Assembly: GCF_016783915.1 (NCBI RefSeq)
Contig: NZ_JADHVT010000030.1
Span: 1-40,747 of the forward strand
From: Acidovorax sp.
Lineage (GTDB): Bacteria; Pseudomonadota; Gammaproteobacteria; Burkholderiales; Burkholderiaceae_C
Length of the DNA stretch: 40,747 nt
Reading direction: 5' to 3'
Shown here in pieces: positions 1 through 40,747 of the stretch (within the stretch, counting starts at the first letter, position 1; every line of letters starts with the position of its first letter). The notes beneath the pieces were generated by a model. It saw only the letters and a program-made list of their open reading frames with translations. It had not been told where the DNA came from and did no database searches. The translations under genes and the position numbers were made by a program.

Positions 1-138
1 GGGCCGCTGGCCGGGCACTTCAAGCTGCAGGCGCTGCCGCTGGCTTACTTTCCGTGGCTGGTGGGCATCTTGGCGGGCTATGTGCTGCTGACAACGGTGA
101 TGAAGCGCTGGTACGTGCGGCGCTACGGCTGGCAGTGA
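1..138 (+). CDS. mgtA: Mg2+-importing P-type ATPase, C-terminal end (partial)
   Basis: Only the last 45 codons are in the window; the gene runs in from the left and stops with TGA at 136-138. The visible tail has one hydrophobic helix followed by a basic end, RRYGWQ. The stretch ALPLAYFPWL and the RRYGWQ end match what I know of the C-terminus of MgtA/MgtB P3B-type magnesium ATPases. These proteins import Mg2+ across the inner membrane when external magnesium is low. The catalytic phosphorylation domain lies outside the window, so the call rests on the tail alone. Confidence 0.85.
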   Translation, partial: GPLAGHFKLQALPLAYFPWLVGILAGYVLLTTVMKRWYVRRYGWQ

Positions 139-189
139 GTGCCGGGGCGGGCGCTGCTGTAGCGTCCGCCCCGCGTTCTTAAGGAAAAA

Positions 190-246
190 TGGCTGCAAGC
201 GCTAGTGCATCATGCGCTGGCAGCTATCACTTTTGTAGTATTGCTA
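190..246 (+). repeat. Interspersed palindromic repeat, family 1, copy A
   Basis: About 57 bases lie between mgtA and the DUF3334 gene. The copy reads GGCTG, AGCGCTAG, ATGCGC, CAGCTAT and then an AT-rich end. It aligns closely with the copies at 8588-8645 and, in reverse complement, at 13913-13974 and 17800-17860. Its right end supplies the TAG stop of the DUF3334 gene (244-246). It contains two-part dyads, so the RNA of either strand could fold. I recall similar elements as frequent in Comamonadaceae intergenic DNA, but that is memory and not a search. Confidence 0.75.
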
Positions 247-930
247 CATCCCCAGCGACTTGAGCAGTGCATCCGTATCGTCCTGGCCGGCAGGCGGTGG
301 GGCGGGCACGGGCGGGGCTTCTTGCGACTGGGCCATCAGCGCGTCGGGGTCGGGGGCCTCTTGCGCTTCGAAGTCGTAGAGCTTGATGAACTCGGTGCGG
401 TCGATGGCGAGTTCGAGGTAGAAGATGTTGTTGTTGCTGGTGTAGAAGGTCACGCGCCGGGCCTCGGGCTTGTCGAGGTTGGCGTCCACAGAGAGCTGCA
501 CCTGCTTGTTCAGCACCAGCATCTTGGGCTGGTTCTGCGTGATGTGGGTCTGCAGTTCGCGCCGCACCTTGCCGGTGAAGTCGCCCACCACCTGGTTCAT
601 CAGCTCGCCCATCACGTTGCTGACTTCGTCGGACGTGTACGAGTTGACCAGGTCGTCCTTGGACATGCCCATGTTCAGCAGGTAGTTGGCGTACAGCTCC
701 ATCGCCGCCTGGCCCGAGAAGTTGATGATCACCAGCCCCGAGAAGCCGCCGTCAAACAGCACAAAGCAGCCGATGTCGGGTTTCAGGCAGGTCTTGCTGA
801 TGCGCTGCACCATGCCGGAGTAGTGGATCTGGCTGTGGGTGGCCACGCCCAGCACGCGCGTGACCGAGTTGCACAGGCTGATCAAGAGGTCTTCGGTGCC
901 GTAGACAGGGGATTTTTCAAGGGTGCTCAT
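244..930 (-). CDS. CheX-like protein of the DUF3334 type
   Basis: This 228-residue protein resembles the DUF3334 family, which is related to the CheC/CheX/FliY phosphatase fold. The stretch EVSNVMGELMNQ (about residues 101-112) has the acid-x3-Asn pattern that CheX and CheC use to dephosphorylate CheY-P. The rest is an alternating alpha/beta fold with a Pro/Ala-rich linker and a short conserved-looking tail (DALLKSLGM). There is no signal peptide or membrane segment, so it should be cytoplasmic. It is divergent from the diguanylate cyclase gene, with about 240 bases between their starts. A role in chemotaxis or signal termination is inferred from the fold; no chemotaxis genes are adjacent. 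There is no good Shine-Dalgarno sequence before the ATG at 930, but the start fits the domain. Confidence 0.65.
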   Translation of the reverse strand: MSTLEKSPVYGTEDLLISLCNSVTRVLGVATHSQIHYSGMVQRISKTCLKPDIGCFVLFDGGFSGLVIINFSGQAAMELYANYLLNMGMSKDDLVNSYTSDEVSNVMGELMNQVVGDFTGKVRRELQTHITQNQPKMLVLNKQVQLSVDANLDKPEARRVTFYTSNNNIFYLELAIDRTEFIKLYDFEAQEAPDPDALMAQSQEAPPVPAPPPAGQDDTDALLKSLGM

Positions 931-1063
931 GGTGTCTTGGAGGAGTGTGCACTGTCAGGATAACCGCTGGGCAGAGCATAGGCGAAGGCGCTGCTCCGTA
1001 CCTGCGTGCTTTCCCCGGTAGTGGCGGAGGGGCCACGCGGTGCCTCGCCACGGTGGAGACAGG

Positions 1064-1091
1064 TTGACAACACACGGAGGTGGCGTATCGT
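1064..1091 (+). promoter_or_regulatory. Candidate sigma-70 promoter for the diguanylate cyclase
   Basis: A perfect -35 hexamer TTGACA (1064-1069) is followed after 16 bases by TATCGT (1086-1091), which matches four of six positions of the -10 consensus. It lies about 80-90 bases upstream of the preferred cyclase start. If used, it argues against the GTG at 1080 as the start codon, because that GTG overlaps the promoter. This is a pattern match only. Confidence 0.4.
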
Positions 1092-1169
1092 GCCACCCAT
1101 GATCAGCGCCCGCCTGCCACGCATGGGGATGACATCCACCAAGCCTCCCCTGGATGTACACGGTTGTCG

Positions 1170-2240
1170 ATGCCCAGCACCATGGTTGACAAAGAAGACC
1201 TGAACCGCGAGCGGCTGGAGCTGGTGCTGGAGGCCGCCGGGCTGGATCTTTGGGAGAACGACCTGGTGACCGGCCAGGTCACTCACAAGGCGACCAAGAC
1301 CTTTGCGGAGCTGGGCTTTTCTGAGGCCGAGATGGTGACGGAATTGCAGGATATCTACGGCCTGTTTCACCCCGGTGACCTGGACATCGTGCGCCAGGCG
1401 GTGGCTGACCACGTGGCCGGCGTCACACCGCAATACCGCGCCGAGTTCAGGTTGCGCTCCAAGGCCGGTGAGTGGATCTGGTTTGCCAACTATGGTCGCA
1501 TCATGGACCGCAGCAGCGCCAAGCCAGGCAAGCGCCTGATCGGGGTCACCTTCAACATCCACGACCGCAAGCAAAAAGAGGACGAGATCGCACAGATCAA
1601 CCGCCAGCTGGTGGAGCAGAACCGTCTGCTGCAGGAGCTGAACGCTGCGCTGGGGCGACTGGCTGCCAACGACTCGCTCACGGGTCTGTCCAACCGCCGC
1701 ACGCTGATGGAGCTGGGCGCCAACGAGTGCAAACGCTCTGAGCGCTTCGGCCACCCGCTGTCGCTGCTGGTGGTGGACATTGATCTGTTCAAGGCGGTCA
1801 ACGACGCCTGGGGCCATCTGGCGGGTGATCGTGTGATCTGCGCGGTGGCCCAGGCGTGCGCTGCGCGCCAGCGCCATGGTGTGGATATCGTGGCCCGCTT
1901 TGGGGGCGAGGAGTTCGTCATCGTGTTGCCCGAAACCGATGGTGCCAGTGCATTGCACGTGGCCGAATCGCTCAGAACCGAAGTGGCGGCCCTTCAGGTG
2001 CCCGCCAACGACGCCGGGGCCACGGTACTGGTCACGGTGAGCATCGGTGTGGCCACCCTGCGCCCGGTCGCGGGCATGGACTTTGAAGCACTGCTGAATC
2101 TGGCCGACCTGGCGTTGTACCGTGCGAAGGAGAGGGGACGCAACGCGGTGCACTGCGCCGAGGTTCCACACGGCGGTGATGCCGCAGTGCACTGGCTCAG
2201 CCCAGCGCAGGACCAGGCAGGCATTGCGCGGTTGAATTGA
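1170..2240 (+). CDS. PAS-GGDEF diguanylate cyclase
   Basis: Predicted to make cyclic di-GMP from two GTP. The N-terminal ~130 residues form a PAS domain (PAS_3-like; RSKAGEWIWFANYGR core). A charged coiled-coil linker (KQKEDEIAQINRQ...) leads into a GGDEF domain beginning at NDSLTGLSNRR. The active-site motif is GGEEF within RFGGEEFVIVLPE, a functional variant. The inhibitory I-site RxxD is not canonical: the residue three before the Asp is His, with Arg one position further out. Product inhibition may therefore be weak. There are no membrane segments, so this is a cytoplasmic sensor with an unknown PAS ligand. The frame opens at a GTG at 1080, but the codons before ATG 1170 look non-coding and overlap a promoter candidate. 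ATG 1182 is equally possible. The neighbouring divergent CheX-like gene suggests a small signalling pair. Confidence 0.9.
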   Translation: MPSTMVDKEDLNRERLELVLEAAGLDLWENDLVTGQVTHKATKTFAELGFSEAEMVTELQDIYGLFHPGDLDIVRQAVADHVAGVTPQYRAEFRLRSKAGEWIWFANYGRIMDRSSAKPGKRLIGVTFNIHDRKQKEDEIAQINRQLVEQNRLLQELNAALGRLAANDSLTGLSNRRTLMELGANECKRSERFGHPLSLLVVDIDLFKAVNDAWGHLAGDRVICAVAQACAARQRHGVDIVARFGGEEFVIVLPETDGASALHVAESLRTEVAALQVPANDAGATVLVTVSIGVATLRPVAGMDFEALLNLADLALYRAKERGRNAVHCAEVPHGGDAAVHWLSPAQDQAGIARLN

Positions 2241-2467
2241 CGGGCGTGGTATGCGTGTAGCCTGCCCCGGGGCGTCAGGAGCCTTGCGCCGCGCCTGCAA
2301 CACCTCCCCAGCGCATCCAGTTTCCGGCCCCATGCGCCGTGCGTGCGAAGGTGGCGGCGGGCCTTGCCACACCAGCTGTCGGCGTCCTTCGGGCTCCCCC
2401 TCGGGCACATGCGCCAGCGTGCGCTGCCAAGCGACCGTGTGAGAACCGCCATGCTGCACCAAAGCAC

Positions 2468-2519
2468 CAGATTGCGCTTACATCTTTTGGCTGTATTGCT
2501 ATCAAATAAATAGTTGATG
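2468..2519 (+). repeat. Interspersed palindromic repeat, family 1, degenerate copy B
   Basis: This copy abuts the TGA stop of the (2Fe-2S) subunit gene (2520-2522). The AT-rich half (GCTATCAAATAAATAG, then TTGAT) matches the copy at 17800-17860 in reverse complement. The GC-rich half (CCAG...GCGCT...CATC) is only partly preserved. The remaining 2241-2467 stretch between this repeat and the diguanylate cyclase is GC-rich, and I see no gene in it. Confidence 0.55.
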
Positions 2520-2981
2520 TCAGGCGGTCTTGCTGCCTGCCGCCTGGTGGATCGCTGCCCGGATGCGCGGGTAGGTGCCGCAGCGGCAGGCATTGCCTGA
2601 CATGGCGGCGTCGATGTCGGCGTCGGTGGGTTGCGGCATTTTCTTCAACAGCGCGCAGGCCGACATCAGCTGTCCGCTCTGGCAGTAGCCACATTGCGCC
2701 ACGTCCACTGCGGTCCAGGCGGCGCGCAGCGCGGTGGCTTCGGGGCCCTGCAGGCCCTCGATGGTGGTGATGTGGGCGCTGCCCACGGCGGACAGGGGCG
2801 TGATGCAGGCGCGCACCGGCTCGCCGTTCAGGTGCACGGTGCAGGCGCCACACAGCGCCATGCCGCAGCCAAACTTGGTGCCGTTCATCTGCAGCTCGCC
2901 GCGCAGCACCCACAGCAGGGGTGTGTCGGGTTCGGCGTTGACGGCGACGGGTTTACCGTTGAGGGTGATGGTGGTGGTCAT
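2520..2981 (-). CDS. (2Fe-2S)-binding small subunit of a molybdenum hydroxylase (isoquinoline 1-oxidoreductase alpha type)
   Basis: This 153-residue iron-sulfur subunit passes electrons from the molybdenum site of the large subunit to an acceptor. The N-terminal plant-type ferredoxin domain has cysteines at about 39, 44, 47 and 59 ([11 protein letters not shown]). The C-terminal all-helical domain has the second cluster motif CGYC (97-100) and CRC (132-134). All eight ligands are present and the length is normal for the family. The gene follows the large-subunit gene by 20 bases on the same strand, so the two form an operon. There is no FAD subunit, as in isoquinoline 1-oxidoreductase and aldehyde oxidases of this type, which use a cytochrome or other carrier. 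The substrate cannot be told from sequence. Confidence 0.9.
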
Positions 2982-3001
2982 GGGGGCTCCGGTGCGTCGG
3001 G

Positions 3002-5272
3002 TCAGCTGAGCTTGAGCGGCAGCGCGCGCAGGCGTTGGCCGGTGAGGGCAAACAAGGCATTGGCCACAGCGGGCGCGATGGGCGGTACGCCGGGCTCGCC
3101 CACGCCTTCGGGCGGTTCGGCGCTGGCGATGATGTGGGTCTCCACGCGGGGGCAGTCGGCCATGCGCAGCAGGGGGTAGTCGTGCAGATTGCTTTGCTGT
3201 ACCTGGCCGTCTTTGATCGTCACTTCGCCATGCAGCGCCGCCGTGAGGCCAAACACTACGGCGCTCTCCATCTGCTGGGTGATGAGGTTGGGGTTGATGG
3301 CCGCGCCGCAGTCGATCACGCACACCACGCGGTGCACGCGGATGGCCTTGTCGGCGCCTACGGACACCTCGGCCACCTGTGCCACGATGGAGCCGAACGA
3401 CTGGTGCAGTGCTACGCCGCGCGCGCGCTGCTCGCCCGCCGCGCCCGGTGCCAGCGGCTGGCCCCAGCCCGCCAGCTCGGCTGCCTTTTGCAGCACCTTG
3501 AGGTGGCGCGGGTGTTTTTGCAGCAGGGCTGCGCGGAACGCCACCGGGTCCTTCTTGGCGGCGTGGGCCGCTTCGTCCACAAAACTCTCTTTGAAGAATG
3601 CCTGGTGCGAATGCCCTACCGAGCGCCAGAAGCCCACGGGCAGGGGCAGGTCGATGATCTCGTGGGCAATGCGTGCGTGGGGCCACTCGTAAGGCTGGTC
3701 GAACGCGCCTTCGGACGCGGTCTTGTCGGGCCCTGCGCCCGGCAGGCCAAAGGTGCGCGCCAGCACCTGCGGCACGATCGCCTGGCCCACCGACACGTTG
3801 TGCCAGGCGACCAGCTGGCCCTGCGCGTCCAGCCCGGCCTTGAACCGGGCCATGCACGCGGGGCGATAAAAGTCGTGCTGCATGTCCTGCTCGCGGGACC
3901 ACAGGGTCTGCACTGGCGCGCCACCGGCGGCCTTGGCAATGGCGGCGGCCTGGGCCACGTAGTCCACCTCCAGCCGCCGGCCAAAGCCACCGCCGAGCAG
4001 CAGCTGGTGCACGGTCACCTTGTCGTCGGCGATGCCGAGGGCCTTGGCGGCGGCCATGCGTGCCAGGCCCGGCACCTGGGTGGATGTCCACACGCTGGCG
4101 GCGCCGTCCTTGACCTGCACCGTGCAGTTCATCGGCTCCATGGTGGCATGGGCCAGATAGGGCGCACGGTAGTCGGCGATGAGCGTGGTTGCCGCACCTT
4201 GAAGCGCCTGGTCCACATCGCCCACGCTGTGGTAGCCAAAGCCCTGGGCCTGGTCCAGCGCCTGGGCCAGCTGGGTCATGACGGCGGCGCTGGACAACGT
4301 GGCGGCGGGGCCGTGGTCCCATTGCACGGTGACTGCGGCGGCGGCCTTCTTGGCGTGCCAGGGCGTGTCGGCAATCACGGCCACGCCGCCGGTGCCACCG
4401 TGGTACGGCGCGACGGCCAGCACTTGCTTCACGCCAGGCATTTTTTGCGCGGCAGCACCGTCGAACTGGGCCACCTTGCCGCCGCGCGTGGGGCACATCA
4501 CCACGCTGGCGTGCAGCAGCCCGGGCGGGTGGGCATCGATGCCAAACACCGCACTGCCGTCGAGCTTGGAAGGGGCCTCGATGCGCGTGAGCGGCTTGCC
4601 GATCAGCTTGAATGCCGCGGGCTCCTTGAGGGAGACCTTGCCCGGTGGCGGCTGCTGCGCGGCCAGTGCTGCCAGTTCGCCAAACGTGGCGCGCTGGCCT
4701 GCCGCATGTTCCACCACGCCGGCGTTGGCTTTGCATTCAGCGGCCTGCACCTTCCATTGCACGGCCGCTGCGTTGATGAGCATGGCGCGGGCGTGGGCCC
4801 CGGCTTCGCGCATGGGACGCCACAGGTCCTTGATGCTGCTGGAGCCGCCGGTCATCATCACGCCCACCTCGCGCATGGTCTTGGCAGTCAGCCAGCCTGC
4901 CACGGCCTTGATGGAGCCGTCGTTGTCGGGGTGGAACGGCAGGCCGTCCACCACCGTGGCCAGGTTGTTGTAGATGTCGTCGATGGGGGCCATCTCCAGC
5001 CGCACCTGGCCCCAGTCGGCGTCCAGCTCTTCGGCCAGGATGGCGGCCAGCCCGGTATGCACGCCCTGGCCCATTTCGGACTTGGCCATCATCACCGTCA
5101 CGGTGTTGTCGGCGCCGACCTTGAGCCAGCCATTCAACGCCACCTGGCCTGTGGCCTGGGGCAGGGGCTGTGCGGTGTGCAGCCGCTGGCGCGGGGGCAC
5201 TACGCCCCAGCCGATGACCAGCGCGCCGGCTGTTGCGGCGCCACCGAGAAGCACTGTGCGTCGTTTCACCAT
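3002..5272 (-). CDS. Molybdopterin-binding large subunit of a xanthine dehydrogenase-family oxidoreductase (isoquinoline 1-oxidoreductase beta type)
   Basis: This is the catalytic subunit (756 residues from the chosen start) of a molybdenum hydroxylase that hydroxylates N-heterocycles or oxidises aldehydes. The N-terminus [16 protein letters not shown] carries a twin-arginine-like signal with a hydrophobic core, so the complex is probably exported folded to the periplasm. Family features include the MGQGVHTG motif (around residue 70), the Gly-rich GGGFGRR cofactor stretch and, near the C-terminus, GVGEPG with the catalytic Glu. The frame is open a further 96 bases upstream, but those codons (MRSGARMAPCPC...) precede the Tat signal and are unlikely to be translated. 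No XdhC-like maturation gene is next to it. The upstream neighbour is a Crp/Fnr regulator on the same strand. Confidence 0.9.
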
Positions 5273-5392
5273 GGATTGTCCTGAGCGGTTGAGAAAGTGC
5301 ACGCCGGCGCCTTCGATGGCGATCGCCGGGTGGCAAGGGCAGGGGGCCATCCTAGCGCCACTGCGCACTGGTGTGCCGCTGAAGAGTGTCGG

Positions 5393-5992
5393 CTATGTGA
5401 CGCTGCGCCGCACGCGCATGGCAATGCGGTTGAGCCCGACGGGCGTCAATCCCAGGTGGCGGGCCAGGTCTTTTTGTGGGATGCGCAGCGCCAGGTCGGG
5501 GTGTGATGCCAGGAAGGCGCGGTAGCGGCCTTCGGCGTTGAGGGTGAGCAGTTCGCGCTCACGCGTCTCCTTGCGCGCGGCGTACACCAGGGTCAGCTGG
5601 TACAGCGCCTTCGCCCACGGCAGGTGGCGTTCTGCTAGCGCGAGCAGCACGCCGTGGTCGATGCGCTCCAGGGTGGCGGACTCAATGGCCGTCACCATGA
5701 AGGCCGTGCGGCCCCCCGGCTGCAAGGCGGACACGCTGGCAAAAAAGCGTCCCTCTTCGGCAAACGACTTGATCCATTCCGTGCCGTCATCCTGCAGGTA
5801 GCTCAGCTTGAACAAGCCCTCTTGAACGGTGTAAACATACGGGTGCTGTACCCCCTGCAGAAAGACCGTGCCGCCTGCCAGTACCGTGTGCGTAGTGATG
5901 GCGCGCTCTGCCGTGCTCCAGTCGGGCAGGGCCTGTGTGCCCGCCGCATGGGTGAGGAGCGACCAGAAGGCGGGGGGCTGGAGGGGTGCCAT
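5393..5992 (-). CDS. Crp/Fnr-family transcriptional regulator
   Basis: This protein of about 199 residues has an N-terminal cyclic-nucleotide-binding-like beta barrel (GGTVFLQGVQHPYVYTVQEGLFKL) and a C-terminal winged helix-turn-helix (PQKDLARHLGLTPVGLNRI). The N-terminal domain has no Fnr-type cysteine cluster, and the phosphate-binding cassette of true Crp (RxSA) is not evident, so its signal is unknown. The start at 5992 (MAPLQPP) is preferred; a longer form from 6040 adds 16 Arg/Gly-rich residues. It is divergent from the short-chain dehydrogenase and upstream of the molybdenum hydroxylase operon, with 120 bases between. Either could be its target, which is an inference from position. Confidence 0.85.
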   Translation of the reverse strand: MAPLQPPAFWSLLTHAAGTQALPDWSTAERAITTHTVLAGGTVFLQGVQHPYVYTVQEGLFKLSYLQDDGTEWIKSFAEEGRFFASVSALQPGGRTAFMVTAIESATLERIDHGVLLALAERHLPWAKALYQLTLVYAARKETRERELLTLNAEGRYRAFLASHPDLALRIPQKDLARHLGLTPVGLNRIAMRVRRSVT

Positions 5993-6115
5993 GGCGCGCA
6001 GTATGCCGCGTGGTGGCGCCGTGTCGCGGCCGCCGTGCATGGGGTCGAGATCCCTTCTGTTCGCAATTAACCTGGGTTGATGACGACCGACGGAGCCATG
6101 CCTAGAGTGCGGCCC

Positions 6116-6892
6116 ATGTCACACGCTCGCACCCCCACCACCGCACGCCAGGCCACGTCCGCAGGCCCGTTGCCCCGCACCATCGTCACCGGCGCCAGCT
6201 CGGGCATTGGCCGGGCGCTGGCCCTGGAGCTGGCCCGGCGCGGCGTACCGGTGCTGGCAGTGGCACGCCATGCCGAGCCACTGCAGGCGCTGGCAGACGC
6301 CCATGAGCTAATCGAGCCTTGGGTGGCCGACTTGTCCCGCATCGACGAGATGGATGGCCTGGCGGCGCAGTGGCTGCTGCGCTATCCCGATATTGGCGCG
6401 CTGGTGAACAACGCGGGCATCCAGCACGACCTGCGGGTGGACGATGCCGGCTACACGGCACAGGACATGCGCGCGGAGGTCGAGCTCAACCTCCTGGCGC
6501 CGATGGCGCTGACGCGCGCGTTGCTGCCCCATTTGCAGGCCCAGCAGCGCGCATGGGTGGTCAATGTCGGGTCGGTGCTGGGCTCTTGCCCCAAGCGCAC
6601 GGCGGCGGTTTACAGCGCCACCAAGGCCGGGCTGGACCTGTTCACCCAGGCGCTGCGGGTGCAGATGCAAGGCAGCCCAGTGCGGGTGGTTCACGCTGTG
6701 ATGCCGCTGGTGGACACGCCCATGACCCGGGGCCGAGGGCGCGGCAAGATCCCTCCCGATGTCGCTGCACAGGCACTGGTCCGCGGCCTGCTGGCGGGGC
6801 ACACCGACATCCGCATTGGCAAGGCACGCGCGGCCTGGCACCTGCAGCGCTGGGCGCCCGGGCTGCTGGCGCGCATGCTGCGCACGGCTTGA
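6116..6892 (+). CDS. Short-chain dehydrogenase/reductase
   Basis: This is a classical SDR of about 258 residues. The Rossmann cofactor motif TGASSGIG is near residue 24-31, followed by NNAG. The catalytic Ser lies in NVGSVLGS and the Tyr-x3-Lys in YSATK. An Arg after the second beta strand (VARHAEPL) suggests NADP(H). The C-terminal part (GKARAAWHLQRWAPGLLARML) is hydrophobic and basic and may touch the membrane, as in DltE/YbbO-like members. Other in-frame starts are 6098, 6080 and TTG 6077; none has a well-spaced Shine-Dalgarno sequence, and the conserved domain begins after all of them. It is divergent from the Crp/Fnr regulator. The substrate is unknown. Confidence 0.85.
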   Translation: MSHARTPTTARQATSAGPLPRTIVTGASSGIGRALALELARRGVPVLAVARHAEPLQALADAHELIEPWVADLSRIDEMDGLAAQWLLRYPDIGALVNNAGIQHDLRVDDAGYTAQDMRAEVELNLLAPMALTRALLPHLQAQQRAWVVNVGSVLGSCPKRTAAVYSATKAGLDLFTQALRVQMQGSPVRVVHAVMPLVDTPMTRGRGRGKIPPDVAAQALVRGLLAGHTDIRIGKARAAWHLQRWAPGLLARMLRTA

Positions 6893-6946
6893 TTCAGGCC
6901 TGCTGGCTCAACACCTGTCTTCTCATCGACCCCCGGAGATCACCCC

Positions 6947-7285
6947 ATGGCAACCCGTTATGCCTTCTTCATCCACCTGCGTGCTCTGCCCGAGTGGCTG
7001 CGTTTGCCCCGTGAGCAAAGGCGCGCGCTGGGTGAGGCGCACCTGCATGCCCTGCTGCCCCGCTACCAGGGGGCCCTGCGCCTGCGCCACTTCGACGCCG
7101 AGGCCTTCGTGGCGCCTTGCAGCGACCTGATGCTGGTGGAGACGGATGATCCGCTCAAGCACTACGACTTCATGGAGCGGCTGCGCGATTCCCCCCTGCT
7201 CACCGTGCCGTATTTCGAGGTGCTGCAGATCCTGCCTGCCATCGAAGACGGCTATGTGGCGTTCGAGCGCACCGAAACGGCTTAG
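6947..7285 (+). CDS. Darcynin family protein
   Basis: This 112-residue protein matches the pattern I know for the darcynin family (YAFFIHLRA.PEWLRL at the N-terminus, then FDAEAF, then TVPYFEV..I.PAIEDG). The family is small and cytoplasmic, and no function is established to my knowledge. The fold is predicted to be a ferredoxin-like alpha/beta dimer. The start ATG at 6947 is preceded by CGGAG at good distance. It lies 54 bases after the short-chain dehydrogenase and may be co-transcribed with it. Its stop codon (7283-7285) overlaps the stop of the convergent MFS gene by two bases. Confidence 0.8.
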   Translation: MATRYAFFIHLRALPEWLRLPREQRRALGEAHLHALLPRYQGALRLRHFDAEAFVAPCSDLMLVETDDPLKHYDFMERLRDSPLLTVPYFEVLQILPAIEDGYVAFERTETA

Positions 7286-8466
7286 GCTGCCTTGCAGTCG
7301 GCCAGCGCCGGAGCCTTGTGCGTGGGCTGCCGGTCCAGCCAGGCAATGTAGGTCGTGAGCGCCAGCGCACTCAGCGTGACGGCGGCCGCCACCAGCGGAA
7401 TGGCCTGCAGCGACCACCCGGCCGTAATGACCGCGCCCCCCAGCCAGGCACCGATGGCATTGCCCAGATTGAACGCTCCGATGTTGAGTGTGGACGCCAG
7501 GCTGGGCGCATCGCCTGCCTGTGACACCACCCGCGCCTGCAGCGGCGTGCCCGCCGCAAACGACACCATGCCCCACACCACCACGGTGATGACGGCAGGC
7601 CACAGCCACACGCTGGTGAACGAAAACGCTGCCAGCACCCCCGCCAGCACGGCAAAGATGCCCATCAGCGAGGGCAGCAGCTTCCAGTCCGCCAGGCGGC
7701 CGCCCAGCAGGTTGCCAATGGTCAGGCCCACGCCGCACAGCAGCAGCACGCCGCTCACGTTCTGGGGCGACACACCGGTCACGTCGCGCAGGATGGGCGT
7801 GATGTAGGTGAACAGCGTGAACATGCTGGTGGATGCGAGCACGCTCACCGCCAGCGCCAGCCACACCTGGCGAATGCGCAGCACGCGGAACTCGCCCAGC
7901 GCGCTGCCGCTGATCTGGTGGCGCAGGTGTGGCACCCAGCGCACCACGGCGGCCACGGCCAGCACCCCAATCACCACCACCGCCCAGAAGGTGGAGCGCC
8001 AGCCCAGGTGCTGGCCCAGCAGCGTGCCCAGCGGCACGCCCAGCACGTTGGCGAGCGTGAGCCCGGTGAACATCAGCGCCATGGCCTGGGCGCGCTTGTG
8101 GGGCTCCACCACGCTGGCGGCCACCACGGCGCCAATGCCAAAAAACGCGGCGTGGCAGAACGAGGTGACCACGCGCGCCACCATCAGCCACGCATAGCTG
8201 GGGGCCAGCGCGCAACCCACATTGCCCACGATGAACAGCACCATCAGCCAGGTCAGCGTGGTCTTGCGCGGCCAGCGCGCGGTGGCTACCGCCAGCAGCG
8301 GCCCACCCACGGCCACGCCCAGGGCGTAGGCCGACACCAGCATGCCGGCGGCGGGGATGGAGACGGACAGGTCACCTGCCACTTCGGGCAGCAGCCCCAG
8401 GATCACGAATTCGGTGGTGCCAATGCCAAAAGCGGCAATGGCCAGGGCCAGCAGAGGGAGGTTCAT
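7282..8466 (-). CDS. MFS transporter, DHA1-type drug or sugar exporter
   Basis: This 394-residue inner-membrane protein is the size of a 12-helix major facilitator. It starts directly in helix 1 (MNLPLLALAIAAFGIGTTEFVILGLLPEV), the typical opening of the AraJ/YdhP/Bcr-like arabinose-efflux and drug-proton antiporter group. Motif A lies between helices 2 and 3 (GGPLLAVATARWPRKT). The second half begins after a basic loop (WVPHLRHQISG). The frame remains open far upstream, but the stretch before 8466 has repeat and spacer character. The exported compound cannot be inferred. It converges on the darcynin gene, with stops overlapping at 7282-7285. Confidence 0.88.
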   Translation of the reverse strand: MNLPLLALAIAAFGIGTTEFVILGLLPEVAGDLSVSIPAAGMLVSAYALGVAVGGPLLAVATARWPRKTTLTWLMVLFIVGNVGCALAPSYAWLMVARVVTSFCHAAFFGIGAVVAASVVEPHKRAQAMALMFTGLTLANVLGVPLGTLLGQHLGWRSTFWAVVVIGVLAVAAVVRWVPHLRHQISGSALGEFRVLRIRQVWLALAVSVLASTSMFTLFTYITPILRDVTGVSPQNVSGVLLLCGVGLTIGNLLGGRLADWKLLPSLMGIFAVLAGVLAAFSFTSVWLWPAVITVVVWGMVSFAAGTPLQARVVSQAGDAPSLASTLNIGAFNLGNAIGAWLGGAVITAGWSLQAIPLVAAAVTLSALALTTYIAWLDRQPTHKAPALADCKAA

Positions 8467-8881
8467 GGAGCGCAGCGGGGCAGAGGGGCGGCACCGGGGC
8501 CGATGGGGCCAAGTGCGCTGAATATAGGGAAAACCCTTGAATTCTACGGATACTTCACAACCTTTGCTGGTCAAGGTTTTTGCATGAAATGGGCTGGTAG
8601 CGCTAGTGATATATGCCGTAACAGCTATTGTTTTCATAGTGAATTCCATCCCGGCCCCTGTGCGCCTGTGGGGTGTGTCTGGGGTGGTGAGTCGCCTTGC
8701 AACGGCCCCCGTGTGATGCGGGCCCGCCCCGGGCGTGTACGCCACCCGGCGTATTTCGCCAACTGGCCATGCTCTCCAGAATCCATTCCATCGCCCGATC
8801 CACAGGGGCTCCACACCGGGGCCCACCGGGCGAAGCGGTTTGATTGATTCCCTGATTGAAGCCACCACCGGAGAAGCACAC
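8467..8881. other. Divergent intergenic region between the MFS gene and urtA
   Basis: This region of 415 bases has no convincing gene. It holds family 1 repeat copy C (8588-8645) and must contain the promoters of the MFS gene and of the urt operon. The ~230 bases before urtA are GC-rich. I found no clear -35/-10 pair and no correctly spaced sigma-54 site. GGAG at 8870-8873 is the urtA Shine-Dalgarno sequence. Confidence 0.6.
8588..8645 (+). repeat. Interspersed palindromic repeat, family 1, copy C
   Basis: About 58 bases with the same order of blocks as copy A: GGGCTG, TAGCGCTAG, ATATGC, ACAGCTAT, then CATAGTGAAT. It aligns almost base for base with the reverse complement of 13913-13974. It lies between the divergent MFS and urtA genes. 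Confidence 0.8.
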
Positions 8882-10144
8882 ATGCAACGTCGTTATTCCC
8901 TCAAGGCCCTCGCGGCCGTCGCTACGCTCGCTGGCCTGTCTGCGCTGCCAGCCCACGCCCAGGACACGATCAAGGTCGGCATCCTGCACAGCCTGTCGGG
9001 CACCATGGCCATCTCCGAGACCGTGCTGAAAGACACCGTGCTCATGGCGATCGACGAGATCAACGCCAAGGGCGGCGTGCTGGGCAAGAAGCTCGAACCC
9101 GTGGTGGTGGACCCGGCCTCCAACTGGCCCCTGTTTGCTGAAAAAACCAAGCAGCTGCTCGGCCAGGACAAGGTCTCGGTCATCTTCGGCTGCTGGACCT
9201 CGGTGTCGCGCAAGTCGGTGCTGCCAGTGGTGGAAGAAATGAACGGCCTGCTCTTCTACCCCGTGCAGTACGAAGGTGAAGAGCTGTCCAAGAACGTGTT
9301 CTACACCGGCGCCGCGCCCAACCAGCAGGCCATCCCCGCAGTGGACTACCTGATGAGCAAGGACGGCGGCAGCGCCAAGCGCTGGGTGCTCCTGGGCACC
9401 GACTACGTCTACCCCCGCACCACGAACAAGATCCTGCGCGCCTACCTCAAGTCCAAGGGCGTGAAGGATTCGGACATCGACGAGAAGTACACCCCCTTCG
9501 GCCACTCTGACTACCAGACTATCGTGGCCGACATCAAGAAGTTCAGCCAGGGCGGCAAGACGGCCGTGGTCTCCACCATCAACGGTGACTCCAACGTGCC
9601 CTTTTACAAGGAACTGGGCAACGCCGGCCTGAAGGCCAAGGACGTGCCCGTGGTCGCCTTCTCGGTGGGCGAGGAAGAGCTGCGCGGTGTGGACACCAAG
9701 CCGCTGGTGGGCCACCTGGCTGCCTGGAACTACTTCCAGTCCATCAAGAGCCCGGCCAACACCGAGTTCATCAAGAAGTGGAGCGACTACGCCAAGGCCA
9801 AGAACATTGCCGGCCACAAGGACAAGCCGCTCACCAACGACCCGATGGAAGCCACCTACATCGGCATCAACATGTGGAAGCAAGCGGTTGAAAAGGCCAA
9901 GAGCACGGACGTCGACAAGGTGATCACCGCCATGGCTGGTCAGACCTTCAAGGCACCCAGCGGCATCGTGAGCAAGATGGATGAGAAAAACCACCATCTG
10001 CACAAGAGCGTGTTCATCGGCGAGATCAAGGCCGATGGCCAGTTCAACGTGGTGTGGAAGACCCCCGGCCCCGTGAAGGCCAAGCCATGGAGCCCGTACA
10101 TCGAAGGCAACGACAAGAAGAAGGACGAGCCTGAAAAGAAGTGA
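8882..10144 (+). CDS. urtA: Urea ABC transporter, substrate-binding protein
   Basis: This periplasmic binding protein (420 residues) captures urea for the UrtABCDE importer. A Sec signal peptide (MQRRYSLKALAAVATLAGLSALPAHAQ, cut after AHA) is followed by the mature start DTIKVGILHSLSGTMAISE, characteristic of UrtA. Further family blocks are DPASNWPLFAEK, IFGCWTSVSRKSVLPV and NGLLFYPVQYEGEE. The C-terminus is Lys/Glu-rich (KKKDEPEKK). GGAG lies 8 bases before the ATG. It is the first gene of urtABCDE. In many proteobacteria this operon is NtrC-controlled, but I could not find a clear site here. Confidence 0.97.
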   Translation: MQRRYSLKALAAVATLAGLSALPAHAQDTIKVGILHSLSGTMAISETVLKDTVLMAIDEINAKGGVLGKKLEPVVVDPASNWPLFAEKTKQLLGQDKVSVIFGCWTSVSRKSVLPVVEEMNGLLFYPVQYEGEELSKNVFYTGAAPNQQAIPAVDYLMSKDGGSAKRWVLLGTDYVYPRTTNKILRAYLKSKGVKDSDIDEKYTPFGHSDYQTIVADIKKFSQGGKTAVVSTINGDSNVPFYKELGNAGLKAKDVPVVAFSVGEEELRGVDTKPLVGHLAAWNYFQSIKSPANTEFIKKWSDYAKAKNIAGHKDKPLTNDPMEATYIGINMWKQAVEKAKSTDVDKVITAMAGQTFKAPSGIVSKMDEKNHHLHKSVFIGEIKADGQFNVVWKTPGPVKAKPWSPYIEGNDKKKDEPEKK

Positions 10145-10145
10145 T

Positions 10146-10250
10146 CTCCCCCTGAGCGGCTATGCCGCTTCCCCCTCTCTCACGCTGCGCGTGGGAGGGA
10201 GACGCCCCCATCACGGCGGGGCGGCCCTTGCGCGGGGGCGCTGGCATGGG
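10146..10250 (+). repeat. Interspersed repeat, family 2, copy 1 (urtA-urtB spacer)
   Basis: The urtA-urtB gap is filled by a GC-rich element: CCCCCTGAG, a hairpin (AGCGGCTATGCCGCT), CTTCCCCC, a second hairpin (CTCACGC...GCGTGGGAG), then GGGGCGGCCCTTGC. The same order of blocks occurs in reverse complement at 26738-26810. Inside a transcript the two hairpins could act as a processing or partial termination site between urtA and urtB. The element is of a kind I recall as common in Comamonadaceae. Confidence 0.65.
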
Positions 10251-10299
10251 CTGCGCTCACCGCAGAGGCTGGTCGTTTCTTTCACCCACTGGCCCTTCC

Positions 10300-11880
10300 A
10301 TGCTTTTCTCTTTTTTCTCCCGTCTGATCGCCTGCGTTGTGTTGTGTGCAACTGCGCAGGCGTACGCACTTACCGCCGAGCAGGCTCTGGCCATGGCCGC
10401 TGGTGAAACCGACGACCGTGTGGCCGCCGTGCAGCAGGCCGTGGTGGAGCCCAGCGAACGCACCGCCGCTTTTTTGCAGGCGCTGGCCGACGACGCGGTG
10501 AAGGTGGCTGACGGCAAGGCGCTGATCGTGCGCGATGACAAGGGCATCGACCCTGTCACCGGTGCTGAGGTCCCTGTGCCCGCTGATGCAGAAGACATCA
10601 TCAACAACAACCGCATGCGCGGTGAGATCGACACGGCCCTGGCGGGCCTGGCGCTGTTTGGCAAGGATGAATCCCAGCGCATGGCCGCCGCCAAGGCCCT
10701 GACCAAGGAACCTGACGCGGGCCGCCTGCCCCTGCTAGACAAGGCACTGGCGCAGGAGACCAACGACAAGATCAAGACCCAGCTGGAGCTGGCGCGCGCC
10801 GCCACGCTGCTGGGCAGTGACGACGCTGCACAGCGCATCGCTGCGGCACAGGCACTGTCGCTCAGCGCCACACCCGATACGCGGCTGCTGCTCAACGAAC
10901 GCGTCACGGTCGAAGAAGACGCCAAGGTCAAGGCCGCACTGCAGGCCGCACTGCGCGCGATGGAAGGCCAGCTCGCCTGGGGCGAGCGCCTGGGCGCTGC
11001 GTTCTCGGGCATCAGCCTGGGCTCCATCCTGCTGCTCGTCGCCTTGGGCCTGGCCATCACCTACGGCCTCATGGGCGTGATCAACATGGCCCACGGCGAG
11101 CTGATGATGATCGGCGCCTACGCCACCTATGTGGTGCAGGGCATCTTCCAGAAGTATTTTCCGGGTGCGTTCGACTGGTATCTGGTCGCCGCGCTGCCCC
11201 TGGCCTTTGGCGCCTCGGCCGCCGTGGGCGCGGTGCTGGAGCGCGGCGTGCTGCGCTTTCTGTACGGCCGCCCGCTGGAGACGCTGCTGGCCACCTGGGG
11301 CATCAGCCTGGTGCTGATGCAACTGGTGCGCACGATTTTTGGCGCGCAGAACGTGGGTGTGGAAAACCCCGCGTGGATGAGCGGTGGCGTGCAGGTGCTC
11401 TCCAACCTCACGCTGCCCTACAACCGCCTCGTCATCATCGGCTTTGCCATCGCCGTGCTGCTGGGCATGGGTTACCTGATCGGCCGCACGCGCCTGGGCC
11501 TGTTCGTGCGTGGTGTGACGCAGAACCGCCCCATTGCCTCGTGCATGGGCGTGAACACTGCGCGCATCGACACCATGGCCTTTGCGCTGGGCTCGGGCAT
11601 TGCGGGCCTGGCGGGCTGCGCACTGAGCCAGGTGGGCAACGTGGGGCCGGACCTGGGCCAGAGCTACATCGTGGATGCCTTCATGGTGGTGGTGCTGGGC
11701 GGCGTGGGCCAGCTGGCGGGCACGGTGTATGCCGCGCTGGGCCTGGGCATCCTGAACAAGTTCCTCGAAGGCTGGGCGGGCGCGGTGCTGGCCAAGATTG
11801 CGGTGCTGGTGTTCATCATCATCTTCATCCAGAAGCGGCCCCAGGGCATCTTCGCGGTCAAAGGGCGTACGGCCGACTGA
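10300..11880 (+). CDS. urtB: Urea ABC transporter, permease UrtB
   Basis: This inner-membrane permease (526 residues) forms the urea channel with UrtC. A signal peptide (MLFSFFSRLIACVVLCATAQAYA) leads into a periplasmic helical domain of about 200 residues, which is usual for proteobacterial UrtB. It has regular Ala/Leu repeats (AAAKALTKEPDAGRL, AAAQALSLS). The LivH-type membrane domain follows from about residue 235 (SLGSILLLVALGLAITYGLMGVINMAHGE). The ATPase-contact loop is around RTRLGLFVRGVTQNRPIASCMGV. The start at 10300 is chosen because it opens the signal peptide; the open frame upstream is the repeat. Confidence 0.96.
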   Translation: MLFSFFSRLIACVVLCATAQAYALTAEQALAMAAGETDDRVAAVQQAVVEPSERTAAFLQALADDAVKVADGKALIVRDDKGIDPVTGAEVPVPADAEDIINNNRMRGEIDTALAGLALFGKDESQRMAAAKALTKEPDAGRLPLLDKALAQETNDKIKTQLELARAATLLGSDDAAQRIAAAQALSLSATPDTRLLLNERVTVEEDAKVKAALQAALRAMEGQLAWGERLGAAFSGISLGSILLLVALGLAITYGLMGVINMAHGELMMIGAYATYVVQGIFQKYFPGAFDWYLVAALPLAFGASAAVGAVLERGVLRFLYGRPLETLLATWGISLVLMQLVRTIFGAQNVGVENPAWMSGGVQVLSNLTLPYNRLVIIGFAIAVLLGMGYLIGRTRLGLFVRGVTQNRPIASCMGVNTARIDTMAFALGSGIAGLAGCALSQVGNVGPDLGQSYIVDAFMVVVLGGVGQLAGTVYAALGLGILNKFLEGWAGAVLAKIAVLVFIIIFIQKRPQGIFAVKGRTAD

Positions 11881-11900
11881 AGCACCAGAGACGACTGATC

Positions 11901-13040
11901 ATGACTACGCCAACCTCTCCCAACATCCAACTGCCCGCACCGGCGCCGCTGCTCACGCGCGGTGGCTGGTCGGCCTTCATCGTGGCGCTCATCGTGGTGT
12001 GCGCCGTGGCACCCGTGCTCAACCTCTGGGTGCCCGCAGGCAGCATGTTCCACCTGTCGGACTACGCCGTGGCGCTGCTCGGCAAGATCATGTGCTACGC
12101 CATCTGTGCACTGGCCATGGACCTGATCTGGGGCTACACCGGCATCCTGAGCCTGGGCCACGGCCTGTTCTTTGCGCTGGGCGGCTACGTGATGGGCATG
12201 TACCTCATGCGCCAGATCGGCCGCGACGGCAACTACAAGAGCGACCTGCCGGACTTCATGGTGTTCCTCGACTGGAAGGAGCTGCCCTGGCACTGGGCGC
12301 TGTCCGACAGCTTCATCGCCACGCTGATCCTCATCGTGGCCGTGCCTGGCGTGATCGCGTTTGTGTTCGGCTACTTCGCCTTCCGCTCGCGCATCAAGGG
12401 TGTGTACTTCTCCATCATCACGCAGGCCATGACGTATGCGGCCATGCTGCTGTTCTTCCGCAACGAAACCGGCTTTGGCGGCAACAACGGCTTTACCGAC
12501 TTCAAGCGCATCCTGGGCACGCCCATCGCCACGCAGAACATGCGCATGACGCTGTTTGTGCTGACGGGGTTGTCGCTGCTGGGCTTCTTCCTGCTGGCGC
12601 GCTGGCTGGTGCGCAGCAAGTTTGGCCGCGTGCTGCAGGCGGTGCGCGATGCCGAGAGCCGCGTCATGTTCTCGGGCTATTCGCCGCTGCCCTACAAGCT
12701 CACCATCTGGACCATCAGCGCCATGATGTGCGGCGTGGCGGGGGCGTTGTATGTGCCCCAGGTCGGCATCATCAACCCCGGCGAGATGAGCGCCGCCAAC
12801 TCCATCGAGATCGCCGTGTGGGCGGCCGTGGGCGGGCGCGCCACACTCATCGGACCCATCGTGGGGGCGTTCATCGTCAACGGTGCCAAGAGCTGGCTCA
12901 CGGTGACGGCGCCGGAGTTCTGGCTGTACTTTCTGGGCGCGCTGTTCATTGCGGTCACGCTGTTCCTGCCCGACGGTGTGGTGGGGCTGGTCAAGAAGCT
13001 CAAGGCAAAAATGACAACAACGAAGGGAGCCGCGCAATGA
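11901..13040 (+). CDS. urtC: Urea ABC transporter, permease UrtC
   Basis: This is the second permease subunit (379 residues), LivM-type. The first helix is at about 21-41. The family block IWGYTGILSLGHGLFFALGGYVMGMYLMR is followed by a long periplasmic loop (RDGNYKSDLPDFMVFLDWKELPWHW) that is typical of UrtC. The cytoplasmic coupling region is ARWLVRSKFGRVLQAVRDAE. The C-terminus is basic. It starts 20 bases after urtB. Its TGA overlaps the urtD start (ATGA at 13037-13040), which implies translational coupling. Confidence 0.96.
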   Translation: MTTPTSPNIQLPAPAPLLTRGGWSAFIVALIVVCAVAPVLNLWVPAGSMFHLSDYAVALLGKIMCYAICALAMDLIWGYTGILSLGHGLFFALGGYVMGMYLMRQIGRDGNYKSDLPDFMVFLDWKELPWHWALSDSFIATLILIVAVPGVIAFVFGYFAFRSRIKGVYFSIITQAMTYAAMLLFFRNETGFGGNNGFTDFKRILGTPIATQNMRMTLFVLTGLSLLGFFLLARWLVRSKFGRVLQAVRDAESRVMFSGYSPLPYKLTIWTISAMMCGVAGALYVPQVGIINPGEMSAANSIEIAVWAAVGGRATLIGPIVGAFIVNGAKSWLTVTAPEFWLYFLGALFIAVTLFLPDGVVGLVKKLKAKMTTTKGAAQ

Positions 13041-13912
13041 CGCCCGATCTGATGGAAGAAGGCGCGCGGCGGCTGCAGAAGACGCTGGCGCCCGTCGCAC
13101 TGGGCCAGACCGAGTCGGGTGGCCGCGCGGCAGGCTTCTCGCGCATTGCCACGCCGGGCGAAGTGGACGTGACCCACGGCCGCATCCTGTACCTGGAAGA
13201 CGTGCATGTCAGCTTTGACGGCTTCAAGGCCATCAACGGCCTGAGCCTCGATATCGCCCCCGGCGAGCTGCGCTGCATCATTGGCCCTAACGGCGCGGGC
13301 AAGACCACGATGATGGACATCATCACCGGCAAGACCCGGCCCGACAAAGGCACGGTGTTCTTTGGCTCCACCATCGACCTGCTGCGCCACAACGAGCCCG
13401 AGATCGCCAGCCTGGGTATCGGCCGCAAGTTCCAGAAGCCCACGGTGTTCGAGCAGCTCAGCGTGTTCGAGAACCTGGAGCTGGCGCTCAAGACCCACAA
13501 GGGCGTGAAGTCCAGCATGTTCTTCAAGCTCGACTCCGCACAGTCGGACCGCCTGGCCGAGATCCTGCACACCATTCACCTGGCCGACAGCGTCACGCGC
13601 CAGTCGGGCAACCTCAGCCACGGGCAAAAGCAGTGGCTGGAGATTGGCATGCTGCTGATGCAGGACCCGAAGCTGCTGCTGCTGGACGAACCCGTGGCCG
13701 GCATGACGGATGAAGAAACCGCCCGCACTGCGGAGCTGTTCCTCACGCTCAAGGGCAAACATTCGCTCATGGTGGTGGAGCACGACATGGGCTTCATCCG
13801 CACCATCTCAGAGAAGGTGACGGTGCTGTGCGATGGCTCGGTGCTGGCCGAAGGCACGCTCGACCAGGTACAGACCGATGAGCGCGTGATTGAGGTGTAC
13901 CTCGGCCGGTGA
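13037..13912 (+). CDS. urtD: Urea ABC transporter, ATPase UrtD
   Basis: This cytoplasmic ATPase has 291 residues. Walker A is GPNGAGKTT (83-91), the signature is NLSHGQKQWLEIG, Walker B is LLLLDEP and the switch His is in VVEHDM. It is LivG-like. The N-terminus is about 45 residues longer than a minimal LivG domain (MTPDLMEEGARRLQK...), but the ATGA overlap with urtC supports this start. The variant signature LSHGQ is the usual one in UrtD. A 76-base gap that is nearly all repeat separates it from urtE. Confidence 0.96.
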   Translation: MTPDLMEEGARRLQKTLAPVALGQTESGGRAAGFSRIATPGEVDVTHGRILYLEDVHVSFDGFKAINGLSLDIAPGELRCIIGPNGAGKTTMMDIITGKTRPDKGTVFFGSTIDLLRHNEPEIASLGIGRKFQKPTVFEQLSVFENLELALKTHKGVKSSMFFKLDSAQSDRLAEILHTIHLADSVTRQSGNLSHGQKQWLEIGMLLMQDPKLLLLDEPVAGMTDEETARTAELFLTLKGKHSLMVVEHDMGFIRTISEKVTVLCDGSVLAEGTLDQVQTDERVIEVYLGR

Positions 13913-13974
13913 AAGTATTCACTATCAAAAATATAGCTGCCGGCGCATATTGAACTAGCGCTAGCGGCCCAAAA
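13913..13974 (-). repeat. Interspersed palindromic repeat, family 1, copy D, inside the urt operon
   Basis: The repeat occupies almost the whole urtD-urtE spacer. Read on the plus strand it gives CACTATCAAAAATATAG, GGCGCATATTGAA, CTAGCGCTAG, GGCCC. The reverse complement matches copy C at 8588-8645. CTAGCGCTAG is a perfect 10-base palindrome. Confidence 0.85.
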
Positions 13975-13988
13975 CATCCCAAGTCACC

Positions 13989-14681
13989 ATGCTCACCGTC
14001 CAGAACATCAACCAGTACTACGGCGGCTCCCACATCCTGCGTGACGTGAGCCTCACCGCCACCCCGGGCAAGGTCACCGTGCTGCTCGGCCGCAACGGCG
14101 TGGGCAAGACGACGCTGCTCAAAAGCCTCATGGGGCTGGTGCCCATCAAGAGCGGCAGCATCAGCTTCGACGGCAAACCCATCGACAAGGCCACGCCCTA
14201 CGACCGCGCGCGCGCAGGCATCGGCTTTGTGCCGCAAGGCCGCGAAATCTTCGGCCGCCTGACCGTGGAAGAAAACCTGCGCATGGGCCTGGCCTACAAA
14301 AGCGGCTCCACCCCTGTGCCCCCGCATCTGTACGAGCTGTTCCCCGTGCTCAAGCAAATGCTCAAGCGCCGGGGCGGTGACCTGTCAGGTGGTCAACAGC
14401 AGCAACTGGCCATTGCGCGTGCGCTGGCCCCCGGCCCGCGTTTGCTCATCCTGGACGAGCCCACCGAAGGCATCCAGCCCAGCATCATCAAGGACATCGG
14501 CCGCGTGATCCGCATGCTGGCCGACCAGGGTGAGATGGCCATCCTGCTGTGCGAGCAGTACTACGACTTCGCGCAGGAACTGGCCGATGAGTACCTGGTG
14601 ATGGAGCGGGGCGAGGTCATCGCCCGCGGGCCAGGTAGCGAGATGGAAGCCAAGGGCATTCGCAACCTGGTGGCCATCTGA
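13989..14681 (+). CDS. urtE: Urea ABC transporter, ATPase UrtE
   Basis: The second ATPase (230 residues) is LivF-like. Walker A is GRNGVGKTT (34-42), a UrtE hallmark. The Q-loop is FVPQGREIF, the signature LSGGQQQQLAIARAL and Walker B LLILDEP, followed by TEGIQPSIIKDIG. The switch region is LLCEQYYDFA, with Gln in place of the usual switch His in this alignment, as is common in LivF/UrtE. It is the last gene of the urea uptake operon. No urease gene follows it; its stop is 4 bases from the convergent PAP2 gene. Confidence 0.96.
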   Translation: MLTVQNINQYYGGSHILRDVSLTATPGKVTVLLGRNGVGKTTLLKSLMGLVPIKSGSISFDGKPIDKATPYDRARAGIGFVPQGREIFGRLTVEENLRMGLAYKSGSTPVPPHLYELFPVLKQMLKRRGGDLSGGQQQQLAIARALAPGPRLLILDEPTEGIQPSIIKDIGRVIRMLADQGEMAILLCEQYYDFAQELADEYLVMERGEVIARGPGSEMEAKGIRNLVAI

Positions 14682-14685
14682 CGTC

Positions 14686-15543
14686 TCACGGCCGTTGCAT
14701 CACGGCGCCGAGGGCAGGGCGCCGCCAGCGCGACACGCTCTCCATGATGAGTACGGTGCACACCATCCACGTGCCGCCCAGCAGCCAGCCTGCCAGCACA
14801 TCGCTGGCGTAGTGCACCTGCAGCACCACACGGCTCCAGCCGGTGGTGAAGATGAGCGCACCGGCCAGCACCACCGCAGGCAGGTGCCAGGTGCGGGGCA
14901 ACAGCCGCGTGGCCAGGTAGGCCAGCATGGCATAGGCCACCATCGATGCGCTGCTGTGCCCGCTGGGAAAACTGTAGCCGCTGGCCTCTGCAATGCCGTG
15001 CGTGTGCTCGGGTCGCACGCGCTCGAACAGATTCTTCAGCACCTTGGTCAACGCGCCGTTGCCTGCCATGGCCACCAGCCATCCGGTGGCCAGCAGGCGG
15101 TGATGGCGCAGCCACAGCGCGGCCGCCACGCCCAGCGTCAGCACCGTCAGCACCCAGGTGTCTCCCAGGTGGGTGAGGGTGGCAAACCACTGCAGCACGG
15201 TGGCCGATGCCTGTGCTTGCAGGCCTGCGGCCAGCGCGTCGTCCAGTGCGCCCCAGGTGCCTGGGGCGCGCCCGCTTTCGGCCAGCTCTGCCAGCGCGGC
15301 ACCTGCCAGAGCCAGCGTGCAGGCTGATACGGCCATGGCGGCCACCAGCACCCAGCGCGCCTGTGCCGGAAACACGCGGCCCAGCGGTGCGCCTGCGTGC
15401 TGCCGCAGGCTGCGCAAGCCGGTCAATCCAGCGCTACCCAGCAGGGCAAACGCCAGCAAGCCAGCCATCCACCAGCCCAGGGGGTGTTGCGCCAGCAGGG
15501 CGCCGATGTCGGTGGCGGCCAAAACGCTGGAGGTCGTGGTCAT
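14686..15543 (-). CDS. PAP2-family phosphatase (lipid phosphate phosphatase)
   Basis: This 285-residue membrane phosphatase has all three PAP2 motifs in order: KNLFERVRPE (K-x6-RP type), FPSGHSSAS with the catalytic His, and SRVVLQVHYASDVLAG with the nucleophile His and its Asp partner. About six hydrophobic segments surround them. It likely dephosphorylates phosphatidate, undecaprenyl-diphosphate or related lipids on the outer face of the inner membrane. The start at 15543 (MTTTSS) is preferred to one 30 bases upstream. It is divergent from a lipid-kinase-like gene that is followed by a phosphoesterase, so a common lipid-phosphate role is plausible but inferred. Confidence 0.9.
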   Translation of the reverse strand: MTTTSSVLAATDIGALLAQHPLGWWMAGLLAFALLGSAGLTGLRSLRQHAGAPLGRVFPAQARWVLVAAMAVSACTLALAGAALAELAESGRAPGTWGALDDALAAGLQAQASATVLQWFATLTHLGDTWVLTVLTLGVAAALWLRHHRLLATGWLVAMAGNGALTKVLKNLFERVRPEHTHGIAEASGYSFPSGHSSASMVAYAMLAYLATRLLPRTWHLPAVVLAGALIFTTGWSRVVLQVHYASDVLAGWLLGGTWMVCTVLIMESVSRWRRPALGAVMQRP

Positions 15544-15854
15544 GGAGATAGTGGGTCCTTTCTGTTGATGCACCCGCAGGGCGTCTGCCCATGGAGAGAA
15601 GCCGTGGGTTGTACCGAAGTTCCCAGCATCCCGTTGCGTGATGGGTGTATTGCATCGTCGCTGCAGCTGTCGGCGCAGGCTGACAGAGGGTAGGCGTGGC
15701 TACCGGCTGCGCGCGGGTCGGCCGCTTGTCATCATGGAGTGCCCTGTCATCCGTGCTGGCGCGCGTGGCGTGGTGTGGGCCTGCGGGTTCGCCCGGCGCC
15801 TGCGATTTGTCCAGTGCGCTGTGGGGTTGCTCTTGTTTGTTGCAGAGTTTTTGA
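15544..15854. other. Divergent intergenic region, PAP2 / lipid kinase
   Basis: This region of 311 bases has no recognisable gene, repeat or strong promoter motif. Short reading frames cross it in several directions, but none has a start signal or resembles a protein I know. It should hold promoters for both flanking genes. Confidence 0.5.
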
Positions 15855-16943
15855 ATGACACCTTCGGAATACACCCTACCTCCCCAGCCCCGTGGCCCTA
15901 TCCATCTGGTGGTGCCACGGCGGCCAGGTGCCGACCTGGACCTGCTGCGCGCCAAGCTCGAAGGTGTGCCTGCCCTGCAGGCGCATGACGTGGTGTGGCA
16001 CGTGCCTGACCGGCGCGCCGACATCGTGCAGCTGGCCGAGCAAGCCGCCCAGGCCGCGCAGGACGATGGTGGACTGGTGGTGGCCGCCGGGGGCGACGGC
16101 ACCATCAACGCCGTAGCGTCGGCGGCGCGGCGCGCCGGGGTGCCTCTGGGGGTGGTGCCCATGGGCACGTTCAACTATTTCAGCCGCGAGCACGGCCTGG
16201 CGCTGGACCCCGAGACCGCCGTGCAAGAGCTGCTGCAGGCGCTGGATGCGGGCGACCTGCGGCCGGTGCAGGTGGGGTTTGTGAACCGCCGCATGTTTGT
16301 GGTCAACGCCAGCGTGGGCGTGTACCCCAAGATGCTGGCCGACCGCGAGATGGCATCGCGCCGCTTTGGCCGCAAGCGCTGGGTGGCCATAGCGGCGGCG
16401 GTGTGGAGCCTGTTTCGTCCCGCATCGGGCCGCCGCTGGCGCGTGGTGATGAAGACCCACCAGGGCGCCGAGGCGCAGCAGGAGGAGCATCTGGTCACCA
16501 CCCTGTTTGTGGGCAATAACCCCTTGCAGCTGGACCGCATGGGCCTGCCGCAGGCGCAGAAGGTGGCCGACGGCGGGCACTTGGCCGTGGTGATGCTCAA
16601 GCCCCAGGGCCGCTGGGCCATTGCCCGCACCGTGTGGAACGCGGCCACAGGCCAGTTGCACAAAGACAATGCGGTGGTCAGCATGGCGTGTTCCGAGCTG
16701 ACCGTGGCACCCGCCAGCTGGAGGCCCCCGCAGGTCAAGGTGGCGTTTGACGGCGAGCGGGAATGGATGGCACCACCCCTGCATTTCCGCATCAGTGGGC
16801 GGCCGCTGTGGCTGGTGGCGCCCAGCCCCCTGGCGCGGGATGGCGCACCGCAGACCCAGCCCACTGCTGATGATCAGTACGCCGCAATCCCGCCCGAGTC
16901 GCCTGAGCCCGGCCCCGCCGCACCCGGCTTGCTGCCTGCATGA
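15855..16943 (+). CDS. Diacylglycerol/lipid kinase family protein (DAGK catalytic domain)
   Basis: This 362-residue cytoplasmic kinase is of the YegS/DgkB/LCB5 type, which phosphorylates diacylglycerol or related lipids with ATP. The nucleotide-binding motif GGDGT is at 79-83 (AAGGDGTINAVAS), followed by GVVPMGTFNYFSRE, where most members have GT.ND.A. The second domain is the usual beta sandwich (VVNASVGVYPKM through VKVAFDGEREW). The C-terminal ~35 residues are Pro-rich and disordered. The motif has Asn-Tyr rather than Asn-Asp in GTFNYF, so the substrate may differ from classical DgkB. A metallophosphoesterase follows by 55 bases on the same strand and PAP2 diverges from it. Confidence 0.88.
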   Translation: MTPSEYTLPPQPRGPIHLVVPRRPGADLDLLRAKLEGVPALQAHDVVWHVPDRRADIVQLAEQAAQAAQDDGGLVVAAGGDGTINAVASAARRAGVPLGVVPMGTFNYFSREHGLALDPETAVQELLQALDAGDLRPVQVGFVNRRMFVVNASVGVYPKMLADREMASRRFGRKRWVAIAAAVWSLFRPASGRRWRVVMKTHQGAEAQQEEHLVTTLFVGNNPLQLDRMGLPQAQKVADGGHLAVVMLKPQGRWAIARTVWNAATGQLHKDNAVVSMACSELTVAPASWRPPQVKVAFDGEREWMAPPLHFRISGRPLWLVAPSPLARDGAPQTQPTADDQYAAIPPESPEPGPAAPGLLPA

Positions 16944-16998
16944 CGCGGCAACCATTGCGTTCGCCATTGCGTCCACCCGCTGCCTTTGACCACCTGCC

Positions 16999-17787
16999 AT
17001 GACTGTTCTGATGCACCTGTCGGACCTGCACTTCGGCGCGCACGACCCGGTGGTATGCGCCGCTGTCCAGCGGCTGGCGCAGCGCCTGGGGGTAGCGATG
17101 GTGGTGGTATCGGGCGACCTCACGCAGCGCGCCACCGCGCAGCAGTTTGAACAGGCCTCACGGTTTGTGCGGGGCCTGCATGCGCGCAGCAATCTGGTGC
17201 TGGCGGGCAACCACGACCTGCCCCTGTTCGCGTGGTGGATGCGCTGGGGCCGGTCGTACGAGCGGTTCTCCGAACAGTTCGGCATGGACCAAGAGCCCGT
17301 ACGGCAGATGGGTGCGTTCTACGTGGTGGGCGTGAACACCACGCGCGCCTGGCGGCACGAGCGCGGCAGCCTGTCGTCTGCCCAGATCGAGCATGTGGCG
17401 CTGCTGCTGGCGCGTGCACCCCCGGGTGCATGGCGCATTGTGGCCAGCCACCACCCCCTGGTGGCGCGCGACGCCGAGGACCGCGACCACCGACCCCACC
17501 GCGCAGACGAGGCCGTGGAGCGCTGGCGCATTGCCGGTGCGCAAATGCTGCTGTCCGGCCATGTTCACCAGCCGCGCCTGTTGCAGCCGGTACCGGGGCT
17601 GTGGGCCAGCAGTGCGGGCACGGCGGTGTCGCACCGCCTGCGGCACGGCAGCCCCAACAGCCTGGTGGTGCTCAGCACCGAGGCATCGGGCGCTGCGCCA
17701 GACGGTCAGGCAAGGGTGGCAGCCCGCTGGGACTATGACGGCGCGGTGGGAGAGTTTGTGTGTGTGGACCGGGTGACTGCCAGGTGA
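16999..17787 (+). CDS. Calcineurin-like metallophosphoesterase
   Basis: This protein of 262 residues has the full set of metal-binding motifs in order: D-L-H (LSDLHFG, residues 9-11), GD (VVSGDLTQR), GNHD (LAGNHDLP), H (ASHHPL) and GHVH (LLSGHVHQPR). It is a cytoplasmic phosphodiesterase of the class that includes CpdA-like cyclic-nucleotide and UDP-diacylglucosamine enzymes. Its position behind a lipid kinase suggests a lipid or cyclic-nucleotide substrate. The next gene is a nucleotide cyclase, so hydrolysis of its product is also a fair guess. Neither is shown by sequence. Confidence 0.88.
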   Translation: MTVLMHLSDLHFGAHDPVVCAAVQRLAQRLGVAMVVVSGDLTQRATAQQFEQASRFVRGLHARSNLVLAGNHDLPLFAWWMRWGRSYERFSEQFGMDQEPVRQMGAFYVVGVNTTRAWRHERGSLSSAQIEHVALLLARAPPGAWRIVASHHPLVARDAEDRDHRPHRADEAVERWRIAGAQMLLSGHVHQPRLLQPVPGLWASSAGTAVSHRLRHGSPNSLVVLSTEASGAAPDGQARVAARWDYDGAVGEFVCVDRVTAR

Positions 17788-17799
17788 CGGTGGAAAACC

Positions 17800-17860
17800 A
17801 TCAATTGCTATTTGATTGATAGCGGTTAGCGCATGTGGTTCTAGCGCTTGGAGCTAAAAA
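17800..17860 (-). repeat. Interspersed palindromic repeat, family 1, copy E
   Basis: About 61 bases lie between the phosphoesterase and the cyclase. The left half is an AT-rich hairpin (GCTAT at 17807-17811 with ATAGC at 17819-17823). The right half holds GCGCATG and TCTAGCGCTTGGAGC. The reverse complement aligns with copies A and C. The copy may lie at the 3' end of the phosphoesterase transcript. Confidence 0.8.
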
Positions 17861-18062
17861 GACCAAAAAGGCGCTGTGAAGCTGCTCACGCGCTCATGCC
17901 CTGTTCCCTGATGGGGTGTGGGTGCTGCAGCAAACGCTGTTGCTGCTTTGCCCGCGGTGTTTTCACCGGTTGACCAGCCGCTGGGCGGCGCATATTCTGG
18001 GTGGCGCGGGGCACCCTTGCCCCCACCCACAAAAGCCCAGCCGCCCCACGCCCCAGACCTCC

Positions 18063-19145
18063 ATGCACAAAGAATTCCACCACGACGCCGTGCGCCGCCT
18101 GCAGGCGCTGATCGAACGCGAAACCGGCAAGCCCCTGGGCGAGGCGGCGCAGGCCGAGATGGCCGACATCCTGCACGGCATGGAGAACCCCGAAGGTGCT
18201 GCCGCCGACGGCCTGGCCGTGGCGCCGCGTGAGGTCACGATCCTGCTGGCCGACCTGCGCGGGTTCACCGCGCTGTCGGGCTCGCAGCCGGCGTCGGTGG
18301 TCATTGCGGCGCTCAACCGCTGCCTGGCACGGCTGTCCGAAGTGGTGTTCAAGTACCAGGGCACGATCGACAAGTTCATGGGCGACTCGATCATGGTGCT
18401 GTTTGGCGCCCCGGTGGCCCGCGACGACGACGTGGACCGCGCGCTGCTGTGTGCGGTGGAGATGCAGATCGCCATGCGCGAGCTGAACCTGGCACACCTG
18501 ACGGAGCGGTTGCCCGAGGTGTTTCTGGGCATCGGCGTGAACACGGGCACTGTGATGGCCGGGCGTTTTGGCTCGGATGTGTATTCCGAATACACGGTGA
18601 TCGGCGAGGCCGTGAACCTGGCGTCGCGCATTGAGGCGCTGAGCCTGCGGGGCCAGGTGCTTATCAGCGACTCCACGTACCAGCGCTGCTGGGGGTTGGT
18701 GTCGGCGTCTGCGCCCATGCAGGTGTTCGTCAAGGGGCGCACGCAGCCCGTCAGCCTGCGTGAGCTGATCGCCATCCCCTCGCACAAGCTCAAGGTGCCC
18801 CGCCAGGAGTTCCGTCGCAGCCACCGCGTGGACGCGCGCCTGCCCTGCCTGTGCCAGCGCATGCAGGACAAGATCGTGGTGCCACACATCGTGCACGGCG
18901 CCATCCGCGACATTGGCTACCACGGCCTGCTGGTGGAGCTGATCGAGCCGCTGGAACCCCACAGCGAGATCAAGCTGGAGTTTGAGCTGCCGCTGGTGGA
19001 CTACCGCGTGGCCGATGTGTACGCCCGGGTCGTCACCCTCAAGCAGGAGGGCGATGAATGGGTGGCCGGGCTGGAGTTCACCTCCATCAGCGCCGAATGC
19101 CGCGCCAAGGTGCAGATGTTTGTGCAGCTGCTGGTGGCGCACTGA
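18063..19145 (+). CDS. Class III adenylate/guanylate cyclase fused to a PilZ domain
   Basis: This 360-residue cytoplasmic protein has a catalytic cyclase homology domain at about 55-235. The metal-binding Asp residues are D64 (LLADLRGFTAL) and D108 (DKFMGDSI). K104, N185 and R189 (EAVNLASRIE) complete the active site, so it should be active. The T in EYTVIGEAVN fits ATP rather than GTP. The C-terminal PilZ-like domain (about 245-350) has the RxxxR motif at R251-R255 (RRSHR). The second motif reads DIGYHG where DxSxxG is normal, so the Ser is replaced by Gly. If the domain still binds c-di-GMP, the protein would couple c-di-GMP to cAMP; if not, the domain is structural. Only the ATG at 18063 fits the domain start. 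It is convergent with a HAD hydrolase. Confidence 0.88.
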   Translation: MHKEFHHDAVRRLQALIERETGKPLGEAAQAEMADILHGMENPEGAAADGLAVAPREVTILLADLRGFTALSGSQPASVVIAALNRCLARLSEVVFKYQGTIDKFMGDSIMVLFGAPVARDDDVDRALLCAVEMQIAMRELNLAHLTERLPEVFLGIGVNTGTVMAGRFGSDVYSEYTVIGEAVNLASRIEALSLRGQVLISDSTYQRCWGLVSASAPMQVFVKGRTQPVSLRELIAIPSHKLKVPRQEFRRSHRVDARLPCLCQRMQDKIVVPHIVHGAIRDIGYHGLLVELIEPLEPHSEIKLEFELPLVDYRVADVYARVVTLKQEGDEWVAGLEFTSISAECRAKVQMFVQLLVAH

Positions 19146-19164
19146 CGCACACACCGCTGGCCGT

Positions 19165-19911
19165 TCAGCATCCCAGCAGGCTGGCGAGATCGGTCAGGTT
19201 CTTGGCATGCAGGTCATTGCCCGGCTGCGGCGACACATCCTTGGGCTGTGCCACGCCAAACTCGTGTGGCCGTTCGATGTACGCCGTGCGCAGGCCACAG
19301 CCCCGCGCAGCGGCCAGGTCGTCGTGGTGCGCTGCCACCAGCGCCACCTGCTGTGGCGGCAGGTCAAACACCCGCGCCACGCCCAGGTAGGTGTCGGGAT
19401 GGGGCTTGTAGGCCTTGAACACCTCGGCGCTCAGCACACAGTCCCAGGGCAACCCAGCGCGCTTGGCCATGTTGGTCAGCAAGCCGATGTTGCCGTTCGA
19501 TAGCGTGGTGATGGTGTAGCGCTGCTTGAGCCGCGTCAGCCCCTGCACGCTGTCGGGCCAGGCATGGAGCCGGTGCCACGCGCGGTTGAGGTGCTGGCGC
19601 TCGGCCTCACCCAGGTGTGCCAGCCCAAAGCGCGGAAGGATCTCGTCCAGGATCTGCCGGTGCAGGGCATCGATCAGCGTCCAGCCCTGTTCGCCGCGCA
19701 TCACCCGCGCCATGGCGGGCTGGTAGCCCGCGCGCCACGCCAGTGCAAATGCATCCGCATCCACCTGGGGATAGAGTGCCCGCACCTCGCGCGCAATGCT
19801 GCCGTGCCAGTCCACCACGGTGCCAAAGATGTCGAAGGCCAGCACCTGCGCCTGGGCCAAGGGATGGTCGGCAGGCAGGGCAGTGGGGTTTGCGGATGGG
19901 AGGGTGTTCAT
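19165..19911 (-). CDS. HAD-superfamily hydrolase, haloacid dehalogenase type II
   Basis: This protein of 248 residues opens with the nucleophile motif AFDIFGTVVDWHGSI, whose FDxFGTvvDW pattern marks the L-2-haloacid dehalogenase subfamily. Motif II is TLSNGN. Motif III with the Lys is KAYKPHPDTY, and the terminal acidic motif is AAHHDDLAAA. The lid region (ALYPQVDADAFALAWRAGY...) is that of the type II enzymes. It converts (S)-2-haloacids to (R)-2-hydroxyacids if the annotation holds, but many members have other small acid or phosphate substrates. The start at 19911 is chosen over one 39 bases upstream that adds an Arg-rich stretch. Confidence 0.85.
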   Translation of the reverse strand: MNTLPSANPTALPADHPLAQAQVLAFDIFGTVVDWHGSIAREVRALYPQVDADAFALAWRAGYQPAMARVMRGEQGWTLIDALHRQILDEILPRFGLAHLGEAERQHLNRAWHRLHAWPDSVQGLTRLKQRYTITTLSNGNIGLLTNMAKRAGLPWDCVLSAEVFKAYKPHPDTYLGVARVFDLPPQQVALVAAHHDDLAAARGCGLRTAYIERPHEFGVAQPKDVSPQPGNDLHAKNLTDLASLLGC

Positions 19912-20085
19912 GCGCCCATCGTAGAGGCGGCGGCAAGCCCTCGTCCCCACTGCGGCATTGCCGCCACACTGCGCACAAAGGGCTGGAGTGCTGCCCGCAG
20001 CTTGCGCTACATTGGCTGCGGGCTGGCCTTTCTGTCAGCCACGTCGCTCGGACGGTTCCGGGCGCTTACGTGAAAGTCACACCGC

Positions 20086-21300
20086 ATGTCTGCATCGCAG
20101 GGCAAGCGCCGTTTTGCGCGCATCGATCGCCTCCCTCCCTACGTCTTCAACATCACGGCCGAGCTCAAGCTCGCCGCCCGCCGCCGGGGCGAAGACATCA
20201 TCGACATGAGCATGGGCAACCCCGACGGGGCCACACCACCGCACATCGTCGCCAAACTCACCGAAGTGGCCCAGCGGCCGGACACCCATGGCTACAGCGC
20301 CAGCAAAGGCATCCCGCGCCTGCGCCGCGCCATCAGCCACTGGTACAAAGACCGCTACGCGGTGGACATCAACCCCGACACCGAGGCCATCGTCACCATC
20401 GGCTCCAAGGAAGGCCTGGCCCATCTGATGCTGGCCACGCTGGACCGGGGCGACACCGTGCTGGTGCCTGACCCGAGCTACCCCATCCACATCTACGGTG
20501 CGGTGATTGCCGGTGCCGACATCCGCAGCGTGCCCGTGGCGCCCGATGTGGACTTCTTCGCAGAGCTGGAAAAGGCCATCCGTGGCAGCTACCCCAAGCC
20601 CAAGATGATGATCTTTGGCTTCCCCAGCAACCCCACCGCGCAGTGTGTGGACCTCTCGTTCTTCGAGCGCGTGATCGCCCTTGCCAAGAAGCACGACATC
20701 CTGGTGGTGCACGACCTGGCCTATGCCGACATCGTGTACGACGGCTACCGCGCGCCCAGCATCATGGAAGTGCCCGGCGCCAAGGACGTGGCGGTGGAGT
20801 TTTTCACCCTGAGCAAAAGCTACAACATGGCTGGCTGGCGCGTGGGCTTCATGGTGGGCAACCCCGACCTGGTGGCCGCGCTGGCCCGCATCAAGAGCTA
20901 CCACGACTACGGCACCTTCACCCCCCTGCAGGTAGCCGCCATCGCTGCCCTGGAGGGCGACCAGCAGTGCGTGAAAGACATCGCCGCCCAGTACCAGCGC
21001 CGCCGCGACGTGCTCTACAAGGGCCTCACCGAAGCGGGCTGGGCCGTGGACTGCCCCAAGGCCAGCATGTACATCTGGGCCCGCATCCCCGAGCCGTATC
21101 GCGCGCTGGGCTCGCTGGAGTTTGCGCGGCAGCTGCTGGACAAGGCCAAGGTGTGCGTGTCGCCCGGCATTGGCTTTGGCGACCAGGGGGATGAATATGT
21201 GCGCTTTGCGCTGATCGAGAACGAGGCGCGGATTCGGCAGGCGGTGCGGGGGATTCGGGGGATGTTTAAGGGCGATGGCATCCTTCCGGTGCCAATCTAA
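20086..21300 (+). CDS. alaC: Alanine-synthesising aminotransferase AlaC (class I/II, PLP)
   Basis: This 404-residue cytoplasmic transaminase makes alanine from pyruvate and glutamate. The N-terminus [19 protein letters not shown] is typical of AlaC/YfdZ. The PLP-binding Lys is in [15 protein letters not shown]. Further residues include NP in [11 protein letters not shown] and Y in [10 protein letters not shown], and the carboxylate-binding Arg in [17 protein letters not shown]. In many betaproteobacteria this gene leads an alaC-hom-thrC group; here an AT-richer HEPN gene follows on the opposite strand, and hom and thrC are absent from the window. The last residues (GDGILPVPI) lie at that junction and may have been altered by it. 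Confidence 0.92.
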
Positions 21301-21331
21301 ACAAGCAACTGTTGGCGAGAGATGCAGACAG

Positions 21332-21360
21332 AAAAAAGAATGCCCATTGGGTCGCTTTTT
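21332..21360. terminator. Candidate bidirectional terminator between alaC and the HEPN gene
   Basis: An A-run (AAAAAAG) and a T-run (CTTTTT) flank a GCCCATTGGGT core, giving an imperfect stem with a 3-base loop. It lies 31 bases after the alaC stop and about 80 bases after the HEPN gene stop, as expected for a shared terminator of two convergent genes. The middle of the stem has mismatches. Confidence 0.45.
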
Positions 21361-21437
21361 ACCAAGCCGGTGGTGGGTGTGAGCCCAGCCAAATGCTCGC
21401 GACTGCCATGTCACATCTTAGAAGTGAGTGCCTCTCG

Positions 21438-22319
21438 TCAACTCCCGAATAGAAGCAACTCAAGATCTTCTCTGGCCGGTACTTTTTCTTCGTAAACCAT
21501 CTTGATAAGAACCCTCCTCAGAATTTCCAAGGAGTTAAGAAGATCATTGGCAGTGTGCTTGGGGGCTCCATGAGCTGCGGCTGACCGAGCATCGTAGAGT
21601 TTCATCGCTCGCTTGTGCTCAGCGATCCGAGGCGGTCCTGGTGGGTGAAGGTATGCGGCGATCATCGCTGACACTCGAAAGCGTAGTTCGCTTGTGGACG
21701 AGGTGAAGAGAGCCTCAAGAGCCGCCCACACCGAAACCAAACCAAGTGCGGAGCTGTGAATGAGCTGGACTTGAGCAATGGCATCAAGTCCCAGGCTAAA
21801 CGCGGCGCTTTGTTGTGTCAGATCAAGTGCGGTTTCCCAGTGCTTCTTGATCCAGTTCAAATCTTCCTTCGTGTCGCGTTCAGTTGCTGGATGAAGTTGG
21901 AAATACCATGGCTGAACTTCCACTGCATTCGCTACGTGTACACGAGAAACAGTCCCTGCTATCTTTTCTGGAGGCTCAGCGGACATCATCGTTAGGCGGA
22001 TGCGTGGATCAACCCACATTCGCATAAGCGCAGTGAGTCGCATCGCGACTTCCGAGGAGTTCATGCCCTGGCGCCTGTACGTCGAGGGAATATGAAGGAC
22101 AACATCGGAGTCAAACCCAAATCCATCGCCTGTTGCAGCCCAAGGACCTGGATGAGGCTGGTTCGGTTTCTCCGGCCGCTTGACCGCAAGCATGGTATGG
22201 GACATCACATGCGCGTAGGAGCGAGAGAGTGTGATTCCGTGCCCTAACTCAAAAGGCTCCTCACCAACAGCAATGGACGTCAAACAGCAGTACAGAGGGT
22301 GGGAATTTAGCTTTTCCAT
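21438..22319 (-). CDS. Hypothetical protein with Apea-like HEPN domain
   Basis: I do not recognise a named family for this 293-residue protein as a whole. The C-terminal ~110 residues look like an Apea-type HEPN domain. A helix SALGLVSVWAALEALF, with a conserved-type Glu (E202), is followed by FRVSAMIAAYL. Then comes LYDARSAAAHG with the R-x4-H signature (R245, H250) of HEPN ribonucleases, and a final helix LLNSLEILRRVLIKMV. The N-terminal ~190 residues are mixed alpha/beta with no motif I can name. There are no membrane segments. Base composition differs from its neighbours (28 G/C of 60 in 21841-21900 against 40 of 60 in 20881-20940), so it was probably acquired. Such genes often belong to defence or toxin-like functions, but no partner gene is present here. 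Confidence 0.7.
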   Translation of the reverse strand: MEKLNSHPLYCCLTSIAVGEEPFELGHGITLSRSYAHVMSHTMLAVKRPEKPNQPHPGPWAATGDGFGFDSDVVLHIPSTYRRQGMNSSEVAMRLTALMRMWVDPRIRLTMMSAEPPEKIAGTVSRVHVANAVEVQPWYFQLHPATERDTKEDLNWIKKHWETALDLTQQSAAFSLGLDAIAQVQLIHSSALGLVSVWAALEALFTSSTSELRFRVSAMIAAYLHPPGPPRIAEHKRAMKLYDARSAAAHGAPKHTANDLLNSLEILRRVLIKMVYEEKVPAREDLELLLFGS

Positions 22320-22418
22320 ACCATATTCTGATCCTCAGAGTACGCAACCTGCTGTCTTCTACTAAGGCGAGCTAAACAAATAGTGACCTATGTGAGTCAT
22401 TAGTAAGAGTTGACTTCG

Positions 22419-22434
22419 ATACCTTTTAAGGTAT
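22419..22434. promoter_or_regulatory. AT-rich dyad near the ureD 3' end
   Basis: ATACCTT at 22419-22425 and AAGGTAT at 22428-22434 form a perfect 7-base dyad. It is 14 bases beyond the ureD stop and about 100 bases upstream of the HEPN gene start. It could be an operator for the HEPN gene or a weak terminator of ureD; no T-run follows, so the second is less likely. Confidence 0.3.
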
Positions 22435-22447
22435 TGAACCCGGCGCC

Positions 22448-23284
22448 CTACATCGCCCAAATCCTAGGCGCCTCCCCCTCCAGTCCCCACAACACCTCCC
22501 GCCACGCCACGCGCACGGCCTTGAGCAGTTTCATCGCAGGCTCCACCTGCGGCGCCAACACGCGCACCACCACCATGCGATCGTTGGGGCTGGTGGCGCC
22601 AGCGGTGGACTTGACCTGGGGGTGCTGATCCATCACTGCACGGGCCGCGTCCAAGGCCGCGTCGCGGCGGGTGCGGTCCAGTGGCGTGCCTGCGGCAAGG
22701 AACATGCTGGCCATGCAACGGTGGCCCGCTAAACCCAAGGGGCTACTCAGCAGCCGGTCATCGGCGGCGTCGATCACGCCGCGCTCCAGCCACAGGCCGG
22801 GCACTTCCAGGTGCTGTGTGAAGCGGCCTTGTTCAAACGGCTGGCCCGCGTGCGGCAGGCCCAGCGCGGTCACGTCCCAGGCGATGCACTCGGCGCCGGG
22901 GGCGAGGTTCAGCGTGAGGTGGTTTTCAGCGTGGCAGGCGCTGTAGCACAGGGCTTCCAGCGGCAGCCATTCCAGGCGCGCGCCCTCGGCCAGGGTGAGG
23001 TGGCTGCGTTGCGGCGCCAGCGGGCCGGTGGAGCGGTAGAAGCGCGTGGCGCCGGGCGTGGTGACCAGGCCGTGGGCGCCGGGGCCCACGGTGGCGGTGA
23101 TGTCCAGCGTGTCGCCGCCCACCAGGCCACCGGGGGGGTGCACCAGCACGTTGTGGCAGATGGCGTCGCCCTCGGGGTACAGGCTTTGCAGGATGCGCAG
23201 CGGCCCGTTGTGCTCGTAGCGGGCTACCGTGCGGGCGTTGTGTTCTGCCGTGTAGTCGAGCTGAAGGCGGGCGTGCCAGGGCAT
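22448..23284 (-). CDS. ureD: Urease accessory protein UreD (UreH)
   Basis: This urease maturation chaperone (278 residues) joins UreF and UreG on apo-urease to deliver nickel. Family blocks are clear: GPLRILQSLYPEG, VHPPGGLVGGD, GAHGLVTTPGATRFYRS, ARLEWLPLEALCYS and the C-terminal end APRIWAM. Both ends are intact. Normally ureD is followed at once by ureA, ureB, ureC and then ureE, ureF and ureG. Here none of these is present: downstream lies the AT-rich HEPN stretch and then alaC in the opposite direction. Upstream, in the same direction, is an FAD oxidase. It needs urease genes elsewhere in the genome to be useful. Confidence 0.95.
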   Translation of the reverse strand: MPWHARLQLDYTAEHNARTVARYEHNGPLRILQSLYPEGDAICHNVLVHPPGGLVGGDTLDITATVGPGAHGLVTTPGATRFYRSTGPLAPQRSHLTLAEGARLEWLPLEALCYSACHAENHLTLNLAPGAECIAWDVTALGLPHAGQPFEQGRFTQHLEVPGLWLERGVIDAADDRLLSSPLGLAGHRCMASMFLAAGTPLDRTRRDAALDAARAVMDQHPQVKSTAGATSPNDRMVVVRVLAPQVEPAMKLLKAVRVAWREVLWGLEGEAPRIWAM

Positions 23285-23295
23285 GTTTCGGTGGT

Positions 23296-23347
23296 TTGCT
23301 ACTAAATGAGTAGCTGATTATGCCCTGCAGGTAAGCGGTAGAGGCCC
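23296..23347 (-). repeat. Interspersed palindromic repeat, family 1, copy F
   Basis: A 52-base copy between the FAD oxidase and ureD. It reads TGCTACTAAATGAGTAGC, then GATTATGCCC, then GGTAAGCGGTAGAGGCCC. It aligns in the same orientation with 13913-13974. The first block is a hairpin (GCTAC with GTAGC). Confidence 0.7.
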
Positions 23348-23376
23348 GTGGGTGCGACACGCGCCACCCGTTTTCT

Positions 23377-24765
23377 CTACGCTGTTTGGCGTACAGGTGT
23401 CTGCACGGGGGCTGTGGGTTCGGCCGTGTACCAGCTGCGCAGCTTGCCCGGGTTGAGCAGGCCCTGGGGGTCAAAGCGGCGCTTCATGCCCACCACGGCC
23501 GGGTCCAGGTTGTTCTGCTTGCCGTCTTCCACGATGTACACATGTGGGTTGTTGATCTGCACGCCGTGGTCGCGGTAGATCTGCATGATCTGGTTCAGGC
23601 GCTCTTCGGTGGTGTAGCGGATGATCTGCAGGCCGCTGCAGTTGAAGGCGCCTTCCTTGGTGCGCAAGAACTCCAGGTGCATCATCACCTCGCCCTTCAG
23701 CGCGGCCTCCAGCGCCTTCACCTGCTTGAGGCGGTGCATGGGGTTGAAGCCGCTCTGGATGTAGGTCAGGCCCTTGTCCACCTTGAGGGCGTGCAGGGTG
23801 GTGTGGTTCCAGGTGTATTCGAGCAGCGTCTTGTGGCTGCTGGCCACTTCGTCGGCCGTCTTGCGGTAGGTGACCTGGCCGCCGTGCTGCGCCACCATGT
23901 CGCGCATGCCGGCCTCGGAGTGCGGGGCTACCAGCAGCAGCACCGCGTGCTGGTCGGCAGGCAGGTGCTCTGCCAGACTGGTGAAGTACTGCGGGATGGG
24001 TGCAGCCAGAAAACACACCTCTTTTTTCTCCAGCCCGGGGGCGCTGCCAAAGCGGTCGGCAAACTCCAGCGCGGCGTCAAACTGCGCGAAGGTGGCGATG
24101 CATTCGGTCCACTCCACGGCAGGGGTCAGGGCCACTTCCAGCTCCAGAACGATGCCGTTGGTGCCGTAGGTGTGGTGCAGCAGCATGGCCTCGGGGCCGC
24201 GCAACTCGATGACCTGTGGCTCAGGCTCCACCGTCATCGCTCGCACGGCCAGCACGTTGCCGGGCGCGGCCAGCGGGCCGTGGTTGATGGAGCCTGCGCC
24301 CCCAAAGCCGCCGCCAAACAGCCCGCCCAGCGTGGCGCTGCGGTAGGTGCTGGGCAGCCAGCGCAGCTCTTGCCCGTGCGGCTTGGCCTGTGCGTCAAAG
24401 TCTGCCAGCCGGATGCCCGACTGCGCGCGGCCCACACCGCCGCGCACCCAGCCAAAGGCGTTGTAGCCCGACAGATCCAGGATCACGCCGCCGTGCAGTG
24501 GCGTGCTCTGGCCATAGTTGCCGGTGCCGCTGCCGCGCACGGTGAGGGCGATGCCCGCGCTGGCGCAGGCGGCCACTACCTGCCGGATTTCTGCTTCGGT
24601 GCGCGGGCGCACGGCGATGTCGCCGCGCTTGCCCGCCAGGTCGCGTTTGAGCACGGGGCTGAACCAGGCAAAGTCCTGCGAGAGGCGGCCCACGCGCAGC
24701 GGGTCGGCGATCCAGTCGAGGTCGGGCAGCAGGTCGGGCAGTTGATGGGCGGTGGTCGCGGTCAT
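23377..24765 (-). CDS. FAD-binding oxidase (PCMH/VAO type)
   Basis: This protein of 462 residues has an N-terminal FAD-binding PCMH domain. The pyrophosphate loop reads VRGSGTGNYGQSTPLHGG, the adenine region LRWLPSTYRSATLGGLFGGGFGG, and then SINHGPLAAPGNVL. The His that would anchor FAD covalently in the RGHG-type loop is Ser here, so FAD is probably non-covalent. The C-terminal half is a substrate cap (NHTTLHALKVDKGLTYIQSGF, then FDPQGLLNPGKL). There is no signal peptide. The start at 24765 has AGGAG upstream (CTCAGGAGATACGAC); the longer open frame upstream is Arg/Pro-rich spacer. The gene lies between the ABC permease and ureD on the same strand and probably oxidises a pathway intermediate. 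The substrate is unknown. Confidence 0.82.
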   Translation of the reverse strand: MTATTAHQLPDLLPDLDWIADPLRVGRLSQDFAWFSPVLKRDLAGKRGDIAVRPRTEAEIRQVVAACASAGIALTVRGSGTGNYGQSTPLHGGVILDLSGYNAFGWVRGGVGRAQSGIRLADFDAQAKPHGQELRWLPSTYRSATLGGLFGGGFGGAGSINHGPLAAPGNVLAVRAMTVEPEPQVIELRGPEAMLLHHTYGTNGIVLELEVALTPAVEWTECIATFAQFDAALEFADRFGSAPGLEKKEVCFLAAPIPQYFTSLAEHLPADQHAVLLLVAPHSEAGMRDMVAQHGGQVTYRKTADEVASSHKTLLEYTWNHTTLHALKVDKGLTYIQSGFNPMHRLKQVKALEAALKGEVMMHLEFLRTKEGAFNCSGLQIIRYTTEERLNQIMQIYRDHGVQINNPHVYIVEDGKQNNLDPAVVGMKRRFDPQGLLNPGKLRSWYTAEPTAPVQTPVRQTA

Positions 24766-24866
24766 GTCGTATCTCCTGAGGGCCGATGGGGCCGTTTTTG
24801 GGCGAAAGGGGGCCTGCACCGCGCAACCCGATGGTTGTGCGCGGTGTGGTGTCGGAAGTGTTGGGT

Positions 24867-25787
24867 TCAGTCCTGCGAGTTTTCGGAGGCGTGCCAGCCG
24901 CCGAGTGCTATGCGCGTGAGCCACGCCATCAGCACGAAGAGCGCGACGCCGGTGAGCGATATCAGCAGCAGTGCAGCAAACATGCGGGGGATGTTGAGCT
25001 GAAAGCCCGCCTGCAATATTTGGTATGCCAGCCCCGCACCCTGACCCCCGGTGCCCGCCACAAACTCAGCCACCACAGCGCCGATGAGAGCCAGGCCGCT
25101 GGAAATGCGCAGCCCGCCAAAGAAGTAGGGCAGCGCGCTCGGGATGCGCAGACGCAGCAGCGTCTGCAGCCGCGTGGCGCGGTTGAGCTGGAAGTAGCTT
25201 TGCAGGTCAGGCTCCACACTGCGCAAACCCAGCGTGGTGTTGCTGATGATGGGGAACAGGGCCACCAGTGCGGCGCAGATCACCATCGACGCCGTTGGGT
25301 CCTTCACCCAGATGATGATGAGCGGCGCCACGGCCACGATGGGCGTGACCTGCAGCAGCACGGCGTAGGGGAAGAGTGCGGTCTCGATGCGTTTGCTCTG
25401 AACGAACAGGAACGAGATGAGCACACCCGCCACCGTGGCCACCACAAAGGCCAGCACCGTGATCTTGACGGTGACCCACAGCGAGCCGCCCAGGGCGGCC
25501 CAGTCGGTGAACAGCGTCTTCATCATCAGGATGGGCGAGGGCACCAGGTAGGGTGGCAGCTCCATGGCCGTGACCAGCCCCTGCCACAGCGCGATCAGCA
25601 CCAGGCCGACCAGCACGGGGTAGACCACGCGCTGCACGCGGGGTTGGGCCATGAGCGGCGGGCGTTTGGGTGTGGCCTTGGCGGCAGGTTTGGCAGCGAC
25701 TGCTGCGGGCGCTGAGCGCGGGGCGGCTGCGGGGTGGGCGGTGACCACGGGCGACGCCATCGGTGCGGAAGGGAAGGGGGTGCTCAT
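24867..25787 (-). CDS. ABC transporter permease (SsuC/TauC, NMT1-type system)
   Basis: This inner-membrane permease has 306 residues and about six helices. An unusually long Ala/Pro-rich N-terminal tail (about 45 residues: SPVVTAHPAAAPRSAP...) precedes the first helix (VVYPVLVGLVLIALW). The EAA-like ATPase-contact loop is around LRLRIPSALPYFFGGLRISSGLALIGAVVAEF. It belongs to the taurine/nitrate/pyrimidine-precursor class. Its start overlaps the stop of the ATPase gene (ATGA at 25784-25787), so the pair is translationally coupled. It imports the ligand bound by the protein encoded at 26812-27810. Confidence 0.92.
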   Translation of the reverse strand: MSTPFPSAPMASPVVTAHPAAAPRSAPAAVAAKPAAKATPKRPPLMAQPRVQRVVYPVLVGLVLIALWQGLVTAMELPPYLVPSPILMMKTLFTDWAALGGSLWVTVKITVLAFVVATVAGVLISFLFVQSKRIETALFPYAVLLQVTPIVAVAPLIIIWVKDPTASMVICAALVALFPIISNTTLGLRSVEPDLQSYFQLNRATRLQTLLRLRIPSALPYFFGGLRISSGLALIGAVVAEFVAGTGGQGAGLAYQILQAGFQLNIPRMFAALLLISLTGVALFVLMAWLTRIALGGWHASENSQD

Positions 25788-26614
25788 GCCACGGTCTCCT
25801 CGGTGTCCACGCTGGCGCGCAGCAGGCTGTCCTGCAGCAGCTTGGCGTAGCGGCTGAATTCGGGCGACACCATGAAGTCGGCCGTGCGGGGGTAGGGCGC
25901 ATCGATGCGGAACTCTTCGACCACTCGGCCCGGGCGCGCAGCCATCATGACCACGCGGCTGGAGAGGAACACCGCCTCGTGGATCGAGTGCGTCACAAAG
26001 ATCACAGTGAGCTTCTTCTTGCGCCACAAGTCGAGCAGGTCAGCGTCGAGCTTGTGGCGAGTGATTTCATCCAGTGCGCCAAAGGGCTCATCCATCAACA
26101 GCAGGTCGGGCTGGGTGACCAGGCCGCGCGCAATCGATACGCGCATCTGCATGCCGCCGGACAGCGCGCGGGGCAGGGCGTTGGCAAACTTTGACAACCC
26201 CACCAGCGCCAGTGCTTCGGTCACGCGCGCATCGGCCTCGGCACGCGGCACGCCCGCCAGGTCCAGCGGCAGACGCACATTGGTCTGCACACTGGCCCAG
26301 GGCATGAGCGTGGGCGACTGGAAAACAAACGCCATCTTCTTGCCGCTTTCGTCCAGCTGCGCCACGGGCTTGCGCCACAGGTGTAGGCGGCCGTCGGTGG
26401 GCTCCAGCAGGCCCGCCACCATTTTCAGCAGCGTGCTCTTGCCGCAGCCCGAGGGGCCGAGCAGGGTGACGAATTCGCCTTCCTCAATGGTCAGGTCTAC
26501 CGGCAGCAGGGCCTGGGTGCCATTGGGGTAGGTTTTTTCGGCCGAGAGCACCTCCACGGCGGGTGTGGGGCGCGGCGCGGGTGCCAGAGGTGGCGAGGCA
26601 GCGGGAATGGACAT
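25784..26614 (-). CDS. ABC transporter ATPase (SsuB/TauB, NMT1-type system)
   Basis: This protein of 276 residues has Walker A GPSGCGKST at 53-61, Q-loop VFQSPTLMPW, signature RALSGGMQMRVSIARGL, Walker B LLLMDEP and switch VTHS. LSGGMQMR is the usual signature of the nitrate/sulfonate/taurine group. The N-terminal 20 residues are Pro/Ala-rich, like the tail of the permease. It follows the binding-protein gene after a 197-base gap that contains a family 2 repeat. Confidence 0.93.
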   Translation of the reverse strand: MSIPAASPPLAPAPRPTPAVEVLSAEKTYPNGTQALLPVDLTIEEGEFVTLLGPSGCGKSTLLKMVAGLLEPTDGRLHLWRKPVAQLDESGKKMAFVFQSPTLMPWASVQTNVRLPLDLAGVPRAEADARVTEALALVGLSKFANALPRALSGGMQMRVSIARGLVTQPDLLLMDEPFGALDEITRHKLDADLLDLWRKKKLTVIFVTHSIHEAVFLSSRVVMMAARPGRVVEEFRIDAPYPRTADFMVSPEFSRYAKLLQDSLLRASVDTEETVA

Positions 26615-26737
26615 GGTGGTGCCTTTCGATGGATGTGGCCGGGGAGGCTGGCCGCTGTGTCAGGGCGATGGGGCTTATCTGTCGTAGCGCTTGGCTTGGC
26701 GCCAGCCGCTGGAAACTGGCGCGGCCCGAGCCAGCGA

Positions 26738-26810
26738 ACGCCGAGCAAGGGCCGCCCCGCAGCGAGGGCGTTGTCCCCCTTGGGGGAAGGCGCGAAGCGA
26801 CTCAGGGGGG
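26738..26810 (-). repeat. Interspersed repeat, family 2, copy 2
   Basis: The reverse complement reads CCCCCCTGAG, TCGCTTCGCGCCTTCCCCC, AAGGGGGAC, then GGGGCGGCCCTTGC. This is the order found at 10146-10250. It lies between the binding-protein gene and the ATPase gene of one transporter. The CTTCCCCC/GGGGGAC part forms a strong hairpin in the transcript. It could lower ATPase and permease expression relative to the binding protein; that is inference. Confidence 0.65.
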
Positions 26811-26811
26811 A

Positions 26812-27810
26812 TCAAGGAAGAACCTTGAGGTCTTTGACGAACGACGTGGTGTAGGTCTCGGCCAGCTTCACCTTGGCAGGGTCGATGAGCTTGGCGTCCA
26901 CCAGGAAGTCGTAGCTGGCCTTGGCGCGCGCGTCGGTCATGATGCCGATGCCCATGGTGGTGGCATCGCCGCCCGTGGCCATGCCCATTTCCTTGAGCTT
27001 GGCCACGCTGTAGGCGAGCTGCTCGTCGGTCATGTTGGGGTTGTCCTTCTTGATGAGCGCGTTGGCGGGGGCTGGGTCTGCCAAGTAGCTCTTCCAGCCT
27101 TCCATCGACGCCTTCACGAACGAGGCCACAGCGGCGCTGCGGTCCTTCACCGTCTTTTCCATGCACGAGATGGTGGTGGCATAGGCGGGGTAGCCTTGGT
27201 CGCTGAACATCAGCGTGTTTGCCTTAACGCCCGCCTTGGCAATCGCAAACGGCTCGGACGTCAGGTAACCCTGCTGGGCGGAGTTCTTGTCAGCGACAAA
27301 GGGCTGGATGTTGAAGGTGTAGGGGCGGGTCTGCGAATCGGTGAAGCCGTACTTGGCCTTGAGCCAGGGCCAGTAGCCGCGCTGGGCCGACGAGGCGATC
27401 AGGATGGTCTTGCCCTTGAGGTCTTCGAATTTCTTCACGTCCTCGTGGGCGATGAGTACCTGCGGGTCCTTCTGGAACACGGCCGCCACGTTGACCACGG
27501 GCACGCCGCCTTCACGCATCTGGATCATCTGCAGGTCGCTCGACCCCATCACGCATTCGGCCTGGCCGGCGGCCATCATCTGCACGATGTTGACCTGCGG
27601 GCCGCCCATCTTGATGGTCACATCCAGCCCGTACTTTTTGTACAGGCCCGTGGCCACCGCCTGGTAGAAGCCGCCATGCTCGGCCTGCGCATACCAGTTG
27701 GTCATGTAGGTGAACTTTTCCTGCGCGTGGGCCTGCATGGTGCCGACGGCACCAACAGCGAGCAGCGCGGCTGCACCCAATTTGGAAAGGCGGGAGGCGG
27801 TCTTCATCAT
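26812..27810 (-). CDS. ABC transporter substrate-binding protein, NMT1/THI5-like
   Basis: This periplasmic binding protein has 332 residues. The Sec signal peptide (MMKTASRLSKLGAAALLAVGAVGTMQAHAQ) is cut after AHA. The mature part opens EKFTYMTNWYAQAEHGGFYQAVATGLYKKYGLDVTIKMGGP, the hallmark of NMT1/THI5-like proteins. These bind aromatic and heterocyclic ligands such as pyrimidine precursors, riboflavin, purines or nitrilotriacetate-like acids. Two adjacent ATG codons (27808-27810 and 27805-27807) are possible starts. It follows the creatininase gene by 86 bases. The ligand is probably the substrate of the amidohydrolases around it. Confidence 0.92.
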   Translation of the reverse strand: MMKTASRLSKLGAAALLAVGAVGTMQAHAQEKFTYMTNWYAQAEHGGFYQAVATGLYKKYGLDVTIKMGGPQVNIVQMMAAGQAECVMGSSDLQMIQMREGGVPVVNVAAVFQKDPQVLIAHEDVKKFEDLKGKTILIASSAQRGYWPWLKAKYGFTDSQTRPYTFNIQPFVADKNSAQQGYLTSEPFAIAKAGVKANTLMFSDQGYPAYATTISCMEKTVKDRSAAVASFVKASMEGWKSYLADPAPANALIKKDNPNMTDEQLAYSVAKLKEMGMATGGDATTMGIGIMTDARAKASYDFLVDAKLIDPAKVKLAETYTTSFVKDLKVLP

Positions 27811-27896
27811 GGTGGTACTCCGGTAGGGTGGTGGAGGTGGAACGAAGGGACAACGAAGGGGAAGGCGAAAAGGTTTTGCGGTGGCGTTCGCAGGTT

Positions 27897-28760
27897 TCAG
27901 GCCAGTGCGCTGGAGTGCTCCACGTGGCCGGTGTGATGGGCGCGGCCCCAGGTGGGCTCAGCGCGCGGTGCCCACTGCAACTTGTGCAGCTCGGCAATGG
28001 CGGCGGCCCAGCTCACGGCCAGCGAGTCGAGGATGGCGTGCCCTTGTTCGGCCGTGGCGGGAAGCGGGTCGCCAATGATTCCGCTGGGGCCGAAGTCGCG
28101 CGCACTCCAGGCGCAGGCCGGGCGGCCGTCGGGTGAGAGCAGGGGCGAGTCAAAAACGGGCGGGTAGTTGACTACCGCACGCTCCATGTGCACGGTGTCG
28201 GGGGCCAGCGCCAGCATCAGCGCCGTCTCGGCGTGGCCTGCGTGCATCGCCAGTTTCTTTTCGGTGTCGGACAGGTACTTGCCCGCCACATGCGGCACAC
28301 GCCAGGTGAAGCTGGGCACGACGATGAAGTCGCCATGGCGCAGGCGCAGCTCGCGCGCGCACATTTCCATCACCTGCGGCTGGCCGCCGTGGCCGTTGAC
28401 GAACAGCAGCTTGCGAAAACCCGCGCGGTATACCGACTCGCCCACCTCGTTCATGGTGGCCAGCAGGGTCTCGCCGCTCAGCGTGACGGTGCCGGGGAAG
28501 TGCAGGTGCTCTTCGGACTTGCCGTAGGTGATTGGCGCCATCGCAAACGCAGGCACATCGGCCGGCAGGCGCGCCAGCGCATGGCCCACCACACCCGCGC
28601 TGATCACCGTGTCCACCGCACAGGGCAGGTGCGGGCCGTGCTGCTCGGTGGCGCCCGTGGGCAGCACGATGACGGTGTTTTCCTTGTCGGGCAGGTCGGC
28701 GATCTCGGTCCAGCTCAGGTAGGGCAGGTAGCGGTGGGGCGGGTTGTAGCCGTGCAGCAT
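27897..28760 (-). CDS. Creatininase-family amidohydrolase
   Basis: This 287-residue metalloenzyme is of the creatininase/ArfB/MftE fold. Metal ligands are visible in VLPTGATEQHGPHLPCAVDT (Glu, His and Asp), LFVNGHGGQPQ and HAGHAETALML. Family members cut cyclic amides or formamides, such as creatinine or the formamido group in riboflavin and F420 synthesis. The length is near 260-290, as usual. There is no signal peptide. It starts 31 bases after the Rid gene on the same strand. The neighbouring cytosine-deaminase-like enzyme and NMT1 importer suggest ring opening of an imported heterocycle. Whether that is creatinine itself cannot be told. Confidence 0.9.
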   Translation of the reverse strand: MLHGYNPPHRYLPYLSWTEIADLPDKENTVIVLPTGATEQHGPHLPCAVDTVISAGVVGHALARLPADVPAFAMAPITYGKSEEHLHFPGTVTLSGETLLATMNEVGESVYRAGFRKLLFVNGHGGQPQVMEMCARELRLRHGDFIVVPSFTWRVPHVAGKYLSDTEKKLAMHAGHAETALMLALAPDTVHMERAVVNYPPVFDSPLLSPDGRPACAWSARDFGPSGIIGDPLPATAEQGHAILDSLAVSWAAAIAELHKLQWAPRAEPTWGRAHHTGHVEHSSALA

Positions 28761-28791
28761 GAAAGACTTTCGTGAAGGTGTTGGGGGTGTA

Positions 28792-29256
28792 TCAGCGCTG
28801 TGGCAGATAGGCCGTGGCTTCGACCTCGATCAGGATGTCGGGCGTGGGCAACATGCCGCTCACTTCCACTACGGTGGATGCGGGGGGCTCGCCGGGGAAG
28901 AACAGCTTGCGCACGCGGCTGTACTGTGGGAAGTGGTCCAGGTTCTTGAAGTACTGCACCAGCTTGAACACGTCGGACATCTGGCCGCCTGCGGCCTCGA
29001 TGGTCTGGCGGATGCGGTCGAGCACATACCAGCTCTGCGCGAGGATGGGGCCCTCCTTGATGTCGCTGCTGAACTCGCCCGTGCGGCCAATCAGCGTGGC
29101 GGCCTCATGCGGGATGTCGTCGTAGCCACGCACGATGCGGCTGGCGGCAGGGTCCACGGCAATGATCCCGCTCAGGTAGATGAAGTCGCCTGCGCGGCGC
29201 CATGCGGCGTAGCGGGCCAGGGGCTGGGCGATACCTGGCGCAGATGTGGGGCTCAT
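28792..29256 (-). CDS. Rid (YjgF/YER057c/UK114) family protein lacking the RidA arginine
   Basis: This 154-residue trimeric-fold protein has family blocks FIYLSGIIAVDP, VFKLVQYFKNLDHFPQYSRVRKLFF and ILIEVEATAYLP. In RidA the segment PARSxVEV carries the Arg that binds the imine carboxylate. The matching segment here is PPASTVVEV, with Ser at that position, so it is unlikely to be a true imine deaminase and may belong to one of the Arg-less Rid subgroups. Its start overlaps the stop of the amidohydrolase gene (ATGA at 29253-29256), so the two are co-translated. RutC of the pyrimidine pathway is a functional analogue by context. Confidence 0.88.
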   Translation of the reverse strand: MSPTSAPGIAQPLARYAAWRRAGDFIYLSGIIAVDPAASRIVRGYDDIPHEAATLIGRTGEFSSDIKEGPILAQSWYVLDRIRQTIEAAGGQMSDVFKLVQYFKNLDHFPQYSRVRKLFFPGEPPASTVVEVSGMLPTPDILIEVEATAYLPQR

Positions 29257-30572
29257 GCGAGGCTCCTTGTGGATTGGGTGGTTGGCACATGCCAGGCAGC
29301 CGGTGCATGGCCGCTGGCGACGCGGCCCTGGCGCAGCACCACACGGCTTTGTGCGCGCGATGGAAAGCCCCAGTGGTCAGCCTGCGTGAAGACCAGCAGG
29401 TCAGCCACCGTGCCAGGCTGCAGCGGCAGCGCCGTGGTGCCAGTGCGGCCGGTGCACAGCCAGTCGGCGCGGCACAGCGATTCGCTCCATTGGTCGAAAG
29501 GTGCATCCAGTTGCGCAGCCAGCACACCCGTGGCCAGGGCTTCCAGCGGGTCAAAGCTGCCCACGGGGCAGAACGGGTCTTGCACGTTGTCGCTGGCGAC
29601 CAGCACCGGGATGCCGCGTGCACGGGCCTCCTTCACCAGCGTCAGACCACGCTGGCGCGGCGTGCGGCCGGTGGTGGCGTCCTGCAGCAGCAGGTTGGTG
29701 ATGGGCAGCGTGACCAGGGTGATGGGGCTTTGTGCCACGGCATCGAGCGTGGCGAGGGCCGTGGCCTCGTCCTGTGCGGCCAGCGCGCAGGTGTGGCCGC
29801 AGACCACATGGCCTTCGAAACCCAGCTCCTTGAGCAGTGCGGCCGTGGTCGCCAAGCCCTGGGCGCCGGGGTGCAGTTCTTCGTCCACATGCAGGTCCAC
29901 GTTCAGCCCGTGGTGTTGTGCGGCTTCCAGCAGGTGGCGCAGCGCCTGCGGATCCCAGTTGGTGGAATGCACAAAGCCGCCCAGTAGTGCTCCGGGGCCG
30001 CTGGCGGCCACGGTGGCGGCCAGCCGTAGGGCAGCGCTGCGGTCTGCGTACAGGTGCAGGGGGATCAGGCTCACGCGCTCCAGCGTGATGCGGTCGGCCC
30101 AGTCGTGGGCCAGTGCGTGCAACACGTTCCAGGCCAGCGGCTGCGCGTCGGGCTCCCACCAGTCGCAGTGGGTGCGCAGGTGGACGGTGCCTGCGTCGTA
30201 GGCCCATTGCAGCGCGCGGCTGGCGCGGGCGTGGATGTCGGCTTCGGTCCAGCCCTGGCGATCCACCATCATGGCCTCGATGGCGCCCAGCAGGCCGGGT
30301 TTGACCTCTCCCATGCGCGGCAGGGTGAAGGCCTTGTCCAGGTGGGTGTGCGCATCGACCAGGCCGGGCAGCACCAGCGCGCCTGCCACGTCCCACACAG
30401 CGCCGTGTAGCGCAGGCTGGGTGCCGTGGGGCAGCACTTGCACGATGCGGCCCTGGGCCAGGCGCAGATCGGCCAGTGCGGGCTGGTGGCCCTGCTGCGG
30501 CCACGCGGAGGGCAGCAGCCAGCGCGGCAACCGGGCGCGCAGGATGTGGTCGGGGGTGTTGGATGCGTGCAT
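29253..30572 (-). CDS. Amidohydrolase, cytosine deaminase/creatinine deaminase-like
   Basis: This 439-residue cytoplasmic metal-dependent hydrolase is of the CodA group. Metal-binding motifs are DAHTHLDKAF (about residue 73), HVDE in LNVDLHVDEEL, GHTC in HVVCGHTC and the Asp in VASDNVQDPF. The DAHTHLDKAF start is characteristic of cytosine, creatinine and isocytosine deaminase-like enzymes. N- and C-terminal beta strands form the composite sandwich domain. It would deaminate or hydrolyse a ring C-N bond. It follows the flavodoxin-fold gene by 23 bases and overlaps the Rid gene by 4 bases. The length is slightly above E. coli CodA. Confidence 0.88.
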   Translation of the reverse strand: MHASNTPDHILRARLPRWLLPSAWPQQGHQPALADLRLAQGRIVQVLPHGTQPALHGAVWDVAGALVLPGLVDAHTHLDKAFTLPRMGEVKPGLLGAIEAMMVDRQGWTEADIHARASRALQWAYDAGTVHLRTHCDWWEPDAQPLAWNVLHALAHDWADRITLERVSLIPLHLYADRSAALRLAATVAASGPGALLGGFVHSTNWDPQALRHLLEAAQHHGLNVDLHVDEELHPGAQGLATTAALLKELGFEGHVVCGHTCALAAQDEATALATLDAVAQSPITLVTLPITNLLLQDATTGRTPRQRGLTLVKEARARGIPVLVASDNVQDPFCPVGSFDPLEALATGVLAAQLDAPFDQWSESLCRADWLCTGRTGTTALPLQPGTVADLLVFTQADHWGFPSRAQSRVVLRQGRVASGHAPAAWHVPTTQSTRSLA

Positions 30573-30595
30573 GCCGTGGCCCTTAGAACGTTGTC

Positions 30596-31183
30596 TTATG
30601 CAAAGCGCGCCATCGCCTGGCCCACGCGGGCCTTGAAGGCCGCCAGCCGGGGCGGTGTGGCCACGTTCATGTGGTAGTAGGCGTGGTAGTCCACCCGGGC
30701 CTTGCCGCCCGTGAGCAGGCGCATGTAGCGGGTGATGGACTTGCGCGGCGGGTCGCCCATGAACAGGGCCGTCCAGCGGGGGCGCCCGTAAGTGACCACG
30801 GCCGAGATGCGCTTGATGTGCGTGAGCGAGGGCTTGACGTTGTGCGGATCGCTGATGTCAAAGGCCACGCCGGGCATGAGCACGCGGTCGAAAAATCCCT
30901 TGAGCATCGCCGGCATGCCAAAGCACCAGGTGGGAAAGCAGAAGACCACGGCTTCGGCCCAGAGCAGGCGGTCCACATAGCCCTGCACGGGCAACTGGTT
31001 AGTGGGCACCTCGTGGTAGCCCAGGCGCTCTTCGCGTGTCATCACGGGGTTGAAGCCCTCGGCGTACAGGTCGCAGTCGTCCACCTCATGGCCCGCGCCG
31101 CGCAGCTGCTGCACCACCTCGGTGTGCAGGGCTGCGTTGTAGCTGGTCTCTACCGGGTGGCAATAGATCACGAGGATGCGCAT
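30596..31183 (-). CDS. NAD(P)H oxidoreductase, flavodoxin-fold (quinone reductase family)
   Basis: This protein of 195 residues begins MRILVIYCHPVETSYNAAL, the FAD/FMN phosphate-binding start of the NQO/MdaB/KefF family. It continues with AEAVVFCFPTWCFGMPAMLKGFFDRVLMPGVAF, the flavin-ring contact. The family reduces quinones or other acceptors with NAD(P)H. The start at 31183 is certain from homology; the open frame before it reads through the ferredoxin gene. It lies 32 bases after the ferredoxin gene, so it may supply electrons to that ferredoxin, but this is inferred from order only. Confidence 0.87.
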   Translation of the reverse strand: MRILVIYCHPVETSYNAALHTEVVQQLRGAGHEVDDCDLYAEGFNPVMTREERLGYHEVPTNQLPVQGYVDRLLWAEAVVFCFPTWCFGMPAMLKGFFDRVLMPGVAFDISDPHNVKPSLTHIKRISAVVTYGRPRWTALFMGDPPRKSITRYMRLLTGGKARVDYHAYYHMNVATPPRLAAFKARVGQAMARFA

Positions 31184-31215
31184 GGCGGGGGTCCTTCGGG
31201 TTGTGGGGGATGGGC

Positions 31216-31518
31216 CTACAGGTCCAGCGTGAGCGTGGCGCTGTGGCTGCGCGCGCAGCACACGGCGACGTGGGTGGCTTGCTCTGCAGCGCTCAGGCAG
31301 CTGTCGCGGTGGTCGGGCTCGCCGTCCAGCCAGCGGGTCACGCAGGTGCCGCACACGCCCTGCTCGCACAGGGTTTCCAGCGGTACGCCAGCGAGCTGCA
31401 GCACATCGGCCATGCTCTCGCCGGGGGCGACGGGCAAGCGCATCTGGCTGCGCTGCAGGATCAGCTCGAATGCGTGTTCTGTGCGGGCGGCGTCGGCGGT
31501 GTCAGGGGCTGTCTGCAT
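31216..31518 (-). CDS. Stand-alone plant-type (2Fe-2S) ferredoxin
   Basis: This protein of 100 residues has cysteine ligands at 51, 56, 59 and 87/88 (CEQGVCGTC and AVCCAR). The sequence, including DGEPDHRD and the end LTLDL, matches the C-terminal ferredoxin domain of phthalate dioxygenase/vanillate demethylase reductases. The FMN and NAD domains normally fused to it are missing; a flavodoxin-fold reductase gene follows instead. No Rieske oxygenase gene is in the window. It is the first gene after the RutR-like box, which lies 17-32 bases before its start. It may serve the 2-oxoglutarate-type oxygenase, the FAD oxidase or an oxygenase encoded elsewhere. Confidence 0.88.
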   Translation of the reverse strand: MQTAPDTADAARTEHAFELILQRSQMRLPVAPGESMADVLQLAGVPLETLCEQGVCGTCVTRWLDGEPDHRDSCLSAAEQATHVAVCCARSHSATLTLDL

Positions 31519-31534
31519 TGTTTGACCATGTGAT

Positions 31535-31550
31535 TTGATCGATTGGTCAA
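31535..31550. promoter_or_regulatory. RutR-like operator
   Basis: TTGATCGATTGGTCAA matches 14 of 16 positions (counting the two free ones) of the E. coli RutR box as I know it, TTGACCANNTGGTCAA. A further perfect half-site TTGACCA lies at 31522-31528, so the region may hold two overlapping sites. It is immediately upstream of the ferredoxin start (31518) and downstream of a TetR gene with a RutR-type ligand domain. The TetR protein is the obvious candidate to bind it. Confidence 0.55.
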
Positions 31551-31666
31551 ACTATTGCAAAGGCTGTGCCAGCCACAAAAAGCGGTCAAACGTCTTTGTG
31601 GTGGATCAACGCGGCCTGAAAGGGGCTTTTGACGCCGCGTGCTGGTGCAAATTGCCCGGGATTCGC

Positions 31667-31684
31667 CCCTCGGGCACCCGAGGG
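31667..31684 (-). terminator. GC-rich hairpin after the TetR gene
   Basis: CCCTCGG at 31667-31673 and CCGAGGG at 31678-31684 form a perfect 7-base stem with a 4-base loop. It begins 23 bases after the stop of the TetR gene on the minus strand. No U-run follows, so it may slow rather than stop transcription, or protect the 3' end. Confidence 0.35.
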
Positions 31685-31707
31685 ATGCCCAGAATGGGGC
31701 GGGGGCC

Positions 31708-32382
31708 TTAGTCTGGTGCGAGGCCGCAGCCCAGCAGCACAAAGCTGGTGAGTTCGCGCACGATGGGCTCGCGGTCGATGGGCTCGTCGGGCGCCAGGCC
31801 CAGCATGATGTGCACCTGCACGCCGTAGTCGGCGTAGTGCTGCGTCATGCCCCAGATCTGCATCAGCAAAACCTTGGCGTCCACCTTGCGCATGCGGCCT
31901 TCGGCAATCCAGCGGTTGATGAGGTCCACCTTCTGCTGGGTGGACTTGACGGCTACGGGCCAGTATTTGCCCAGGTTGCGCCCACCGCCCAGCACCTCGG
32001 TGGTGAAGATGCGCGACAGGCCCGGGTTGTCCAGCGCGTAGTCGAGTTTTTTGCGCACGTAGCTGCTCAACACCTTCTTGGGATCGTCGCTGTTGCTGTC
32101 AAAAATGAAGGCGCCCGACCAGCCGTTGAGCACCGAGTACAGCAGCTCTTCGTACAGCTCTTCCTTACTGCTGATGTAGTAGTGCAGCTGGGGCTTGGTC
32201 AGCCCGGCGCGCTCGGCAATGGCTTTGGTGGATGCCCCCTTGAAACCATGGCGACTGAACTCGGCAATGGCTGCCTCGCGGATGGCGCCCAAGATGCGTT
32301 CGCGCCCCTGTTTGGCGCGGCTGAGCAGCGCGCCGGAGGCGGCTTCGGCTTCGGATTCGGTCATGGCTTTGGTGCGAGGCAT
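31708..32382 (-). CDS. TetR-family regulator, RutR-like
   Basis: This protein of 224 residues has an N-terminal helix-turn-helix (AEFSRHGFKGASTKAIAERAGLTKPQLHYYISSKEELYEELL). The C-terminal domain resembles RutR/YcdC: the block IWGMTQHYADYGVQVHIML closely follows the RutR pattern IWxxTQHYADF. RutR binds uracil or thymine and controls pyrimidine catabolism. This homologue may therefore sense a nucleobase or a similar ring. It lies between the deaminase gene (49 bases upstream) and the ferredoxin-led series, with a RutR-like box in between. Autoregulation and control of both flanks are likely but not shown. Confidence 0.9.
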   Translation of the reverse strand: MPRTKAMTESEAEAASGALLSRAKQGRERILGAIREAAIAEFSRHGFKGASTKAIAERAGLTKPQLHYYISSKEELYEELLYSVLNGWSGAFIFDSNSDDPKKVLSSYVRKKLDYALDNPGLSRIFTTEVLGGGRNLGKYWPVAVKSTQQKVDLINRWIAEGRMRKVDAKVLLMQIWGMTQHYADYGVQVHIMLGLAPDEPIDREPIVRELTSFVLLGCGLAPD

Positions 32383-32431
32383 GTGGGGATTGCAGAGTGT
32401 GCGCCGCAGATTCTGCCCGCGCAGGAGTGGG

Positions 32432-32959
32432 TCAGACTTTCCAGAACCCGATATGGGGCGCGCTGGCTTCTTCGACCAGCGCCGGGCCGATGCATTCGAT
32501 GGCGTGGGGCGAGGCGGCAAACACGTCGCGGCACGACAGCTCGGCGTCGCGCTGTTCGGCCCGCTCGCCCCGGAACACGCGCAGGCGTTCGGCATCAATG
32601 CCGAACACCACGCGCCCAATGCCCGACCAGAAGATGGCGCCCGCGCACATCACGCAGGGCTCGGCCGAGGAATACAGCGTGGCCTTGGCCAGGGCATCGC
32701 GGCCCACACGCGGGCTGAGCTGGCGCACGGCATTGGTCTCGGCGTGGCCGGTGCAGTCGCCGGTCTCGGTGGTGTTGCAGTAGGCCTCGGCCAGCAGGCG
32801 CCCTTCGGCACTGATGACCACCGCACCAAACGGCCGGTTGCCGCGCGCGCGGGCCGTGCACGACCACGCGATGGCCTGGCGCAGGTAGGTGCCGTCGGTG
32901 TCGTTGATGGGGGTGGGGTCGTCAAAGCTGGCTGGGGGTGCAGACATGAGCGCGTGCAT
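32432..32959 (-). CDS. Nucleoside/nucleobase deaminase, CDA fold (guanine deaminase-like)
   Basis: This protein of 175 residues carries the zinc site HAE in CTGHAETNAVRQL and PCVMC in SSAEPCVMCAGAIFWSGIGRVVFG. These are typical of guanine deaminase (GuaD type) and tRNA adenosine deaminase-like enzymes. An N-terminal helix precedes NRPFGAVVI. The start at 32959 is preferred because GGAGA lies 10 bases before it; ATG 32947 has no Shine-Dalgarno sequence, and the frame upstream of 32959 is spacer. It would release ammonia from a ring amino group. It is divergent from the oxygenase gene and upstream of the RutR-like regulator on the same strand. Confidence 0.87.
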   Translation of the reverse strand: MHALMSAPPASFDDPTPINDTDGTYLRQAIAWSCTARARGNRPFGAVVISAEGRLLAEAYCNTTETGDCTGHAETNAVRQLSPRVGRDALAKATLYSSAEPCVMCAGAIFWSGIGRVVFGIDAERLRVFRGERAEQRDAELSCRDVFAASPHAIECIGPALVEEASAPHIGFWKV

Positions 32960-33055
32960 GGTGTAGGTGTCTCCGTCGATGGTGGGTGGTTGGCTGTCGT
33001 TTTGCAACGCCGGACTGTCTGCACGCCCGCCGTTGTGGCGCAGGGCGCTATGCAT

Positions 33056-33067
33056 TTGGCATGCCAA
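33056..33067. promoter_or_regulatory. Candidate operator palindrome
   Basis: TTGGCATGCCAA is a perfect 12-base palindrome about 100 bases upstream of the deaminase start and 330 bases upstream of the oxygenase start. ATGCAT occurs on both sides. Its position fits a repressor or activator site shared by the two divergent genes. The binding protein is unknown. Confidence 0.35.
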
Positions 33068-33250
33068 TCACAATCAGTGACATGTATGCATGGCTTTTGA
33101 TGCGCTGTGCACAAGCGCTCTTACCCTGCGTGAACACACAAGCAAGGCGCCGTGGGCATTCTTCTTGCATCGCTATTGGCAAGAGTAGAAGCGTTCACTG
33201 CATTGCCCCCTGTGCCATCCTGCGCGGGGAGGTGCCAGTCGGAAATTGCT

Positions 33251-33349
33251 CTTGAAGCCCGCTGTGCGCGCAGCGGTGTGCGTTTGCACACCGTGGCTTC
33301 AAGGGTTGAAAGGACGGCCGCCGCAGGCGGTGCCACCCACTCTTGAAGC
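33251..33349 (+). promoter_or_regulatory. Structured leader with alternative pairing upstream of the oxygenase gene
   Basis: An outer perfect 9-base stem, CTTGAAGCC (33251-33259) with GGCTTCAAG (33295-33303), encloses two hairpins: CGCTG/CAGCG (33260-33275) and CGGTGTGC/GCACACCG with loop GTTT (33274-33293). The two share two bases, so one must give way slightly; the result is a three-way junction. A second CTTGAAGC at 33342-33349 could take over GCTTCAAG (33296-33303). Between the two lies another hairpin, CCGCC/GGCGG, near 33318-33330. Mutually exclusive stems in a leader are the pattern of a riboswitch or attenuator. I could not match it to a known class. Confidence 0.45.
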
Positions 33350-33398
33350 ACCCAGCGGGAGGGCCTTTCTTCCTTCCACTTGTCTTCAGGAGAACTGC

Positions 33399-34394
33399 AT
33401 GACCACCACTGCCACCTACGACCTCGCCGAGCTGCAAAAAGAAACGCGCATGGGCGCGATGGGCTCGGAAACCGCGAGCCGCGAGATCCGCCGCATCGAC
33501 CTCAGCCACTTTGCTCAGCGCAAGACCGAGATTGCCGACCAGCTATGGGACGCCGCCGTCGATGTCGGCTTTTTCCAGATCGTGAACCACGGCATTGACC
33601 TGGCCGAGGTGCACAACGCCTTTGCGATGACCGAGCGTTTCTTTGCGCTGCCGGATGGCGTGAAGGCGCAGTACCCGCTCAAGAAGGCGCTCAACGTGGG
33701 CTGGGAGAGCCGCGCGCAGGTGCGCCCCTCCACTGGCACACCGGACCAGAAGGAGTCGTACCAGATCACCCGCCCGCACATGGCGGGCCTCTGGCCCACT
33801 GACGAGGAGCTGGCAGGCTTCCAGGCCACCATGCTCGCGTTTGAGGGCCAGTGCTGGCAGGTGGCCATGCAGGTGCTGTCGTGTTTTGCGTGGAAGCTGG
33901 GGTTTGACGAGGCCTTCTTTGCCCGCGCGCACGACCCTGCGCAGGCCAGCTACCAAAGCACCTTGCGCCTGCTGCACTACTTTGCGACCCCGCCCGAGCA
34001 ACAAGCCAGCCTGGGCCTGTGGCGCGCGGGGGCGCATACCGACTTTGATTGCCTGACCCTGCTCTTTCAGCGCCAGGGCCAGGGCGGCCTGCAGGTGTGC
34101 CCGGGCAAGGAGATGGACACCCAGGCCTGGACCTCGGTGGAGCCCGACGAGCAGGCCATCACCTGCAACATCGGGGACATGCTGATGCGCTGGAGCGACG
34201 ACCAGCTGCCCAGCAACTTCCACCGTGTGAAGAACCCTCTGCCCGGCGAGTACATGGGGCCGCGCTACAGCATCGCCTTCTTTGCCCAGGCCAACCGCGA
34301 CGCCATCATCGAAGGGCCCGGCAAGAAGTACCCGGCGATTGCCGCGGGCGACTACCTGAACCAGCGGGTGGCGGCTAACTTCAAGGCGTATTGA
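33399..34394 (+). CDS. 2-oxoglutarate/Fe(II)-type oxygenase, isopenicillin N synthase family
   Basis: This cytoplasmic non-heme iron oxygenase has 331 residues. The DIOX_N part opens IRRIDLSHF and has FFQIVNHGIDL. The catalytic part has the iron ligands HTD (AHTDFDCLTLL) and the distal His (SNFHRVKNP), with RYSIAFF carrying the 2-oxoglutarate-binding Arg and Ser. All are intact, so it should be active. Members include plant-type hydroxylases, the ethylene-forming enzyme and thymine or xanthine hydroxylase-like enzymes. AGGAGA precedes the ATG by five bases. It is divergent from the deaminase and convergent with otnI (21 bases between stops). Ring hydroxylation in the same pathway is a reasonable guess. 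Confidence 0.9.
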   Translation: MTTTATYDLAELQKETRMGAMGSETASREIRRIDLSHFAQRKTEIADQLWDAAVDVGFFQIVNHGIDLAEVHNAFAMTERFFALPDGVKAQYPLKKALNVGWESRAQVRPSTGTPDQKESYQITRPHMAGLWPTDEELAGFQATMLAFEGQCWQVAMQVLSCFAWKLGFDEAFFARAHDPAQASYQSTLRLLHYFATPPEQQASLGLWRAGAHTDFDCLTLLFQRQGQGGLQVCPGKEMDTQAWTSVEPDEQAITCNIGDMLMRWSDDQLPSNFHRVKNPLPGEYMGPRYSIAFFAQANRDAIIEGPGKKYPAIAAGDYLNQRVAANFKAY

Positions 34395-34415
34395 AAGGGG
34401 AACGGGCGGTGCTGT

Positions 34416-35213
34416 TTACAGCCAGGGCTTGAGCCAGCCCAGCCCGTCGGATGTGGCATGGGGCGCCGCGCCGCGTGCCGGGCGGTATTCGCAGCCAATC
34501 CAGCCGTCGTAGCCCAACTGGTCCAGCAGCTTGAACAGGTAGGTGTAGTTGACCTCGCCCACATCGGGCTCGTGCCGCTCGGGCACACCGGCAATCTGGA
34601 AGTGGCCGACGTTGCCTGTGGGCAAGTACTGGCGCACCTTCATGGCCAGGTCGCCTTCCACGATCTGGCAGTGGTACAGGTCCATCTGCACGCGCGCGTT
34701 GGCGGCGCCGATCTCGGCGATCAGCGCGTGGGCCTGGTCCTGGCGGCTCAGGAAGAAGCCGGGCATGTCGCGGCCATTGATGGGCTCCAGCAGGATCTGG
34801 ATGCCGTGCGGTGCAGCCTGCTCGGCGGCGTGGCGCACGTTGGCGATGTAGGTGGCGCGCACGGTGGCCGCGTCTGCACCCTGGGGCACCAGCCCGGCCA
34901 TCACGTGGATGCGGGGGCACTGCAGCGCCTGGGCGTATTCGATGGCTTTGGCAATGCCTTCGCGGAACTCGTCCTCGCGCCCGGGCAGGCAGGCCAGCCC
35001 GCGCTCACCCGCGTCCCAGTTGCCAGGCGGGGCGTTGAACAACACCTGCTGCAGACCGTTGGCTTGCAGGCGTGTGGCCAGTTCTTGCGCAGGGTAGGCG
35101 TAGGGGAAAAGGTACTCCACCGCCTGGAAGCCATCGCGGGCAGCGGCGGCAAAGCGGTCGAGAAAGTCCACGTCGTTGTAGAGCATGGACAGGTTGGCGG
35201 CAAAGCGGGGCAT
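34416..35213 (-). CDS. otnI: 2-oxo-tetronate isomerase (hydroxypyruvate isomerase family)
   Basis: This TIM-barrel isomerase (265 residues) is of the Hyi family. The start is [21 protein letters not shown]. Catalytic Glu residues are in [16 protein letters not shown] and near the end in IGCEYRP; metal ligands fall around QMDLYHCQ and [15 protein letters not shown]. OtnI and hydroxypyruvate isomerase look alike. Context decides: the operon contains otnK, otnC and ltnD but no glyoxylate carboligase, so 2-oxo-tetronate to 3-oxo-tetronate isomerisation is more likely. It is the last gene of the operon, 27 bases after the hydrolase gene. Confidence 0.88.
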
Positions 35214-35240
35214 GAAAAAAGGCTTCCTGAAAAATATGGG

Positions 35241-36308
35241 TCAGCGGCGCGGTGCGTTGGTGAGCACCTGCGCCAGCCGGTCTTGGTAAAAGCGCGCCAG
35301 GCCCACCGTGCTGTGGCCGAGGGTGTCGGCGCTGGCAGGGATCACGTAGGCCTGTGCGTGCGAGATGCGGGCGATGGCTTTTTCCAGCACGCCCAGTTCG
35401 GGCGGGTTGCGCTCATCGTCGGCCGAGTTGATGGCCAGCACGCGCGCAGTAATGCGTTCCAGCCCGGGCTCGGGGTCGTAGTCGCGCGAGGCCTCCCATT
35501 GGTAGATGTGGTCGTTGGCATCGCCACGGAAAGGGGCTTTGAGGCGTTGCTCCACCAGCGCATCGGCCGCAGCGCGATTGGGGGCCAGCTTTTGCAAGCC
35601 CTGGTTGCCCCCGTTGGTGCCGGTGCCAAAGAACACCGACGCAAACTGCAGGCTGCGGGGCTGGCGGGTGTAATTGCCACCCTGCCATTCGGGGTCGTTG
35701 CGGATGGCATCGACCAGCAGGCGGCGCATCATCCAGTTGCGGCCTGACATGGCGGCGGGCAGCGAGGCCATGGGCACGGCAACGTCCATGAAATCGGGGT
35801 GGCGCTGGGCCCACACCCAGGTGTGCATGCCGCCCATGGAGTTGCCGATGATGGCGCGCACATGACGCACGCCCAGGTGCTCTGTCAGCAGGTGGTACTG
35901 GGCCTGCACCATGTCGTCATAGTTGTAGGCCGGAAACGCAGCGCGCAGGCCGTCCGACGGCTTGCTGGAGCGGCCGGTGCCGATGGCGTCCGGCAGGATG
36001 ATGAAGTACTTGCGTGCATCCAGCGGCTGGCCGGGGCCAAACAGCGTGCCTGCAAAGCCGGGGGAGAGCATGCTCTCTGCCGAGCCATTGGTGCCATGCA
36101 GCACCAGTACCGGCTCGCCTGTGGGATTACCCACGGTGGAGTAGGCCAGCTTGAGTTCGGGCAGGGTCTGGCCGGTGTGAAAGCGGAAATCCTTGACGAC
36201 CCACTCGCCATGCTGGGGGGCGGGGTAGTCCGCAGCCGATGCACCGCCCGTGGCCAGCACGCCCAGCAGCATGGGAGCAAAGGCTTTGCGCCAGAAAGAT
36301 AGGGTCAT
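35241..36308 (-). CDS. Secreted alpha/beta hydrolase, homoserine O-acetyltransferase-like fold
   Basis: This protein of 355 residues has a signal peptide (MTLSFWRKAFAPMLLGVLATGGASAA) and a mature part that starts DYPAPQHGEWVVKDF. The hydrolase core has the oxyanion region VLHGTNGSAES, the nucleophile elbow GNSMGGMHTW, the acid in INSADDERNPPE and the His in DTLGHSTVG. The overall pattern is MetX-like, but export to the periplasm rules out methionine synthesis. It lies inside the threonate operon between otnC and otnI (56 and 27 base gaps). It could open a tetronolactone or cleave a threonate ester before uptake. This is inference; the gene is not among the known pathway enzymes. Confidence 0.85.
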   Translation of the reverse strand: MTLSFWRKAFAPMLLGVLATGGASAADYPAPQHGEWVVKDFRFHTGQTLPELKLAYSTVGNPTGEPVLVLHGTNGSAESMLSPGFAGTLFGPGQPLDARKYFIILPDAIGTGRSSKPSDGLRAAFPAYNYDDMVQAQYHLLTEHLGVRHVRAIIGNSMGGMHTWVWAQRHPDFMDVAVPMASLPAAMSGRNWMMRRLLVDAIRNDPEWQGGNYTRQPRSLQFASVFFGTGTNGGNQGLQKLAPNRAAADALVEQRLKAPFRGDANDHIYQWEASRDYDPEPGLERITARVLAINSADDERNPPELGVLEKAIARISHAQAYVIPASADTLGHSTVGLARFYQDRLAQVLTNAPRR

Positions 36309-36364
36309 GGTTTGTCTCCTTGTGTGTGTTCTTTCGTCCCCGCGCCATGGGCACAGCCCGCCCG

Positions 36365-37075
36365 TTACCAGTGGGCACCAAAGCTCTGGCGCAGCTCCTC
36401 GATCTGGGGCTCGGTCAGCGGCGTGGGGCGGGGTTGGCACAGCATCCACAGACGCGCGGTTTCTTCCAGCTCTTCCAGCACGGCCATGGCGGCGGCAGGC
36501 GTGTCGTGCCACACGTTGGGCCCCAGGCGCGCCAGCATCACGGCGTGCACAGGGCTGCCCTGTGCGGCATAGCGGGTGATGGTCTGCGCCACCAGCATTG
36601 CAGCTGCGGCATCACCGGGGCGGTGGTAGGGTATGTGCGGCACGCGGCCCACCTTCATGACGAAGTAGGGCGTGATGGGCGGTAGCAATTGCGCATCGGA
36701 CATCAACTGTCCGCCTGCAGCTGTGTCGGCTTGGAGCGAGCACGCCACCAGGTGTGTGCTGTGGGTGTGGATCACGCAGCGGGCGGGCGCTGCGGTGTTG
36801 GCTGATGCGTCGTAAATCTGCCGGTGCAGCGCAATGGTCTTGCTGGCACGGTCGCCCGCCACCTGCTGGCCTTGCCCATCTAGGCGCGCCAGCCGCTCGG
36901 GCTGCAACGTTCCCAGGCAGGCATCGGTGGGGGTGATGAGGTAGCCGTCTGCCAGGCGCACGCTGATGTTGCCTGCGGTGGCGTGTACATAGCCCCGCTC
37001 AAACAGGCTGCGGCCCACGCGGCAGATCTCGTCGCGGGCTAGGGCTTCATCCATGAACGCGGGGGTAGAGGTCAT
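36365..37075 (-). CDS. otnC: 3-oxo-tetronate 4-phosphate decarboxylase (class II aldolase family)
   Basis: This zinc enzyme of 236 residues decarboxylates 3-oxo-tetronate 4-phosphate to dihydroxyacetone phosphate. The class II aldolase/adducin fold shows GNISVRLADGYLITPT (substrate phosphate and acid site), the zinc motif THSTH in VIHTHSTH, and a further His region HIPYHRPGD. Its start overlaps the otnK stop (ATGA at 37072-37075), so the two are translationally coupled. The frame is open further upstream, but the overlap and the MTSTPAFMDEA start fit. The family is shared with fuculose aldolase; the neighbours support OtnC. Confidence 0.9.
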   Translation of the reverse strand: MTSTPAFMDEALARDEICRVGRSLFERGYVHATAGNISVRLADGYLITPTDACLGTLQPERLARLDGQGQQVAGDRASKTIALHRQIYDASANTAAPARCVIHTHSTHLVACSLQADTAAGGQLMSDAQLLPPITPYFVMKVGRVPHIPYHRPGDAAAAMLVAQTITRYAAQGSPVHAVMLARLGPNVWHDTPAAAMAVLEELEETARLWMLCQPRPTPLTEPQIEELRQSFGAHW

Positions 37076-38349
37076 GCCAACAATTGTGCAAAAGCCTTGG
37101 TGAAAAAGTCGGTGCTGCCAAAATTGCCCGACTTCAGCGTGATGTGCAGCCCGTCCTTGGCGTCGGGTGCCACGGCATGGCACCACGGCACGCCGGGGTC
37201 GATCTGCGCGCCAATGCGCATTTGCGTGATGCCCAGGGCCTGCACACAGGCACCGGATGTTTCACCGCCCGCCACGATGAGCTGGCGCACACCGCGCTGC
37301 ACCAGGCCGCGTGCAATGGCGGCAATGGTTTCCTCCACCATGGCACCGGCTTTCTCGGAGCCCAGCTTGCCCTGGATGGCACGCACGGCCGATGGCTCGG
37401 CGGTGGAATACACCAGCACCGGGCCTTGGCCAATGTGGCCCTCAGCCCAGGCCAGCGCTTCGGCGGCCACGTCCACGCCTGCCGCGATGCGCAGTGGGTC
37501 GATGGCCAGAGCGGGTTGGCCCGCTTTGATGAAATCCATCACCTGCTGGTTGGTGGCCACCGAGCAGCTGCCCGACACGATGGCCTGAAGCCCTCGCGCG
37601 GCGGGCAGGCGGGCTGCCTCGTTGCTGGGGGCCACGCCAAAGTTGCCCGGCAGGCCAATCGCCACGCCGGAGCCCGCTGTGACCAGCGGCATGTCCTTGA
37701 GCGCAGGGCCCAGGCGCATCAGGTCAGCGTTCGACACCGCATCGACCACAGCCATGCGCACGCCCTCTGCCTTCAGTTGGTCGATGCTCGCGCGGATGGC
37801 GGCCTCGCCCTGTGCGACCACGCTGTGGTCGATCAGGCCCACGCGGCTCGATGTTTGTGCCTGCAGCACGCGCACCAGGTTGGGGTCGGCCATGGGCGTG
37901 AGCGGGTGGTTCTGCATGCCGCTCTCGCTGAGCAGCACATCGCCCACAAACAAGTAGCCCTTGAACACCGTGCGCTTGTTGTCGGGGAAGGCGGGCGTGG
38001 CGATGGTGAAGTCGGTGCCCAGGGCCTGCATCAGCGCATCGGTCACGGGGCCGATATTGCCTTCAGCGGTGCTGTCAAACGTGGAGCAGTACTTGAAGTA
38101 GATCTGCTCAGCGCCCTGAGCCTGCAGCCACTGCAATGCGGCCAGCGACTGGGCGATGGCTTCGTCCTTCGGGATGGTGCGCGACTTCAGGGCCACCACG
38201 ATGGCATCGGCCTCCGCATCCAACGGGGCCGTGGGCACACCCATGGCCTGCACCACGCGCATGCCTGCGCGCACCAGGTTGTTGGCCAGGTCGGTCGCGC
38301 CGGTGAAGTCGTCGGCAATGCAGCCCAGCAGTGCGCGTGCGCGTGTCAT
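37072..38349 (-). CDS. otnK: 3-oxo-tetronate kinase (four-carbon acid sugar kinase, DUF1537)
   Basis: This kinase of 425 residues phosphorylates 3-oxo-tetronate with ATP. The N-terminal domain has the family motif GCIADDFTGATDLANNLVRAG, which binds the acid sugar. The C-terminal nucleotide domain ends with LIVAGGETSGACVQALG. Both domains are complete and the length is usual for the DUF1537 group. The start overlaps the ltnD stop (ATGA at 38346-38349) and the stop overlaps the otnC start, so three genes form one coupled unit. Confidence 0.95.
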   Translation of the reverse strand: MTRARALLGCIADDFTGATDLANNLVRAGMRVVQAMGVPTAPLDAEADAIVVALKSRTIPKDEAIAQSLAALQWLQAQGAEQIYFKYCSTFDSTAEGNIGPVTDALMQALGTDFTIATPAFPDNKRTVFKGYLFVGDVLLSESGMQNHPLTPMADPNLVRVLQAQTSSRVGLIDHSVVAQGEAAIRASIDQLKAEGVRMAVVDAVSNADLMRLGPALKDMPLVTAGSGVAIGLPGNFGVAPSNEAARLPAARGLQAIVSGSCSVATNQQVMDFIKAGQPALAIDPLRIAAGVDVAAEALAWAEGHIGQGPVLVYSTAEPSAVRAIQGKLGSEKAGAMVEETIAAIARGLVQRGVRQLIVAGGETSGACVQALGITQMRIGAQIDPGVPWCHAVAPDAKDGLHITLKSGNFGSTDFFTKAFAQLLA

Positions 38350-39257
38350 GCCTTCTCCTTACCCTCAGGCAATGTGATGCCCGGGAAAATCTTGATCACG
38401 GCGCTGTCATCTTCCTTGGCAAAGCCTGCGGTGGATGCCTGCATGAACATCTGGTGCGCGGTGGCAGCCAGTGGCAGGGGGAATTTGCTGGCGCGTGCGG
38501 TGTCCAGAACCAAGCCCAGGTCCTTTACGAAGATGTCTACAGCCGACAGCGGCGTGTAGTCGCCCGCCAGCACATGGGCCATGCGGTTTTCAAACATCCA
38601 GCTGTTGCCCGCGCTGTGGGTGATGACCTCGTACAGCGCTGCAGCGTCCACGCCTTCGCGCAGGCCCAGGGCCATGGCTTCGGCGGCCACGGCAATGTGC
38701 ACACCGGCCAGCAGCTGGTTGATGATCTTGACCTTGCTGCCCGCGCCCGCCTTGTCGCCCAAGCGGTACACCTTGCCTGCCATGCCGTCGAGCACGGCGC
38801 CCGCTGCAGCATAGGCCTCGGGCTTGGCCGAGGTCATCATGGTCATCTGGCCCGATGCAGCTTTGGCTGCGCCGCCGGAGATAGGCGCGTCCACATAGTG
38901 CAGGCCCAGGGCGTTCAGGCGCGCTTCCAGCGCCACGGACCAGTTAGGGTCCACCGTGGAGCACATCACAAAGGTGCTGCCGGGGCGCATGGTGCTGGCT
39001 GCACCGCTTTGGCCATCGTCGCCAAACAGCACGCTCTCGGTCTGCGCGGCGTTGACCACCACCGACACCACCACATCACTCACCGCTGCCAGTGCTGCCG
39101 TGGTGGCGTGGGCTGTGCCACCGTCTGCCACAAAGGCATCGGCCACGCCGGGGCGCACGTCGCACACGTTGATGGTGAAACCGTTGTTGCGCAGGGTCTT
39201 GGCAATGCCAGCGCCCATGGCGCCCAGGCCGATGATGCCGACGGTGGGTCTTGTCAT
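38346..39257 (-). CDS. ltnD: L-threonate dehydrogenase (beta-hydroxyacid dehydrogenase family)
   Basis: This NAD-dependent dehydrogenase has 303 residues. The Rossmann motif is GIIGLGAMGAGIAKTL. The substrate motif is DAPISGGAAKA and the catalytic Lys is in GAGSKVKIINQLL. It resembles tartronate semialdehyde reductase and 3-hydroxyisobutyrate dehydrogenase; the otnK and otnC genes coupled to it make L-threonate oxidation to 2-oxo-tetronate the best assignment. It starts 36 bases after the permease gene. Erythronate as an alternative substrate is possible. Confidence 0.9.
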   Translation of the reverse strand: MTRPTVGIIGLGAMGAGIAKTLRNNGFTINVCDVRPGVADAFVADGGTAHATTAALAAVSDVVVSVVVNAAQTESVLFGDDGQSGAASTMRPGSTFVMCSTVDPNWSVALEARLNALGLHYVDAPISGGAAKAASGQMTMMTSAKPEAYAAAGAVLDGMAGKVYRLGDKAGAGSKVKIINQLLAGVHIAVAAEAMALGLREGVDAAALYEVITHSAGNSWMFENRMAHVLAGDYTPLSAVDIFVKDLGLVLDTARASKFPLPLAATAHQMFMQASTAGFAKEDDSAVIKIFPGITLPEGKEKA

Positions 39258-39293
39258 GTTGTCAGTCCTTCAAAGAAATTCAAAACAGGGGGC

Positions 39294-40670
39294 TCAGGCC
39301 ACCAGTGCCCACAGCAAGGCAGTGAGGGCAAAGCCCGCCAGACCCAGCACGGTGGTCAGCACCGTCCAGGTGCGCAGGCCGTCGCCTACGCTCAGGCCCA
39401 GGTAGCGGGTCACGATCCAGAAGCCCGAATCGTTGACGTGCGACAGGCCCAGGCTGCCAAAGCCAATGGCAACCGTGAGCAGCGCTACTTGCAATGGGGA
39501 ATACCCGCCACCCGCAATGGCGTCGGCCAACAGGCCGCAGGTGGTGATGATGGCCACGGTGGCCGAGCCCTGTGCTGCGCGCAGGGCCAAAGAGATGATG
39601 AACGCCAGCAGGATGAGCGGCAGGTGGGTGGCGGTGAGGCTTTGCGACAGCGCCGTGCCAATGCCGCTGGCGGTGAGCACCTTGGCAAACACGCCGCCCG
39701 CGCCCGTCACCAGAATCACGGTGGCTGCAGGGGGCAGGGCAGATTCCATGATGGCGTTGGTGCGCTCGCGGTTCCAGCCCTGGTTGCGGCCCAGCAGGAA
39801 CATCGCCAGGCCCACAGCCACCATCAGCGCAAAAATGGGCGAGCCGATGAAGCCCAGCACATTGCGCAGGCTGTCGCCCTTGGGCAGCAGCGTGGCGCCC
39901 GTGGTGCCCGCCATGATGAGGGCCAGCGGGATCAGGATGAGCGCCATGATGGTGCCCACACCGGGGGCGGCAGCAGCCTTGGGGGCCTTGGAGTCCGCGC
40001 CTTCTTGGCTGTTGCCAAAGGCCGCAAACTGCTCGGCCGTTGTGGGCAGCATGGGGTAGCCCTTGCGGTTGAGCCAGCCGGAAACCACCTGCGACAGCGC
40101 CGCCAGCGGGATGCAGATGGCCAGGCCAATGATGGTGATCCAGCCAATGTCGCCCTTGACGATGGCTGCCCCGCCCACGATGCCGGGGTGCGGTGGCACC
40201 ACCACGTGTGCGGCCAGCATGATGCCCGCCACAGGCAGGCCGAACTTGATGGGGTTGACGCCCGCCGCCTTGCAAAAGCCGTAGACGATGGGCACCAGGA
40301 TGATGAAGCCCACGTCAAAAAACACGGGGATGGCCAGCACCAGCGCTGCGGCGGTGAGGGCCATGGGCACCCGTGTGGGCCCCAGCAGCTGCGTGAATCG
40401 GTTGGCCAGGCTGGCCGCGCCGCCCGAGACCTCGATCATGCGCCCCAGCATGGAGCCCAGCGCCACCAGGATGGCCACCGAACCCAGCGTGCCGCCCATG
40501 CCTGCAATCAGCGTGCTGATGATGTCGCCAATGGGCATGCCGGTGGCAAACGCCACCAGAAAGCTCACCAGCATCATCGCCACGAAGGCATGGACTTGCC
40601 AGCGGATGATGAGCAACAGGAGCAGGCCAATGCTGCCGGCGCCGATGCCGAGAAGTGCGAGGGTGGACAT
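39294..40670 (-). CDS. GntP-family permease, likely four-carbon acid sugar importer
   Basis: This inner-membrane protein has 458 residues and about 12-14 helices. The first helix is MSTLALLGIGAGSIGLLLLLIIRW. The GntP family block LGSMLGRMIEVSGGAASLA follows, with PVAGIMLAAHVVVPPHPGIVGGA and DSGFWIV further on. The family imports gluconate and related aldonates. First place in an ltnD-otnK-otnC operon points to threonate or erythronate. The start at 40670 is chosen to open the first helix. CGGAGA lies about 12 bases upstream, a long spacing. A start at 40709 would add 13 residues. Confidence 0.92.
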   Translation of the reverse strand: MSTLALLGIGAGSIGLLLLLIIRWQVHAFVAMMLVSFLVAFATGMPIGDIISTLIAGMGGTLGSVAILVALGSMLGRMIEVSGGAASLANRFTQLLGPTRVPMALTAAALVLAIPVFFDVGFIILVPIVYGFCKAAGVNPIKFGLPVAGIMLAAHVVVPPHPGIVGGAAIVKGDIGWITIIGLAICIPLAALSQVVSGWLNRKGYPMLPTTAEQFAAFGNSQEGADSKAPKAAAAPGVGTIMALILIPLALIMAGTTGATLLPKGDSLRNVLGFIGSPIFALMVAVGLAMFLLGRNQGWNRERTNAIMESALPPAATVILVTGAGGVFAKVLTASGIGTALSQSLTATHLPLILLAFIISLALRAAQGSATVAIITTCGLLADAIAGGGYSPLQVALLTVAIGFGSLGLSHVNDSGFWIVTRYLGLSVGDGLRTWTVLTTVLGLAGFALTALLWALVA

Positions 40671-40747
40671 GTACGGGATATCTCCGGGAGGGAAGGTGCA
40701 GCAGCGCAATGGGATGGGCCCATGCAGCGTTTCGGGCGAGGCCTGAA

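Follow-up and report, generated by a model that had tools for sequence, protein, structure and literature searches.

A conserved gene cluster of Acidovorax tentatively assigned to the import and catabolism of a pterin-like compound

The window, meaning the whole stretch of 40,747 nucleotides from Acidovorax sp. that was analysed, carries a series of 12 minus-strand genes and a 2-oxoglutarate (2OG) oxygenase gene that diverges from it (Table 1). A sequence-only reading had named these genes, and Pfam profile searches bore out both their positions and the family given to each. Several of the program-made open reading frames are overlong, and the coordinates in Table 1 are those of the likely starts. 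The series probably forms two transcription units, the first comprising the deaminase and tetR genes and the second running from the ferredoxin gene to ureD, with an operator-like palindrome between them.

Table 1. Genes and features of the cluster, with positions in the window
Feature	Position	Strand	Evidence
Fe(II)/2-oxoglutarate oxygenase, divergent	33399..34394	+	Pfam DIOX_N and 2OG-FeII_Oxy
CDA-fold deaminase	32432..32959	-	dCMP_cyt_deam_1, 74.3 bits
RutR-like TetR regulator	31708..32385	-	TetR_C_3, 106.3 bits, and TetR_N
RutR-type operator-like palindrome	31534..31551	.	2/16 mismatches to TTTGACCANNTGGTCAAA; ferredoxin start 15 bp downstream
[2Fe-2S] ferredoxin	31216..31518	-	Fer2, 41.7 bits
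Flavodoxin-fold NQO-like reductase	30596..31183	-	Flavodoxin_2, 105.9 bits
CodA-like amidohydrolase (AHY)	29253..30572	-	Amidohydro_3, 82.9 bits; clade A in tree
Arg-less Rid protein	28792..29256	-	Ribonuc_L-PSP, 61 bits
Creatininase-family amidohydrolase	27897..28760	-	Creatininase, 242.5 bits
NMT1-type substrate-binding protein	26812..27810	-	NMT1, 107 bits
ABC importer ATPase	25784..26614	-	ABC_tran, 121.8 bits
ABC importer permease	24867..25790	-	BPD_transp_1, 82.1 bits
FAD enzyme, relative of 6v42	23377..24765	-	FAD_binding_4, 78.1 bits
ureD, encoding a urease accessory protein; ends the series	22448..23284	-	UreD, 169.7 bits (gathering score 27)

A search for the same gene set in other Burkholderiales had been suggested, and there the grouping is kept. 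Among 58 loci (L009–L066), 16 of which have short flanks, six core genes (those for the amidohydrolase, the creatininase-family enzyme, the three importer components and the FAD enzyme) occur together in one orientation in 41 of the 42 with full flanks. The set also occurs in Klebsiella, Pantoea, Rahnella, Rhizobium and Rhodobacteraceae. Within the family, at least 14 of 200 sampled genomes, the host included, encode the amidohydrolase at 59% identity or more, although only some candidates were scored per genome (8 in most rows) and absences in these searches are not firm. All 14 also carry, no more than about 8 kb away on that contig, a creatininase-family gene (at least 70%) and a FAD enzyme gene (at least 58%). 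The ureD, ferredoxin, 2OG oxygenase, deaminase and Rid genes vary between loci, as accidental neighbours from unrelated pathways might. The constancy of the core, its recurrence in the family genomes and the reassembly of the set in different orders in other genomes nevertheless make such an accident extremely improbable; the grouping is not due to chance. These observations support the earlier proposal that the genes are one functional unit, in which an importer and oxidative and hydrolytic enzymes are placed under a RutR-like regulator. No account of the gene set was found among the matches listed from the open-licence PMC literature.

The RutR-like regulator has a TetR_C_3 domain and scores 129 bits against the NCBIfam RutR equivalog, below the cut-off of 368. 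Operator-like sites with at most 4 of 16 mismatches to what we take to be the RutR operator consensus are present in 43 of 58 upstream regions of 450 bp (26.1 kb), compared with 35 in 1066 kb elsewhere. Such a site is found in 39 of the 46 loci with tetR. Regulator and site disagree at 11 loci, seven having tetR without a site and four a site without tetR; in five of the former (L026, L047, L054, L059 and L061) a site is present before a gene that was not taken as the first. The Rut/RutR regulon also combines a TetR_C_3 regulator, a RutR-type operator-like site and a Rid protein, but the regulator and Rid protein of the window fall far under the RutR and RutC cut-offs, and further Rut models had no match among the 10 window proteins scanned. 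The repressor would probably sense a 2,4-dioxo-pyrimidine-type intermediate.

The main clue to function comes from the FAD enzyme. Its only close solved relative is 6v42, which the PDB title describes as a flavin oxygenase "involved in folate catabolism" (entries 6v42 and 6v43), and the two are alike in fold over nearly their full length; the suggested folate link of the FAD enzyme rests on this title. Identity to 6v42 is 41% for the window enzyme and 63–65% for those of Rhizobium, Ancylobacter and Phreatobacter, the enzyme of the rhizobial clusters reaching 65%. No second FAD enzyme of the family was detected in the host at E ≤ 1e-60 among the candidates scored. The 6v42-type rhizobial clusters resemble that of the window in having a CodA-like amidohydrolase, a creatininase-family enzyme, a Rid protein, a flavodoxin-fold reductase and an NMT1 importer, but their gene order is different, a LysR regulator takes the place of the RutR-like TetR in Rhizobium, and many window-type loci add an extra oxygenase and an extra deaminase.

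We tentatively propose, on comparative sequence evidence that gives it close to an even chance, that the cluster is an inducible operon through which a pterin-like compound is imported and catabolised, and that it is a sister, by paralogy, of the bacterial cluster for folate/pterin catabolism. Pterin-like here denotes a fused ring with a 2-amino-4-oxo-pyrimidine part, common to pterins and guanine. The proposal draws on the retention of the genes together in beta-, gamma- and alphaproteobacteria, on the RutR-type site before most Burkholderiales loci and on the closeness of the FAD enzyme fold to an oxygenase named for folate catabolism. The earlier view that the system differs from the Rut and creatinine sets is supported, and it differs from the cytosine deaminase set as well; it is not isolated, however, since a related cluster type is tied to folate/pterin breakdown.

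In the tree of the amidohydrolase, which was built after 18 rows had been dropped (16 Variovorax, one Xylophilus and one Hydrogenophaga) and carries warnings of long branches and odd composition, the window enzyme falls in clade A (47 of 88 rows, support 100/100), which sits on a long stem and extends across Comamonadaceae and enterobacteria. Residues H75, H77, H228, E231, H260 and D328, presumably metal-binding and catalytic, are kept in 64 of 64 loci. Position 295 is Leu in 14 of 15 window-type rows and Tyr in 19 of 19 from clades B and R, and position 263 is Ala in 15 of 15 and Ser in 19 of 19, respectively, where clades B and R presumably hold pterin deaminases, the place of Arad3529 and PDA is taken from descriptions, and the location of both positions in the pocket is inferred. 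Position 232 is Glu in the window enzyme and Gly, Thr or Ser in related clades. Because these residues of the related clades are missing, which would tell against a pterin deaminase of the Arad3529/PDA type, the substrate may differ. Loci L102 and L103, which keep the remainder of the set without the window-type amidohydrolase, count against the pterin reading. In a sister cluster type (L108–L110) the amidohydrolase gene is followed by a Rid gene, which fits the description of the Variovorax pterin deaminase. The account of PDA from Variovorax sp. F1 likewise places a Rid ("endoribonuclease") gene after that of a CodA-like amidohydrolase, as in the window and L108–L110. The window enzyme differs from PDA and Agrobacterium Arad3529, as far as their descriptions allow comparison, in belonging to a separate long-stemmed clade without the residues common to the related ones.

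Around this core, three enzymes have counterparts from other families. The 2OG oxygenase, whose best solved relative is thymine dioxygenase 5c3p (117 bits) and whose HTD, H and R motifs are kept in every covering alignment (13 of 14 loci), is replaced at other loci by a Rieske oxygenase closest to the methylxanthine demethylase NdmA (150 bits). The CDA deaminase, with HAE and PCxxC in 25 of 25, has near-equal nearest solved chains (CMP/dCMP-deaminase-named 63.7, guanine deaminase 63.2 and TadA-type 60 bits), and is replaced elsewhere by a PRK12393 amidohydrolase that scores 375 bits to an 8-oxoguanine deaminase model. The predicted structure of the PRK12393 enzyme is poor (mean pLDDT 47.2). 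A VanB-type reductase stands in for the flavodoxin-fold enzyme in 7 of 70 loci; in the ferredoxin, three Cys are kept in 21 of 21 matches and the fourth in 18. The 70 loci comprise L009–L066, the window and a later choice of 11 from plasmids or the family, with L067–L088 and type-B loci left out, and membership was set at identities of at least 50% (window-type deaminase, 2OG and Rieske oxygenases), 45% (PRK12393), 40% (flavodoxin-fold reductase) and 35% (VanB type). Both members of a pair were found in none of the 70. Exchange between unrelated families seems to take place, a conclusion that is based on this absence and on the four combinations seen, and not on Fisher tests (deaminase p 0.006, oxygenase p 0.11), in which related loci were counted as independent. 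Against a simple swap, the stretch covered has neither deaminase in 34 of the 70 loci (23 of them Variovorax by title), neither oxygenase in 46 and neither reductase in 10; a distant second CDA deaminase accompanies PRK12393 in L019–L021, and a distant second 2OG paralogue accompanies the Rieske enzyme in L019–L021 and L102.

The NdmA-like and 8-oxoguanine-deaminase-like alternatives would suit a purine substrate, such as a methylated or oxidised guanine derived from the turnover of RNA, which the oxygenase would demethylate or hydroxylate and the deaminase convert to a xanthine- or urate-type product, with the FAD enzyme, the creatininase-family enzyme and Rid opening the ring. Two further points favour it: a related cluster in Rhizobium johnstonii has xanthine-dehydrogenase-family genes annotated beside it, and AtzT, from the importer encoded on pADP-1, has a reported KD of about 110 nM for guanine. 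We nevertheless regard a purine as unlikely, given that the one close solved relative of the FAD enzyme is titled for folate catabolism and that neither the window cluster nor the annotated neighbour lists, which received no dedicated search, show urate oxidase or allantoinase. The same atzTUVW region of pADP-1, where a 54%-identical amidohydrolase lies behind the guanine-binding importer and adjoins the cyanuric acid operon, together with a biuret hydrolase in the vicinity of the cluster of Rhizobium etli, could point to an s-triazine or other man-made N-heterocycle. This is very unlikely, as the amidohydrolase is the only gene of the set annotated in those 25 kb, and the long stem of clade A and its spread suggest that the lineage predates any recently acquired xenobiotic trait.

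The compounds first suggested for growth tests imply a substrate with one ring, either a pyrimidine or an imidazole (thymine, 5-methylcytosine, the thiamin pyrimidine, creatinine or a hydantoin); this is improbable, more so than a purine. It would agree with the thymine dioxygenase relationship of the 2OG enzyme, with the RutR-like regulator and its operator-like site, with cytosine deaminase and creatininase being among the nearest NCBIfam families, and with a distant resemblance of the binding protein to a thiamin-pyrimidine-binding protein (nearest solved chains 4nmy, 41 bits, and the pyrimidine-binding 3ix1, 36 bits); nothing on the thiamin pyrimidine as substrate was found in the open-licence PMC literature. 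The curated cut-offs tell against it, as they do against a Rut, cytosine deaminase or creatinine set. The amidohydrolase scores 331 bits to cytosine deaminase PRK07583 (cut-off 403), and where CodA has a Gln, presumably cytosine-binding, 11 of 15 clade-A rows have Pro and none has Gln; identity as a cytosine deaminase was rejected. The creatininase-family enzyme keeps E39, H41, D50, H124 and E178, which we take to be the metal site of creatininase, in 64–65 of 65, but scores 103 bits where the creatininase equivalog TIGR04448 requires 235, and also misses the cut-offs for MftE and IolN. The D-hydantoinase model gave 27 bits (cut-off 393). Rid, whose nearest solved chain is 3lyb (225 bits), scores 49 bits to the RutC-type model (cut-off 169). 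On these cut-offs both the creatinine and uracil/Rut readings were set aside. The Rid protein is Arg-less as first described: the position matching RidA Arg105, in an alignment made by eye with the RidA motif, is Met in 30, Phe in 9 and Leu in 4 of 43 loci. The importance of Arg105 in RidA is described in PMC4433059.

For the pterin-like compound that we favour, the following route may be drawn. The NMT1-type ABC importer would bring the compound in, the 2OG or Rieske oxygenase would oxidise a side chain or ring position, and the CDA-fold or 8-oxoguanine-deaminase-like enzyme would remove the exocyclic amine. The FAD enzyme would then oxygenate the ring, with electrons presumably supplied by the NQO-like or VanB-type reductase, and the amidohydrolase and creatininase-family enzyme would hydrolyse C–N bonds while Rid handles an unstable imine or enamine. 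In Acidovorax, urea from the pyrimidine half would pass to urease, and the place of ureD at the end of the series would thereby be accounted for. Against a folate link, the genes scanned showed none specific to folate, carboxypeptidase G for example, in a scan not directed at such genes. Possibly, though with somewhat less assurance than the pterin-like assignment itself, many Comamonadaceae and Klebsiella possess a separate, so far undescribed catabolic route for a non-folate heterocycle (e.g. isoxanthopterin, another oxidised or alkylated pterin, or a methylated guanine), in which oxygenase, deaminase and reductase are exchanged while the flavin oxygenase, the creatininase-family enzyme and the importer form a constant core.

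Bacterial pteridine breakdown is old biochemistry for which we know of no gene assignment, and such a route, if real, would supply the genes. Proteins annotated as cytosine deaminase, creatininase and FAD oxidoreductase would be placed in one pathway, and unrelated enzymes seemingly replacing each other at one step would constitute a natural experiment. The nitrogen cycle is poorly charted where folate, pterins and modified guanines are broken down, and the cluster offers there a small set of genes that can be tested in bacteria amenable to culture. The Discussion of PMC9513972 asks if and how bacteria degrade the pteroate and deaminopteroate left by Variovorax.

The sequence-only reading had the pathway end in urea, which the genomic context weakly suggests. 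The cluster's ureD is the one ureD found in the host genome and the only one found in 10 of the 14 genomes reached through the loci, and a urt importer lies 8–14 kb away from the cluster. Its attachment is lineage-specific, however, occurring in 12 of 58 loci (nine Acidovorax and L019–L021), and ureA, ureB and ureC are beside the cluster in none of 80. Nor is the separation of ureD from ureC special to the cluster, because in the genomes of L013, L018 and L032 a ureD located elsewhere is still 17–32 kb from ureC. Two other Rhizobium clusters have no adjoining urea genes, whereas the related cluster of Rhizobium etli adjoins urea carboxylase and allophanate hydrolase genes.

All thirteen genes that the sequence-only reading had described in the window were confirmed, in both position and family, and the cluster is a real, conserved catabolic operon; that reading is partly right. 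The window is a complete contig of 40.7 kb, and its host is Acidovorax-like: Acidovorax sequences head the named relatives of its amidohydrolase. A search of named genomes with an amidohydrolase profile recovered 80 loci, including a Burkholderiales subset of 58 (L009-L066; short flanks in 16). In this subset, co-directional genes encode the importer binding protein (57), creatininase-family protein (56), importer ATPase (55), importer permease (54), FAD enzyme (52), flavodoxin-fold reductase (48), TetR (46), Rid protein (35), deaminase (23), ferredoxin (17) and UreD (12), and a 2OG oxygenase gene is close by in 11. The six core genes (amidohydrolase, creatininase-family, three importer genes and FAD enzyme) are complete and co-directional in 41 of the 42 full-flank loci, the exception being L034.

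Among 200 sampled family genomes, the host included, the amidohydrolase occurs at at least 59% identity in 14, the creatininase-family gene at at least 70% in 17 and the FAD enzyme at at least 58% in 20, and these sets are nested. Three of the 17 (G064, G101 and G109) retain the creatininase-family and FAD genes without a window-type amidohydrolase, and one genome, G105, carries the window-type cluster twice in tandem. The gene set is present in different orders in Rhodobacteraceae, Pseudosulfitobacter, Rhizobium, Klebsiella, Pantoea and Rahnella, and in a different, less complete arrangement in Ancylobacter; the Agrobacterium version lacks the amidohydrolase but has a 2OG enzyme.

A RutR-type operator-like palindrome lies 15 bp upstream of the ferredoxin start, with two mismatches to the RutR consensus. 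Allowing up to four mismatches within 450 bp upstream of the operon, such sites were found in 43 of the 58 loci; the upstream windows, 26.1 kb in total, contain 43 of them and the 1066 kb elsewhere contain 35. These sites suggest that the ferredoxin or the reductase gene is probably the first of the regulated operon, with deaminase and tetR probably forming a separate unit.

Features located in the window and in compared loci and genomes
Feature	Record	Coordinates	Strand	Remark
ORF, C-terminal part matching [2Fe-2S] domains of molybdenum hydroxylases	window	2520-4736		Fer2 + Fer2_2
urea-type ABC importer genes urtA to urtE (urtA-E-like)	window	8735-14681	+	
293-aa ORF between aminotransferase gene and ureD	window	21438-22319		zero Pfam matches; possibly a recent insert
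amidohydrolase, 54% identical to the window's	L089 (pADP-1)	11959-13290		directly 3' of guanine-binding AtzT importer genes
xanthine-dehydrogenase-family genes (annotation)	L099 (Rhizobium johnstonii 3841, pRL12)	2115-6896		adjoin folate-type cluster
extra module	L009	3538-6084		
window-type and 6v42-type FAD genes	L023	14801-17619		adjacent
window-type and 6v42-type FAD genes	L102	from 10470		adjacent
tandem clusters	G105, contig C12	256763-270945		

The proposal that the pathway ends in urea is weakly supported: ureD is missing from 46 of the 58 Burkholderiales loci, and is therefore a lineage-specific addition rather than a part that defines the cluster. The window ureD is the sole one found in the host genome, with ureC on a different contig. 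Among 14 locus-derived genomes (that of L017 left out), 13 have a single ureD, which in 10 is the cluster copy; it shares contig and strand with ureC, 17 to 52 kb away, in nine of these, and lies on a separate contig in the tenth (G203). Because ureD is similarly remote in the genomes of L013, L018 and L032 (17-32 kb from ureC), where it is outside the cluster, this distance carries no support for coupling. The usual urease gene order is ureDABC; in almost every genome examined behind L009-L032, L065 and L066 (G200-G213), ureD is instead remote from ureC, by 17-52 kb where both share a contig, and the L029 genome also has a second ureD/ureC set about 4 kb apart. A urea or ureido product is plausible. 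In Rhizobium etli pC (L092), the folate-type cluster is bordered by genes for biuret hydrolase, urea carboxylase and allophanate hydrolase, which could offer a way to process ureido products; two other Rhizobium records have a related cluster without these neighbours.

In a tree of 88 amidohydrolases that carries long-branch warnings, the window sequence groups with enterobacterial and pADP-1 sequences in clade A, which comprises 47 rows and has 100/100 support and a long stem; type B is the adjoining clade. Metal and catalytic residues are invariant, and clade A departs at several columns where related clades agree. The cluster is a sister to the folate/pterin type, set apart by a separate clade and by exchanged enzymes, and its substrate assignment is putative.

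Many clade A clusters additionally carry an oxygenase and a second deaminase. Across 70 loci, the window-type CDA deaminase (25) and PRK12393 amidohydrolase (11), the window-type 2OG oxygenase (13) and NdmA-like Rieske enzyme (11), and the flavodoxin-fold (53) and VanB-type (7) reductases never co-occur within a pair. Together with the four oxygenase-deaminase combinations (11, 5, 2 and 6 loci), this is a sign that the members of each pair may perform one step. Against this, related loci do not count as separate cases, both members are absent from many loci, and in a few, more distant CDA and 2OG paralogues accompany PRK12393 and the Rieske enzyme. An extra module, not beside the window cluster, occurs at L009, L010, L016, L019-L021, L024 and L102; it comprises a second NMT1 binding protein, a second 2OG oxygenase and a glyoxalase-like protein, with a further CDA deaminase and importer genes at some loci. 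Window-type and 6v42-type FAD enzymes share a cluster in L023, L102, L104 and L105, as if acting in sequence.

The nearest relatives of the Rieske and 2OG enzymes are NdmA and thymine dioxygenase, both of which work on ring substituents. Comparison of the CDA deaminase with solved relatives did not discriminate between substrates. The Klebsiella PRK12393 protein scored 375 bits, under the cut-off, against the 8-oxoguanine deaminase model; according to a review, isoxanthopterin and pterin-6-carboxylate are deaminated by members of that family as well. The importer preceding the amidohydrolase on the atrazine plasmid pADP-1 binds guanine (AtzT), and the AtzT paper uses neither the word amidohydrolase nor the word deaminase in its main text. 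The feature common to these clues is a 2-amino-4-oxo pyrimidine within a larger ring. This and the folate-type FAD enzyme lead us to rank a pterin first, as a putative substrate with close to an even chance; a guanine derivative ranks second and is rather unlikely. N-heterocycles are often substrates of molybdenum hydroxylases, and the xanthine-dehydrogenase-family genes of this kind annotated beside the pRL12 folate-type cluster possibly encode a third kind of ring-oxidising enzyme.
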